Shown here in pieces: positions 1-44,388 of a stretch of 44,388 nt of DNA. The notes beneath the pieces were generated by a model. That model saw only the letters and a list, made by a program, of their open reading frames with translations, made no database searches and was not told where the DNA came from. The translations under genes were made by a program, and so were the position numbers. Source of the DNA: an uncultured Flavobacteriales bacterium (GTDB lineage Bacteria; Bacteroidota; Bacteroidia; Flavobacteriales_D; Sanyastnellaceae). Location of the stretch: positions 1 to 44,388 of the forward strand of contig CALJFZ010000031.1 of assembly GCA_938074325.1 (NCBI GenBank), written 5' to 3'. The first letter of the stretch is position 1, and each line of letters opens with the position of its first letter.

Positions 1-158
1 CAATGTTTGACCATAATCATTTTGGTTTCTTTGAAGTGGGATTGTTCCTCGGATTCTTGGGGCTCTTCATGAACCGCACGTTTGCCACCTTGGCGAAGGC
101 GCCGCTCATCAGCAAGAACCACCCCATGCTCCAGGAAAGCACCGAACTCCATTACTGA
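1..158 (+). CDS. actF: ActF-like subunit of alternative complex III, C-terminal fragment
   Basis: Only the last 50 or so codons lie in the window; the reading frame is open from the left edge to TGA at 156-158. The visible peptide has one hydrophobic stretch (EVGLFLGFLGLF) and a tail with KNHPMLQES. This tail resembles the end of ActF, a membrane subunit of quinol:cytochrome c oxidoreductase (alternative complex III) of Bacteroidota, where a NHPFLxES-like ending is common. The gene is followed after 21 bases by coxB and coxA, the usual order of the act-cox locus, in which the complex oxidises menaquinol and passes electrons to the adjacent oxidase. The identification rests on a short tail plus context, so it is probable rather than certain. 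Confidence 0.7.
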   Translation, partial: MFDHNHFGFFEVGLFLGFLGLFMNRTFATLAKAPLISKNHPMLQESTELHY

Positions 159-179
159 CACTGACAACGGACGAATCTC

Positions 180-1619
180 ATGAAACTCATTACGCTTCTC
201 GTCGTCATTGCAGGGGTCATCGCCCTTGCACAATTGGCCAAAGTCGGTCAATTGACGTCCCTCATCCGCAACAAGCGCGAGGAGGACATCAGCGCTGCTG
301 ACACCCGTTTGAACGGGGGATTGTTCGTCGCCTTCATGGTGGCGTTCTACGCCTCGTTCATTTGGTTGATCATCCGCTATGGAGACTACAACCCACCTGC
401 GGCTTCGGCGCATGGTGAGACGTACGACACGTTGATGAACTTCAACATGTACATCATCATGGCGGTGTTCTTCTTGGTGAACACGGTGTTGTTCTTGTTC
501 GCGAACAAATACCGCCAAGAGGCTGGACGCAAGGCCAAGTTCTTTGCACACGACAACCGTTTGGAGCTCATCTGGACCGTGATCCCTTCGATCGTTCTCG
601 CGGTCATCATCATCTACGGCCTTCGCACCTGGAATGAGATGACGGGGGAGGCCTCAGAGGACGCCCTGCGCGTGGAGTTGTACTCCAAGCAGTTCGACTG
701 GACGGCCCGTTACCCTGGGGCGGACGGTGAATTCGGTTTGGCGAACTACAATTTGATTACCCCCACCAACCCCTTGGGCATCGTCACAGCTGACGGTGTG
801 TCTGGCGCGTTGGAGGAAATCGAAGGCCAAATCGCAGCCCTCGAATCTGAATTGGCCCACGAGCGCGGCACGTTGCTCGCCCAGATTGAAGAGGTGGAAG
901 CGGAGTTGCACGCCTCGCACGACCACGGCCATGGCCACAGTCACGACGATCACGGTCACGACGACCATGCGGACCACGGCGATCACGGACACGATGACCA
1001 TGGAATGTCCGCCGAACGCAAGGCCATGTTGGAGGCGCGTTTGCACGAACTCGAGCACATGCTCGAAGGCCCCGATGTGGTGGTATTGTCGACCGCAGCC
1101 GCAGAAGCCAAGGCCGACAAGATTCACCGCTTGAAGCGTCACCGTCAGCGCATCATGGAAGTCAAGCCCTTCGATTACGAGGGCGGTGTGGCTGCATGGG
1201 AAGCGGGCGCGGACGACAAGATCATGAAGGGTGAGTTCCACTTGCCAGTGGGTCGCGAGGTGGAATTTGTGTTCCGCTCACGTGACGTCATTCACAGCGC
1301 CTACATGCCGCACTTCCGTGCGCAGATGAACACGGTGCCAGGTGTGCCCACGCGCTTCAAAATGACCCCGACCATCACGACCGACAGCATGCGAACGGTC
1401 TTGGACGATCCCGACTTTGACTACGTGCTTCTTTGCAACAAGGTGTGCGGTGCTGCACACTTCAACATGCAAATGAAGGTGGTCGTGGAAAGCGAAGAGT
1501 CTTACAACGCTTGGCTTGAGTCGCAAGAAGAATTTTTGGCTGACAAGGAAGTGGCGACGGAATCTGACGCTCGTGCAGAGGCCATCAACATTGAGAACAA
1601 CGAATCTGCAACCCTCTGA
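180..1619 (+). CDS. coxB: Cytochrome c oxidase subunit II with His-rich insertion
   Basis: This is the CuA subunit of a heme-copper oxidase; it takes electrons from cytochrome c or the Act complex and passes them to subunit I. Hydrophobic segments lie near residues 2-20, 45-66, 87-108 and 130-148. The cupredoxin domain begins with QFDWTARYPG (171-180) and carries the CuA ligands H372, C419, C423, H427 and M430 in CNKVCGAAHFNM, the form usual in Bacteroidota. Between the first strands and the main cupredoxin domain lies a long insertion (about 201-350): a charged, probably coiled-coil stretch, then a segment with 13 His and 9 Asp in residues 244-274, then another helical stretch. The protein is 479 aa. 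It follows the actF-like gene by 21 bases and precedes coxA by two bases, so all three should be one operon. Confidence 0.95.
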   Translation: MKLITLLVVIAGVIALAQLAKVGQLTSLIRNKREEDISAADTRLNGGLFVAFMVAFYASFIWLIIRYGDYNPPAASAHGETYDTLMNFNMYIIMAVFFLVNTVLFLFANKYRQEAGRKAKFFAHDNRLELIWTVIPSIVLAVIIIYGLRTWNEMTGEASEDALRVELYSKQFDWTARYPGADGEFGLANYNLITPTNPLGIVTADGVSGALEEIEGQIAALESELAHERGTLLAQIEEVEAELHASHDHGHGHSHDDHGHDDHADHGDHGHDDHGMSAERKAMLEARLHELEHMLEGPDVVVLSTAAAEAKADKIHRLKRHRQRIMEVKPFDYEGGVAAWEAGADDKIMKGEFHLPVGREVEFVFRSRDVIHSAYMPHFRAQMNTVPGVPTRFKMTPTITTDSMRTVLDDPDFDYVLLCNKVCGAAHFNMQMKVVVESEESYNAWLESQEEFLADKEVATESDARAEAINIENNESATL

Positions 1620-1621
1620 TC

Positions 1622-3376
1622 ATGGCTGGACACGCACATCACGAAGAGAGCTTCATCTCGAAGTACATCTTCTCCCACGATCACAAGATGATCTCCAAGC
1701 AGTTCTTGGTGACTGCGGTGTTTATGGGCATCATTGCCGTGATGCTCTCTGTTTTCTTCCGTCTCCAACTGGGATGGCCCGGAGAGAGCTTTGCCATTCT
1801 TGAAACGTTCTTGGGCAAGTGGGCTCCAGGTGGGGTGTTGGATCGCAATGCCTACCTCGCGCTGGTGACCATCCACGGGACCATCATGGTCTTCTTCGTG
1901 TTGACGGGTGGATTGTCAGGCACTTTCTCGAACCTTTTGATTCCACTCCAGATTGGTGCACGTGACATGGCCTCTGGCTTCATGAACATGTTGAGCTACT
2001 GGTTCTTCGCCGTGTCCAGCGTGATCATGATCTTCTCCCTCTTTGTGGAGGGCGGCGCGGCTTCAGGTGGCTGGACGGTGTACCCGCCATTGAGTGCCTT
2101 GCCCCAAGCGATGCCTGGCTCCGGCATGGGCATGACCTTGTGGTTGATTTCCATGACGCTGTTTGTGGTGAGCTCGCTCTTGGGTGGGTTGAACTACATC
2201 GTGACGGTGATCAACCTCCGCACCAAAGGCATGAGCATGACGCGCCTGCCGTTGACAATTTGGGCGTTCTTGATCACTGCGGTGTTGGGCGTGTTGTCCT
2301 TCCCTGTCTTGGTGTCTGCGGTGGTGCTGCTTTTGATGGACCGTTCCATGGGCACGGCCTTCTACCTGAGCGACATCTTCATCGGCGGTGAAGCCCTCGA
2401 CGTGACCGGGGGTAGTCCCATCTTGTACCAGCACTTGTTCTGGTTCTTGGGTCACCCCGAGGTGTACATCGTGTTGCTCCCAGCTTTGGGCATCAGCTCT
2501 GAGGTGATTGCCACGAACTCTCGGAAGCCCATCTTCGGCTACAAGGCCATGATCGGGTCCATCCTCGGCATTGGTTTCTTGAGCTTTATTGTGTGGGGAC
2601 ACCACATGTTTGTGACGGGCATGAATCCCTTCTTGGGTTCTGTGTTCGTATTCACCACACTCTTGATTGCCATTCCTTCTGCGGTGAAAGCCTTCAACTA
2701 CATCACGACGTTGTGGCAGGGCAACCTGCGTTTCACCCCTGCTATGCTCTTCAGCATCGGGTTGGTCAGCACGTTTGTGACGGGTGGCTTGACAGGCATC
2801 ATTCTCGCCGATTCCGCGCTGGACGTGAACGTGCACGACACCTACTTCGTGGTCGCGCACTTCCACATTGTGATGGGCATGAGCGCCATCTTCGGCATGC
2901 TTGCGGGCATCTACCACTGGTATCCCAAGATGTTTGGCCGCATGATGAACACCAAGTTGGGCTACGCGCACTTCTGGGTCACGTTGATCGCTGGTTACGG
3001 CGTATTCTTCCCGATGCACTTTGTTGGCATCGCTGGAGCACCACGTCGATACTATGAGTACAGCAACTTCGATTTCTTGGACTCCGTGATGGATCTGCAG
3101 CCCATCATTTCCACCTTTGCCATCATCGGTGCGATTGGTCAGCTGTTCTTCCTGTTCAACTTCTTCTACAGCATTTTCTACGGCCAGAAGGCGGTACAGA
3201 ATCCTTGGAAGTCGAACACTTTGGAGTGGACCACACCGGTACAGCACGTGCACGGCAACTGGGACGGACCGCTTCCAGAGGTGCACCGTTGGGCGTACGA
3301 TTACTCGAACCCCGCGCACGAAGACGACTTTGTTCCCCAGACGACGCCAGCTTTGGCGGGGGAGGAAATCCACTAA
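1622..3376 (+). CDS. coxA: Cytochrome c oxidase subunit I (A1 type)
   Basis: This is the catalytic subunit that reduces O2 to water and pumps protons in the inner membrane. At 584 aa it is of usual length and almost wholly made of membrane helices. The metal ligands are visible: H85 in TIHGTIM and H415 for the low-spin heme, H413 in VAHFHIVMG for the high-spin heme, and H278, H327 and H328 for CuB. The LGHPEVY motif holds the cross-linked Tyr282 and Glu280; a Glu at this place marks an A1-type enzyme with a D-channel. The ATG stands two bases after the coxB stop, and a terminator follows at 3393-3428, so this closes the operon. No subunit III or IV gene follows here. Confidence 0.97.
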   Translation: MAGHAHHEESFISKYIFSHDHKMISKQFLVTAVFMGIIAVMLSVFFRLQLGWPGESFAILETFLGKWAPGGVLDRNAYLALVTIHGTIMVFFVLTGGLSGTFSNLLIPLQIGARDMASGFMNMLSYWFFAVSSVIMIFSLFVEGGAASGGWTVYPPLSALPQAMPGSGMGMTLWLISMTLFVVSSLLGGLNYIVTVINLRTKGMSMTRLPLTIWAFLITAVLGVLSFPVLVSAVVLLLMDRSMGTAFYLSDIFIGGEALDVTGGSPILYQHLFWFLGHPEVYIVLLPALGISSEVIATNSRKPIFGYKAMIGSILGIGFLSFIVWGHHMFVTGMNPFLGSVFVFTTLLIAIPSAVKAFNYITTLWQGNLRFTPAMLFSIGLVSTFVTGGLTGIILADSALDVNVHDTYFVVAHFHIVMGMSAIFGMLAGIYHWYPKMFGRMMNTKLGYAHFWVTLIAGYGVFFPMHFVGIAGAPRRYYEYSNFDFLDSVMDLQPIISTFAIIGAIGQLFFLFNFFYSIFYGQKAVQNPWKSNTLEWTTPVQHVHGNWDGPLPEVHRWAYDYSNPAHEDDFVPQTTPALAGEEIH

Positions 3377-3392
3377 GCATTTGAACTTCATG

Positions 3393-3428
3393 AAAAGCCT
3401 CACTGGGTCAACCGGTGGGGCTTTTTTT
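3393..3428 (+). terminator. Rho-independent terminator after coxA
   Basis: AAAAGCCTCAC (3393-3403) pairs with GTGGGGCTTTT (3415-3425), with one G-T wobble, around an 11-base loop, and the right arm runs into a T-run. It lies 16 bases after the coxA stop and ends the act-cox transcript. It also argues against an upstream ruvB start at 3415, which would fall inside the hairpin. Confidence 0.85.
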
Positions 3429-3453
3429 ATGTCCAACCGGATTAACTTGCACC

Positions 3454-4482
3454 ATGATGGAGGATTTCGATTTGCGAAATGAGGCGGAGCAACCGTCGGA
3501 TGGTGACTTGGATCGCGTGTTGCGGCCCGCCCGTTTCGACGATTTCACGGGGCAGCGGGCAGCCTTGGACAATTTGGGGGTGTTCGTGCAGGCTGCAGCG
3601 AATCGCGAAGAGGCGCTCGATCACACCTTGTTGCATGGGCCTCCAGGCCTGGGCAAGACGACCCTAGCGAACATCATTGCGAATGAATTGGGGGTATCCA
3701 TCCGTACGACCTCCGGGCCCGTCCTCGATAAGCCGGGTGACTTGGCGGGGCTTTTGACCAACCTCGAAACGAACGATGTCCTCTTCATCGATGAGATTCA
3801 CCGGTTGTCTCCGGTGGTGGAAGAGTACCTCTACAGTGCCATGGAGGATTACCGAATCGACCTCGTGATCGATGCCGGCCCCAACGCACGGACCGTGCAA
3901 ATAGAATTGAACCCTTTTACACTTGTAGGGGCCACGACGCGATCCGGTTTGTTGACAGCGCCGCTGCGGGCGCGTTTTGGCATCAACCTGCGGCTGCAGT
4001 ACTATGATGCGAAGACGTTGACAGACATCGTAGAGCGAAGTGCGGGCATTCTCAACATGCCCATCGAACCCGCTGCGGCATACGAAATTGCATCTCGGTC
4101 GCGGGGAACACCGCGGATCGCCAATGCCCTCTTACGACGGGTTCGCGACTTCGCGGAAATCAAGGGCGACGGGACCATCAATCCGGATATCACCGAGTTT
4201 GCACTGGATGCATTGAATGTGGACCGCAAGGGGCTCGACGAAATGGACAACCGCATCCTCACGGCGCTCATCGACAAGTTCAATGGAGGCCCTGTAGGCG
4301 CCTCTACCATCGCCACGGCTATCGGAGAAAACCCGGGTACCTTGGAGGAGGTGTATGAGCCTTATTTGATCCAGGAAGGGCTTCTCGTGCGCACGCCGCG
4401 TGGGCGTCAGGCAACGGCCGCGGCGTATGAACACTTGGGGCGGACGCCTCAGGGTCAGTCGGGCACGTTGTTCGGTAACTAA
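3454..4482 (+). CDS. ruvB: Holliday junction branch migration helicase RuvB
   Basis: RuvB is the AAA+ motor that drives branch migration of Holliday junctions with RuvA. The protein (342 aa from this start) has Walker A GPPGLGKT (62-69), Walker B FIDEIH (111-116), sensor 1 in GATTRSG, the LRARFGI stretch, and the sensor 2 region with [15 protein letters not shown], followed by the winged-helix domain. The start is ATG 3454; ATG 3457 is an equal alternative, and the frame also opens at 3415 but inside the coxA terminator. The partner ruvA lies far away at 31879. queG follows two bases after the stop, so ruvB and queG are probably co-transcribed. Confidence 0.97.
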
Positions 4483-4484
4483 CC

Positions 4485-5453
4485 ATGTCCAAACCGCACC
4501 ACACGGCCCGTGATCGAAAGGAGGCTTTGGTCCGTGAGGCCAAAGGACTCGGCTTCGACGCCGTGGGCGTTTCTGCGGCGGGGTTTTTGGAAGCGGAAGC
4601 GGATCGCCTGGAAGAGTGGCTCCGTCGCGGCTACCACGGGGAGATGGGCTACCTCGAACGCAATTTTGATAAGCGATTGGACCCGCGGCTATTGGTTCCC
4701 GGGGCTAAGACCGTGGTGTCACTCCTTTTCAATTACCACACGGAACAGCAGCCAAGTGACCCGGATACTCCTCGGGTTGCGAGCTACGCGCACGGACAAG
4801 ATTATCACTACGTCATCAAGTGGAAGCTCAAGGAGTTGATGAAGTGGGCCCAACGGGAGTGGGGAGCCATTGAGGGACGGGTGTTTGTCGACTCCGCTCC
4901 GGTGCATGAACGGGCCTGGGCGGAGAAAAGTGGCTTGGGATGGGTTGGGAAAAACAGCCTGTTGCTCAACCGCAGCATGGGGAGCTTCTTTTTCATAGCT
5001 GAGCTGATCATCGACGTCGAGCTCGAGCCCGATGCGCCGACGGCGGACCACTGCGGCACATGCACGCGCTGCATTGATGCGTGTCCGACCGGTGCCATCA
5101 TCCAGCCAGGCGTCGTGAACGGCGCCCAGTGCATCAGTTATTTCACCATTGAACTGCGCGGGGCCATTCCAGAGCCGGTGCACGAACACCTATCACCGTG
5201 GGTTTTTGGCTGCGATGTGTGCCAGGATGTATGCCCGTGGAATCGCCATGCCACCCCTCACAATGAACCTCAGTTCACACCCCACCCCGAGCTGTTGAAC
5301 ATGAAGCGGTCGGATTGGGAGGAGATGACCGAGGAGGTTTTCAAAGAGGTGTTCAAGGGGACAGCCGTCAAACGCACCGGATACGAAGGCCTGATGCGCA
5401 ACATGAAGGCCGCATTCACATCACCGCGTACCGGCGGAAACTCGACTCAATGA
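4485..5453 (+). CDS. queG: Epoxyqueuosine reductase QueG
   Basis: QueG is a cobalamin and 4Fe-4S enzyme that reduces epoxyqueuosine to queuosine at position 34 of tRNAs with GUN anticodons. The sequence has the N-terminal DUF1730-type domain, the VDSAPVHER motif with the likely catalytic Asp136, and two iron-sulfur motifs: CGTCTRCIDACP (C190, C193, C196, C200) and CDVCQDVCP (C243, C246, C250), plus C216. The 322-aa length is normal for forms lacking the extra C-terminal HEAT-like domain. The start ATG is two bases after the ruvB stop. The 3' end overlaps the small minus-strand gene by 38 bases. Confidence 0.95.
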   Translation: MSKPHHTARDRKEALVREAKGLGFDAVGVSAAGFLEAEADRLEEWLRRGYHGEMGYLERNFDKRLDPRLLVPGAKTVVSLLFNYHTEQQPSDPDTPRVASYAHGQDYHYVIKWKLKELMKWAQREWGAIEGRVFVDSAPVHERAWAEKSGLGWVGKNSLLLNRSMGSFFFIAELIIDVELEPDAPTADHCGTCTRCIDACPTGAIIQPGVVNGAQCISYFTIELRGAIPEPVHEHLSPWVFGCDVCQDVCPWNRHATPHNEPQFTPHPELLNMKRSDWEEMTEEVFKEVFKGTAVKRTGYEGLMRNMKAAFTSPRTGGNSTQ

Positions 5454-5622
5454 GGTCGGAGTGGAGGTGTTGAAATCGCTGGAGGCACCAAGCCTTGAGG
5501 ACTTTCAAGTCGTCTCCGGCTAGGTGCCGGATGGACTTTTTCAATTCGCGCGCGAAGAGGGCTTTGTTCGGGCTCACTCGGAGCAGTACTTTCTTACACA
5601 GGTCGAGCATGTCTCGGGTCAT
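5416..5622 (-). CDS. Small conserved protein of unknown function
   Basis: A 68-aa basic protein starting MTRDMLDLCKKVLLRVS. The pattern KKVLLRVSPNKxLFxxELKKxIxxL...LKAWCL resembles a family of small uncharacterised Bacteroidota proteins with a VSFDxxLFxKELxKA core; this is recalled similarity, not a search. It would be helical, with no signal peptide or membrane segment. ATG 5622 is preferred; the frame also opens at a TTG at 5643, and ATG 5610 is possible. The gene points against queG and its last 38 bases overlap the queG 3' end; its 5' end lies about 120 bases from the trhO start on the other strand. A function cannot be given. Confidence 0.6.
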   Translation of the reverse strand: MTRDMLDLCKKVLLRVSPNKALFARELKKSIRHLAGDDLKVLKAWCLQRFQHLHSDLIESSFRRYAVM

Positions 5623-5676
5623 TGTCGAGGTTCTCAGTTTCAATTCTCTCTAAAAACGCAGCAAAAGCCGTTATCG

Positions 5677-5684
5677 TACCTTTG
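5677..5684 (+). promoter_or_regulatory. Bacteroidota -7 element upstream of trhO
   Basis: TACCTTTG matches the TAnnTTTG -7 element of the Bacteroidota primary sigma factor. No clear -33 TTG partner is seen. It lies 57 bases before the trhO ATG, leaving a short leader, and this is the only good match between trhO and the small divergent gene. Confidence 0.45.
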
Positions 5685-5741
5685 CGTAACGTTAAACTTT
5701 CTGACCCTCCGCGCTGGAGAGGCACTGTGACTTGTAATCGC

Positions 5742-6782
5742 ATGAAGCAACAACTGCGCAATTTGGTCGACCGGAAGGTGTTATTGGAGCGAATGCAAAA
5801 CGATGAAGAAAATCGCATGACGATTTCTTTCTACCAATACGCGCGCATCCCCAACCCCGCCTTCTTCCGCGACTACTTGTTTTCCCACTGGGATGAGATG
5901 GATGTGAAAGGCCGCACGTACGTGGCTGAAGAAGGCATCAATGCCCAAATCTCGGTTCCTACCTCCCAACTCGATGCCTTCAAGGCTCACTTGTACAGCA
6001 TTGCCTTCCTCGATGGCATTCGGCTGAATTACACCGTCGATGAAGGCAAGTCTTTTTTCAAATTGGCCATCAAGGTGCGCGATAAAATCGTTGCTGACGG
6101 ACTCAACGACGAAGCATTTGATGTCCGAGAAACCGGCGTGCATCTCGATGCCCAGTCGTTCAACGAACTTACCACCAAGGAGGACACCATCCTTATCGAT
6201 ATGCGCAACCACTACGAAAGCGAAGTGGGCCACTTCAAAGGGGCGATCACACCGGATGTAGACACCTTCCGGGAGGAGATTGAACTCGTAGAGAACATGC
6301 TGCAGGGCAAAGAAGACGAGAACATTGTGATGTACTGCACCGGTGGGATTCGATGCGAGAAGGCATCGGCTTGGCTGAAGCACAAAGGATTCCCCAACGT
6401 GCACCAGCTCAACGGCGGCATCATCGAGTACACCCGGCAGGTGAGGGAGCAAGGGCTAGAAAACCGGTTCATCGGCAAGAACTTCGTCTTCGATGAGCGC
6501 TTGGCTGAAAGGATTTCAGACGACGTAATTGCCCACTGTCATCAGTGCGGCACCACCTGCGACGACCACACCAATTGCTCGAACGTGGGCTGCAATTTGC
6601 TGTTCATCCAATGCCCGAAATGCGCCGAAACATTCGAAGGAACGTGCGGGGAACGGTGCCAGGAAATCATCCACCTTCCGGAGGAAGAGCAGCGGGAGTT
6701 GAGAAAGGGCGAGAAGGACAGCGCGCGGATCTTCAACAAAGGACGCTTGCGCGCTGGAGGCAGGGATTGCGCGGACGCTTAG
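5742..6782 (+). CDS. trhO: tRNA U34 hydroxylase / rhodanese-domain protein TrhO
   Basis: TrhO (YceA family) hydroxylates uridine 34 of tRNAs to 5-hydroxyuridine using O2. From ATG 5742 the protein has 346 aa. It has the N-terminal acylphosphatase-like domain (TISFYQYARIPNP; YVAEEGINAQIS), a rhodanese domain with the catalytic loop CTGGIRC (C199 and C205), and a Cys-rich C-terminal tail (CHQCGTTC, CPKCAETF, CGERC) that looks like a metal site. The frame is open back to 5622, but the residues before 5742 match nothing in the family and a -7 promoter element lies in that stretch, so the shorter form is chosen. The stop codon overlaps that of the convergent DUF3299 gene. Confidence 0.93.
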   Translation: MKQQLRNLVDRKVLLERMQNDEENRMTISFYQYARIPNPAFFRDYLFSHWDEMDVKGRTYVAEEGINAQISVPTSQLDAFKAHLYSIAFLDGIRLNYTVDEGKSFFKLAIKVRDKIVADGLNDEAFDVRETGVHLDAQSFNELTTKEDTILIDMRNHYESEVGHFKGAITPDVDTFREEIELVENMLQGKEDENIVMYCTGGIRCEKASAWLKHKGFPNVHQLNGGIIEYTRQVREQGLENRFIGKNFVFDERLAERISDDVIAHCHQCGTTCDDHTNCSNVGCNLLFIQCPKCAETFEGTCGERCQEIIHLPEEEQRELRKGEKDSARIFNKGRLRAGGRDCADA

Positions 6783-7396
6783 GGCGTGTATTCAACCGCC
6801 CCGTCCAAGATGTAATTCATCTGGTACACGTCGTCGGCGTTCAACCGAAATTTTCCGGCAAACGTGAGGCGCTCGTCGGTTTGGTAAACGCGGGGTGATT
6901 TGCCGTCGAAGCGCAAGTCGATGACCGATTCAGGTCCGGCGCCTCCGCAGAAAAAGCAATTTGCAAAAGGGTACCGGCTGAGGACATAAAAATCCTCGTC
7001 CAAATCCACCGGAATCATGTATCCCGTGATGTGCACTTCCTTGCCTTCCAAGCCATTGACGATGCCACCGAAGGTGGGTTTCCAATAGTAGGCGTCCAAC
7101 TCTTCAACGTAGACATCCTTGAACTCCACGTCTTCCAGCATGCGCCAGGTCATTTCCGTGTAGGCTTCTTCTGCTTCAGACGGCGCGTTAGAGTCCGTTG
7201 GAGGCGTTGCATTATTCAACCGCACTTCGGGTAACATGCCAGCGGCCTTGACCGCTGTGGCTGCCCGTTGCCCCTCTTCGGTCGGGTGGCAGTACGAGCT
7301 CAGGTCCATGGCGCTCAATGCCACAATGCCCATGAGGCCAATCCACGAAGCCGATTTGATTTTCGGTGCAGAGGGAGGAGTGGGTTGTGCGCTCAT
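6779..7396 (-). CDS. DUF3299 protein, membrane anchored
   Basis: A 205-aa protein with one N-terminal hydrophobic segment (about 17-31) acting as membrane anchor or signal. After a variable linker comes a domain with the DUF3299 pattern: W84-RMLEDVEF, then KPTFGGIVNGLEGKEVHITGYMIPV, then NCFFCGGAGPESVID (C147, C150). The conserved Cys pair suggests metal or thiol chemistry in the periplasm, but the role is not established. It is the last gene of a three-gene unit; its ATG overlaps the permease stop by four bases (ATGA). Related ABC-plus-DUF3299 cassettes in gammaproteobacteria are, as far as I recall, Zur-regulated and involved in zinc uptake, so a zinc role is a reasonable guess here. Confidence 0.85.
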   Translation of the reverse strand: MSAQPTPPSAPKIKSASWIGLMGIVALSAMDLSSYCHPTEEGQRAATAVKAAGMLPEVRLNNATPPTDSNAPSEAEEAYTEMTWRMLEDVEFKDVYVEELDAYYWKPTFGGIVNGLEGKEVHITGYMIPVDLDEDFYVLSRYPFANCFFCGGAGPESVIDLRFDGKSPRVYQTDERLTFAGKFRLNADDVYQMNYILDGAVEYTP

Positions 7397-8583
7397 TGTG
7401 CTTCAGATAAGGTGCGTGAAGTATCCATTTTGACCGCCGATATGCCCGGTATGGCTGCAGCAATCAACCCGACAAAGATAGCCATTCCTGCCAGCAGCAA
7501 TTCATCCGTCAACACCCCGATATCGGTCCAGTCGTAGCGGAATTTGTCCTCCACCATCTGCGCAAGCGCCACCAAGCCCAGTCGGCTCAGCACCAAACCG
7601 AGCAAGGCCCCGCCTGTGCTGAGGATTCCACCTTCGAGAAGGAGGGAAAGAAATAGTCCTTGGCGGGATCCCCCCATCGTGCGCAGCAAGGCCAACTCGT
7701 ACCGGCGGGAGAGCAAGTTGTCGTAGACCGAAATGAAGATGCTGGCAAAACTGATCAGCATGATGAGCAAGGCAATGGCTTGAAGGGTGTTCATTCCGAT
7801 GCCAAAGTTTTGAGTCAACCGGTTGATTTCAATCGACGGCAAGGCCACCTGCATGTTGGTTTCTCGAATGGTATTGGGGATGGTCAAGACCGCCAGCGGA
7901 TTTCGTTTTTTCAGCAGCACCGCTGTGATCTCGCGGTCTTCTGGCAGGACCGTTTCCCCGTGGCCTTCGTGCACTTCCCAGATGGTGGAGATGTTGCACA
8001 GAAGCAGCTGATCGAGTACGGTGCCGTTGGGTTTCAGGATTCCGACGACCGTGAAGACTTTGTCGGTATGGACGTCGGTTTCGTCTTGCAATCCGTGCGC
8101 ACTGAAGAACTCGTCGCCCACATTCAACCCCGTGCGTTCAGCAACCTGCGCACCGACCACCACTTCAAAACTGGATTCAAATGCCCGCCCCGTGGCCCAC
8201 AAAGCTTCGTAATGCGCGGTGTACGCTTCCGTGCTACCGACGATGCGGAATCCGCGGTAGTTGTCTCCGTATGCCAACGGAATGCCTTCTGCGATGTACG
8301 GGTGACGCATGACTTTTTCCGCATCGGCCAAGCGGATGTTACCTGTTGGGGCATCGACGTGATAGACATTGGCCAGGATCAGCTGAAGCGGACTGCCCTT
8401 GGCTCCCAACACCAAGTCAATGTCCTCAATGTTGCGGTTGAAGGTCGCGCTCAATTGCCTTTCCGAGAGCATCAAGAGGCTTACCAATCCTACACCGAAT
8501 GCCAGCAGCACTAGGCTCAGTGAGGTCTGTAATTTTTTCAGTCCCAAGTTGCGCCAAGCGATGTAGAGCCAGTTCAACTTCAT
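7393..8583 (-). CDS. ABC transporter permease, FtsX/MacB type
   Basis: A 396-aa protein with the topology of the FtsX/MacB/LolE class: one helix near residues 18-40, a large periplasmic domain (about 45-270), then three helices near 275-300, 325-345 and 365-387. The start MKLNWLYIAWRNLGLKKLQT is typical of these permeases. Such proteins do not move substrate through a channel but pass force from the ATPase to the periplasmic side. It overlaps the ATPase gene upstream by four bases and the DUF3299 gene downstream by four, so the three are translationally coupled and should act together. The substrate cannot be read from the sequence. Confidence 0.93.
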   Translation of the reverse strand: MKLNWLYIAWRNLGLKKLQTSLSLVLLAFGVGLVSLLMLSERQLSATFNRNIEDIDLVLGAKGSPLQLILANVYHVDAPTGNIRLADAEKVMRHPYIAEGIPLAYGDNYRGFRIVGSTEAYTAHYEALWATGRAFESSFEVVVGAQVAERTGLNVGDEFFSAHGLQDETDVHTDKVFTVVGILKPNGTVLDQLLLCNISTIWEVHEGHGETVLPEDREITAVLLKKRNPLAVLTIPNTIRETNMQVALPSIEINRLTQNFGIGMNTLQAIALLIMLISFASIFISVYDNLLSRRYELALLRTMGGSRQGLFLSLLLEGGILSTGGALLGLVLSRLGLVALAQMVEDKFRYDWTDIGVLTDELLLAGMAIFVGLIAAAIPGISAVKMDTSRTLSEAQ

Positions 8584-9230
8584 GCCGATTGGGGTTGAGC
8601 GGTGAGTTCGATGCGGTGGGCGTAGCGATCCTTGAGCCGCTGATCGTGCGTGACAATGACCAAGGCCGCTCCCACAGCTGCTGCTTGTTCTTCGAGCAGG
8701 GCAATGACGGCAGATGTGCTGGAGTCGTCTAATGCACTGGTTGGTTCATCTGCCAACACAATGGAAGGACGGTGGATGAGGGCACGTGCAATGCCCGCTC
8801 GCTGCTGTTCCCCGATGCTCAGGTGGCGAGGTCGCTGATGGGCTTTGTGGGCGATGCCCAACTGTTCAAGCATGGCCATGCCCGTGCTTTGGTCGAACGC
8901 CACGCCCTGCAAAAAGGCAGGAATGGCGAGGTTTTCAAGAACGGAAAGGCTTTGAACGAAATGCGACTTCTGGAAGACGATGCCCACGTGCTGACCTCGG
9001 TAGCGATCCCGAGCAGCTTCGGACAGGCTGCCAAGGTCCTGTCCATTGAGTGAGACCGAACCGGATGCGGGCTGCAGCATTCCGCACAGCAGATGCAGCA
9101 GGGTGGTCTTGCCGCATCCAGATTCCCCTAACAGCAGCAACCGTTCGCCGGGTTCGCACTGAACATCTGGAAATGCCAGCAAGGGACCACTAGGGTCGTA
9201 CTGAAAGGTCAAAGCATGGGTCTGAATCAT
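8580..9230 (-). CDS. ABC transporter ATP-binding protein, LolD/MacB type
   Basis: A 216-aa nucleotide-binding subunit with every motif in place: Walker A GESGCGKT (35-42), Q-loop Q87 in VFQKSH, signature LSIGEQQR (137-144), Walker B IVLADEP (157-163), D-loop SALDD, and the switch His in VTHDQR. It belongs to the LolD/FtsE/MacB group, which pairs with FtsX-type permeases such as the one encoded directly downstream with a four-base overlap. It is the first gene of the unit; the 58 bases between its start and the divergent gene at 9289 must hold its promoter, but I find no clear TAnnTTTG on this strand. Confidence 0.95.
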   Translation of the reverse strand: MIQTHALTFQYDPSGPLLAFPDVQCEPGERLLLLGESGCGKTTLLHLLCGMLQPASGSVSLNGQDLGSLSEAARDRYRGQHVGIVFQKSHFVQSLSVLENLAIPAFLQGVAFDQSTGMAMLEQLGIAHKAHQRPRHLSIGEQQRAGIARALIHRPSIVLADEPTSALDDSSTSAVIALLEEQAAAVGAALVIVTHDQRLKDRYAHRIELTAQPQSA

Positions 9231-9276
9231 GGTGGCTTAAAATTACAACCCCAAACGGCTCCCCAATCGCTTGCCT

Positions 9277-9284
9277 TACTTTTG
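9277..9284 (+). promoter_or_regulatory. Bacteroidota -7 element, near-leaderless gene
   Basis: TACTTTTG matches TAnnTTTG and ends four bases before the GTG start at 9289. Transcription would begin at or next to the start codon, so the message should be almost leaderless. Confidence 0.5.
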
Positions 9285-9288
9285 AGTC

Positions 9289-9705
9289 GTGAATTTTCGT
9301 CAACGTTTCCTGCGCTACGGCATTGGTGTCATCATCGGTGTTTTGTTGAGCGCCCTGTTTTTTAGCGGTCGAAGTTGCAATGATTGGCTGCCAGGTAAAC
9401 GCATCAAAGCGCGCATGCAGCTTGAAGGGGTCCAGCCCGACACAGTCCTCCAATGCTTGTTGGATTGCGACGGTCCGACGCAGGCCGATCCCAACCAGTT
9501 GATGCAGTGGTTGCTTGCAGCCGAAATCAATTGGTCCCAGAGTGCCGCCCGGCAGGAGCGACCTTGTTATTTATTTGAGATGCCAGCGGAGTGTCCTTTT
9601 AAGGAACTGACGGTGTGCTTCTCTGAGCACTCCGCCTCGGTGGGCATGCCACGTGTGCGCGAAGCTCAGCCCACTTGCGGTTGCGACGAGGTCAAGGGCG
9701 AATAA
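9289..9705 (+). CDS. Small single-pass membrane protein, DUF4258-like
   Basis: A 138-aa protein starting at GTG, with a membrane helix at about 9-27 and then a soluble domain. The pattern of a short N-terminal helix, then DWLPGKRIKARM, then CLLDC resembles a conserved Bacteroidota family often labelled DUF4258-domain protein (DWLPNKR...), recalled rather than searched. Six cysteines follow the second residue of CLLDC, including CGCDE near the end, so it may bind metal or form disulfides; its function is unknown. It stands divergent from the ABC cassette, and its last 14 bases overlap the 3' end of the sugar dehydrogenase gene on the other strand. A TAnnTTTG box sits directly in front of the start. 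Confidence 0.75.
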   Translation: MNFRQRFLRYGIGVIIGVLLSALFFSGRSCNDWLPGKRIKARMQLEGVQPDTVLQCLLDCDGPTQADPNQLMQWLLAAEINWSQSAARQERPCYLFEMPAECPFKELTVCFSEHSASVGMPRVREAQPTCGCDEVKGE

Positions 9706-11266
9706 CGCTCAACTTTCCCCGCACGGGATTCGGACTGGATGCACTCCACGCTTCAATGACGTAGGTACCGGCATTCATTCCATTGGTGTTCCAGGTATAT
9801 GGGGCTTCAGCTCCGGTCAATTCTGCATCGTGCACCACGCGACCGCTGATGTCGACAATGCGCAAGCGGGTGAGAAATGCGTCGGCTCCCATGTCGAGGC
9901 TGACATCGTTTCCAATGACGACTGGGTTGGGCGTAAAGCGCAAAGCATCCGCGAGTTCACCGCCGCCAGTCTGATCGGCAGGGTCGTAAACCAACTTATA
10001 GATGTTGAGGCGGGTGCAGAGGTACAATTCACCCTGGTTATTTTCACTGAAGCCAAACCGGGTCTCATCCCAAGGGACGAAGCCGCCGGGCACTTGGATG
10101 TCCAACGGTGCATCGATCCACGTGCCATCTGCTTGTTCTGTGAGGGCCCAGAATTTCACATCGTAAAAGCCACACGCATCGGTGAAGATGTAGCTGCCGT
10201 ATAGCGTTGGGATTTCCGTGCCACGGTACCGGTATCCGCCGATGACCGAACACCAGCCGTTGTCGTGCGGATAGGAGAAAATGGGCAGTTCCAATGTTCC
10301 ATTGGGATCGCAGTCGACGACTGGCTCGTAACACATCGGTCCTTCCATGAGGCGCCATCCATAATTGAGCCCTCCCGTGGATGTGGCGGATTCCATACTC
10401 ACCTCTTCCCAGTCGACTTCACCGACATCGCCAATGAATTTGTCGCCGGTAAGGCGATCGAAACTCCACCGCCACGGGTTCCGAAATCCGTACGCCCAAA
10501 TTTCATCCAATGCTTCGTCGTTGCCCACGAAGGGGTTGTCTTCGGGAACCGTGTACGGCGCCAAGCCATTGACGTCAATGCGCAAGAGTTTGCCGAGCAG
10601 CGTTTGAAGGTTTTGTCCGTTGCCGATCGGTCCGTGGTCGTCTCCACCGCTGCCTCCACCGGTATCGCCCGTACCGGTTCCGCCGCCGTCGCCGGTGCTG
10701 ATGTACAAGTAACCATCAAGGGGACCGAAGTGCAATTGGCCACCGTTGTGACCGCGGGCTGGCTGGACCAATTCCAGCACTTCGAACCACGTTTCCGTAT
10801 CAGCCACAGTGTGGTCTTCATTGGTGCCGAAGCAAACCAAGCGTTCGTCGATGAAGGTTCCGCTGCCATCGGGCCGGTAGCCGTTGTAGATGACGTAGAA
10901 GAGGCCGTTGTTTTCAAAATCCGGATCGAGGATCAAGTCGTTCAAACCTTGCTCGCTCATGATGCCATAGTCGCACAAGTCGAGACCGGTTGTGCTCAGA
11001 TCGAGGAAGGGCTCGTCCCGGATTTCGCCGGTCTCCTCGTTGTACCACATAACCAATCCGCTGTGGCACACGATGAGCAAATTCGTTTCGTCCGCCGCGT
11101 GGGTCGCAGGCCGCACCGAGACGGGCCACTCAGCCGCCACCAGTCGTTCGCCCACAATGGCCTCGGGAGCGGTGCTTTGTCCGATGGACCACAGTGAGCT
11201 CAATACGGCAACAATGGCAAGAAGGACGGAACGTCCGCTGGGATGGAGGGCATAATGTGACGGCAT
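9692..11266 (-). CDS. PQQ-type sugar dehydrogenase with T9SS sorting domain
   Basis: A 524-aa secreted protein. A signal peptide ends near GQSTA. The main part is a soluble aldose/glucose dehydrogenase-type propeller (GSDH family): HNGGQLHFGP, YLYISTGDGGG, LLRIDVNG, GFRNPWRWSFD and IGDVGEVDWEEV are its landmarks. Such enzymes use PQQ and Ca2+ to oxidise sugars and give electrons to a carrier such as cytochrome c. The last 80 or so residues (FTPNPV...LRIVDISGRVV...GTYVIEA) are a T9SS type A sorting domain, so it should be moved across the outer membrane. ATG 11266 is chosen because it begins the signal peptide; an upstream start at 11314 would add residues unlike one. It diverges from the multiheme cytochrome gene. 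Confidence 0.88.
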   Translation of the reverse strand: MPSHYALHPSGRSVLLAIVAVLSSLWSIGQSTAPEAIVGERLVAAEWPVSVRPATHAADETNLLIVCHSGLVMWYNEETGEIRDEPFLDLSTTGLDLCDYGIMSEQGLNDLILDPDFENNGLFYVIYNGYRPDGSGTFIDERLVCFGTNEDHTVADTETWFEVLELVQPARGHNGGQLHFGPLDGYLYISTGDGGGTGTGDTGGGSGGDDHGPIGNGQNLQTLLGKLLRIDVNGLAPYTVPEDNPFVGNDEALDEIWAYGFRNPWRWSFDRLTGDKFIGDVGEVDWEEVSMESATSTGGLNYGWRLMEGPMCYEPVVDCDPNGTLELPIFSYPHDNGWCSVIGGYRYRGTEIPTLYGSYIFTDACGFYDVKFWALTEQADGTWIDAPLDIQVPGGFVPWDETRFGFSENNQGELYLCTRLNIYKLVYDPADQTGGGELADALRFTPNPVVIGNDVSLDMGADAFLTRLRIVDISGRVVHDAELTGAEAPYTWNTNGMNAGTYVIEAWSASSPNPVRGKLSVIRP

Positions 11267-11283
11267 GAATCTACTTTGCAGGC

Positions 11284-11299
11284 TAACTTTGCAAAGATA
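11284..11299. promoter_or_regulatory. Two abutting -7 elements of a divergent promoter
   Basis: TAACTTTG (11284-11291, plus strand) is followed with no gap by CAAAGATA (11292-11299), which reads TATCTTTG on the minus strand. Both match TAnnTTTG. The plus element serves the cytochrome gene (ATG 11313, 21 bases on), the minus element the dehydrogenase gene (ATG 11266, 25 bases on). Two polymerases could hardly sit here at once, so the genes may compete or share control. Confidence 0.6.
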
Positions 11300-11312
11300 C
11301 CAATCCACTTCC

Positions 11313-13256
11313 ATGAACCGCCGCGCTTACATTGCCCTCTTCTTGCCGTTAGTGGCCTTTGGCGTTGGTCAACTGTTCACGGGTGCGCAGGACCCCCATC
11401 AACGGTATGGCAAAGACGACGCCGAGTGGACACGGTGGCGCATGGGCGAACTGTGCACGGAAGAAGGGGTGTATTTCACGGGTTCGGGGAATTGCGTGAA
11501 TTGCCATGCTCCGGACCCCAACGGGCATGCATTGGTGGATGAAAACGGCGCGACCGTCAGTCCGGTCAGCGACTGGCAGGCGACCCTCATGGCCAACAGC
11601 GCCCGCGACCCGTTTTGGCAGGCCAAAGTCGACCACGAAGGCCTTGTGAATCCCACGCACCGAGAATCAATCGAAAACTTGTGCACCGCGTGCCACGCGC
11701 CCCAAGGCTACCACGAGGCGCACATGACCGGGAACGCCGGACCCAACGGCTACACCCTCGAGGACCTGCTGGACGATGAATTGGGATTGGATGGTGTCGG
11801 TTGTACCGCGTGCCATGGCATTGACAACGACAACCTCGCCTCCCGCCACAACGGCGACCTGCCCATCAACGAAGAAAACGTCGCCTGGGGCGGTTTCGAA
11901 AACCCGTGGGACGGCCTCATGAGTGGCCAAACAGGATTCATCCCGGCGTACGGAGAGCATATGCGCACGAGTGAGGTGTGCGCGAGTTGCCACTCATTGT
12001 ACACCCACACCCAGGACTTGGAGGGGGAAGAGACCGGTGAGGTGTTCTTTGAGCAAACCACGTATTTGGAGTGGGTCAACTCCGCCTTCAATGCGGAAAA
12101 TGTCCAATGCCAGACGTGCCACATGCCACTTGTAGAGGGCGGAGCCATTGCAGCCACCCAGCCGAACTGGCTGTTCCCACAGCGCTTTGGCAAGCACCAT
12201 TTAGTAGGTGGCAATGCGTTCATGCTCAAACTCATGCGGGACAACGCGGTGCAGCTCAGCCTCAGCGCTTCACCGACCCAATTCGATTCCACGATTGCTC
12301 GAACCGTGGCGTCTTTGCAGCGTGAAACAGCTCGATTGGAGGTTCAGCAATTGGCCTCCGAAACCGGCGAGTGGGCTTTTGCTGTGGAGGTTGAGAACTT
12401 GGCCGGTCACAAATTCCCCAGTGGTTATCCAGCGCGTGTCGCCTTCCTGGAATTCGTGCTGACCGATGGCCAATCCGATACCCTGTTCCACAGCGGACGC
12501 TGGTCCGAAGACGAGGGGATTGCAGGCAGAGACGATGAATGGGAGCCGCATTGGAACGAAATCACGTCCGAAGACCAAGTGCAGATCTACGAATTGGTCA
12601 TGGGGGATGTGAGCGGTGCAAACACCCAAGTGCTGGAGCGAGCGGACATCATTCTAAAAGACAACCGCTTGGTTCCCCGTGGATTTTCCACCCTGCACCC
12701 CGTCTATGATACCGTGCAGGTTGGGCCCATGGCGGCGTTGGATTTGGATTTCAACCGCCGAAACGACGAGGAAGGCTCTGGAACCGACCGCTTGATTTAC
12801 CGCGTCCAAGCCGACCCGAGTGTTTCCAGCGTGGAAGCCACCGTGACCCTTCACTACCAGGCAGTGCCTGCCAAATGGGTCAGTGCCTTGTTCGAATATT
12901 CGGACCAAAGCGACCGCATTGCAGCGTTTGAATCCATGTACAATGCGGCCGACCGAACACCAGTGGTGGTCGCGAGCAAAGCGGCGAAAGGCTGGCCGGG
13001 ATTCGATCCAGAAGCTTCGGATTGGCGGGTTGCGCCCAACCCCGTTGCGGCGGGAGATGCCTTGCGCTTGATTCCTGCGGGCACAGAGCAGCCGGTGGAA
13101 ATTCGTTTGATTGACATGCGCGGACGGGTGATTCGCACCTTGGACTTGGACGAAGCGTTAGGGGGGCACAACGTGGCAGATTTGGAGGCTGGAGCGTACC
13201 TGCTCCACCTCGTATTTGAAGAAAGCCAACAAAGCATTCGTTGGTTAAAGAACTGA
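11313..13256 (+). CDS. Five-heme cytochrome c with T9SS sorting domain
   Basis: A 647-aa exported cytochrome. A signal peptide covers about residues 1-25. Five CxxCH heme c motifs lie at 61-65, 124-128, 164-168, 223-227 and 266-270, in a cytochrome c554-like arrangement, with further His in KHHLVGG that could be distal ligands. The middle part has the GHKFPSGYP motif seen after heme domains in other multiheme proteins. The end (WRVAPNPVAAGD...IRLIDMRGRVI...GAYLLHLVF) is a T9SS type A sorting domain. The protein should therefore be exposed on or released from the cell surface. ATG 11313 follows the -7 element at 11284; the frame opens earlier at 11265, but that would run through the promoter. 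Its divergent neighbour is a T9SS-sorted sugar dehydrogenase. Confidence 0.9.
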   Translation: MNRRAYIALFLPLVAFGVGQLFTGAQDPHQRYGKDDAEWTRWRMGELCTEEGVYFTGSGNCVNCHAPDPNGHALVDENGATVSPVSDWQATLMANSARDPFWQAKVDHEGLVNPTHRESIENLCTACHAPQGYHEAHMTGNAGPNGYTLEDLLDDELGLDGVGCTACHGIDNDNLASRHNGDLPINEENVAWGGFENPWDGLMSGQTGFIPAYGEHMRTSEVCASCHSLYTHTQDLEGEETGEVFFEQTTYLEWVNSAFNAENVQCQTCHMPLVEGGAIAATQPNWLFPQRFGKHHLVGGNAFMLKLMRDNAVQLSLSASPTQFDSTIARTVASLQRETARLEVQQLASETGEWAFAVEVENLAGHKFPSGYPARVAFLEFVLTDGQSDTLFHSGRWSEDEGIAGRDDEWEPHWNEITSEDQVQIYELVMGDVSGANTQVLERADIILKDNRLVPRGFSTLHPVYDTVQVGPMAALDLDFNRRNDEEGSGTDRLIYRVQADPSVSSVEATVTLHYQAVPAKWVSALFEYSDQSDRIAAFESMYNAADRTPVVVASKAAKGWPGFDPEASDWRVAPNPVAAGDALRLIPAGTEQPVEIRLIDMRGRVIRTLDLDEALGGHNVADLEAGAYLLHLVFEESQQSIRWLKN

Positions 13257-13286
13257 TAAACAACACGCTGTATGTAGGGCATATTG

Positions 13287-13303
13287 TTTAGAACGATTCT
13301 AAA
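13287..13303. promoter_or_regulatory. 17-bp perfect palindrome upstream of TonB receptor
   Basis: TTTAGAA-CGA-TTCTAAA is a perfect inverted repeat of 7-base arms about a 3-base centre, 65 bases before the receptor start. Its size and A/T-rich arms are like Fur-family operators, which would suit an iron receptor. Which regulator binds is not shown. Confidence 0.5.
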
Positions 13304-13368
13304 TTACCCCATTTATGGGATTGCTGCTGGCGAGCAGCAGGTGCACCTTTGGACCTGCATTTTGCCCC

Positions 13369-15609
13369 ATGTACCGATTCACTCTTTCGCTGATTTTGAT
13401 TGTGCTTTGCACCGCTGAGGTGTGCGCACAAGATTCTGCGCCATTGAGTGAGGATTCCATCTCAGCGATGCTTTCTCAATGGCACGCCTTGCCCGAAGCG
13501 TCCGTAGAAACAGTCGGACTTGGGGCGGGTGCGCGGGGCATGGATGAAGTACCTGGAGCGCTTCATGTTATTTCCCCTGCTGAACTTGAGCGGTATGCCT
13601 TTACCGATCCGTTGCGGGTTTTGCGTGCCGTAAGTGGGGTCAACATCCAAGAAGAGGAGGGATTTGGTTTGCGCCCCAATATTGGTTTGCGTGGATCCGG
13701 TTCCGAACGAAGCGCGCGCATCACCTTGATGGAGGACGGCGTCCTCATGGCCCCAGCGCCTTACACGGCCCCGGCGGCGTATTATTTCCCATCCATTGCT
13801 CGGATGCAATCGATTGAAGTGCTGAAGGGAAGCAGCCAAATTGCCTTTGGCCCCCAGACCGCAGGGGGAGCCATCAATTTGGTCACGGCGCCCATCGATG
13901 AGAATCAGCCCGCTCTCGTTTACAGAGCTGAGCGAAGTGGATTTGGAGGACATCTCCAACACCTTCGTTGGACGGAACAGTGGGATGGACAGGCCGGCGT
14001 CTGGGGCATTCAAGTGGAAGGACTTCAGTTTGGAAGCAATGGCTTCAAGCAACTGTCTTCGGGCTTGCCGACCGGCTTTGCCAAATCGGATGGATTGGTC
14101 AAGCTTCGTTGGTCGGCTTCCGAACAACGGCGCATTCAACAATCCTTCCAAGTGAAAGCGGGGGTGGTCAACGAGTTGAGCCACGAAACGTACGCCGGGT
14201 TGAGTGAAGCCGATTTTGAGGAGAATCCGTACCAACGCTACACAGCTTCTGAGCGCGATGCCATGGAGGCTCAACAAAACCAGGCAGTTTTGCGGCACGA
14301 AGTGGAAGTTTCAGATCACTGGTCATTTGAGACGGACGTCTACCGCACGCGCTTCCACCGCAATTGGTACAAATTGGACAAGTACCAAGATGCTTCAGGG
14401 GAGAAGATGAGCCTCACGTCCTTGTACGAGACCGGTGCTACGGAGCTGCTGCAATCGGAGACAGCAGAAGGAGCTGCACTGCTACTCAAAGCAAACAACC
14501 GCGGCTATGGCGCGCAGGGCATTCAGCACCGGGGCACATGGAAATTTGGATCCTCCTTGTCGAACCAAATTGTTTACGGAGCCCGGTTGCACGAAGACTG
14601 GGCGGACCGTTTCCAATGGCGCGATGCCTACCGCATCGCCAGCGGCCAAATGGCCCTTGTGGAGGCTGGAACACATGGGAGTGCCGGAAACAGAATCGAT
14701 GCGGCACGTGCGTTTGCCGGCTTTGTGCGAGCCACGTTACGCTTCGACGCTTGGACGCTGACGCCTGGCTTGCGCTCTGAGCACATGGTGTTTGAGCGGC
14801 AGGACTTCGGATCGGACTACAATCGACTGAATTCACCCGATGGACGTTCTAATCCGGTGAAGGTTTGGTTGCCGGGCATCGGTGTGACCTACGAGGTTCC
14901 AAGTGGAGACCACCTTTTCCTCGGAGTGCACCGCGGATTCATTCCGCCAGGCAGTGCGCCCAACACAGTGGCCGAGACAAGCTTGAATGCGGAGTTGGGC
15001 TTCCGGTGGGGCCGTGAACACAGCGCCGGTCAGTTGGTCGTCTTCCACAACGCATACGACGATTTGCTGGGTTCTGACCTGACGGCAAATGGAGGCCTTG
15101 GAACGGGCGATCAGTTCAATGGCGGTGCTGCTGTGACCAGTGGTGTTGAGTGCGAATGGGCCGGTGAATTGGCACCGAACGCTCAACGCATCGCGTTGCC
15201 GTTGCGCCTGACCTACACGTACACTCAAGCACGCTTTACCAGCGCATTTGAAAGCAACTTTGGACCGTGGGCCTCGGTGGAACAAGGTGACTACTTGCCC
15301 TACCTCTCACCGCACCAGGGCAATGCACAGTTGTCATTGATTCGGGGAAAGCACGCATTGGAATGCAACGCACGTTATGCTGCGGCCATGCGCATTGAGG
15401 CCGGTCAAGGTGCCCTCCAATCGGGTGAGTCGACCGACGCCTTGACGGTGTTGGATGTCGTATTGAGAAGCCAATTGGACGAGCGCATGAATGTGTATGT
15501 GGGTGTCAACAACGTGTTCAATACAGCGGCGGTTGTGGCCATGCGACCAGCGGGACTTCGTCCTAATATGCCGAGGATGCTACGAATGGGGCTTCAGGTT
15601 ACCCTGTAA
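13369..15609 (+). CDS. TonB-dependent outer-membrane receptor, FecA-like
   Basis: A 746-aa outer-membrane receptor. The signal peptide ends at VCAQD. The plug domain has EVPGALHVISPAELERY, VLRAVSGVNIQEEEG, LRPNIGLRGSG, ITLMEDGVLMAPAPYTAP, and IEVLKGSSQIAFGPQTAGGAINLVT. This set is close to the FecA (ferric citrate type, COG4772) group. The 22-strand barrel ends in MLRMGLQVTL, with a terminal hydrophobic beta-signal. There is no CarboxypepD-like N-terminal extension and no SusD partner, so it is not a SusC-type sugar receptor. ATG 13369 begins the signal peptide; the frame is open back to 13315. A palindrome 65 bases upstream suggests metal-responsive control. The gene ends five bases from the convergent proline dehydrogenase gene. 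Confidence 0.92.
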   Translation: MYRFTLSLILIVLCTAEVCAQDSAPLSEDSISAMLSQWHALPEASVETVGLGAGARGMDEVPGALHVISPAELERYAFTDPLRVLRAVSGVNIQEEEGFGLRPNIGLRGSGSERSARITLMEDGVLMAPAPYTAPAAYYFPSIARMQSIEVLKGSSQIAFGPQTAGGAINLVTAPIDENQPALVYRAERSGFGGHLQHLRWTEQWDGQAGVWGIQVEGLQFGSNGFKQLSSGLPTGFAKSDGLVKLRWSASEQRRIQQSFQVKAGVVNELSHETYAGLSEADFEENPYQRYTASERDAMEAQQNQAVLRHEVEVSDHWSFETDVYRTRFHRNWYKLDKYQDASGEKMSLTSLYETGATELLQSETAEGAALLLKANNRGYGAQGIQHRGTWKFGSSLSNQIVYGARLHEDWADRFQWRDAYRIASGQMALVEAGTHGSAGNRIDAARAFAGFVRATLRFDAWTLTPGLRSEHMVFERQDFGSDYNRLNSPDGRSNPVKVWLPGIGVTYEVPSGDHLFLGVHRGFIPPGSAPNTVAETSLNAELGFRWGREHSAGQLVVFHNAYDDLLGSDLTANGGLGTGDQFNGGAAVTSGVECEWAGELAPNAQRIALPLRLTYTYTQARFTSAFESNFGPWASVEQGDYLPYLSPHQGNAQLSLIRGKHALECNARYAAAMRIEAGQGALQSGESTDALTVLDVVLRSQLDERMNVYVGVNNVFNTAAVVAMRPAGLRPNMPRMLRMGLQVTL

Positions 15610-15614
15610 AACTT

Positions 15615-16805
15615 TTAGGCCTTTGCTTTGCGGCGCTTGACTTCGCGGCGGATCAATTCCAATTCCCGCGAAGTCTGTCCGGCCACCGACGAATTTTCTT
15701 CTGCGCGGCGGATGAGGTATGGGATGGTCTCGCGGATGGGGCCGAACGGAACATACTTCGCTACGTTATAACCGGCTTGGGACAGGTTGAAGCTGATATG
15801 GTCGCTCATTCCCAACAATTGCGCGGACCAGGCACGCTCATCATCGCGGGCCAAACCGGCTTCCTCAAGGCACTGGGCCAATAGCGCATTACTCTCTTCA
15901 TTGTGGCTGCCAGCACAAAATGCTACGCGGTCGATGTGCTTCACGCACCACCGGACAGCTGCGTTGAAATCCCGATCCGTTGAAGCCTTATCCGGTTGGA
16001 TGGGGGATGCATAGCCTTGCTCCTGAGCCCGAGCGCGCTCCTTTTCCATGTAGGCGCCACGGACGAGCTTCACCCCCAGATGCCAACCTTCTTTTTGGGC
16101 CAATTCCGTCGTCTCCTTGAGGTAGGCGTAGCGGTCGTGACGGTACAGCTGTACCGTGTTGAACACAATGGCTTTTTTTCCGTTGTGCTTGCGCATTTGC
16201 TCCAGTGCGAGTCGGTCAATGGCATCCTGGAGCCACGTCTCCTCCGCGTCGATGAAGACCGGTGTTCCGAGCTGTGCCGCTTCGGAGCATAGGGTATCTA
16301 CGCGTGCTTGAACCCTGTTCCACGCTGCAGCGTCGCTTGGGGTCAATCCATCGGGATTGACGGATGCTTTTTCGAGCAGGGCAGTCGAAGCCACCCCGCT
16401 GACTTTGAACACGGAAAATCCGTGCCGCTGGTCGCCTTTTGTGGCGGCGATGGCTTGGAGGATATGCGATTGCGTGGCTTCGAGGTCGATCTCTTCCTCC
16501 TTGCCTTCGGCGCTGTAGTCCAAAATCGTGTGGACCTTATTGGCGTGCAACGTTGCCACGGTGCCCTCGCATTCTGCAATGGTTTCGCCTCCGCAAAAGT
16601 GACTGTATACCGTGGGTCGGATGGCCCATCCTACAGGAATTCGGAGCGCCAGGGCGACCTGCATCAGGGCTTTCCCTGTCCGCACCAATTGGTTGTTTCC
16701 CACCGTTTGGAACAACACCAACGCCCGGTTCAATTCCCCCGCAGAGAGGTGGGCAAACGCGCGTTGCGTGTTTTCAAAATTGGGGGCAGTGTCGGCGTTG
16801 GACAT
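15615..16805 (-). CDS. Proline dehydrogenase
   Basis: A monofunctional FAD-dependent proline dehydrogenase (396 aa) that oxidises proline to pyrroline-5-carboxylate and passes electrons to the quinone pool. The TIM-barrel landmarks are present: LRIPVGWAIRPTVY, VFIDAEETW, VFNTVQLYRHDRYAYL, LGVKLVRGAYMEKER, and near the end the substrate-binding motif RRAEENSS. The start is ATG 16805 (MSNADTAP); a TTG at 16814 in the same frame lies inside the -7 element and is rejected. There is no P5C dehydrogenase gene nearby, so that step must be encoded elsewhere. The gene stands alone, convergent with the TonB receptor and divergent from the M20 peptidase. Confidence 0.93.
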   Translation of the reverse strand: MSNADTAPNFENTQRAFAHLSAGELNRALVLFQTVGNNQLVRTGKALMQVALALRIPVGWAIRPTVYSHFCGGETIAECEGTVATLHANKVHTILDYSAEGKEEEIDLEATQSHILQAIAATKGDQRHGFSVFKVSGVASTALLEKASVNPDGLTPSDAAAWNRVQARVDTLCSEAAQLGTPVFIDAEETWLQDAIDRLALEQMRKHNGKKAIVFNTVQLYRHDRYAYLKETTELAQKEGWHLGVKLVRGAYMEKERARAQEQGYASPIQPDKASTDRDFNAAVRWCVKHIDRVAFCAGSHNEESNALLAQCLEEAGLARDDERAWSAQLLGMSDHISFNLSQAGYNVAKYVPFGPIRETIPYLIRRAEENSSVAGQTSRELELIRREVKRRKAKA

Positions 16806-16811
16806 CGTGGG

Positions 16812-16819
16812 CAAATATA
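16812..16819 (-). promoter_or_regulatory. Bacteroidota -7 element of proline dehydrogenase gene
   Basis: On the minus strand this reads TATATTTG, a full TAnnTTTG match, and ends six bases before ATG 16805. The transcript should be nearly leaderless, and this fixes the start codon. Confidence 0.55.
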
Positions 16820-16926
16820 GCGAGCGCGCTTCCGAATCAGTGCGCCAAGTGGTTCAAGCATGTGGCTGTGGGGCACAACTGCGGTTGACTTAAATTCGTG
16901 ACAGCATTGAAACAAATCACTTGACC

Positions 16927-18321
16927 ATGTCTGCCTGCAAACCTTATATCGACTCCAACCGAAATCGCTTCCTTGAAGAGCTGTTCGAACTCCTTCGTGT
17001 CCCATCCATCTCTGCCGACCCAGCGTACGCCGGGGACGTTCAAAAATGCGCGGAACTGGTGGCCAAACAACTCGAAGCTGCAGGCGGTGAAAACGTTGAA
17101 ATTATTCCCACAGCTGGTTATCCGGTGGTGTACGGCGAGAAAATCGTTTCTCCCGATGCGCCTACCGTTTTGGTTTATGGCCACTACGATGTACAGCCTG
17201 CAGACCCGCTGGAATTGTGGGATGCACCTGCGTTTGAGCCCATCATCAAAAAGACCGATATCCATCCGGAAGGCGCCATTTTTGCCCGCGGTGCGTGCGA
17301 CGATAAGGGACAGTTTTTCATGCACGTGAAGGCCCTCGAAGCCATGGTGCAAAGCGATGCCTTGCACTGCAACGTCAAATTCATGATCGAGGGTGAAGAA
17401 GAAGTGGGCTCCGAGCATTTGGACGATTTCCTTGAAACCCACCGGGAGAAGATTGCCGCGGACATCGTCCTCGTCAGCGATACCGGAATCATTGCCAACG
17501 ACGTGCCGTCGATCACGGTCGGTCTGCGTGGCTTGAGCTATGTGGAGGTGGAAGTCACCGGGCCCAACCGGGATTTGCACTCAGGACTCTACGGTGGTGC
17601 TGCTCCGAACCCGATCAACATCTTGTGCGAAATGATTGCCTCCCTCAAGGACGAAGACCAACGCATTACAGTGGAGGGATTCTACGACGATGTGGTGGAA
17701 CTGTCCCGTGAGGAGCGCGACGCGATGGCCGAGGCCCCATTCAGCGAGGAGGAGTACAAGCGAAGCATCGACATCGGAGCCGTGGAAGGGGAGAAAGGGT
17801 ACACCGCGCCCGAGCGCATGAGCATCCGACCCACCTTGGACGTAAATGGCATGTGGGGCGGTTACACCGGCGACGGGGCCAAAACCGTTATTGCGAGTAA
17901 AGCCACTGCCAAGATTTCCATGCGCCTGGTCCCGAATCAAGATCCGGAGAAAATCACAGCGCAGTTCATGCGCCATTTCGAAGCCATCGCGCCGCCGTCG
18001 GTCAAGGTGAAAATCACCCCTATGCACGGCGGTGAAGCAGCAGTGACGCCCACCGATTCGGTGGCTTACCGTGCGGCGTCTGCGGCGATGGAGGCCACGT
18101 TTGGCCGGAAACCCGTGCCGTTCCGAGGCGGAGGTTCCATTCCCATTGTATCCAGCTTCGAACGCATTTTGGGACTGAAGACGGTGCTGATGGGCTTTGG
18201 GTTAGACAGCGATGCCATTCACTCGCCCAATGAGCACTACGGAGTCTTCAATTACTTCAAAGGAATCGAAACCATTCCGTTGTTCCACGAGCATTTTGCG
18301 CGATTGAGCGCGGAAGGATGA
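16927..18321 (+). CDS. M20-family metallopeptidase (dipeptidase)
   Basis: A 464-aa co-catalytic zinc peptidase of family M20, probably a cytoplasmic dipeptidase as no signal peptide is seen. Metal-site motifs are YGHYDVQPAD (H86, D88), RGACDDKGQ (D125), EGEEEVGSEH (from 155), VLVSDTG, and the C-terminal DAIHSPNEHY. The dimerisation domain lies between, with DLHSGLYGG. It starts at ATG 16927; the frame also opens at TTG 16921. Its stop overlaps the next gene by four bases (ATGA), so it is coupled to the LEA-type lipoprotein and through it to the large propeller protein, which suggests a shared role in peptide use, although that is inference. Confidence 0.93.
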   Translation: MSACKPYIDSNRNRFLEELFELLRVPSISADPAYAGDVQKCAELVAKQLEAAGGENVEIIPTAGYPVVYGEKIVSPDAPTVLVYGHYDVQPADPLELWDAPAFEPIIKKTDIHPEGAIFARGACDDKGQFFMHVKALEAMVQSDALHCNVKFMIEGEEEVGSEHLDDFLETHREKIAADIVLVSDTGIIANDVPSITVGLRGLSYVEVEVTGPNRDLHSGLYGGAAPNPINILCEMIASLKDEDQRITVEGFYDDVVELSREERDAMAEAPFSEEEYKRSIDIGAVEGEKGYTAPERMSIRPTLDVNGMWGGYTGDGAKTVIASKATAKISMRLVPNQDPEKITAQFMRHFEAIAPPSVKVKITPMHGGEAAVTPTDSVAYRAASAAMEATFGRKPVPFRGGGSIPIVSSFERILGLKTVLMGFGLDSDAIHSPNEHYGVFNYFKGIETIPLFHEHFARLSAEG

Positions 18322-18767
18322 GGTTGGCCCTCGCCTTGATGACGTGCTTGCTTGTCGGATGCACTGCGCTGCAGCCGGTGGAGGTGGTGCGCGTGGATGG
18401 GTTGAGCGACCTCCGCATTTCACGCGGGGGCATTGGAGGCGAATTGACCTTGGTGGTGAACAACCCCAACCCGGTTGCCATATCGGCGGAATTCATCGAT
18501 GTGCAACTGTCGATCAGCGGCACCCCAGTAGGGGAAGTGCAGCTGCCTTATTCCCAATCGATTCCCAAAGGCACCAATCAAACCCTTCAGCTCAGCATTC
18601 AGGCTGAGACCAAAGCGTTGTTGGGTGTGTTGGAGTCAAATTTGATGCGGTTTTTGACCGGTGAAGAAGTGGAAGTCCGGGTCGTAGGCGAAGTCAGGGG
18701 AAGCGCCCTGGGCATCGCCGTCGGTATTCCGGTGGATTCCAAACAGAACATGAAAATTCAATTGTGA
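18318..18767 (+). CDS. LEA type 2 (WHy-domain) lipoprotein
   Basis: A 149-aa lipoprotein: a short signal peptide ends in the lipobox LLVGC (Cys15), followed by one LEA_2/WHy domain (LTLVVNNPNPVAISAEFIDVQLSISG is its central part, then PKGTNQTLQLSIQ). In bacteria such domains are small immunoglobulin-like beta-sandwiches at the envelope, of unclear role. The protein should be tethered to a membrane by its lipid. The start overlaps the M20 peptidase stop (ATGA) and its TGA shares a base with the next ATG (TGATG), so all three genes are coupled. Confidence 0.85.
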   Translation: MRLALALMTCLLVGCTALQPVEVVRVDGLSDLRISRGGIGGELTLVVNNPNPVAISAEFIDVQLSISGTPVGEVQLPYSQSIPKGTNQTLQLSIQAETKALLGVLESNLMRFLTGEEVEVRVVGEVRGSALGIAVGIPVDSKQNMKIQL

Positions 18768-21700
18768 TGTACACAGAACGAATCAAAGCAGTGGGGCTCA
18801 CGCTCCTGTTGGTATGGGGGACGACTTTGGCTTTTGGCCAAGACGTAGACGCTATCATCGAAGGCATGAACGTGCGGCACATCGGGCCCGGAGCCATGAG
18901 CGGCCGCGTTACCACCATTGATGTTCAGCGCGACCGACCGGAGGTCATTTACATTGGCACAGCGAGTGGGGGACTTTGGCGATCCGAAACGGCAGGGGTC
19001 GAATGGGAACCGTTGTTTGACGACCAGCCCACCCAGAGCATTGGGGCGGTGGCCATTGCTCCGTCCAACCCGGATGTGATTTGGGCAGGAACAGGGGAAG
19101 GCAATCCACGCAATAGCCACTCCAGTGGCCGTGGGGTGTACCGCAGCATTGACGGCGGTGCGACGTGGGAATTAATGGGGCTGGAAGGGACCCGCAACAT
19201 CCACCGCATCATCGTCCACCCGACAGATCATAAAACGGTGTGGGTAGGCGCCATCGGCACCGCTTGGGGAGACAGCCCCGATCGCGGCATCTACAAGACG
19301 ACCGACGGGGGCCAAACATGGACCCACCAGCTGTACATCGACGAGCGCACCGGCGTTGCCGACATGATCATTGACCCCTCCAATCCCGATAAACTCATTG
19401 CAGCCCTTTGGTCTCACCGCCGCGAGCCGTGGTTCTTTACCAGCGGGGGCGATGGCAGCGGATTGTACATCACGCACGACGGGGGCGAAAATTGGAAAGA
19501 GCTCACAGAAGACGATGGCCTGCCAGGAGGAGAGATTGGTCGCATTGGCCTGACCATCAGCGAAGCCAACCCCGATGTGGTTTACGCGTTGATTGAATCG
19601 AAATCAACAGGTCTTTACCATTCCTTGGATGGCGGATTAAGTTGGTCATTGATCCAAGGCAAACAGGTGGGCAACCGGCCGTTTTACTACGCGGACATCT
19701 ACGCCGATCCGTCGGACGAAAACCGCCTCTTCAACCTCTACTCCATGGTGGATCTGAGTGAAGACGGGGGCAGAACCTTCCGGACCATCCTTCCCTACAG
19801 CGGAGTGCATCCGGACCACCATGCGTTTTACATCCACCCGGATGATCCCAACTTCCTCATCAATGGAAACGACGGAGGTCTGAACATCAGCCGCGATGGC
19901 GGAGCGACCTGGACGTTCGTCAACAACCTGCCTTTGGGCCAATTCTACCACATCGCCGTGGACAATGCCGTGCCGTACCGGATATACGGCGGCATGCAGG
20001 ACAACGGTTCGTGGGTCGGTCCAAGTGAAGTGTGGCACGTGGGCGGCATCCGGAATGAGGATTGGCAGGAAATTCTGTTCGGCGACGGATTTGACGTTTT
20101 GCCGGCTCCCGGTGATTTGAATACCGCGTATGCGATGTACCAAGGCGGTGGATTGTCGCGCATCGACCTTCGGAACGGAGATGGAGCATCCATTCAACCG
20201 GTCCCGCACGATTCAACCAACCTTCGCTTTGCTTGGAATGCAGCGATTGCCGCCGATCCTTTCGAGCCCAATGGCGTTTACTTCGGATCGCAATTTGTCC
20301 ACCACAGCACAGACCGCGGAAACACGTGGACGGTAAAGAGCCCGGATTTGACCACCAACGACCCGGACAAACAAAACCAAGCGCAATCCGGTGGATTGAC
20401 CATCGATGCCACCAAGGCCGAAAACCACTGCACCATCTTGTGCATTGCACCGAATCCTTTGCGCGAAGGCGAGATTTGGGTGGGCACGGACGACGGACGC
20501 ATCCAGCACACCACCGACGGCGGAGAGACGTGGACAGACCATGCCTTGGACATGAAGCGATTCCCACAAGGGGCTTGGATTCCTCAAATTCACGTGAGTC
20601 CGCACGATGCCGATGAAGTCTACGTCGTGGTTAACGATTACCGCCGCAACAATTGGCAGCCCTACCTGTACCGCACGACGGATGCGGGCGAATCATGGGT
20701 TCGGCTGGTATTGGAAGGCGGCGAAGTTACTGGGCACGTTTTGAGCGTGGTACAGGATCCCGAGGTGCCTTCGTTGCTCTTCTTGGGCACCGAGGAAGGC
20801 CTGTTCGTCAGCTTTGATCGCGGGGCGAACTGGAAGCGATGGACCCACGAAGTGCCATCGGTGCCGGTGCGTGACATGGTGATCCACCCGCGTGACGGCG
20901 ATTTGGTATTGGGGACGTTTGGACGAGCGGCCTATGTCATCGATGACTTGGCCCCATTGCGGGACCTGGCGGCTGAAGGGAATGGCCTAATGGAGGAGAA
21001 CGTACGTGTGTTTGCCATTCCGGATGCGTACCAAGTGAATTTCCGTCGCCATGCAGGTGCACGGTTCCCAGCGGACCATTTTTGGAGTGGGGAGAATTAC
21101 GGCGGTGGTGCCCGCGTGCAGTTTTACGTGCATCCCGATACAGCCGCGGCATACGGGGAAGACGATTTGAAGTGGAGCGTGCTCAATGCAAATGGAGACA
21201 CCCTGCGAAACGGAGCCATGACGGCGGACGGAGGCATTCAAACCATGCGTTGGCGGTTCGACACCAATGGTATGGATTGGCCGTCACGCCAGCTCAAGAA
21301 GAAGAAGGATACCCCCAGTGGAGGAGGTCCGGACGTCTTGCCCGGTACGTATACGCTGGCGATGGCATTGGGCGACCATACGGGCAGTGCAGAAGTGACG
21401 GTGCACCCGGATCCACGTGTACCGTATGACCGGCAAACACACGAGGCGCGCAACCTTCATCAACGCATCGCCATGGAAGCTGCGAAGCCCATAGCAGAGG
21501 GAATGAACGAAATCCAGCGCATGGTCGCGACCATCGAAACCGTGCAGGGCGATTTGAAGTGGATCCCCGACTCGCTTAAGGAGGAAGCCAATGCATTGAC
21601 GGATTCGCTCACAGGTGAGCTAGCCCGCGTGGAAGAACTGTATTACGAACCCAAGGACTTCAAAGGCATTGAGAGCGTGACTGAGCGCCTCTCGTCGGTC

Positions 21701-21907
21701 ATGTGGACGGCGTTTTCTATCAATGGAGGGGCGGAAGCACCCGGCGGCAATGCACAGCGCGCGCTGGAACGCTTGCACACGGAAGGTGCTGCCTTTGCGG
21801 AAGAAGTCCGAGTGATTCAGGAAGGACTATGGAAAGAATGGCTGGCAGCTGTGGAAGCCATTGACCGTTCACCGGCCCGTCTGTACGAAGGAACGCAGAA
21901 AGACTGA
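18767..21907 (+). CDS. Large Asp-box (sortilin/VPS10-like) beta-propeller protein
   Basis: A 1046-aa exported protein. A signal peptide ends near AFGQD. About 700 residues form BNR/Asp-box repeats: I count 11 S/TxDGGxTW-like motifs, such as SIDGGATW, TTDGGQTW, THDGGENW, SRDGGATW and TTDGGETW, with spacing typical of the ten-bladed sortilin/VPS10-like propeller. After this come a small beta domain and a helical C-terminal part (LHQRIAMEAAKPIAEGMNEIQ). There is no T9SS sorting domain and no lipobox. Bacteroidota proteins of this kind are often labelled glycosyl hydrolase, but no catalytic residues can be named, so the label would be unsafe. ATG 18767 shares a base with the upstream TGA; GTG 18764 is an alternative. 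Confidence 0.88.
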   Translation: MYTERIKAVGLTLLLVWGTTLAFGQDVDAIIEGMNVRHIGPGAMSGRVTTIDVQRDRPEVIYIGTASGGLWRSETAGVEWEPLFDDQPTQSIGAVAIAPSNPDVIWAGTGEGNPRNSHSSGRGVYRSIDGGATWELMGLEGTRNIHRIIVHPTDHKTVWVGAIGTAWGDSPDRGIYKTTDGGQTWTHQLYIDERTGVADMIIDPSNPDKLIAALWSHRREPWFFTSGGDGSGLYITHDGGENWKELTEDDGLPGGEIGRIGLTISEANPDVVYALIESKSTGLYHSLDGGLSWSLIQGKQVGNRPFYYADIYADPSDENRLFNLYSMVDLSEDGGRTFRTILPYSGVHPDHHAFYIHPDDPNFLINGNDGGLNISRDGGATWTFVNNLPLGQFYHIAVDNAVPYRIYGGMQDNGSWVGPSEVWHVGGIRNEDWQEILFGDGFDVLPAPGDLNTAYAMYQGGGLSRIDLRNGDGASIQPVPHDSTNLRFAWNAAIAADPFEPNGVYFGSQFVHHSTDRGNTWTVKSPDLTTNDPDKQNQAQSGGLTIDATKAENHCTILCIAPNPLREGEIWVGTDDGRIQHTTDGGETWTDHALDMKRFPQGAWIPQIHVSPHDADEVYVVVNDYRRNNWQPYLYRTTDAGESWVRLVLEGGEVTGHVLSVVQDPEVPSLLFLGTEEGLFVSFDRGANWKRWTHEVPSVPVRDMVIHPRDGDLVLGTFGRAAYVIDDLAPLRDLAAEGNGLMEENVRVFAIPDAYQVNFRRHAGARFPADHFWSGENYGGGARVQFYVHPDTAAAYGEDDLKWSVLNANGDTLRNGAMTADGGIQTMRWRFDTNGMDWPSRQLKKKKDTPSGGGPDVLPGTYTLAMALGDHTGSAEVTVHPDPRVPYDRQTHEARNLHQRIAMEAAKPIAEGMNEIQRMVATIETVQGDLKWIPDSLKEEANALTDSLTGELARVEELYYEPKDFKGIESVTERLSSVMWTAFSINGGAEAPGGNAQRALERLHTEGAAFAEEVRVIQEGLWKEWLAAVEAIDRSPARLYEGTQKD

Positions 21908-21915
21908 TCGAGGCC

Positions 21916-22551
21916 TCATCCGAGGCGCCAGGTAACCATCCATTGTATGGCCATGTTCATCATGAAGTTGTCCCAGCGGAGGATGGGTTGGTCAGGTCGC
22001 TCGCTGATGGGCAATAAACTCTGAGAAAGTCGCACCTCGAGGGCGGCATTTTCGGACCATTGGTACCCGGCCTGAAGAACGCCGCCAAGGTCGACAGCGT
22101 TGAGTTCGAGGTAGCTCAGGTCGCTGTACCCGTTGCCGTAGAAATCTTCTTCTGCGGCGACCAGGACACTCGGTTGCAGGCCTGCGCCCCACCACCAATC
22201 TGTCGAGGGGTTCCACGTGCGGATGAGCGGCAAATCGATGTAGGTGAATCGGTACCGCCACGAATTGAAATCGCCGTTTTTGGTGTCGGGAACTCTGCGG
22301 CTTCCTTTCTGGGTGTAGAAGATGCCAAACTGCACCCCGTCGCGGCTGCTGCGGCGCATATCGATGGTTGCACCTGAGGACAGCCCAAACTTATTGAAGC
22401 CGGAAATCTGATCTCCATGTACCTGCGAAGCGGAAAAACCGAGGTGAAGGCGCGCAGAGAACTTCAGGGGTTCTTCCTGTGCCGCCGCGTGGGTAAGAGA
22501 CCCAACGGCCAACATCACGGCAGGAAGCAGGGCAAGGAGGTTGCGCACCAT
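21916..22551 (-). CDS. PorT-family outer-membrane beta-barrel protein
   Basis: A 211-aa protein with a signal peptide ending at THAAAQ and a run of amphipathic strands (FSARLHLGFSASQVHGDQ, GLSSGATIDM, GVQFGIFYTQKGS, YIDLPLIRTW, ALEVRLSQSLLPI) ending in a Trp/Leu-rich last strand. This is the outer-membrane beta-barrel type 2 (PorT-like) pattern. PorT itself takes part in T9SS function in some species, but the family is large and most members have unknown roles, so no gene name is given. The start ATG 22551 shares its A with the stop of the Omp28 gene (TGATG), so it is coupled to that gene and ends the operon. Confidence 0.85.
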   Translation of the reverse strand: MVRNLLALLPAVMLAVGSLTHAAAQEEPLKFSARLHLGFSASQVHGDQISGFNKFGLSSGATIDMRRSSRDGVQFGIFYTQKGSRRVPDTKNGDFNSWRYRFTYIDLPLIRTWNPSTDWWWGAGLQPSVLVAAEEDFYGNGYSDLSYLELNAVDLGGVLQAGYQWSENAALEVRLSQSLLPISERPDQPILRWDNFMMNMAIQWMVTWRLG

Positions 22552-23435
22552 CAATCCATGTGAATTTCGGCTACGTTCACCACGTATCCGTTGGCATCCG
22601 ACAACACGGCCAACACGGTCGCGTTATCAACCACCCATGTTTCGTCCCATGTGAACGTCGCAGACTGTGTGGCCACGTCACCGGCAGATGCGCCGCCTGC
22701 GACGTCACCAAACCCGATGCCCAGTGCTCCGTGCACGGAGCCCCTCAGCACGTGGTTGAATTCATAGTCTTCGACGACCTCCGGGTCAGCCGAGTAGTCC
22801 AACTGATAATCGATTATGTGCGACTCCAGAATGAGCCAGGCGACTTGAATAGGGCCTGCCACATCTTCGTAAAAGGTCCCGTGCAGGTGGAGGTTCAAAT
22901 GCCCGTTGGCTGGGACCCACTCGTAATCGTACTGCAATCCCACAGCGGGGTCAATGGCCATCTCATTCACGGCCTGCTCTTCCCATTGGGCTGGCGGCCA
23001 AAATGCCCCGACTCCGCCTATGCGGTTGATGCGGCCGAGGGGATTGGCTTGAAAGTCCAATTGGTCCCAGAAGACATCCCCCTCTTCGGTGGTCCAATCC
23101 GTATCGAAATAACCGTCGTCCGTGACTGCGAGGTTGCCTGCGTGGATGGCCATGACACTTACGCGGTCGGCATAGTTCGCAGCGATGTCTTCCGCGATGA
23201 CTCCTGCTGCTGGGCAGTTGCCGCATTGGTGCGCGGTAAAGTCCTCGACGAGTACACGCTTAACGGCATCGCCTTGCGGGAGGGGTTCAAAATTAGGCGC
23301 CTCACCGTACACCTCCTCGAGGTAATTCGTGGTGATGGGGATGACAGGGTCTTCAATTTCATCGCATCCAATCGCGCCCACAGAAAGGGCGAAGAGGATG
23401 ACTCCGTAGAAAAGCGGACGTTGCATTGTGGTCAT
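22551..23435 (-). CDS. Omp28-related thioredoxin-fold lipoprotein
   Basis: A 294-aa lipoprotein. The lipobox VGAIGC puts the lipid at Cys24, and the acidic residues right after it (DEIED) are of the kind linked in Bacteroidota with export to the cell surface. The Omp28 domain follows, with the thioredoxin-like active site QCGNCP (C71, C74), EDFTAHQ before it and VSVMAIHAGN after it. The second half is a beta-rich domain. The start overlaps the stop of the upstream thioredoxin-T9SS gene (ATGA), so the two, and the PorT-like protein after it, are one transcript. It probably does thiol chemistry at the outer membrane. Confidence 0.88.
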   Translation of the reverse strand: MTTMQRPLFYGVILFALSVGAIGCDEIEDPVIPITTNYLEEVYGEAPNFEPLPQGDAVKRVLVEDFTAHQCGNCPAAGVIAEDIAANYADRVSVMAIHAGNLAVTDDGYFDTDWTTEEGDVFWDQLDFQANPLGRINRIGGVGAFWPPAQWEEQAVNEMAIDPAVGLQYDYEWVPANGHLNLHLHGTFYEDVAGPIQVAWLILESHIIDYQLDYSADPEVVEDYEFNHVLRGSVHGALGIGFGDVAGGASAGDVATQSATFTWDETWVVDNATVLAVLSDANGYVVNVAEIHMD

Positions 23436-24868
23436 GAACGGACAAAGGATTGGCTGACGGTGCGGTTGCCGTCGGTCAGGGTCAAAATGTAAAATCCAAC
23501 TTCCAGATGTTCGAGGTCCAAGGTCCAGGTGTGGCCAGTGCTTTTGCGCTGTTCGCTGTGGATCAATTTGCCGTGGGCATCCCGGATGTCAATGGATTGG
23601 AGAGCTCGGGCGGAGAGGCCTTGGAGCGTGATACGGCCTGCAGTCGGGTTCGGGTACAACGTGACGGGGAGAGCGGACGTCTCGGCGACGCTCATGTTGA
23701 TTTCGTTCACCAGGAACCCCTTATTCAGGTCGGTCCAATTCCCGTTGTTGTTCAATGTGAAAATGGTGTTGATGTTCTCACCTCCTTCATTGAATGTACT
23801 GATGTCGCAGGCGACGTCGCCGCCGTTACCGATGAGGTCGTAGATGGTAAAGTTGTAGCAGCCTGTTGCGCCAAGGTTTACCCACCATTCGTAATCGGTC
23901 TGGTTTTCGGTCATGTCGCCAAATTCAATTCCGGCCACTTCATCGCCTGAATCGTCCGTGATCGACCAGCGGTTATCCCCCGGCATGTTGTCCGTGGTGA
24001 AGCGCACACGCACCAACGAAGTCGCGATTTCACTCGTCAGGTTCATGGTTTCGGAGACGCTGTTGTTGCCATCGTAATCATCTGATGAAGTCACATCGAT
24101 GAAGAACATGGATGTGGAAGGAAAGATTGCTTCGCCCATGTCGATGATCGCCATTTCGTAAGTGTCCAACTCACCGGCCCAATCGTAGGTGAGCAACTCG
24201 GTACCAAACAGCGTGCTCGCTGTGAGGGTGAACGCAGTCAATGGCTCTGTGCCTTGGTTCATGACGCGAACCGAGAGGGGGGTTGGCGTTTCCGGGCAAG
24301 TCCGGTTGGGTCCCAAGTATTCGATGAGGCTTACATCGTTGGGAGAACTGGCTGGAGCGCAATCGCCGGACTGGAAGTAATTGATGTGTGCCGCTGCCGT
24401 CGCCTGTCCGGTTTGTTGAATGAGGCGATTCGGGCATACCGTGAAGATGGTGGGGTAGTAAGCGCATTCGTACAGGTCGAAGATGTTCCCGCCGTTATCG
24501 GCAATGGGGTAGTCTACGCCCGCTGTCCAGTCACCCCATGTGTTGGTGCCTGTACCGTGCAGGTCTTCATCGGTGGTGTTGTCATCCGACTCGATGAACA
24601 GAATGCGCACTTCGTTACTGCCCTCGGGGCCGTGAGCTTCATAAATCTCTTCGAAAACGCCGCTGGTGTGGTAGTTCCAGCAAGGGCCGCACCACGTGGC
24701 CGAAAAGTCGATGATGACGGCATAGCCAGAATCGAGGTAACTGTACAGATTGTGTTCTTCACCGGCAATGTCTGTGACGGTAAAGTCGGGCGCTACACTG
24801 CCGTTTGGCAACTGAGCAAAACCCATTGTTGCAAAGCAGAGGGTTAAGAGGGCAAGGAGGTGTTTCAT
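23432..24868 (-). CDS. Thioredoxin-domain protein with T9SS sorting domain (copy 1)
   Basis: A 478-aa secreted redoxin. A signal peptide (1-18, MGFAQ) is followed by a TlpA/AhpC-type thioredoxin domain with the active site ATWCGPCW (C60, C63) and, further on, DEDLHGTGT, AYYPTIFTVCPN with a cis-Pro-like position. Then come an Ig-like domain (about 190-280), a second beta domain with WSITDDSGDEV and GCYNFTIYDLIGNGG, and a T9SS type A sorting domain (YPNPTAGRITLQG...GFYILTLTDGN). The protein is closely similar along its whole length to the one encoded next upstream. It overlaps the Omp28 gene by four bases. It should act outside the outer membrane as a disulfide-active protein. Confidence 0.88.
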   Translation of the reverse strand: MKHLLALLTLCFATMGFAQLPNGSVAPDFTVTDIAGEEHNLYSYLDSGYAVIIDFSATWCGPCWNYHTSGVFEEIYEAHGPEGSNEVRILFIESDDNTTDEDLHGTGTNTWGDWTAGVDYPIADNGGNIFDLYECAYYPTIFTVCPNRLIQQTGQATAAAHINYFQSGDCAPASSPNDVSLIEYLGPNRTCPETPTPLSVRVMNQGTEPLTAFTLTASTLFGTELLTYDWAGELDTYEMAIIDMGEAIFPSTSMFFIDVTSSDDYDGNNSVSETMNLTSEIATSLVRVRFTTDNMPGDNRWSITDDSGDEVAGIEFGDMTENQTDYEWWVNLGATGCYNFTIYDLIGNGGDVACDISTFNEGGENINTIFTLNNNGNWTDLNKGFLVNEINMSVAETSALPVTLYPNPTAGRITLQGLSARALQSIDIRDAHGKLIHSEQRKSTGHTWTLDLEHLEVGFYILTLTDGNRTVSQSFVRS

Positions 24869-24902
24869 GGCAGTGGATTTAGAATGTGAATATGCACCTT
24901 TT

Positions 24903-24942
24903 TAAACGAAAAATCCGCACCCCCGAAAGGAGGTGCGGATTT
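24903..24942 (-). terminator. Rho-independent terminator between the two redoxin genes
   Basis: A 14-base stem with one wobble pair, AAATCCGCACCTCC against GGGGGTGCGGATTT as read on the minus strand, closes on a small TTTC-type loop and is followed by TTTCG-TTT. It lies 24 bases after the stop of the copy-2 redoxin gene and separates it from copy 1. The T-run is interrupted, so some read-through is possible. Confidence 0.8.
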
Positions 24943-24965
24943 CGCAAAGTGATATGCTTGAAGGA

Positions 24966-26441
24966 TTACTTCAATGTCACGCGCATGGTCGTGGTCTGAC
25001 CACCAGCGTTCAAAGTCACGAGGTAGATGCCCGCAGTTACACCGTTGAAGTCCAACACGTGGTTGTGCTCACCGGCTGGCAAAGTGCCCAAGTTGTCGTT
25101 GATCACCTGCTCACCTACGAGGTTGTAAACAACCAATGAAGCTTCAGCAGCTTCAGCAGTGGTGAATTGCAAGTTGGTTTGGTCAACGAATGGGTTCGGG
25201 AATACGCGGGTAACGTCGCTGAGGGTCTGCTCCTCAACACCAACGTTCACAGAAGTTACGCTCATGCCAGCTGATTCAGCTTCGTAGCCGTAAGAACCGT
25301 TGTAATCGTAGATGGTGCTGATGTACACGATGTCGTCATTGTAAGACTTAACAGTGCAGTAGCCATCGTTTGATCCCCAGATAGAACCGTTGATGCCGTC
25401 GCCGTATGCGTCGGTAATCTCGAACGCGTAGCACCCAGTAGCAGGAACGCTTACCCACCACTCAAATACGTCACCAGCAGCACCTGCAATTGAACCAGGC
25501 GCAACGGCTTCAACAGCAGAGCCCATGTCGTCGGTGATGCTCCATCCGATTTCTTCTGGCCAGTTGTCTACCATGATTTCAACGTGGATCAAGGACGTAG
25601 CGTCCGTGGCCAACTCAACCGCACCCATTGAGGTGTTGTTGACGTTGTTGTCATCAGAAGAAGTGATGGTGATGTCGAAGTTGGTGTCAGCGTCAAACGT
25701 TGCTGTTCCGAGGTCGACGTTGGTGATGCCGTAGGTCTCGAGCTGACCCATCCAGTTGTAAGAAAGGATGCTAGAACCGCCAGCAGACACTTCGATGGTA
25801 GCAGCGGTCAAGTTGTCGAGACCGAGGTTCATCATGTCCACAGACAAGTTCACTGGCTCACCAGGGCAAGCAGTGGTTCCACCTGTGTAACCCAACAATG
25901 CTGGATCGTTTGGCAATGACGCTGCCGCGCAATCGTTTGCACTGAAGATGGCGTGGTGCTCATCTGCACTCGCCTGTCCAGATTCCGTCAAAACACGGTT
26001 AGGGCAGATAGTGTAAATGGTAGGGTAGTAAGCGCCAGCGTAATCGTCGAAGATGGAACCGCCATTGTCGATGATGGGGTAAGTAGTACCGGTTACCCAG
26101 TCACCTTGTGTGGCGGTACCTGTACCGTGCAAATCTTCATCGGTAGTGGTGTCGTCCGCTTCGATGAAGAAGATGCGCAATTCGTCGGTTCCGTCAGGGC
26201 CGTACTCTTCGTACAATTCTTCAAAAACACCGCTGGTGTGGTAGCTCCAGCAAGGGCCGCACCAAGTAGCAGAGAAGTCAACGATGACTTTTTTTCCCTC
26301 GTCGAGGAGGTCGTAGAGGTTGTGCTCCACGCCATTGATGTCAGTGGCGGTGAAGTCAGGCGCAATGCTGCCGTCAGGCAACTGTGCGAACGATGCTGTT
26401 CCGACCATCAGAGCAGCGATCAAAGCGTAAATGTGCTTCAT
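24966..26441 (-). CDS. Thioredoxin-domain protein with T9SS sorting domain (copy 2)
   Basis: A 491-aa paralog of the downstream redoxin with the same plan: signal peptide (ends TASFAQ), thioredoxin domain with ATWCGPCW (C61, C64), DEDLHGTGT and AYYPTIYTICPN, an Ig-like domain, a beta domain with WSITDDMGSAV and GCYAFEITDAYGDGI, and a T9SS type A sorting domain (FPNPFVDQTNLQF...AGIYLVTLNAG). Unlike its neighbours it has its own -7 element and its own terminator, so it is probably a single-gene transcript. By eye its codons favour GCT, GGT, GTT and ACT along with C-ending AAC, TAC, TTC and GAC, more than the flanking genes do, which often marks high expression. Its target is unknown. Confidence 0.9.
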   Translation of the reverse strand: MKHIYALIAALMVGTASFAQLPDGSIAPDFTATDINGVEHNLYDLLDEGKKVIVDFSATWCGPCWSYHTSGVFEELYEEYGPDGTDELRIFFIEADDTTTDEDLHGTGTATQGDWVTGTTYPIIDNGGSIFDDYAGAYYPTIYTICPNRVLTESGQASADEHHAIFSANDCAAASLPNDPALLGYTGGTTACPGEPVNLSVDMMNLGLDNLTAATIEVSAGGSSILSYNWMGQLETYGITNVDLGTATFDADTNFDITITSSDDNNVNNTSMGAVELATDATSLIHVEIMVDNWPEEIGWSITDDMGSAVEAVAPGSIAGAAGDVFEWWVSVPATGCYAFEITDAYGDGINGSIWGSNDGYCTVKSYNDDIVYISTIYDYNGSYGYEAESAGMSVTSVNVGVEEQTLSDVTRVFPNPFVDQTNLQFTTAEAAEASLVVYNLVGEQVINDNLGTLPAGEHNHVLDFNGVTAGIYLVTLNAGGQTTTMRVTLK

Positions 26442-26483
26442 GTTGTTTAACGATTTGGTTGTTTAAATTTCTCAGGGAGTAGT

Positions 26484-26491
26484 CAAAAATA
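26484..26491 (-). promoter_or_regulatory. -7 element of the copy-2 redoxin gene
   Basis: Reads TATTTTTG on the minus strand, a full TAnnTTTG match, 42 bases before ATG 26441. It gives a leader of roughly 35 bases and shows that this gene can be expressed apart from the DUF6029 gene upstream. Confidence 0.5.
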
Positions 26492-26511
26492 GCGTATTCT
26501 TTGCGTTTTCG

Positions 26512-28197
26512 TCAGAAACTGGACGAGAAATTGACCTCGAAGCCGTTGGATGCAGGAACGGCCCTGCACACGCCTCCAATGCAAAAGATTCCTTCCCGTC
26601 GTTTTCCATAACCGATGGAAAGCCGGTGAGGACCGTCAATGCGTCCCACTGCACCATAGAGATAATGGACCCGTGCCCCTTCGTTAGGATTGCCAAAATT
26701 GTACTGATCAATGATGCTTGCGAACCAGTGAGGGCTCCAAGTGTACTCCGCTACTACGGTCGCCCAATCTCCTTTGTCCTGCTCGGTAAACAAGGCTTGA
26801 AATTCGGTTCTCAAACTTTCCCGTTTCCGTGTTTTGATTTGGGTCTCGAGGACGTGAATGTCGGCGTAGACCATGCCCTTGAACGTGGTCGTCACAGGGG
26901 TGGCCAACGTGTTGAACTCAATGTTGTAGTACGTGTATTTCCACTTGAATTTTTTGGATTCCTTGCGGCTCACCTGGACATTGAAATCGCGAACAAACTT
27001 GTTGGGTCCGAAGCCCCATGAATTCCGTTCGTACCCGTTAACTAGGCCCTCGACACCGGCGAGGTTGGTCGTATCCAAGTCATTCGCAGCGGCGAAGTTG
27101 GCGCTGATTTTCGTGCCGTATTTGCCTCCGAGTTTGGTTCCCTTCGGAATGCTGTAAAAGATTTCTGCGCTGGCGCTGGACTCCCCAGAAATGACTGTCG
27201 CATAGGGGTACAAGGTGGCGGCGAGGTTGTAGGTGTGTTGCTGGGTGATGGCCGGGATGTAGTTGATGGGTAAATCAAACAACAGCACATCGCGGTCCGA
27301 TCGAAAGCTCATGTTGTCAACGGTTTTGGCGCTCAAACTCACACCCAAACCGCGCTGGGTGTAGCCAAGGTTGAGCAACAACGCTTCTCCGTTTCGGTAG
27401 ATGTACCCGTTATCGGCATTAGGGTCGTTGATTTTCCCTGCGTACTCAATCCCTGCAGACCATCCCCCGCGCAAGGCGTCGAGGCGGTAGGACCATGCTC
27501 CCACGTTTTCAGGTAATGTCAGCAGCAGGGAATCCTTGGAAATGGTCCCGCCGGCTTGGAATTTGCTCACAAAGCTGGCGCCGAGGGTCACTTTTGTCTT
27601 CCAATCGGTCCCGCCTTTCTCGGCAAGGAGGTAATTCAAATCCACGGTCCCGTCTACGGCTCGTACGGTGCCGGGGCCGTTGATGAGCCGGCTGTCAAAA
27701 TCAAGGCGCTGGCGGCCGTACAACGCCTTTACCTCGATTCCGTCAATCGGACGCAAAATCAATCGAACTCCGTCCAACGCATTGTCAATGCCCAAGGCAC
27801 GTTCCTCGTAGGCTCGTAGGACAATTCCGCTTCCAAATTGCTCGTAAAAGTTGCCCACCGTGAAGTCGACCTTTCCTTCTTTATCGGCATAGCGGGCGAA
27901 TCGATAGCCCACCCCACTGCCTTTGAATCTTCCAGGGAAACCGAGCACAGCGCTGAGGTAGGATTCGTAGCGCAAGCCGGCTGAAAACCCGCCTTGGTTG
28001 TAGATCAGATTGCCGAAGGCGTTGAATCCCGTTTTTTCAGGTGGAACGATAGCGCCGATGGCCGGATCCTCGCTGTACGATTGCCAGAGCATCTGGACAT
28101 TTCCGGTGACCGTGCCCGTTTCGGAGTTTCCACCCTGGCTCCATGCAGCAGTGCTGATCACCGCAGCACTTAGGGCGGTCAGTACAAATGCCCTCAT
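26512..28197 (-). CDS. DUF6029 family outer-membrane protein
   Basis: A 561-aa protein with a signal peptide ending at TAAWSQ and a long series of alternating strands (SAGLRYESYLSAVLG, VDFTVGNFYEQFGSGI, GIEVKALYGRQRLDF, TKVTLGASFVSKF and so on) ending in GFEVNFSSSF, where a terminal Phe is typical of outer-membrane barrels. The layout matches the DUF6029 family of Bacteroidota; the function of the family is not known. Its start overlaps the TlpA gene stop by four bases (ATGA), so it is coupled to that thioredoxin. Its position between redoxin genes suggests a part in the same process. Confidence 0.85.
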   Translation of the reverse strand: MRAFVLTALSAAVISTAAWSQGGNSETGTVTGNVQMLWQSYSEDPAIGAIVPPEKTGFNAFGNLIYNQGGFSAGLRYESYLSAVLGFPGRFKGSGVGYRFARYADKEGKVDFTVGNFYEQFGSGIVLRAYEERALGIDNALDGVRLILRPIDGIEVKALYGRQRLDFDSRLINGPGTVRAVDGTVDLNYLLAEKGGTDWKTKVTLGASFVSKFQAGGTISKDSLLLTLPENVGAWSYRLDALRGGWSAGIEYAGKINDPNADNGYIYRNGEALLLNLGYTQRGLGVSLSAKTVDNMSFRSDRDVLLFDLPINYIPAITQQHTYNLAATLYPYATVISGESSASAEIFYSIPKGTKLGGKYGTKISANFAAANDLDTTNLAGVEGLVNGYERNSWGFGPNKFVRDFNVQVSRKESKKFKWKYTYYNIEFNTLATPVTTTFKGMVYADIHVLETQIKTRKRESLRTEFQALFTEQDKGDWATVVAEYTWSPHWFASIIDQYNFGNPNEGARVHYLYGAVGRIDGPHRLSIGYGKRREGIFCIGGVCRAVPASNGFEVNFSSSF

Positions 28198-28691
28198 TCG
28201 ACCAGTTTCAAAAGTTCTTCGTACACCTCCTCCTCGTCTCCGTCAGCGTAGTTGTTGTGTTGCCATACGATTTCACCTGCTCCATTGACCAGGAAGGTGT
28301 GCGGCACATTGACCACCTGCATGGCCCGTGCGAAATCCTTGTTGGGGTCCAGGAGCACTTCGTAATCCCAAAGGACGCTGTTGACATACGGCGCAACGCG
28401 TCGGATGCTTCGCTGGTCGTCGATGCTGACTGCAACAATGTTGACCCCTGTTTCATCCTGCCAATCTTCGTACAGCTCAGCGTAATTGTTCAACTCGCGC
28501 TTGCACGGGCTGCACCACGTGGCCCAAAAGCAGATGAGGGTGGGCTGCCCCTCTACGGCCAAATCAGCCGTTGAAATGGATTCCCCAGAGAGGTTTTTCA
28601 ATTGAACAGCTGGAAGCGACTGCGCATGAGCAACGCTCATCCCTGCACATAGCAGGAAGGCAGTTAGGAGGAACGTGTGGATTCGAAGCAT
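28194..28691 (-). CDS. TlpA-family thioredoxin, periplasmic
   Basis: A 165-aa exported thioredoxin-like protein. A signal peptide ends at AHAQS; the fold follows with FWATWCSPCKREL (C60, C63), then NIVAVSIDDQRS, VLLDPNKDFA, and the cis-Pro loop VVNVPHTFLV. TlpA/ResA-type proteins of this size usually reduce disulfides in the envelope. No sorting domain or lipobox is present, so it should stay in the periplasm. ATG 28691 begins the signal peptide; the frame is open back to 28856 without sense. It is the first gene of the run and is coupled to the DUF6029 gene by an ATGA overlap. Confidence 0.92.
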   Translation of the reverse strand: MLRIHTFLLTAFLLCAGMSVAHAQSLPAVQLKNLSGESISTADLAVEGQPTLICFWATWCSPCKRELNNYAELYEDWQDETGVNIVAVSIDDQRSIRRVAPYVNSVLWDYEVLLDPNKDFARAMQVVNVPHTFLVNGAGEIVWQHNNYADGDEEEVYEELLKLVE

Positions 28692-28779
28692 GTGGGGTTT
28701 CAATCTTGAGAGAGACAAATTAAACGGAAAGTGGTTAAAGCTTGTCCGTTGCAGCACACAAATTCCACACCAATCTCGG

Positions 28780-28787
28780 TATCTTCG
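28780..28787 (+). promoter_or_regulatory. Variant -7 element, near-leaderless gene
   Basis: TATCTTCG differs from TAnnTTTG at one base and ends five bases before ATG 28793. The spacing is the same as at 9277 and 16812, which supports it despite the mismatch. Confidence 0.35.
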
Positions 28788-28792
28788 CCCCC

Positions 28793-29560
28793 ATGAAGAT
28801 GAAAACGCTGTTTTTTTCGGCATTGGTTTGTGCCATGATAAGCCCGGTGCTGTCATGGGCTCAGCCTACGTTGGTGGATCCGATTGAAATTTTTGAAGGG
28901 TCCCTGGATGATCCGGAAAACGATGAGATTGCGCTGCATTGGGACGTCACCAACTTGACCGATGATACCCTTAGTTTGATGGTGACTCGAAACATCATCC
29001 AGTTGGTCAGTCCATACAACCTTCCCTATACAGAGGGGGAGCCCGGTGCTTACGACCGTTTTTGCTGGGGTCCGCTGTGCTACCCCTTCGGTACGTTCAG
29101 TTCCTTCTCGACGGCGGGCTACCTCGTTGAGTTAATGCCCAATGAAACCGACACCACCTTCATCGCGGACTACTACCCTGCAGGTATCGCGGGTGTTACG
29201 GGCTTTGAATATTGTTTCCACCCCGCTGGAGAAATCGCAGCAGGCACGTGCCAAGAAGTTTTGTTCTGCTTGGATGCAGAAAATTGCGCGTTGAGTGTGA
29301 ATGAATCCGCCATTGAAACATCGCCTGTCTTTCCTCAGCCCATCACCGGACTTTCTTCGTTTCCGTACCACCTAAACGGTGCTGTTCAAGCGGAGTTGAT
29401 GATCCACAATGCTGCTGGGCAAGCGGTGGAACAGCGTACGTTGCGTGCTCAACACGGTGTGGTCTACCTCCAGGCTTCGGATTACCCGGCGGGCATGTAC
29501 ATCTTGTCCATCATCACCGATGAAGGCCAGCGAGTTTCTGAGCAATTCCTGGTCCAGTAA
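28793..29560 (+). CDS. Secreted six-cysteine protein with T9SS sorting domain
   Basis: A 255-aa secreted protein I do not recognise. A signal peptide ends at LSWAQ. The mature part is a beta-rich domain starting DPIEIFEGSLDDPENDEIALHWDV with six cysteines, two in RFCWGPLCYPFG and four between EYCFHPAGE and AENCAL, which could form three disulfides. The C-terminal 75 residues are a T9SS type A sorting domain (FPQPITGLSSF...MIHNAAGQAV...AGMYILSIITDEG). The start is ATG 28793 (MKMKTLFF); the frame is open to 28742. It stands divergent from the TlpA gene, so a disulfide-rich cargo lies beside a cluster of thioredoxins. Confidence 0.8.
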   Translation: MKMKTLFFSALVCAMISPVLSWAQPTLVDPIEIFEGSLDDPENDEIALHWDVTNLTDDTLSLMVTRNIIQLVSPYNLPYTEGEPGAYDRFCWGPLCYPFGTFSSFSTAGYLVELMPNETDTTFIADYYPAGIAGVTGFEYCFHPAGEIAAGTCQEVLFCLDAENCALSVNESAIETSPVFPQPITGLSSFPYHLNGAVQAELMIHNAAGQAVEQRTLRAQHGVVYLQASDYPAGMYILSIITDEGQRVSEQFLVQ

Positions 29561-29608
29561 TCGGCCGCACTCTCTGCACGAACGTCCGCTAACCCTCAAT
29601 AGCCACGG

Positions 29609-31882
29609 ATGAACTCATCAAGCAAACGCGAAGCGCTCGAATACCACAGCCGAGGAAGGAAAGGGAAGATTGAAGTCCTCCCCACCAAGCCGTACAGCTC
29701 TCAAAAGGACTTGGCTTTGGCCTACAGTCCAGGCGTAGCCGAGCCCTGCAAGGCCATCGCTGAGAATCAGGAGGATGTTTACAATTACACGGCCAAAGGA
29801 AACTTAGTAGCCGTCATCACCAACGGAACCGCGGTGCTCGGGTTGGGCGACATCGGTCCCGAGGCGAGCAAACCGGTGATGGAGGGAAAAGGCGTGCTGT
29901 TCAAGGTCTTCGCGGACATCGATGTGTTCGACATTGAAGTCGATGCCAGCGATCCGGAGCAGTTCATTTCAACGGTAAAGGCCATTGCTCCGACGTTCGG
30001 GGGCATCAACTTGGAGGACATCAAAGCGCCGGAAGCCTTCGAGATTGAACGACGCTTGAAAGCGGAATTGGACATTCCAGTCATGCACGATGACCAGCAC
30101 GGTACGGCCATCATATCAGCAGCTGCATTGCTCAATGCCCTCGAACTGGCAGGAAAATCCATCCAAGACATCCGCATTGTCGTCAGCGGCGCAGGCGCGG
30201 CGGCGATGAGTTGCCTCGATTTGTACGAGCAACTGGGGATGAGCGCCGGGCAAATCGACGTATTTGACAGCAAGGGTCACATCAATACGGCCCGCGAAGG
30301 ATTGGATGCCTCGAAGCAACGCTACGCCAACGACCGCCGGTTCTCGGATTTGAAGTCGGCGATGCAGGATGCGGATGTGTTCTTGGGCTTGAGCAAAGGG
30401 GGACTGGTCTCCGCCGACATGGTGGCTGGAATGGCAGAAAACCCGATTGTGTTCGCCTTGGCCAATCCTGAGCCGGAGATCGGTTACGAGGAAGCAATGG
30501 ACGTGCGCGAGGACATCATCATGGCGACAGGGCGTTCCGACCACCCCAACCAAGTAAACAACGTCTTGGGTTTTCCATTCATTTTCCGAGGAGCCTTGGA
30601 TGTGCGTGCCACGGCCATCAACGATGCCATGAAGCTCGCCGCTGTTCGTGCCATTGCCGACTTGGCGAAGGAAAACGTGCCCGATGAGGTTTCGGAAGCT
30701 TACGGCAACCAATCATTTGTTTTCGGTCGAGATCTGATCATTCCCAAGCCCCTTGACCCCCGCCTGATCACTTACGTCGCCCCTGCGGTAGCCAAGGCGG
30801 CCATGGAATCAGGAGTTGCGAAGCATGAAATCAAGGATTGGGATGCTTACCGCAAAGCCCTGCTTGACCGCATTGGATACGATTCTGGTTTCGCCCGGAC
30901 CATTGCCGATCGCGCTAAAAAGTCACCGAAACGCGTCGTATTCGCAGAAGCGGATCACTACCGCGTGCTCAAGGCTGCGGAACAAGCTAAAGAGGAGGGA
31001 ATCGCTCAGCCGATCTTGCTTGGCCGGCGCTCGGTCATCGAAAGTTTAATCGAGGAACACAGCCTCGAATTGGAGGGAGTGGAAGTGATCAACCCCCGTT
31101 CCGATGAAGAATTTGAACGACGCAAGGCATTTGGTGAGGAATTTTTCCAGCTCCGCATGCGCCACGGCCTGACTGCCCGAGAGGGCGAACGCCTCATGCG
31201 CCAACGCAATTATTACGGCGCCATGATGGTGCGCACTGGGATGGCCGATTCCCTGATCAGTGGATTGACTCGGACCTACCCCAGCGTAATCCGCCCAGCA
31301 CTGCAAGTGATCGGGAAAGCCGATGACGTCGACAAGGTGGCGGGCATGTACATCCTCGAGACGAAGCGAGGCCCGATGTTTTTCGCGGACACGACTGTGA
31401 ACCTGGATCCTACGGCCGAGGAAATTGCGTCGATTGCCGCATTGACTGCGAAAGCCGTGCGCAACCTGCGCATCGTCCCGCGCATCGCGCTTCTGAGTTA
31501 CTCCAACTTCGGTTCTGCCGGAGGAGCCGATGCCGAAAAGATGGCGGAGGCAGCGCGCATTTTGAAAGAGCGTCACCCAGACCTCATTGTCGACGGCGAG
31601 ATCCAAGCCAATTTCGCCTTGAACGATGAATTGCTTTCGGAGTCATTCCCGTTCTCCACCTTGCGCAACAAGCGGGTGAACACGTTGATTTTCCCCAACT
31701 TGGCGTCGGGCAATATTGCGTACAAACTGCTGCAGGAAATGGCGGGTATTGAGGTGCAGGGACCTGTTCTGCTCGGCATGCGCAAGTCGTTCCATGTGCT
31801 GCAGATGGGATCTTCCGTGAGGGAGATTCACGACATGGTCCGCCTCGCTGTTGTTGACGCACAAATCAAAAGCAACGCATGA
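29609..31882 (+). CDS. maeB: NADP-dependent malic enzyme with phosphotransacetylase-like domain
   Basis: A 757-aa hybrid malic enzyme that converts malate to pyruvate and CO2 with reduction of NADP+. The first 420 or so residues are the malic enzyme: LAYSPGVAEPCKAI, MEGKGVLFKVFADID, NLEDIKAPEAFEIE, MHDDQHGTAI and the nucleotide-binding VVSGAGAAAMSC. The remaining part is the phosphate acetyltransferase-like domain (VVFAEADHYRVLKAA, NPRSDEEFERR, RNYYGAMMVRTGMADSLISG), which in such hybrids acts in acetyl-CoA control rather than catalysis. Length is normal. Its last codon overlaps the ruvA start (ATGA). Confidence 0.96.
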   Translation: MNSSSKREALEYHSRGRKGKIEVLPTKPYSSQKDLALAYSPGVAEPCKAIAENQEDVYNYTAKGNLVAVITNGTAVLGLGDIGPEASKPVMEGKGVLFKVFADIDVFDIEVDASDPEQFISTVKAIAPTFGGINLEDIKAPEAFEIERRLKAELDIPVMHDDQHGTAIISAAALLNALELAGKSIQDIRIVVSGAGAAAMSCLDLYEQLGMSAGQIDVFDSKGHINTAREGLDASKQRYANDRRFSDLKSAMQDADVFLGLSKGGLVSADMVAGMAENPIVFALANPEPEIGYEEAMDVREDIIMATGRSDHPNQVNNVLGFPFIFRGALDVRATAINDAMKLAAVRAIADLAKENVPDEVSEAYGNQSFVFGRDLIIPKPLDPRLITYVAPAVAKAAMESGVAKHEIKDWDAYRKALLDRIGYDSGFARTIADRAKKSPKRVVFAEADHYRVLKAAEQAKEEGIAQPILLGRRSVIESLIEEHSLELEGVEVINPRSDEEFERRKAFGEEFFQLRMRHGLTAREGERLMRQRNYYGAMMVRTGMADSLISGLTRTYPSVIRPALQVIGKADDVDKVAGMYILETKRGPMFFADTTVNLDPTAEEIASIAALTAKAVRNLRIVPRIALLSYSNFGSAGGADAEKMAEAARILKERHPDLIVDGEIQANFALNDELLSESFPFSTLRNKRVNTLIFPNLASGNIAYKLLQEMAGIEVQGPVLLGMRKSFHVLQMGSSVREIHDMVRLAVVDAQIKSNA

Positions 31883-32475
31883 TTCATCATTTGAGGGGAA
31901 GGCTGGTCGAAAAGACGCCCACGTATGCAGTGGTCGAATGCGACGGCGTGGGCTATCAAGTCCACATCAGCCTCAATACGTTCGAACAGTTGGGAAATGA
32001 AGAGGGAGTGATGTTGCATACGCACTTGGTGGTCCGAGAGGATGCCCAATTGCTGTATGGATTCAGTCAGCCGGAAGAACGCAGTCTGTTCCTGCTGCTG
32101 TTAGGTGTGAGTGGTGTTGGGGCCAGTACTGCCCGCATGATCCTCAGCGCGATGAGTGTGGAGCAAGCGACGCAATCCATTCAAGCGGGGGATGTCAATG
32201 CCATGAAGAGCGTCAAAGGAATTGGGGCGAAAACGGCCCAGCGTATCATCATCGATTTACAGGACAAACTCGGTGCCATCGACGCGCCGATGACGACAGG
32301 CTCAACAGGCGGACAAGGCGCACACAATAATTCTCGGCAAGAGGCGTTAATTGCGCTCACGACCCTCGGTTTTGACCGGGCGCGTTGCGAGAAGACACTG
32401 GACCAAACAATGAAGGAATCGCCCGACATGACTGCGGTGGAGGATTTGATTAAACACGCTTTGAAGCGGATGTGA
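31879..32475 (+). CDS. ruvA: Holliday junction DNA-binding protein RuvA
   Basis: RuvA binds the four-way junction as a tetramer and loads RuvB. The 198-aa protein has the N-terminal OB domain (MIHHLRGRLVEKTP, VECDGVGYQVHIS), the two helix-hairpin-helix motifs (LLGVSGVGASTARMIL and MKSVKGIGAKTAQRIIIDL), and the C-terminal RuvB-binding helices after an acid- and Gly-containing linker. It overlaps maeB by four bases, and its TGA shares a base with the sprA ATG. ruvB lies about 28 kb away at 3454, so the pair does not form an operon here. Confidence 0.96.
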   Translation: MIHHLRGRLVEKTPTYAVVECDGVGYQVHISLNTFEQLGNEEGVMLHTHLVVREDAQLLYGFSQPEERSLFLLLLGVSGVGASTARMILSAMSVEQATQSIQAGDVNAMKSVKGIGAKTAQRIIIDLQDKLGAIDAPMTTGSTGGQGAHNNSRQEALIALTTLGFDRARCEKTLDQTMKESPDMTAVEDLIKHALKRM

Positions 32476-35400
32476 TGTTGACTGACCGAATTCGATATAC
32501 GCGTTGGTTGGCTTTGTTGGCAGGGTTGTGGCTGGTTGGCAATGTGCATGCACAATCGTCAGAAGACACGGCGAATGACTCCCTTCCCATTGTCTTGCCT
32601 TTCCCGTTTGGTGGTGAAGACCAATTCAACCCAACTGAGAGTCCGTCAGGATTTGATTTCGCCTGGCCTGAAAACTTCACGTACGAGATTGTTTTCGACG
32701 AGGAGACGGGTTTGTACGGCATCCAGCAACGCATTGGTGATACGCTGCGTTACCGTCCATCGACGTTCCTGACGTTGGACGAGTACCTCGATTACGACAT
32801 CACCGGGAATTTGACCGAATACTGGACCGATCTTCAAGCAGAGGACGACGAGGCAGAACGCGCATTTGCGCCGAAATTAACGGTGGACAGCGAACTGTTC
32901 GAGACCATTTTCGGAAGCAACGAAATCGAAATCAAGCCCCAAGGTTCGGCTGAGTTGACCTTCGGGATTAACATTTCGGACACCGAAAACCCACGAATTC
33001 CAGAGCGTCAGCGCCGCATCACTACGTTCGACTTTGACCAACGCATTCAGTTGAATATCGGAGGTAAGATTGGCGATAAGATTGACCTCGGCACAAACTA
33101 CAATACCGAAGCACTTTTCGACTTCGAAAACCAGATGAATATTGGCTTCCAAGGGGAAGAAGATGACATCCTGAAGAATTTCGAAGCGGGCCACATCTCC
33201 ATGCCGTTGCCGGGGACGCTCATCACCGGAAGCCAAAGCTTGTTCGGGGTGAAACTGGAAACCCAATGGGGACGACTGTACAACACGACCGTGTTCTCCC
33301 AACAGAAAGGCGAGCGGAAGGAAATCGAGGTCGAAGGAGGAGCCCAGACACAGGAATTCAACATCCGCGCTGACGATTACGAGGCGAACCGGCACTACTT
33401 CCTGTCGCAGTATTTCTTGGACCAGTATGACGAGGCCATGCGCAGCTTGCCGGTCCCGAACTCGGGTGTGAACATTACGCGTATCGAAGTCTGGGTGGTG
33501 AACACCCAAGCGAATACGCAGGACGTCCGTAACGTCATTGGCTTCACCGATTTGGGTGAGCATCCCGATTACATTTCATCTAACCTGCCGGTGGAGACGT
33601 TGGTCGGGGATTCCGTGACGGACTTGCGCAATCCGACAAACGCGAACAACCAGCTCTTCGACATGATGGTCAATGACCCGAACGTTCTCGGGTTTACCGG
33701 AGCCAATGGGGCCATTGCAGGAATGAACTTGGGATTGAACCAGGGCATCCACTACGAACGTGTGGGGAATGCGCGGAAGCTTGCTCCAACGGAGTTTACG
33801 TACAACGCACGTCTGGGATTCATCTCTTTGCGGCAGGCATTGAACAACGCCGAGGTCCTCGCCGTAGCGTACGAATACACGTTGGGCGGTGAGACCTACC
33901 AGGTGGGTACGATTTCGCAGGACGGTTATACCGCGCCGGACGCCTTGATGCTGAAGATGCTCAAGTCGAGCATCACTCAGCTGCGCTTGAGCAACGGCGA
34001 TCAAGCCCCACTTTGGAAAATCATGATGAAGAACGTCTACTCCATGCAGGCGTTTGGGCTGAGTGAAGAGAATTTCCGATTGAACATCTGGTACAACGAT
34101 CCCGCTACCGGGGTGGACTTGAACTACATCCCGCGGAATCCGTTGGATGGGACGCTGTTGATCCAGCTGCTCGGCATGGACCGGCTGGACATCAATGGAA
34201 TGAACCAGCCCGACGGGGTCTTCGATTTTGTCGACAATGCGGCGACGATGGGCGGAACCATCCACAGCCAAAACGGCCGGATTTTCTTCCCGTCGGCAGA
34301 ACCGTTTGGTTCAAACCTGGCGCGGGAAATTGAAGAACGCGTGGAGGATCCAGACCTCGCGGCAAACCTCATTGAAAGCATCGTTTTCCAGCCGCTTTAC
34401 GACAGCACGAAAACGGCTGCACAGCAGATTCCCGCCTTGAATCGCTTCAGCATCAAAGGGGAATTCCAGAGCCAAACCAGCAGCGAGATTGCGTTGCAGG
34501 CGATGAACATTCCAGAAGGGTCCGTGACAGTCACGGCCGGCGGGGTGCGCTTGATTGAAAACCAAGACTACACGGTCGACTACCAGTTGGGCCGGGTGCG
34601 CATCATCAACGACGGTCTCTTGGAATCCGGTCGCAACATCAAGGTGTCGTTGGAAAGCAACTCGCTGTTCAGCATTCAAACCAAAACCATGATGGGGACG
34701 CGGTTTGATTACGCGATCGGGGATCGTTTCAACATGGGGGCGACCATGCTCAACCTCCGCGAACGTCCGTTGACCCAGAAGGTCAACATTGGCAACGAGC
34801 CGGTAAACAACTCCATCGTCGGTGCAGACTTTAGCTACCAATCAGAGAGTCAATTCCTGACAGAATTGGTCGACGCTCTGCCGTTTTATGAAACCAGTGC
34901 TGCCTCGAGCATTGACATCGCTGCGGAGGCCGCTTACTTGATTCCCGGCCACAGCCGGGCAATTGGGCAGGACGGGAATGCGTACATCGACGACTTCGAG
35001 GGCAGCCAGTCGGCCATCGACATCCGATCTGTCAACCGCTGGTTCCTGGCTTCGACCCCGAAGCTGCAACCCAACCTGTTCCCCGAAGGAAACTTGGAGG
35101 ACAGCCTGATCTACAACTACAACCGTGCGGCGCTGAGTTGGTACACAGTAGACCCGCAGTTCTTCCGAGGATCGGGGTTGCAGGACGGCCAAGTCAGCGC
35201 AGAGATCAAGAGCGACCACCGCACGCGGGAAGTCCTCGAAGGAGAGGTGTTCCCGAACCGGGAATTGCCCACGGGTACGCCGCCCAACATCCCGACGCTG
35301 GACATGACGTTCCGCCCAGACGAACGCGGTCAGTACAATTACGAAGTGCCGGAGGGAGCGGATGGAATTTCAGCGGGCCTGACCGTGGAAGGTGCACTGG

Positions 35401-38400
35401 CCGATCCGAGCAGTCGATGGGGCGGTATCCAGCGTGCCTTGACCACGACGGATTTTGAGATGGCGAACATCGAATACCTGCAGTTCTGGTTGATGGATCC
35501 GTTCAATGAGGATTCAGAGAACTTCACAGGGGGAGATTTCTACATCAATTTGGGCAACGTTTCGGAGGATGTGTTGAACGACAGCCAATTGTCCTACGAG
35601 AACGGTTTGCCGTCTGCGAACAACCCGGACCTGCCCACGCTTGAGGGCATTTGGGGCGTTTACCCGGACCCGACCACGTTCAATGTCGTGAACGCATTTG
35701 ATAATACGTCCGGCGACTACGAGTTGCAGGATGTGGGGTTGGATGGGATCCCGGACGCGGATGAGCAAGGCTTCTTCTCCGAGTGGCTTTCAGACATCGC
35801 GGATTGGGTGACCCCGGAGGCGTACGCTGAATACGTGAGCGATCCGTCTGCGGATAATTTCCGGTACTTCCGGGATCCGCAAGCCCAGGCCAACGAAGAA
35901 ACCATCTTGGAGCGGTACAAGCGGTTCAACGGCTACGAGAACAACTCCAACACCGGATCTCCCAACGGTTACCCAATTACCTCCACGACCATTCCGAACA
36001 CGGAGGACATCAACCAGGACATCACGCTTTCCACCATCGAAAGCTATTTCCAGTACAAGGTGTCGCTACGCCCGCAGGACTTGGGGGAATTCAACATCGG
36101 CAGCAACTACATCACCGACACGTTCGAGCAAGTGGTGACCACGGCCGATGACCAAGACCGGACCATCCGTTGGTACCAGTTCAAGATTCCCGTGCGGGAG
36201 TTCGATAACCGCGTGGGCGGAATTACGGATTTCCGATCCATCCGGTTCATCCGCATGTTCATGAAGGGGTGGACAGAGCCGGTCACATTGCGTTTTGCCC
36301 GCTTGGAATTGATTCGAGGAGAATGGCGTCGCTACCTGGAGTCCCTCGCGGGTCCACAAGAGGTGGAGCCCGATGACCCTTCTTCCACTTCTTTTGCAAT
36401 CAGTGCGGTCAACATCGAAGAGAACGGAAACCGGGAACCAGTCCCTTACGTGACGCCTCCGGGCATCATCCGTGAAATCGATGTAGGGACTGCGAACCAG
36501 CGCCGTTTGAATGAGCAATCGCTGGAAATGGCCGTATGCGGATTGAAAGATGGCGATGCACGTGGGGCATACCGCAACATTAACTTCGACATGCGGATGT
36601 ACAAGCGCCTTCGCATGTATGTCCACGCCGAGGCGGGTCCGGATGGAACGGCCCTCAACGACGATGACATGACGTGCTTCATCCGATTGGGCAACGATTT
36701 CGAGAACAACTACTACGAGTACGAAATCCCGATGAAGGTCACGCCGTGGAACACAGGCGACGAGGACCTCATTTGGCCCGCTCAGAACAACATCGACATC
36801 GAGTTCCGCAAGCTGCAAAACCTGAAGGTCGAGCGGCCCGCCGGGTACCCGCTCTTCGAGGAGTACGAGGCCATGGATTCGGAGTACGATGCTCGCCTCG
36901 CAGTAAAGGGAAATCCCAACTTGGCGAACGTGGTCATGGTCATGGTGGGAGTACGGAACCCCGACAAGGACGACAATGCATTCGACTCGGACGACGACGG
37001 CTTGGACAAGTGCGCCGTGGTGTGGGTCAACGAGATGCGTTTGGCTGACTTCAACCAAAAAGGCGGCTGGGCGGTCACCGCGCAGATGAATGCAAAGCTG
37101 GCCGATTTGGGGAATGTGAGCGTTGCAGCCAACATGTCAACTCCTGGATTTGGCGGTTTGGAGCAGCGCATTCAAGAACGCCAACGGGAGACCATTCAGG
37201 CGCTCGATGCATCCGGAACGATCCAGCTGGGCAAGCTTTTGCCGAAGAAGTTGGGCGTGACCTTGCCCATGTACTTGGGCTACTCGCAGGAGGTATCCAC
37301 TCCCCAATTCGATCCGTTGTCTCCGGACATTGAGATGGCGGAGCAGCAGGGGCTATCGGCGGAGCGCCAAAACAATGCGCAGACGGTCAACCAGTTGAAA
37401 TCGATCAACTTCTCTAACATCAAAATCGACCCGCAATTCGGTTCGGGCAGTTCGCGCGACCGCAACAGGGACCGCGGAGGTGCCGGCGCAGGAGGACGCG
37501 GCGGTGATGGAAAAGGAGGCGGAAAAGGCGGTGGCAAGGACGGCGGCGTCACCGATGGCAACGTGGACATGGGAGGTGCTCGAGGCGGATCGGCCCGAGG
37601 CGGTGGTTCTGCGCGGGGCGGCGGTTCTGCACGCGGAGGTGCCGGTGGTGGAGCCAATCTGGGCCTTGTGAAGCTGTTTGACCCGGCCAATTTCTCGGCG
37701 AACTTCAGCTACATCGAAGCGTTCAACCGCGACGTGAATACGGAGTTCCAAATCAACCGGGAATTCCGCGGTGGTTTGAATTACAACTTCTCACATTCCC
37801 CCAAGAATTTCACTCCATTCAGGAAAGTGGGCTTCTTGCGCAAGTACGACGCACTGAAGTGGATTTCTGACTTCAATTTCTACCTCTTCCCGAAACAGTT
37901 TACCGTGGGTTCGCAAATGAACCGGGTATATGAGACCAGCCGGGTGCGGAACAACACAGAAGAGCTGCTGGGCATCGAGACGGACTTGTTGATCAACACC
38001 CAGGTCATGAAGACGTGGCAGTGGTCGCGCAACTATGCCTTGAAGTACGATCTGACGAAGGCCTTGAAATTCGACTACAACGGCCAAGCACAGGCCTTGG
38101 TGGGAGAACCCGCAGGGGAAATCAACAGGGAAGACGCGGAGGCATACCAAGCATACAAGGACTCGGTCTTCACCAACCTGCAAACGGCCGGCGAAATCAC
38201 CACGTACAACCACAACGTCACCGGGACGTACAAGCTGCCCTTTGACAAGCTGCCCATTGTCAATTTCATTTCCAGCGACATCCGCTACCAAGGTTCATAC
38301 CGTTGGGACCGCGCGCCGTTTTCGCAGGACAGCTTGGGGCACACCATTCAGAATTCGCGCAACTTGAGCTTGAATGCCCAAGCGAATTTTGCCAACCTCT

Positions 38401-39965
38401 ACAAGAAAATTCCGGGGGTCAAAGATTTGTTGAACCCGCCGCGCCGTGCCCCAACGCGCAACGAAATCCGCAACGAAGACCGCGATGGATTTGGCAATGC
38501 GGAGGAAGAGGAAAAGGTGAAGCTGGAGATCAATCCGTTGGCGACGCTGGTCCGGTTGATCGCGAGTGTGCAAAACGTATCGGGAACCTTCTCACGCAAC
38601 GAAGGCATGTTGTTGCCCGGCTATGCTCAACGCGCGCGCTTCGTGGGGATGGATGAGCAGTTGCTCGCTCCAGGAGCGCTTTTCGTGCTCGGCCATCAAA
38701 ACACCAACTGGCAAGGGGTTCAGGTACGTGATTTCGCGACGGATGCTGCGGCGAACGGTTGGCTGATTCAGCAGCCCTACCAGAACCAACAATACAACCA
38801 GACGTACCAAGAGCAGTTCAACGTGCGGGCCAACCTCGAGCCGATCAAGTACTTGAAGATCGAACTTACCGCGAATCGCAACATCAGCCAGAACTACACC
38901 AGTTTCTTCCGGTACGATGAGGAGTTGAACGATTTCGTCTATGATTCGCCGAACGAGACGGGCCAATTCTCCGCGACGGTGATGAGTTGGAACACAGCGT
39001 TTGTAGAGGACGACATCGATGACGAGTTCAATTCCGAGTTGTGGGAGTCATTCCTGAAAACCCACCGCATCATTGTTTCGCAGCGCTTGAACGAGGCGAA
39101 CTACCAGTTGGACGAACCGGAGAACACCGGTTACTACGAAGGCTTTGGCGGCACCAGCCAAGACGTGACGATTCCAGCGTTCGTAGCCGCCTACCTCGGC
39201 CTTGATCCGCAGGAGGTGCCGTTGGATGTATTCAATACCCCGGTGGCACCCAACTGGCGTGTGAGCTACGATGGACTCACGAAAAATGAGTTCTTCAAGC
39301 AGTACTTCAAGCGGTTCAATCTGAACCACAGCTACCGTTCGACGCTGACCACGAACTACGTCACCAACCTCAACTACGCGGAGGACGCAAGCGGGTTGCC
39401 AACCGCCATCGACCAAAGCGAATTTGGCAACTTCATTTCAGAACGCCAGTTCAACGTCGTGAGCCTTAGCGAGCAGCTCTCGCCGCTCATCGGTGTGGAC
39501 ATGACCATCAAGACCGAAGGGGAGAATGAACCCCAAATCAAGGTGGAATTGAAGCGGGACCGCAACGTGGCTTTTGGTCTGACGAATTACCAGATTACAG
39601 AAACGAAGAGCGAGGGCCTCGTCATCGGATTTGGGTACAAATTCAAGGACGTCCCCAATCCGTTCATCAAGACCTATGGCAAGCTGCCGGTCAAGATGTT
39701 GAAAGAGACTGACCTCGTGCTGCGTGCCGACGTCAACGTACGCGATAACCGCACCATCATCCGGAAAATGGAGGAACGTCAGAATCAGGTGACGGCCGGT
39801 CAGAAACTGGTGAGCATCAAGATGTCTGCCGACCTTGAGGTGTCCGATAAATTGACCATGCGGGCGTTCTATGATCACCAGATTACGAACCCGTACATAT
39901 CGACTTCTTTCGCGACGTCGAATATCCGTTCTGGAGTAGCTTTGCGCTTCAATTTGAATCAATAG
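32475..39965 (+). CDS. sprA: T9SS outer-membrane translocon SprA (Sov)
   Basis: SprA is the very large outer-membrane channel through which T9SS cargo with a C-terminal sorting domain leaves the cell. The 2496-aa protein has a signal peptide (ends NVHAQS), repeated SprA-type segments (ITTFDFDQRIQLNIGGKIGD, FEAGHISMPLPGTLITGSQSLFG, IDDFEGSQSAID), and the long strand-rich remainder ending SGVALRFNLNQ. It is slightly longer than the roughly 2400 aa usual in flavobacteria. One cause is a Gly-rich low-complexity segment at 1656-1727. The start ATG shares a base with the ruvA stop (TGATG); GTG 32472 is an alternative. gcvH follows three bases after the stop. The ruvA-sprA-gcvH order is common in flavobacteria. 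Confidence 0.97.
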   Translation: MLTDRIRYTRWLALLAGLWLVGNVHAQSSEDTANDSLPIVLPFPFGGEDQFNPTESPSGFDFAWPENFTYEIVFDEETGLYGIQQRIGDTLRYRPSTFLTLDEYLDYDITGNLTEYWTDLQAEDDEAERAFAPKLTVDSELFETIFGSNEIEIKPQGSAELTFGINISDTENPRIPERQRRITTFDFDQRIQLNIGGKIGDKIDLGTNYNTEALFDFENQMNIGFQGEEDDILKNFEAGHISMPLPGTLITGSQSLFGVKLETQWGRLYNTTVFSQQKGERKEIEVEGGAQTQEFNIRADDYEANRHYFLSQYFLDQYDEAMRSLPVPNSGVNITRIEVWVVNTQANTQDVRNVIGFTDLGEHPDYISSNLPVETLVGDSVTDLRNPTNANNQLFDMMVNDPNVLGFTGANGAIAGMNLGLNQGIHYERVGNARKLAPTEFTYNARLGFISLRQALNNAEVLAVAYEYTLGGETYQVGTISQDGYTAPDALMLKMLKSSITQLRLSNGDQAPLWKIMMKNVYSMQAFGLSEENFRLNIWYNDPATGVDLNYIPRNPLDGTLLIQLLGMDRLDINGMNQPDGVFDFVDNAATMGGTIHSQNGRIFFPSAEPFGSNLAREIEERVEDPDLAANLIESIVFQPLYDSTKTAAQQIPALNRFSIKGEFQSQTSSEIALQAMNIPEGSVTVTAGGVRLIENQDYTVDYQLGRVRIINDGLLESGRNIKVSLESNSLFSIQTKTMMGTRFDYAIGDRFNMGATMLNLRERPLTQKVNIGNEPVNNSIVGADFSYQSESQFLTELVDALPFYETSAASSIDIAAEAAYLIPGHSRAIGQDGNAYIDDFEGSQSAIDIRSVNRWFLASTPKLQPNLFPEGNLEDSLIYNYNRAALSWYTVDPQFFRGSGLQDGQVSAEIKSDHRTREVLEGEVFPNRELPTGTPPNIPTLDMTFRPDERGQYNYEVPEGADGISAGLTVEGALADPSSRWGGIQRALTTTDFEMANIEYLQFWLMDPFNEDSENFTGGDFYINLGNVSEDVLNDSQLSYENGLPSANNPDLPTLEGIWGVYPDPTTFNVVNAFDNTSGDYELQDVGLDGIPDADEQGFFSEWLSDIADWVTPEAYAEYVSDPSADNFRYFRDPQAQANEETILERYKRFNGYENNSNTGSPNGYPITSTTIPNTEDINQDITLSTIESYFQYKVSLRPQDLGEFNIGSNYITDTFEQVVTTADDQDRTIRWYQFKIPVREFDNRVGGITDFRSIRFIRMFMKGWTEPVTLRFARLELIRGEWRRYLESLAGPQEVEPDDPSSTSFAISAVNIEENGNREPVPYVTPPGIIREIDVGTANQRRLNEQSLEMAVCGLKDGDARGAYRNINFDMRMYKRLRMYVHAEAGPDGTALNDDDMTCFIRLGNDFENNYYEYEIPMKVTPWNTGDEDLIWPAQNNIDIEFRKLQNLKVERPAGYPLFEEYEAMDSEYDARLAVKGNPNLANVVMVMVGVRNPDKDDNAFDSDDDGLDKCAVVWVNEMRLADFNQKGGWAVTAQMNAKLADLGNVSVAANMSTPGFGGLEQRIQERQRETIQALDASGTIQLGKLLPKKLGVTLPMYLGYSQEVSTPQFDPLSPDIEMAEQQGLSAERQNNAQTVNQLKSINFSNIKIDPQFGSGSSRDRNRDRGGAGAGGRGGDGKGGGKGGGKDGGVTDGNVDMGGARGGSARGGGSARGGGSARGGAGGGANLGLVKLFDPANFSANFSYIEAFNRDVNTEFQINREFRGGLNYNFSHSPKNFTPFRKVGFLRKYDALKWISDFNFYLFPKQFTVGSQMNRVYETSRVRNNTEELLGIETDLLINTQVMKTWQWSRNYALKYDLTKALKFDYNGQAQALVGEPAGEINREDAEAYQAYKDSVFTNLQTAGEITTYNHNVTGTYKLPFDKLPIVNFISSDIRYQGSYRWDRAPFSQDSLGHTIQNSRNLSLNAQANFANLYKKIPGVKDLLNPPRRAPTRNEIRNEDRDGFGNAEEEEKVKLEINPLATLVRLIASVQNVSGTFSRNEGMLLPGYAQRARFVGMDEQLLAPGALFVLGHQNTNWQGVQVRDFATDAAANGWLIQQPYQNQQYNQTYQEQFNVRANLEPIKYLKIELTANRNISQNYTSFFRYDEELNDFVYDSPNETGQFSATVMSWNTAFVEDDIDDEFNSELWESFLKTHRIIVSQRLNEANYQLDEPENTGYYEGFGGTSQDVTIPAFVAAYLGLDPQEVPLDVFNTPVAPNWRVSYDGLTKNEFFKQYFKRFNLNHSYRSTLTTNYVTNLNYAEDASGLPTAIDQSEFGNFISERQFNVVSLSEQLSPLIGVDMTIKTEGENEPQIKVELKRDRNVAFGLTNYQITETKSEGLVIGFGYKFKDVPNPFIKTYGKLPVKMLKETDLVLRADVNVRDNRTIIRKMEERQNQVTAGQKLVSIKMSADLEVSDKLTMRAFYDHQITNPYISTSFATSNIRSGVALRFNLNQ
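37590..37640 (+). repeat. SARGGG repeat within the Gly-rich insertion of sprA
   Basis: Three successive 18-base units encode SARGGG, SARGGG and SARGG. The bases differ at wobble positions (for example TCG GCC CGA, TCT GCG CGG, TCT GCA CGC), so the peptide repeat has outlived the DNA repeat. It is part of the 72-residue Gly-rich insertion at 37440-37655. Confidence 0.8.
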
Positions 39966-39968
39966 GCC

Positions 39969-40346
39969 ATGAACATTCCAAATGATTTGCGTTACACCAA
40001 AGAGCACGAATGGGTGCGATTGGAAGGTGACGTAGCTACCATTGGTATAACCGATTACGCCCAAGGCGAATTGGGAGACATTGTTTTCATCGAGGTGGAT
40101 ACTGTGGACGAATCAGTCGCCGCGGACGAAGTATTCGGAACCATTGAGGCAGTGAAAACGGTTTCCGACATGTTCGCTCCGGTTGCCGGTGAGGTGATCG
40201 AGTTCAACGAAGCCCTCGAAGATGCTCCGGAGTCGGTAAACAGCGATCCCTATGGAGAAGGCTGGATCATCAAATTGCGCGTAGAGAACCCCGATGACGT
40301 GGCGGCATTGTTGTCCCACGAAGGGTACGCAGAATTGGTGGGCTGA
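39969..40346 (+). CDS. gcvH: Glycine cleavage system H protein
   Basis: A 125-aa lipoyl carrier of the glycine cleavage system, which shuttles the aminomethyl group between the P, T and L proteins. The lipoylated residue is Lys63 in TIEAVKTVSDMFAP, and the fold landmarks IGITDYAQGELGDIVFIEVD and NSDPYGEGWIIKL are complete. The gene lies three bases after sprA and six before the VanZ-like gene. The other gcv genes are not in this window; the placing beside sprA is a common flavobacterial arrangement and need not mean a joint function. Confidence 0.97.
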   Translation: MNIPNDLRYTKEHEWVRLEGDVATIGITDYAQGELGDIVFIEVDTVDESVAADEVFGTIEAVKTVSDMFAPVAGEVIEFNEALEDAPESVNSDPYGEGWIIKLRVENPDDVAALLSHEGYAELVG

Positions 40347-40352
40347 TAGGCG

Positions 40353-40760
40353 ATGAGGGGCGACCTCAACGATACAGGCATCAACCGCGATTTTCAATTC
40401 CGGCTCGTCCTCATGCCAATTATGTGGGCACTGCTTATTCTGGGCTTACACGCCATTCCCGGTTCGGATTTACCTCAAGAGACGCTGTTGGATCTGCTTC
40501 ATGCAGATAAGGCGGTGCACTTTGCGCTGTTCGCCATTTTGTCCTCGAGTGTGTTTGTCGCATTGGGAAAGTCGGGTAACATTCGAAAGTACAAGTGGTA
40601 TGCAGGCTTTGTGCTCGTAGGCTATGGAATTGGCCTGGAATTTGCTCAGGACTTGTGGTTCGAGGGAAGGGAAGCAAGTTGGGGGGACATCTTGGCCGAC
40701 GGGCTAGGGGTGCTCGCCGGCAGGGTGGCTTTCCGTGGCATCTACGGATGCTGGAACTAA
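40353..40760 (+). CDS. VanZ-like membrane protein
   Basis: A 135-aa inner-membrane protein with about four hydrophobic segments: LVLMPIMWALLILGLHAIP, HFALFAILSSSVFVAL, YAGFVLVGYGIGLEFAQ, and a last one near GDILADGLGVLAGRVAF. The motifs DKAVHFALFA, GLEFAQ and SWGDILADGLGVLAG are those of the VanZ-like family. Its biochemical role is not known; VanZ itself gives weak teicoplanin resistance, but most members are housekeeping proteins. It follows gcvH by six bases. Confidence 0.88.
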   Translation: MRGDLNDTGINRDFQFRLVLMPIMWALLILGLHAIPGSDLPQETLLDLLHADKAVHFALFAILSSSVFVALGKSGNIRKYKWYAGFVLVGYGIGLEFAQDLWFEGREASWGDILADGLGVLAGRVAFRGIYGCWN

Positions 40761-40810
40761 CGGACACAAGGTTAACAGGATAAAACTTCCTCGGTATGCG
40801 TTTCTTGACG

Positions 40811-40818
40811 TAATTTCG
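40811..40818 (+). promoter_or_regulatory. Possible variant -7 element of tonB
   Basis: TAATTTCG has one mismatch to TAnnTTTG and ends 19 bases before the ATG of the TonB gene. It is the best candidate in the 77-base gap after the VanZ-like gene, but weak. Confidence 0.3.
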
Positions 40819-40837
40819 AGGCCCAATAACTCGACTC

Positions 40838-41539
40838 ATGCTCAGCAGAAAAACTCCTGAAGCGAACTTGGAAAACAAGCGCGGCGCATGGAAAGCCATC
40901 GGATTCGTGGCGTCCTTGTCGTTGTTGCTTAGCGCTTTGGCTTGGACATCGTACGATGTGGCCATCACGCGCGCCATTGACTTCGAAGCCGACCTCTTAG
41001 AGGACGAAGAGATCCCAGTAAATATCGTTCAGCCGCCGCCGCCGCCGCCCCCTCCGCAGCAAACCACGGTGATTGAAATCGTCGATGACGAAGAGGAAAT
41101 CGAGGAAGAGTTGGAAATCGAGGACATCGAGCTCGACGAAGACACGGAAATCGAGATCATCGAGGACGAGGAGGATTTTGAAGAGGACACCCCTTTCATG
41201 ATCGTGGAGAACATGCCGGCGTTTGGACCGTGTTTGGGAATGCGCGGAGACGAGCGTCACCAGTGCACCCAAATGGAGATCATCCGCTACGTCAGCAGCA
41301 ACACCAAGTACCCACCCATCGCCAAGGATGCAGGCATTCAGGGGACTGTGTTTGTCTACTTCGTGGTGGGCAAGAATGGCAAGGTGCGCGACGTGAAGGT
41401 GCTTCGCGAAGTCGACCCACGACTGGACAAAGAAGCGGTGCGCGTGGTGGAAAGCTTGCCGACCTTCGAGCCGGGTCAACAACGCGGCAAGTCGGTGTCG
41501 GTACAGTACACCATCCCGGTGAAATTCATCATCCGGTAA
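40838..41539 (+). CDS. TonB-family energy transducer with acidic linker
   Basis: TonB proteins carry proton-motive energy from ExbBD to outer-membrane receptors. This 233-aa member has one membrane helix (about 20-40), a run of eight prolines (66-73), a strongly acidic stretch (83-118, made of repeated E/D with I/L), and a C-terminal TonB domain (YPPIAKDAGIQGTVFVYFVVG, VRVVESLPTFEPG, VQYTIPVKF). The VENMPAFGPC element before the domain is a Bacteroidota feature. Two cysteines (C132, C143) flank the domain start. The acidic linker differs from the usual Pro/Lys-rich one. The last 11 bases overlap the convergent pnuC gene. No exbBD genes are nearby. Confidence 0.92.
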   Translation: MLSRKTPEANLENKRGAWKAIGFVASLSLLLSALAWTSYDVAITRAIDFEADLLEDEEIPVNIVQPPPPPPPPQQTTVIEIVDDEEEIEEELEIEDIELDEDTEIEIIEDEEDFEEDTPFMIVENMPAFGPCLGMRGDERHQCTQMEIIRYVSSNTKYPPIAKDAGIQGTVFVYFVVGKNGKVRDVKVLREVDPRLDKEAVRVVESLPTFEPGQQRGKSVSVQYTIPVKFIIR

Positions 41540-42086
41540 CCGTAAACCAGGAGATTTCTTGGAACCATCCATCTACCGCGAGCAGCGTGTAGAGTGCAAA
41601 GAGGAGTGCCCCCCAAGGCATTCCTCTTTTCGCATAGAGGTAAATGCTCACGACGTCAATCACCATCCAGTACAGCCAGTTGGTGGGATCGCCTTGGATC
41701 ATCCACCACGTGCCCACGACGCTGAACACGGTGGTGAAGGCGTCGAGTTGGGGCATGCTGCTGCCGCGACGTCTCAGCCAAGGAACAGCCAGCCACCACG
41801 CCCCAGCGCCGGCTGCCAACGAGAGCAGGTGCGGTGCCCAACCGTGGGTGTCGACGACCCATTCGGAAGTGCCAAACAACCACGCCCCGTACCCGGCCAT
41901 GGCCAGGTAAAAAAGGTGCAGCAGCGTCTCGGCTTGCAGGTTTCTGCGCCAGCATGCCCATCCCAATCCCACGGCACCCAGGGCCGCAAACAAGTAGGCC
42001 AGGGGCAAGGTTCCGTTCAGGTAGAGCCACGTGTAGGCGACGTTCAAAAGGACGCCCAGAACTTCTGCCGCCCTCACCATGGCCAT
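41529..42086 (-). CDS. pnuC: Nicotinamide riboside/mononucleotide transporter PnuC
   Basis: A 185-aa inner-membrane protein with about seven hydrophobic segments and the PnuC core: EVLGVLLNVAYTWLYL at the start, WGWAPHLL-like loops, DAFTTVFSVVGTWWMIQ, NWLYWMVIDVVSIYLYAKRGMP, and a final helix LLFALYTLLAVDGWF. PnuC lets nicotinamide riboside enter by facilitated diffusion, with phosphorylation inside as the trap. The kinase that could do this is encoded directly upstream and overlaps it by 13 bases. ATG 42086 is used; ATG 42080 is possible. Confidence 0.93.
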   Translation of the reverse strand: MAMVRAAEVLGVLLNVAYTWLYLNGTLPLAYLFAALGAVGLGWACWRRNLQAETLLHLFYLAMAGYGAWLFGTSEWVVDTHGWAPHLLSLAAGAGAWWLAVPWLRRRGSSMPQLDAFTTVFSVVGTWWMIQGDPTNWLYWMVIDVVSIYLYAKRGMPWGALLFALYTLLAVDGWFQEISWFTVTG

Positions 42087-42595
42087 TGACGCAAGACGTG
42101 TTGCAATCGGGCCTCAGGGGTGATTCCTTCCGCCACGATGTGGGGCCGGTGCTTGAGGTGGGCGCGGTACTTCGCCTCCAAGTCCAGTCGATCCTCGAGG
42201 CGTGGCAAGGTGCGCAAAGGGTCAGCTTCCCAGGTTTCGAGCACGGGACAAAGGATGTGCAAATCAACTCGGGGATTGGGTGGCATCAAGGGGTGCCAAC
42301 TGAAGTCGAGTTCGGCTTCCGACCACAACCGCAACACCAAATCTCCAGTGTCACAAATCACCCCAGGGTGCGTCGCCTGGGCTTGGGCGGCGGCGTCGGT
42401 TTGGGATTCGTGAAGGGCATCGAAGGTGGATTCAGAAACCCGACCGGACAGCACGTCTTTGTGGGTCCTTGCGTGCTCAGGCACCCAAGCCCAAGCCAAG
42501 TGGGCGGCCAGTTGCCTGGAAAGCGTGGTTTTTCCGGAACACTCGACCCCGGTCACAACGACCCGGCGGAACGACGTTGTCAAACCCTCACTCAT
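42074..42595 (-). CDS. NadR-like nicotinamide riboside kinase
   Basis: A 173-aa P-loop kinase: Walker A GVECSGKT (16-23), then VPEHARTH and an ICDTGDLVLRLW stretch like the central part of the kinase domain of NadR. It lacks the adenylyltransferase domain of full NadR. It probably turns nicotinamide riboside into NMN, feeding NAD salvage. Coupling with pnuC (13-base overlap) supports this strongly, as uptake through PnuC depends on phosphorylation. The start overlaps the stop of the LRR gene (ATGA). It could be a broader AAA_28 kinase, but the context makes the riboside the best guess. Confidence 0.85.
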   Translation of the reverse strand: MSEGLTTSFRRVVVTGVECSGKTTLSRQLAAHLAWAWVPEHARTHKDVLSGRVSESTFDALHESQTDAAAQAQATHPGVICDTGDLVLRLWSEAELDFSWHPLMPPNPRVDLHILCPVLETWEADPLRTLPRLEDRLDLEAKYRAHLKHRPHIVAEGITPEARLQHVLRQWPW

Positions 42596-43269
42596 TCCGC
42601 GGGAAAGCTTTGAAATCCGGCGTCGAAGTCACAATCACAAGGCTCGGAGAAGTTCAATTGCACCTCGGGCAAAAGGGCCGTCAGCATGTCCTGCTCTTCC
42701 ATGGTCATTTCGTTGTGGAGGAGGTCGAGGATTTGGAGTTGTGTGAGGTTCCCAAGCGATGCAGGAAAGGATGCCAAGACGTTGTCCCAAAGGCTCAGCA
42801 CCTTCAATTGCGAGATGAGGTCGATGTCCAAGGGAATGCCCTGGAGTTCGTTGTCCCCCATGCTGATCTGCGTGAGGTGAGGCATGCGCAGCAGGACCTC
42901 TGGAAAGTCCCTGAACCGGTTGTGGTCCGCCACCACAGCCTTCAGGTCGGTCATGTCTGCAAGCCAATCCGGAAAGTGGTCGAGTCGGTTTCTGCTCGCA
43001 AGCAAAAAGGTCAAATCCTCCAGCAACATCAAATCGGGCGGCAAGTCCTTGAGCCGTTGACGGCTGAGGTCCAACGCCAGCACCACCATGCCGTTCCGCT
43101 GAGCTTGCACGGCCGTTTCAACGTCGTCGTACCACACCACATCCGAAGGCAAGTCTACGATCACTTCCCGCCGCGCTTGGCCCCACGCGAACTCTTGAAT
43201 CCCCCCGATGAGAAGGACCGCCAAAACAAAACGAGTCAACAAGGTCGGGACGAGACAATCTTGGTTCAT
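42592..43269 (-). CDS. Secreted leucine-rich repeat protein
   Basis: A 225-aa protein with a signal peptide (about 1-31, ends EFAWGQ) and five or six leucine-rich repeats of about 23 residues (LALDLSRQRLKDLPPDL, LTFLLASRNRLDHFPDWL, LKAVVADHNRFRDFPEVL, LTQISMGDNELQGIPLDI, LKVLSLWDNVLASFPASL, LQILDLLHNEM). The tail NFSEPCDCDFD has a small Cys motif that recurs in Bacteroidota LRR proteins. LRRs bind other proteins; the partner is not known. It is the first gene of the LRR-kinase-pnuC unit, with a four-base overlap to the kinase. A box GACCTTTG, one base off TAnnTTTG, lies seven bases before the ATG. Confidence 0.85.
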   Translation of the reverse strand: MNQDCLVPTLLTRFVLAVLLIGGIQEFAWGQARREVIVDLPSDVVWYDDVETAVQAQRNGMVVLALDLSRQRLKDLPPDLMLLEDLTFLLASRNRLDHFPDWLADMTDLKAVVADHNRFRDFPEVLLRMPHLTQISMGDNELQGIPLDIDLISQLKVLSLWDNVLASFPASLGNLTQLQILDLLHNEMTMEEQDMLTALLPEVQLNFSEPCDCDFDAGFQSFPAE

Positions 43270-43323
43270 GGTGTTTCAAAGGTCGGTTGAAACGCGCAAA
43301 CCACGTGGGTTGACTCCGTGGAT

Positions 43324-44286
43324 TCAACCATGAGGACTGGTGCCGGCGAGGAGGGACAAGGCCCGCTCGCGGTCGGCCTGCAAGGCCGCCTGCAGGTCGT
43401 CCCTCGAGGCGAACTTCACCTCGCTGCGCATCCAATGCATCCACCGCAGATTGAGGTTGGCGCCGTACCAGTCGCCTTCGGTGCCGATGAGGTGCACCTC
43501 GAGGGACGGCCGGGCGTCTTCGTGAAAGGTGGGTCGGGTGCCGACGTTGGCCATGGCCGGGTGCCATTGCTGGTCCGGGGTTTGGCACCACACGGCGTAG
43601 ACGCCCTGAGCGGGCATCAGCTTCAACGGATCGGACAATTCGAGGTTGGCCGTGGGGAAGCCGAGCTCGCGCCCCATGGCGTCGCCATGCACGACGCGCC
43701 CCGTCGTGGGGTAGGGGATGCCGAGCCACGTGTTGGCTTCGGCCACGTTGCCCTCTCGAAGGGCCTCACGGACCTTGGTGGAACTGACCCGCACATCCTC
43801 CACGCGGTGCGCGTCGAGGGCTTCCACATGGAAGCCCAGAGCCTCTCCCAAGGTTTGCAACGTGGAGAAGTCGCCCGCCCGGTTGCGCCCAAACCGGTGG
43901 TCGTCGCCAATCACCACAGCCACGGGTTGAATGCAATCGCCCATCAGGCTCTTGGCATACTCCCACGGGGTCATGCGGGCGAGAGACAACGTGAAGGGGT
44001 GCAGGACCACATTGTCGAGTCCGGCGTCTTCCAACAAGGCGAGGCGTTCGTCCAGGGTGTTCAAAAGTTCCAACCCATGGTGTTCAGGGTCGAGCACCGT
44101 CCGAGGGTGGGGGTGGAAGCTCAGCAGGGTGGTCTCGGCATCGTATTTGGCCGCAACCTCCCGCAATTGCTGGAGAACAGCGCGGTGTCCAGCATGAACC
44201 CCATCAAACGTGCCGACGGTCAAAACCGTCCGTCGGGCGCCTTCAGAAGGGGTTGGAAATTCAGATGCGTGGTGATGCACTCGCAC
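43324..44286 (-). CDS. ribF: Bifunctional riboflavin kinase / FAD synthetase
   Basis: RibF phosphorylates riboflavin to FMN and adenylates FMN to FAD. The 320-aa protein has the FAD synthetase domain first (GTFDGVHAGHRAVL with HxGH, GDDHRFGRNRAGD, VSSTKVREAL) and the flavokinase domain after it (GRVVHGDAMGRELGFPTANL, ANVGTRPTF, LEVHLIG). Length is normal. The start is a GTG at 44286, which sits four bases after a full -7 element; a second GTG follows two codons later. FAD made here would serve enzymes such as the proline dehydrogenase of this window. It is divergent from the probable atpD. Confidence 0.96.
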   Translation of the reverse strand: MRVHHHASEFPTPSEGARRTVLTVGTFDGVHAGHRAVLQQLREVAAKYDAETTLLSFHPHPRTVLDPEHHGLELLNTLDERLALLEDAGLDNVVLHPFTLSLARMTPWEYAKSLMGDCIQPVAVVIGDDHRFGRNRAGDFSTLQTLGEALGFHVEALDAHRVEDVRVSSTKVREALREGNVAEANTWLGIPYPTTGRVVHGDAMGRELGFPTANLELSDPLKLMPAQGVYAVWCQTPDQQWHPAMANVGTRPTFHEDARPSLEVHLIGTEGDWYGANLNLRWMHWMRSEVKFASRDDLQAALQADRERALSLLAGTSPHG

Positions 44287-44290
44287 TGTG

Positions 44291-44298
44291 CAAAGTTA
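44291..44298 (-). promoter_or_regulatory. -7 element of ribF, near-leaderless
   Basis: Reads TAACTTTG on the minus strand, a full TAnnTTTG match, ending four bases before the GTG start of ribF. Transcription should begin at the start codon or next to it. Confidence 0.55.
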
Positions 44299-44324
44299 GG
44301 TGCGGAATTTCGAGGCGAACGAAC

Positions 44325-44332
44325 TATTTTTG
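44325..44332 (+). promoter_or_regulatory. -7 element of the probable atpD
   Basis: TATTTTTG matches TAnnTTTG and lies 28 bases before the ATG at 44361. With the ribF element at 44291 it makes a divergent promoter whose two -7 elements are 26 bases apart. Confidence 0.5.
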
Positions 44333-44360
44333 CCTTCGATTTCACAAGCAAACCACACCA

Positions 44361-44388
44361 ATGTCCGCACAAGGAACCATTGCCCAAG
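44361..44388 (+). CDS. atpD: Start of a gene, probably ATP synthase subunit beta
   Basis: Nine codons are visible, MSAQGTIAQ, and the next codon begins with G. ATP synthase beta subunits start in much this way (xxGKIxQVIGPVVDV), and a Val codon would fit the final G. A -7 element stands 28 bases upstream. Nine residues are little evidence, so the call is tentative. Confidence 0.5.

Follow-up and report, generated by a model that had tools for sequence, protein, structure and literature searches.

The window, as we call the whole 44,388-nucleotide stretch of DNA that was analysed, carries two divergent genes whose inner starts, at 11266 on the reverse strand and 11313 on the forward strand, leave 46 bp between them. 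The mechanically called starts of these two ORFs overlap, and the inner starts were adopted. The reverse-strand gene (9692-11266) encodes a 524-residue six-bladed propeller with the GSDH fold, of an HHIP-like class, and the forward-strand gene (11313-13256) encodes a 647-residue pentaheme c-type cytochrome with a T9SS tail. The initial annotation had described a PQQ-type dehydrogenase gene divergent from that of a five-heme cytochrome; we recovered both ORFs with domain models above their cut-offs, confirming that a GSDH-fold protein and a five-heme cytochrome are encoded as a divergent pair. Signal peptides were judged by eye for both proteins, and the propeller N-terminus is signal-peptide-like. 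The next gene downstream of the cytochrome gene (13315-15609) matches a TonB-dependent receptor profile.

The gap between the two genes contains facing TAACTTTG/CAAAGATA boxes at 11284-11299. By its likeness to the sigma-A consensus TAnnTTTG, as given in the accessible portion of PMC9723704, TAACTTTG (11284-11291, forward strand) is a -7-box-like element directed towards the cytochrome gene; the -7-box-like element TATCTTTG (11292-11299, reverse strand) is directed towards the GSDH gene and is present in the window and in 18 of the 18 pair loci examined. The facing-box motif occurs once in the window and 14 times in the 326,853 bp of loci L075-L093, and all 14 occurrences lie between the two genes, given the inner starts. 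Most relatives retain the boxes although their spacing varies, which bears out the earlier proposal of a shared divergent promoter region. No sigma-70 type promoter was found in 11150-11420, and the stretch 17-28 bp upstream of the window's -7 boxes shows no clear TTG.

The cytochrome family and the T9SS tails

The five heme sites of the cytochrome, all on the forward strand, are CVNCH (C61-H65, 11493-11507), CTACH (C124-H128, 11682-11696), a second CTACH (C164-H168, 11802-11816), CASCH (C223-H227, 11979-11993) and CQTCH (C266-H270, 12108-12122). The two Cys and the His of each site are invariant in alignment A2, and five CxxCH motifs are present in 77 of 77 relative ORFs (76 full-length and one cut by a contig end). 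The protein matches PF22113, the Pfam domain II/IV model, with 38.5 bits against a cut-off of 30. Such a cytochrome had been called uncommon, which fails within its own taxonomic family, where matches at E<=0.001 occur in 106 of the 114 genomes, a handful being weak (as in G038 and G105); phylum-wide, the distribution is patchy (15/296 at E<=1e-30). One locus, L059, carries a second cytochrome gene.

Residues 573-647 of the cytochrome (13029-13253, forward strand) form a T9SS type A sorting domain that scores 28.1 bits with TIGR04183, over the curated cut-off of 23, and the tail model matches 59 of the 61 cytochromes in A2, window included, at E<=0.01. In the propeller, the type A-like tail spans residues 445-505 (9752-9934, reverse strand) and stays below the cut-offs, with 17 of 23 bits for TIGR04183 and 18.2 of 27 bits for the Pfam model. 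The claim that both proteins carry the sorting domain holds for the cytochrome and is less certain for the propeller, three orthologues of which (L061, L062 and L063) pass at 29.8, 30.5 and 23.3 bits. Twelve of the 17 propellers in alignment A3, window included, match the tail model at E<=0.01, and an unpaired propeller paralogue (L160) has no T9SS tail match. SprA is encoded within the window (2365 bits), and the genome has two cytochrome c assembly-family matches. Heme c is attached in the periplasm.

The propeller and its cofactor pocket

The propeller matches PF07995 over residues 103-360 with 100.4 bits (cut-off 25), and its best relatives in the PDB are HHIP, followed by 3a9g and 2g8s. 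The cofactor pocket was judged from alignments alone. His173 (10748-10750, reverse strand) aligns with the catalytic His147 of E. coli YliI (precursor numbering), and Arg262-Asn263 (10478-10483, reverse strand) align with Arg214-Asn215 of the YliI quinone pocket; all three residues are conserved across the whole class of GSDHs to which the window's protein belongs. At the place of the Arg-Ile-Arg of YliI, the propeller has Thr402-Arg403-Phe404 (10055-10063, reverse strand), so that the canonical Arg-x-Arg near the C terminus is absent. This partial loss of the PQQ pocket is consistent across both alignments and extends to the class, in which none of 11 aligned members, window included, has the motif. 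Arg403 itself is invariant in the 17 rows of A3 but is replaced by Ser or Lys in G028 and the two sequences from genus g21. The motif is kept in E. coli YliI, in two GSDHs of the same genome (L001 and L002) and in L070, L163 and L167. One arginine of the PQQ-binding motif is sGDH Arg406. The PQQ-binding arginine named in the accessible part of PMC6881789 is sGDH Arg408.

Two further comparisons are less telling. At the place of sGDH Lys377, which pairs with the C-7 carboxyl of PQQ, the two alignments put Gly and Cys, respectively, in the propeller, and L001 and L002 carry Ser and Gly there, so this Lys does not separate GSDH classes. Likewise, TIGR03606 gives the propeller 35.8 bits against a cut-off of 434.55, a weak test given that L070, of the Arg-x-Arg type, also falls below it (220 bits). 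The description of the protein as a PQQ-type dehydrogenase stands for the fold only; His173, Arg262 and Asn263 are retained and the Arg-x-Arg is missing, which leaves PQQ dependence and sugar oxidation not established.

PqqE scores above its cut-off in none of the 114 genomes, a result that leaves the absence of PQQ synthesis unproven since no control genome passed either; the best sub-threshold match (84.3 of 381.35 bits) belongs to a set that we read as other radical-SAM proteins. We also considered the TonB-dependent receptor as a PQQ importer or a component of the pair and set it aside. It scores slightly higher with E. coli FecA (67 bits) than with PqqU (51 bits), which does not decide between them, and L057, L060, L061, L063 and L064 have no receptor match after the cytochrome gene.

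Conservation of the pair

Among the 39 same-family genomes that have a GSDH of the window class, 28, from six genera, place it head-to-head with the cytochrome gene. The arrangement thus extends beyond the genus, and rare co-occurrence, which would have counted against the pair, is refuted within this family. The other 11 genomes, all of genus g21, have the GSDH without an adjoining cytochrome in the places listed. Every one of the 18 GSDH copies in 79 named-genome loci is divergent from, and adjoins, a cytochrome gene. The gene neighbourhood of the pair, with its ABC transporter, proline dehydrogenase-like and peptidase-like genes, is conserved as well, indicating that the adjacency is partly inherited synteny.

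A second pairing, of an Arg-x-Arg GSDH of another class with a cytochrome of the same family, is found in G014 and G015. Its cytochromes form a separate clade in the tree (SH-aLRT 100 for each of P1 and P2), and the facing boxes are absent. In G014, the GSDH and cytochrome genes stand side by side with an FG-GAP/UnbV_ASPIC gene. A GSDH gene lies about 14-16 kb from the family cytochrome in G044, G047 and G048, and the second pairing may stem from such looser linkage. In the fetched flanks of the 60 more distant cytochrome loci L094-L153, ORFs running in from locus ends included, no GSDH was found. FG-GAP/UnbV_ASPIC propellers occur near the family cytochrome in 20 of these 60 loci, against a background of 2-21 UnbV_ASPIC matches per genome in ten genomes.

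Possible roles and known systems

The reading that we favour, to which we give an even chance, is that the two proteins form a co-regulated surface redox pair in which electrons pass from the propeller to the cytochrome. Both proteins would be secreted by Sec, the five hemes would be attached to the cytochrome in the periplasm, and T9SS would then carry both proteins, the cytochrome probably as holoprotein, out of the cell to be held at or released from its surface. There, the propeller may oxidise a small organic molecule, its cofactor being either externally acquired PQQ or a different one, and the cytochrome would hand the electrons on to an external acceptor. Head-to-head conservation, the second pairing, the facing boxes, the T9SS tails, SprA and the cytochrome c assembly matches argue for this reading, as do the FG-GAP/UnbV_ASPIC neighbours elsewhere and a TIGR02604 match in two of 17 propellers. 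Against it stand the missing Arg-x-Arg, HHIP as the best solved match, the PqqE result, the g21 genomes, the distant loci that have no GSDH, the conserved synteny, the absence of facing boxes from the second pairing and the latter's possible origin in looser linkage.

More tentatively, the pair may be one instance of modular surface electron transfer in Bacteroidota, in which a single family of T9SS-exported pentaheme cytochromes is served by interchangeable T9SS-exported propellers: an Arg-x-Arg GSDH, an FG-GAP/UnbV_ASPIC protein, or an HHIP-like GSDH such as the window's, whose cofactor site would differ from those of the known PQQ enzymes.

We consider it unlikely, if still a serious rival, that the propeller is an HHIP-like binding or scaffold protein and no oxidoreductase, and that redox activity lies in the cytochrome alone, which would work as a surface reductase or store electrons and might reduce a metal before TonB-dependent uptake. 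The absence of Arg-x-Arg from 11 of 11 aligned proteins and the HHIP match suggest as much, and the cytochrome's commonest other neighbour, FG-GAP/UnbV_ASPIC, is also propeller-type with no known redox role; the adjacent receptor, a little closer to FecA than to PqqU, fits the metal variant, whereas five loci have no receptor match after the cytochrome. However, the class keeps His173, Arg262 and Asn263, whereas the Arg-Asn pair is replaced by His-Asp in HHIP, and two genomes build the same kind of pair with an Arg-x-Arg GSDH. Fungal CcSDH, moreover, is described in the accessible text of PMC4133262 as PQQ-dependent although several canonical residues are missing.

It is rather improbable that the two proteins are neighbours merely by inherited gene order and act alone: the conserved flanking genes, the unaccompanied g21 propellers and the 60 of 60 distant cytochromes with no GSDH in their fetched flanks are what this would predict, yet the facing boxes are maintained despite changing spacing, and a second pairing involves a different GSDH class. 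An ordinary periplasmic dehydrogenase-cytochrome pair with weak or unused tails accords with the sub-threshold propeller tail and periplasmic heme attachment and is very improbable in view of the tails of 59 of 61 cytochromes and three orthologous propellers and the presence of SprA.

Secreted multiheme cytochromes of Bacteroidota are already published, and the pairing of a GSDH propeller with a pentaheme cytochrome was not found in the open-access literature searched. The accessible text of PMC11495043 predicts that Saprospiraceae and other Bacteroidota of activated sludge secrete multiheme cytochromes and proposes extracellular electron transfer; that text describes no partner protein and does not contain "type IX", "PQQ" or "sorbosone". 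The pair hints at a little-described route for moving electrons outside the cell in some Bacteroidota. If the favoured reading is true, a group of this phylum oxidises an extracellular compound and passes the electrons through a T9SS-delivered cytochrome without a porin conduit for export, and two questions become open to experiment: whether folded heme proteins can go through SprA, and the function of bacterial HHIP-like GSDH and UnbV_ASPIC propellers.

With the six-bladed PQQ sugar dehydrogenases (E. coli Asd/YliI 2g8s, Pyrobaculum 3a9h and Acinetobacter sGDH 1c9u), the propeller shares the GSDH fold, the catalytic His and the Arg-Asn; it differs from them in the missing Arg-x-Arg, the T9SS-like tail and the lack of Lys at the K314 place (also lacking in L001 and L002), and from YliI in having Glu for the Pro of the HGP motif. 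With HHIP, a vertebrate signalling antagonist and not an enzyme, it shares GG-x-x-YRG and FGED-type blocks in place of the RIRD block of YliI. The ExtKL and MccSep cytochromes and cytochrome c552 (5ze8) are remote profile kin of the cytochrome in parts of its heme region and in a GHKFPSGYP block, and Tyr372 aligns with the MccSep residue printed X, taken to be its Sec. The ExtKL model NF040886 matches 56 of the 61 cytochromes in A2 at E<=0.01, but the window's cytochrome, with five hemes and a T9SS tail, scores 17.4 bits, far under the equivalog cut-off of 250. OmcA/MtrC have ten hemes where it has five, and it reaches 12.7 of 209.3 bits with TIGR03507; of the models for that group, it passes PF22113 alone. 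PVC-type CxxCH proteins join a propeller and a heme domain in one chain. Their heme-binding model TIGR02604 matches, at E<=0.01, the two of 17 propellers in A3 noted above. L061 scores no more than 24.1 bits where the cut-off is 122.2, and in the present pair the propeller and the hemes lie on separate chains.

The divergent pair and its promoter region

The window belongs to a 2.15 Mb draft genome (59 contigs, 88% complete) of a T9SS-bearing member of the Bacteroidota. Its close relatives found by name mostly carry Flavobacteriales in their titles, and isolate names (MED692, ALOHA) suggest a sea water origin for some of them. The initial annotation had described two divergent redox genes sharing one promoter region, and both observations are borne out. 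A propeller gene (11266-9692, minus strand, 524 aa) encodes a protein that a domain scan assigns to the GSDH family over residues 103-360. It lies back to back with a cytochrome gene (11313-13256, plus strand, 647 aa), whose product contains five CxxCH motifs and is matched by the MtrC/MtrF domain II/IV model. The ORF listing gives longer, overlapping starts for both genes; we adopted the inner ATGs because the N termini then appear, by eye, signal-peptide-like, and the resulting intergenic gap is 46 bp.

This gap contains TAACTTTG followed directly by CAAAGATA, which form two facing -7-like boxes; the flavobacterial sigma-A box is of the type TAnnTTTG according to PMC9723704. When 18 pair loci are taken together with the window, all 19 have the minus-strand box and 15 have a plus-strand TAnnTTTG (it is missing from L084, L086, L091 and L093); the facing arrangement is kept in most pair loci. 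Facing motifs with a gap of 0-10 bp number one in the window and 14 in the 326,853 bp of loci L075-L093, and every one of them lies between the two genes, given the inner starts. Because the box-to-box spacing is 0, 3 or 5 bp, a pair of promoters is a better fit than a single rigid operator. No -33 element could be made out. Beside the pair, genes for an ABC permease, an ATPase and a 205-aa protein without a family match (6779-9230) are syntenic in many genera.

Conservation of the pair and other cytochrome neighbours

Among 114 same-family genomes, the cytochrome query finds a match in 106 and the GSDH query in 91, many of the latter being weaker paralogues or tail-only matches. Window-type GSDHs, defined as scoring over 500 bits with the listed places compared by hand, occur in 39 genomes and lie head-to-head with the cytochrome in 28 of these. 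In the window's genus, 19 of 22 genomes have the head-to-head pair (all except G051, G054 and G055), which is also found in five other genera (G016, G028, G029, G042, G043, G045, G046, G047 and G049); a contig end cuts one pair gene in G050, G056 and G064. The 11 of 39 genomes with a window-type GSDH lacking an adjacent cytochrome all belong to genus g21: the listed cytochrome is on another contig in 9, G100 has no cytochrome match, and places were not listed for G109. At the g21 locus L067, the space that the cytochrome would occupy holds, according to a domain scan, a TonB receptor that includes a carboxypeptidase-like domain, together with a DUF4249 gene (5306-8637); L065 and L066 have like-sized ORFs there, the domain assignment coming from L067 only. 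In 79 loci from named genomes, all 18 GSDH copies are divergent and next to a cytochrome. Since the flanking genes are also syntenic, the 28 cases represent few evolutionary events. The pair is conserved in other genomes and is probably co-regulated. Genus g14 has two pentaheme cytochromes in tandem beside the GSDH (L058:318-4214 and L059:9855-13728).

A different GSDH (PF07995, 243 and 246.7 bits) is divergent beside another cytochrome of the family in G014 and G015; it has Arg-x-Arg and T9SS tails over the cut-off (33.6 and 24.1 bits). In a tree of 94 cytochromes, built by a quick method with no bootstrap, SH-aLRT support is 100 both for a group of the window-type paired cytochromes and for a group of the G014/G015 ones; the G014/G015 group falls within an 11-row set (99) that contains no window-type paired cytochrome. 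This pairing looks like a separate association, with two reservations: the facing boxes are absent from its gap, and it may derive from a looser linkage, since a GSDH lies, non-adjacent, about 14-16 kb from a family cytochrome in G044 (C28), G047 (C1, near 1.45-1.46 Mb) and G048 (C2, near 1.39-1.40 Mb).

No GSDH was found in the fetched flanks of 60 more distant cytochrome loci (L094-L153), several of which are short contigs. Here, FG-GAP/UnbV_ASPIC proteins with T9SS tails (e.g., L109:4915-7740, L142:11829-14567 and L127:5168-7903) are the commonest cytochrome-family neighbours outside the window's clade. Their cluster lies within three genes in 20 of the 60 loci, directly adjoining the cytochrome in 18 of the 20. 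FG-GAP, UnbV_ASPIC and Por_Secre_tail were all over cut-off in 8 of 8 scanned loci (7 of the 20 plus L070 of G014, at 11628-14366), the remaining 13 being assigned by BLAST clustering only. With 2 to 21 UnbV_ASPIC matches per genome in 10 genomes searched, chance would perhaps give 1-2 per hundred loci, a rough estimate set against related, non-independent loci. The gene order at L070 is GSDH, cytochrome, FG-GAP/UnbV_ASPIC. Related small proteins are encoded two genes from the cytochrome at L117:13152-13769, L136:13161-13781, L143:5676-6320 and L149:13272-13889; that of L136, the one of the four scanned, gave copper-binding (plastocyanin/azurin) and T9SS-tail matches just below cut-offs.

Predicted surface sorting and the propeller pocket

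T9SS tails had been assigned to both proteins. The assignment holds for the cytochrome, whose C terminus scores 28 bits against the type A model (cut-off 23), but the window propeller falls below at 17 bits, while its orthologues L061, L062 and L063 pass with 29.8, 30.5 and 23.3. At E<=0.01, the model matches 59 of 61 aligned cytochromes and 12 of 17 aligned propellers, window included. SprA itself is encoded in the window (32472-39965, 2365 bits). Two tandem thioredoxin-like proteins (23432-24868 and 24966-26441) also have tails over the cut-off (38.5 and 45.1 bits), which suggests surface-located thiol redox proteins.

Of the readings considered, a surface electron path is the likeliest: electrons would pass from the propeller to the cytochrome, with sugar as a candidate substrate and PQQ as a candidate cofactor. 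A serious rival is that the propeller is an HHIP-like non-enzyme: human HHIP is the best solved match of its profile. The PQQ-binding residues are there in part. His173, Arg262 and Asn263 align with His147, Arg214 and Asn215 of E. coli YliI, but counterparts of YliI Arg341 and Arg343 are absent and Pro235 is replaced by Glu, states common to all 11 aligned class members. Five unpaired HHIP-like paralogues show the same pattern, with the His and Arg-Asn present but no Arg pair; that pair is present in L001 and L002, other GSDHs of the same genome as the window. Lys 314 of YliI says little, because it is absent from the window propeller and also from L001 and L002. None of the 114 same-family genomes gave a PqqE match above the cut-off, in a search with no positive control.

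Comparison with known systems

PMC6881789 describes how fungal AA12 and sGDH contact PQQ. According to PMC4133262, several canonical PQQ residues are missing from both CcSDH and HHIP, and CcSDH is still PQQ-dependent; PQQ therefore stays a candidate cofactor of the propeller. On the cytochrome side of the proposed electron path, two cytochrome c assembly-family matches lie on one contig of the window genome, and the cytochrome family at E<=1e-30 was found in 15 of 296 genomes across the phylum, two from the window's family, with at most 4 candidates per genome scored. Secreted multiheme cytochromes have already been predicted for Bacteroidota in published work (PMC11495043). By profile search, cytochrome c552 (5ze8) and MccSep (9wt8) are remote kin of the pentaheme cytochrome, and its tail matches the T9SS domains of gingipains and other proteins.
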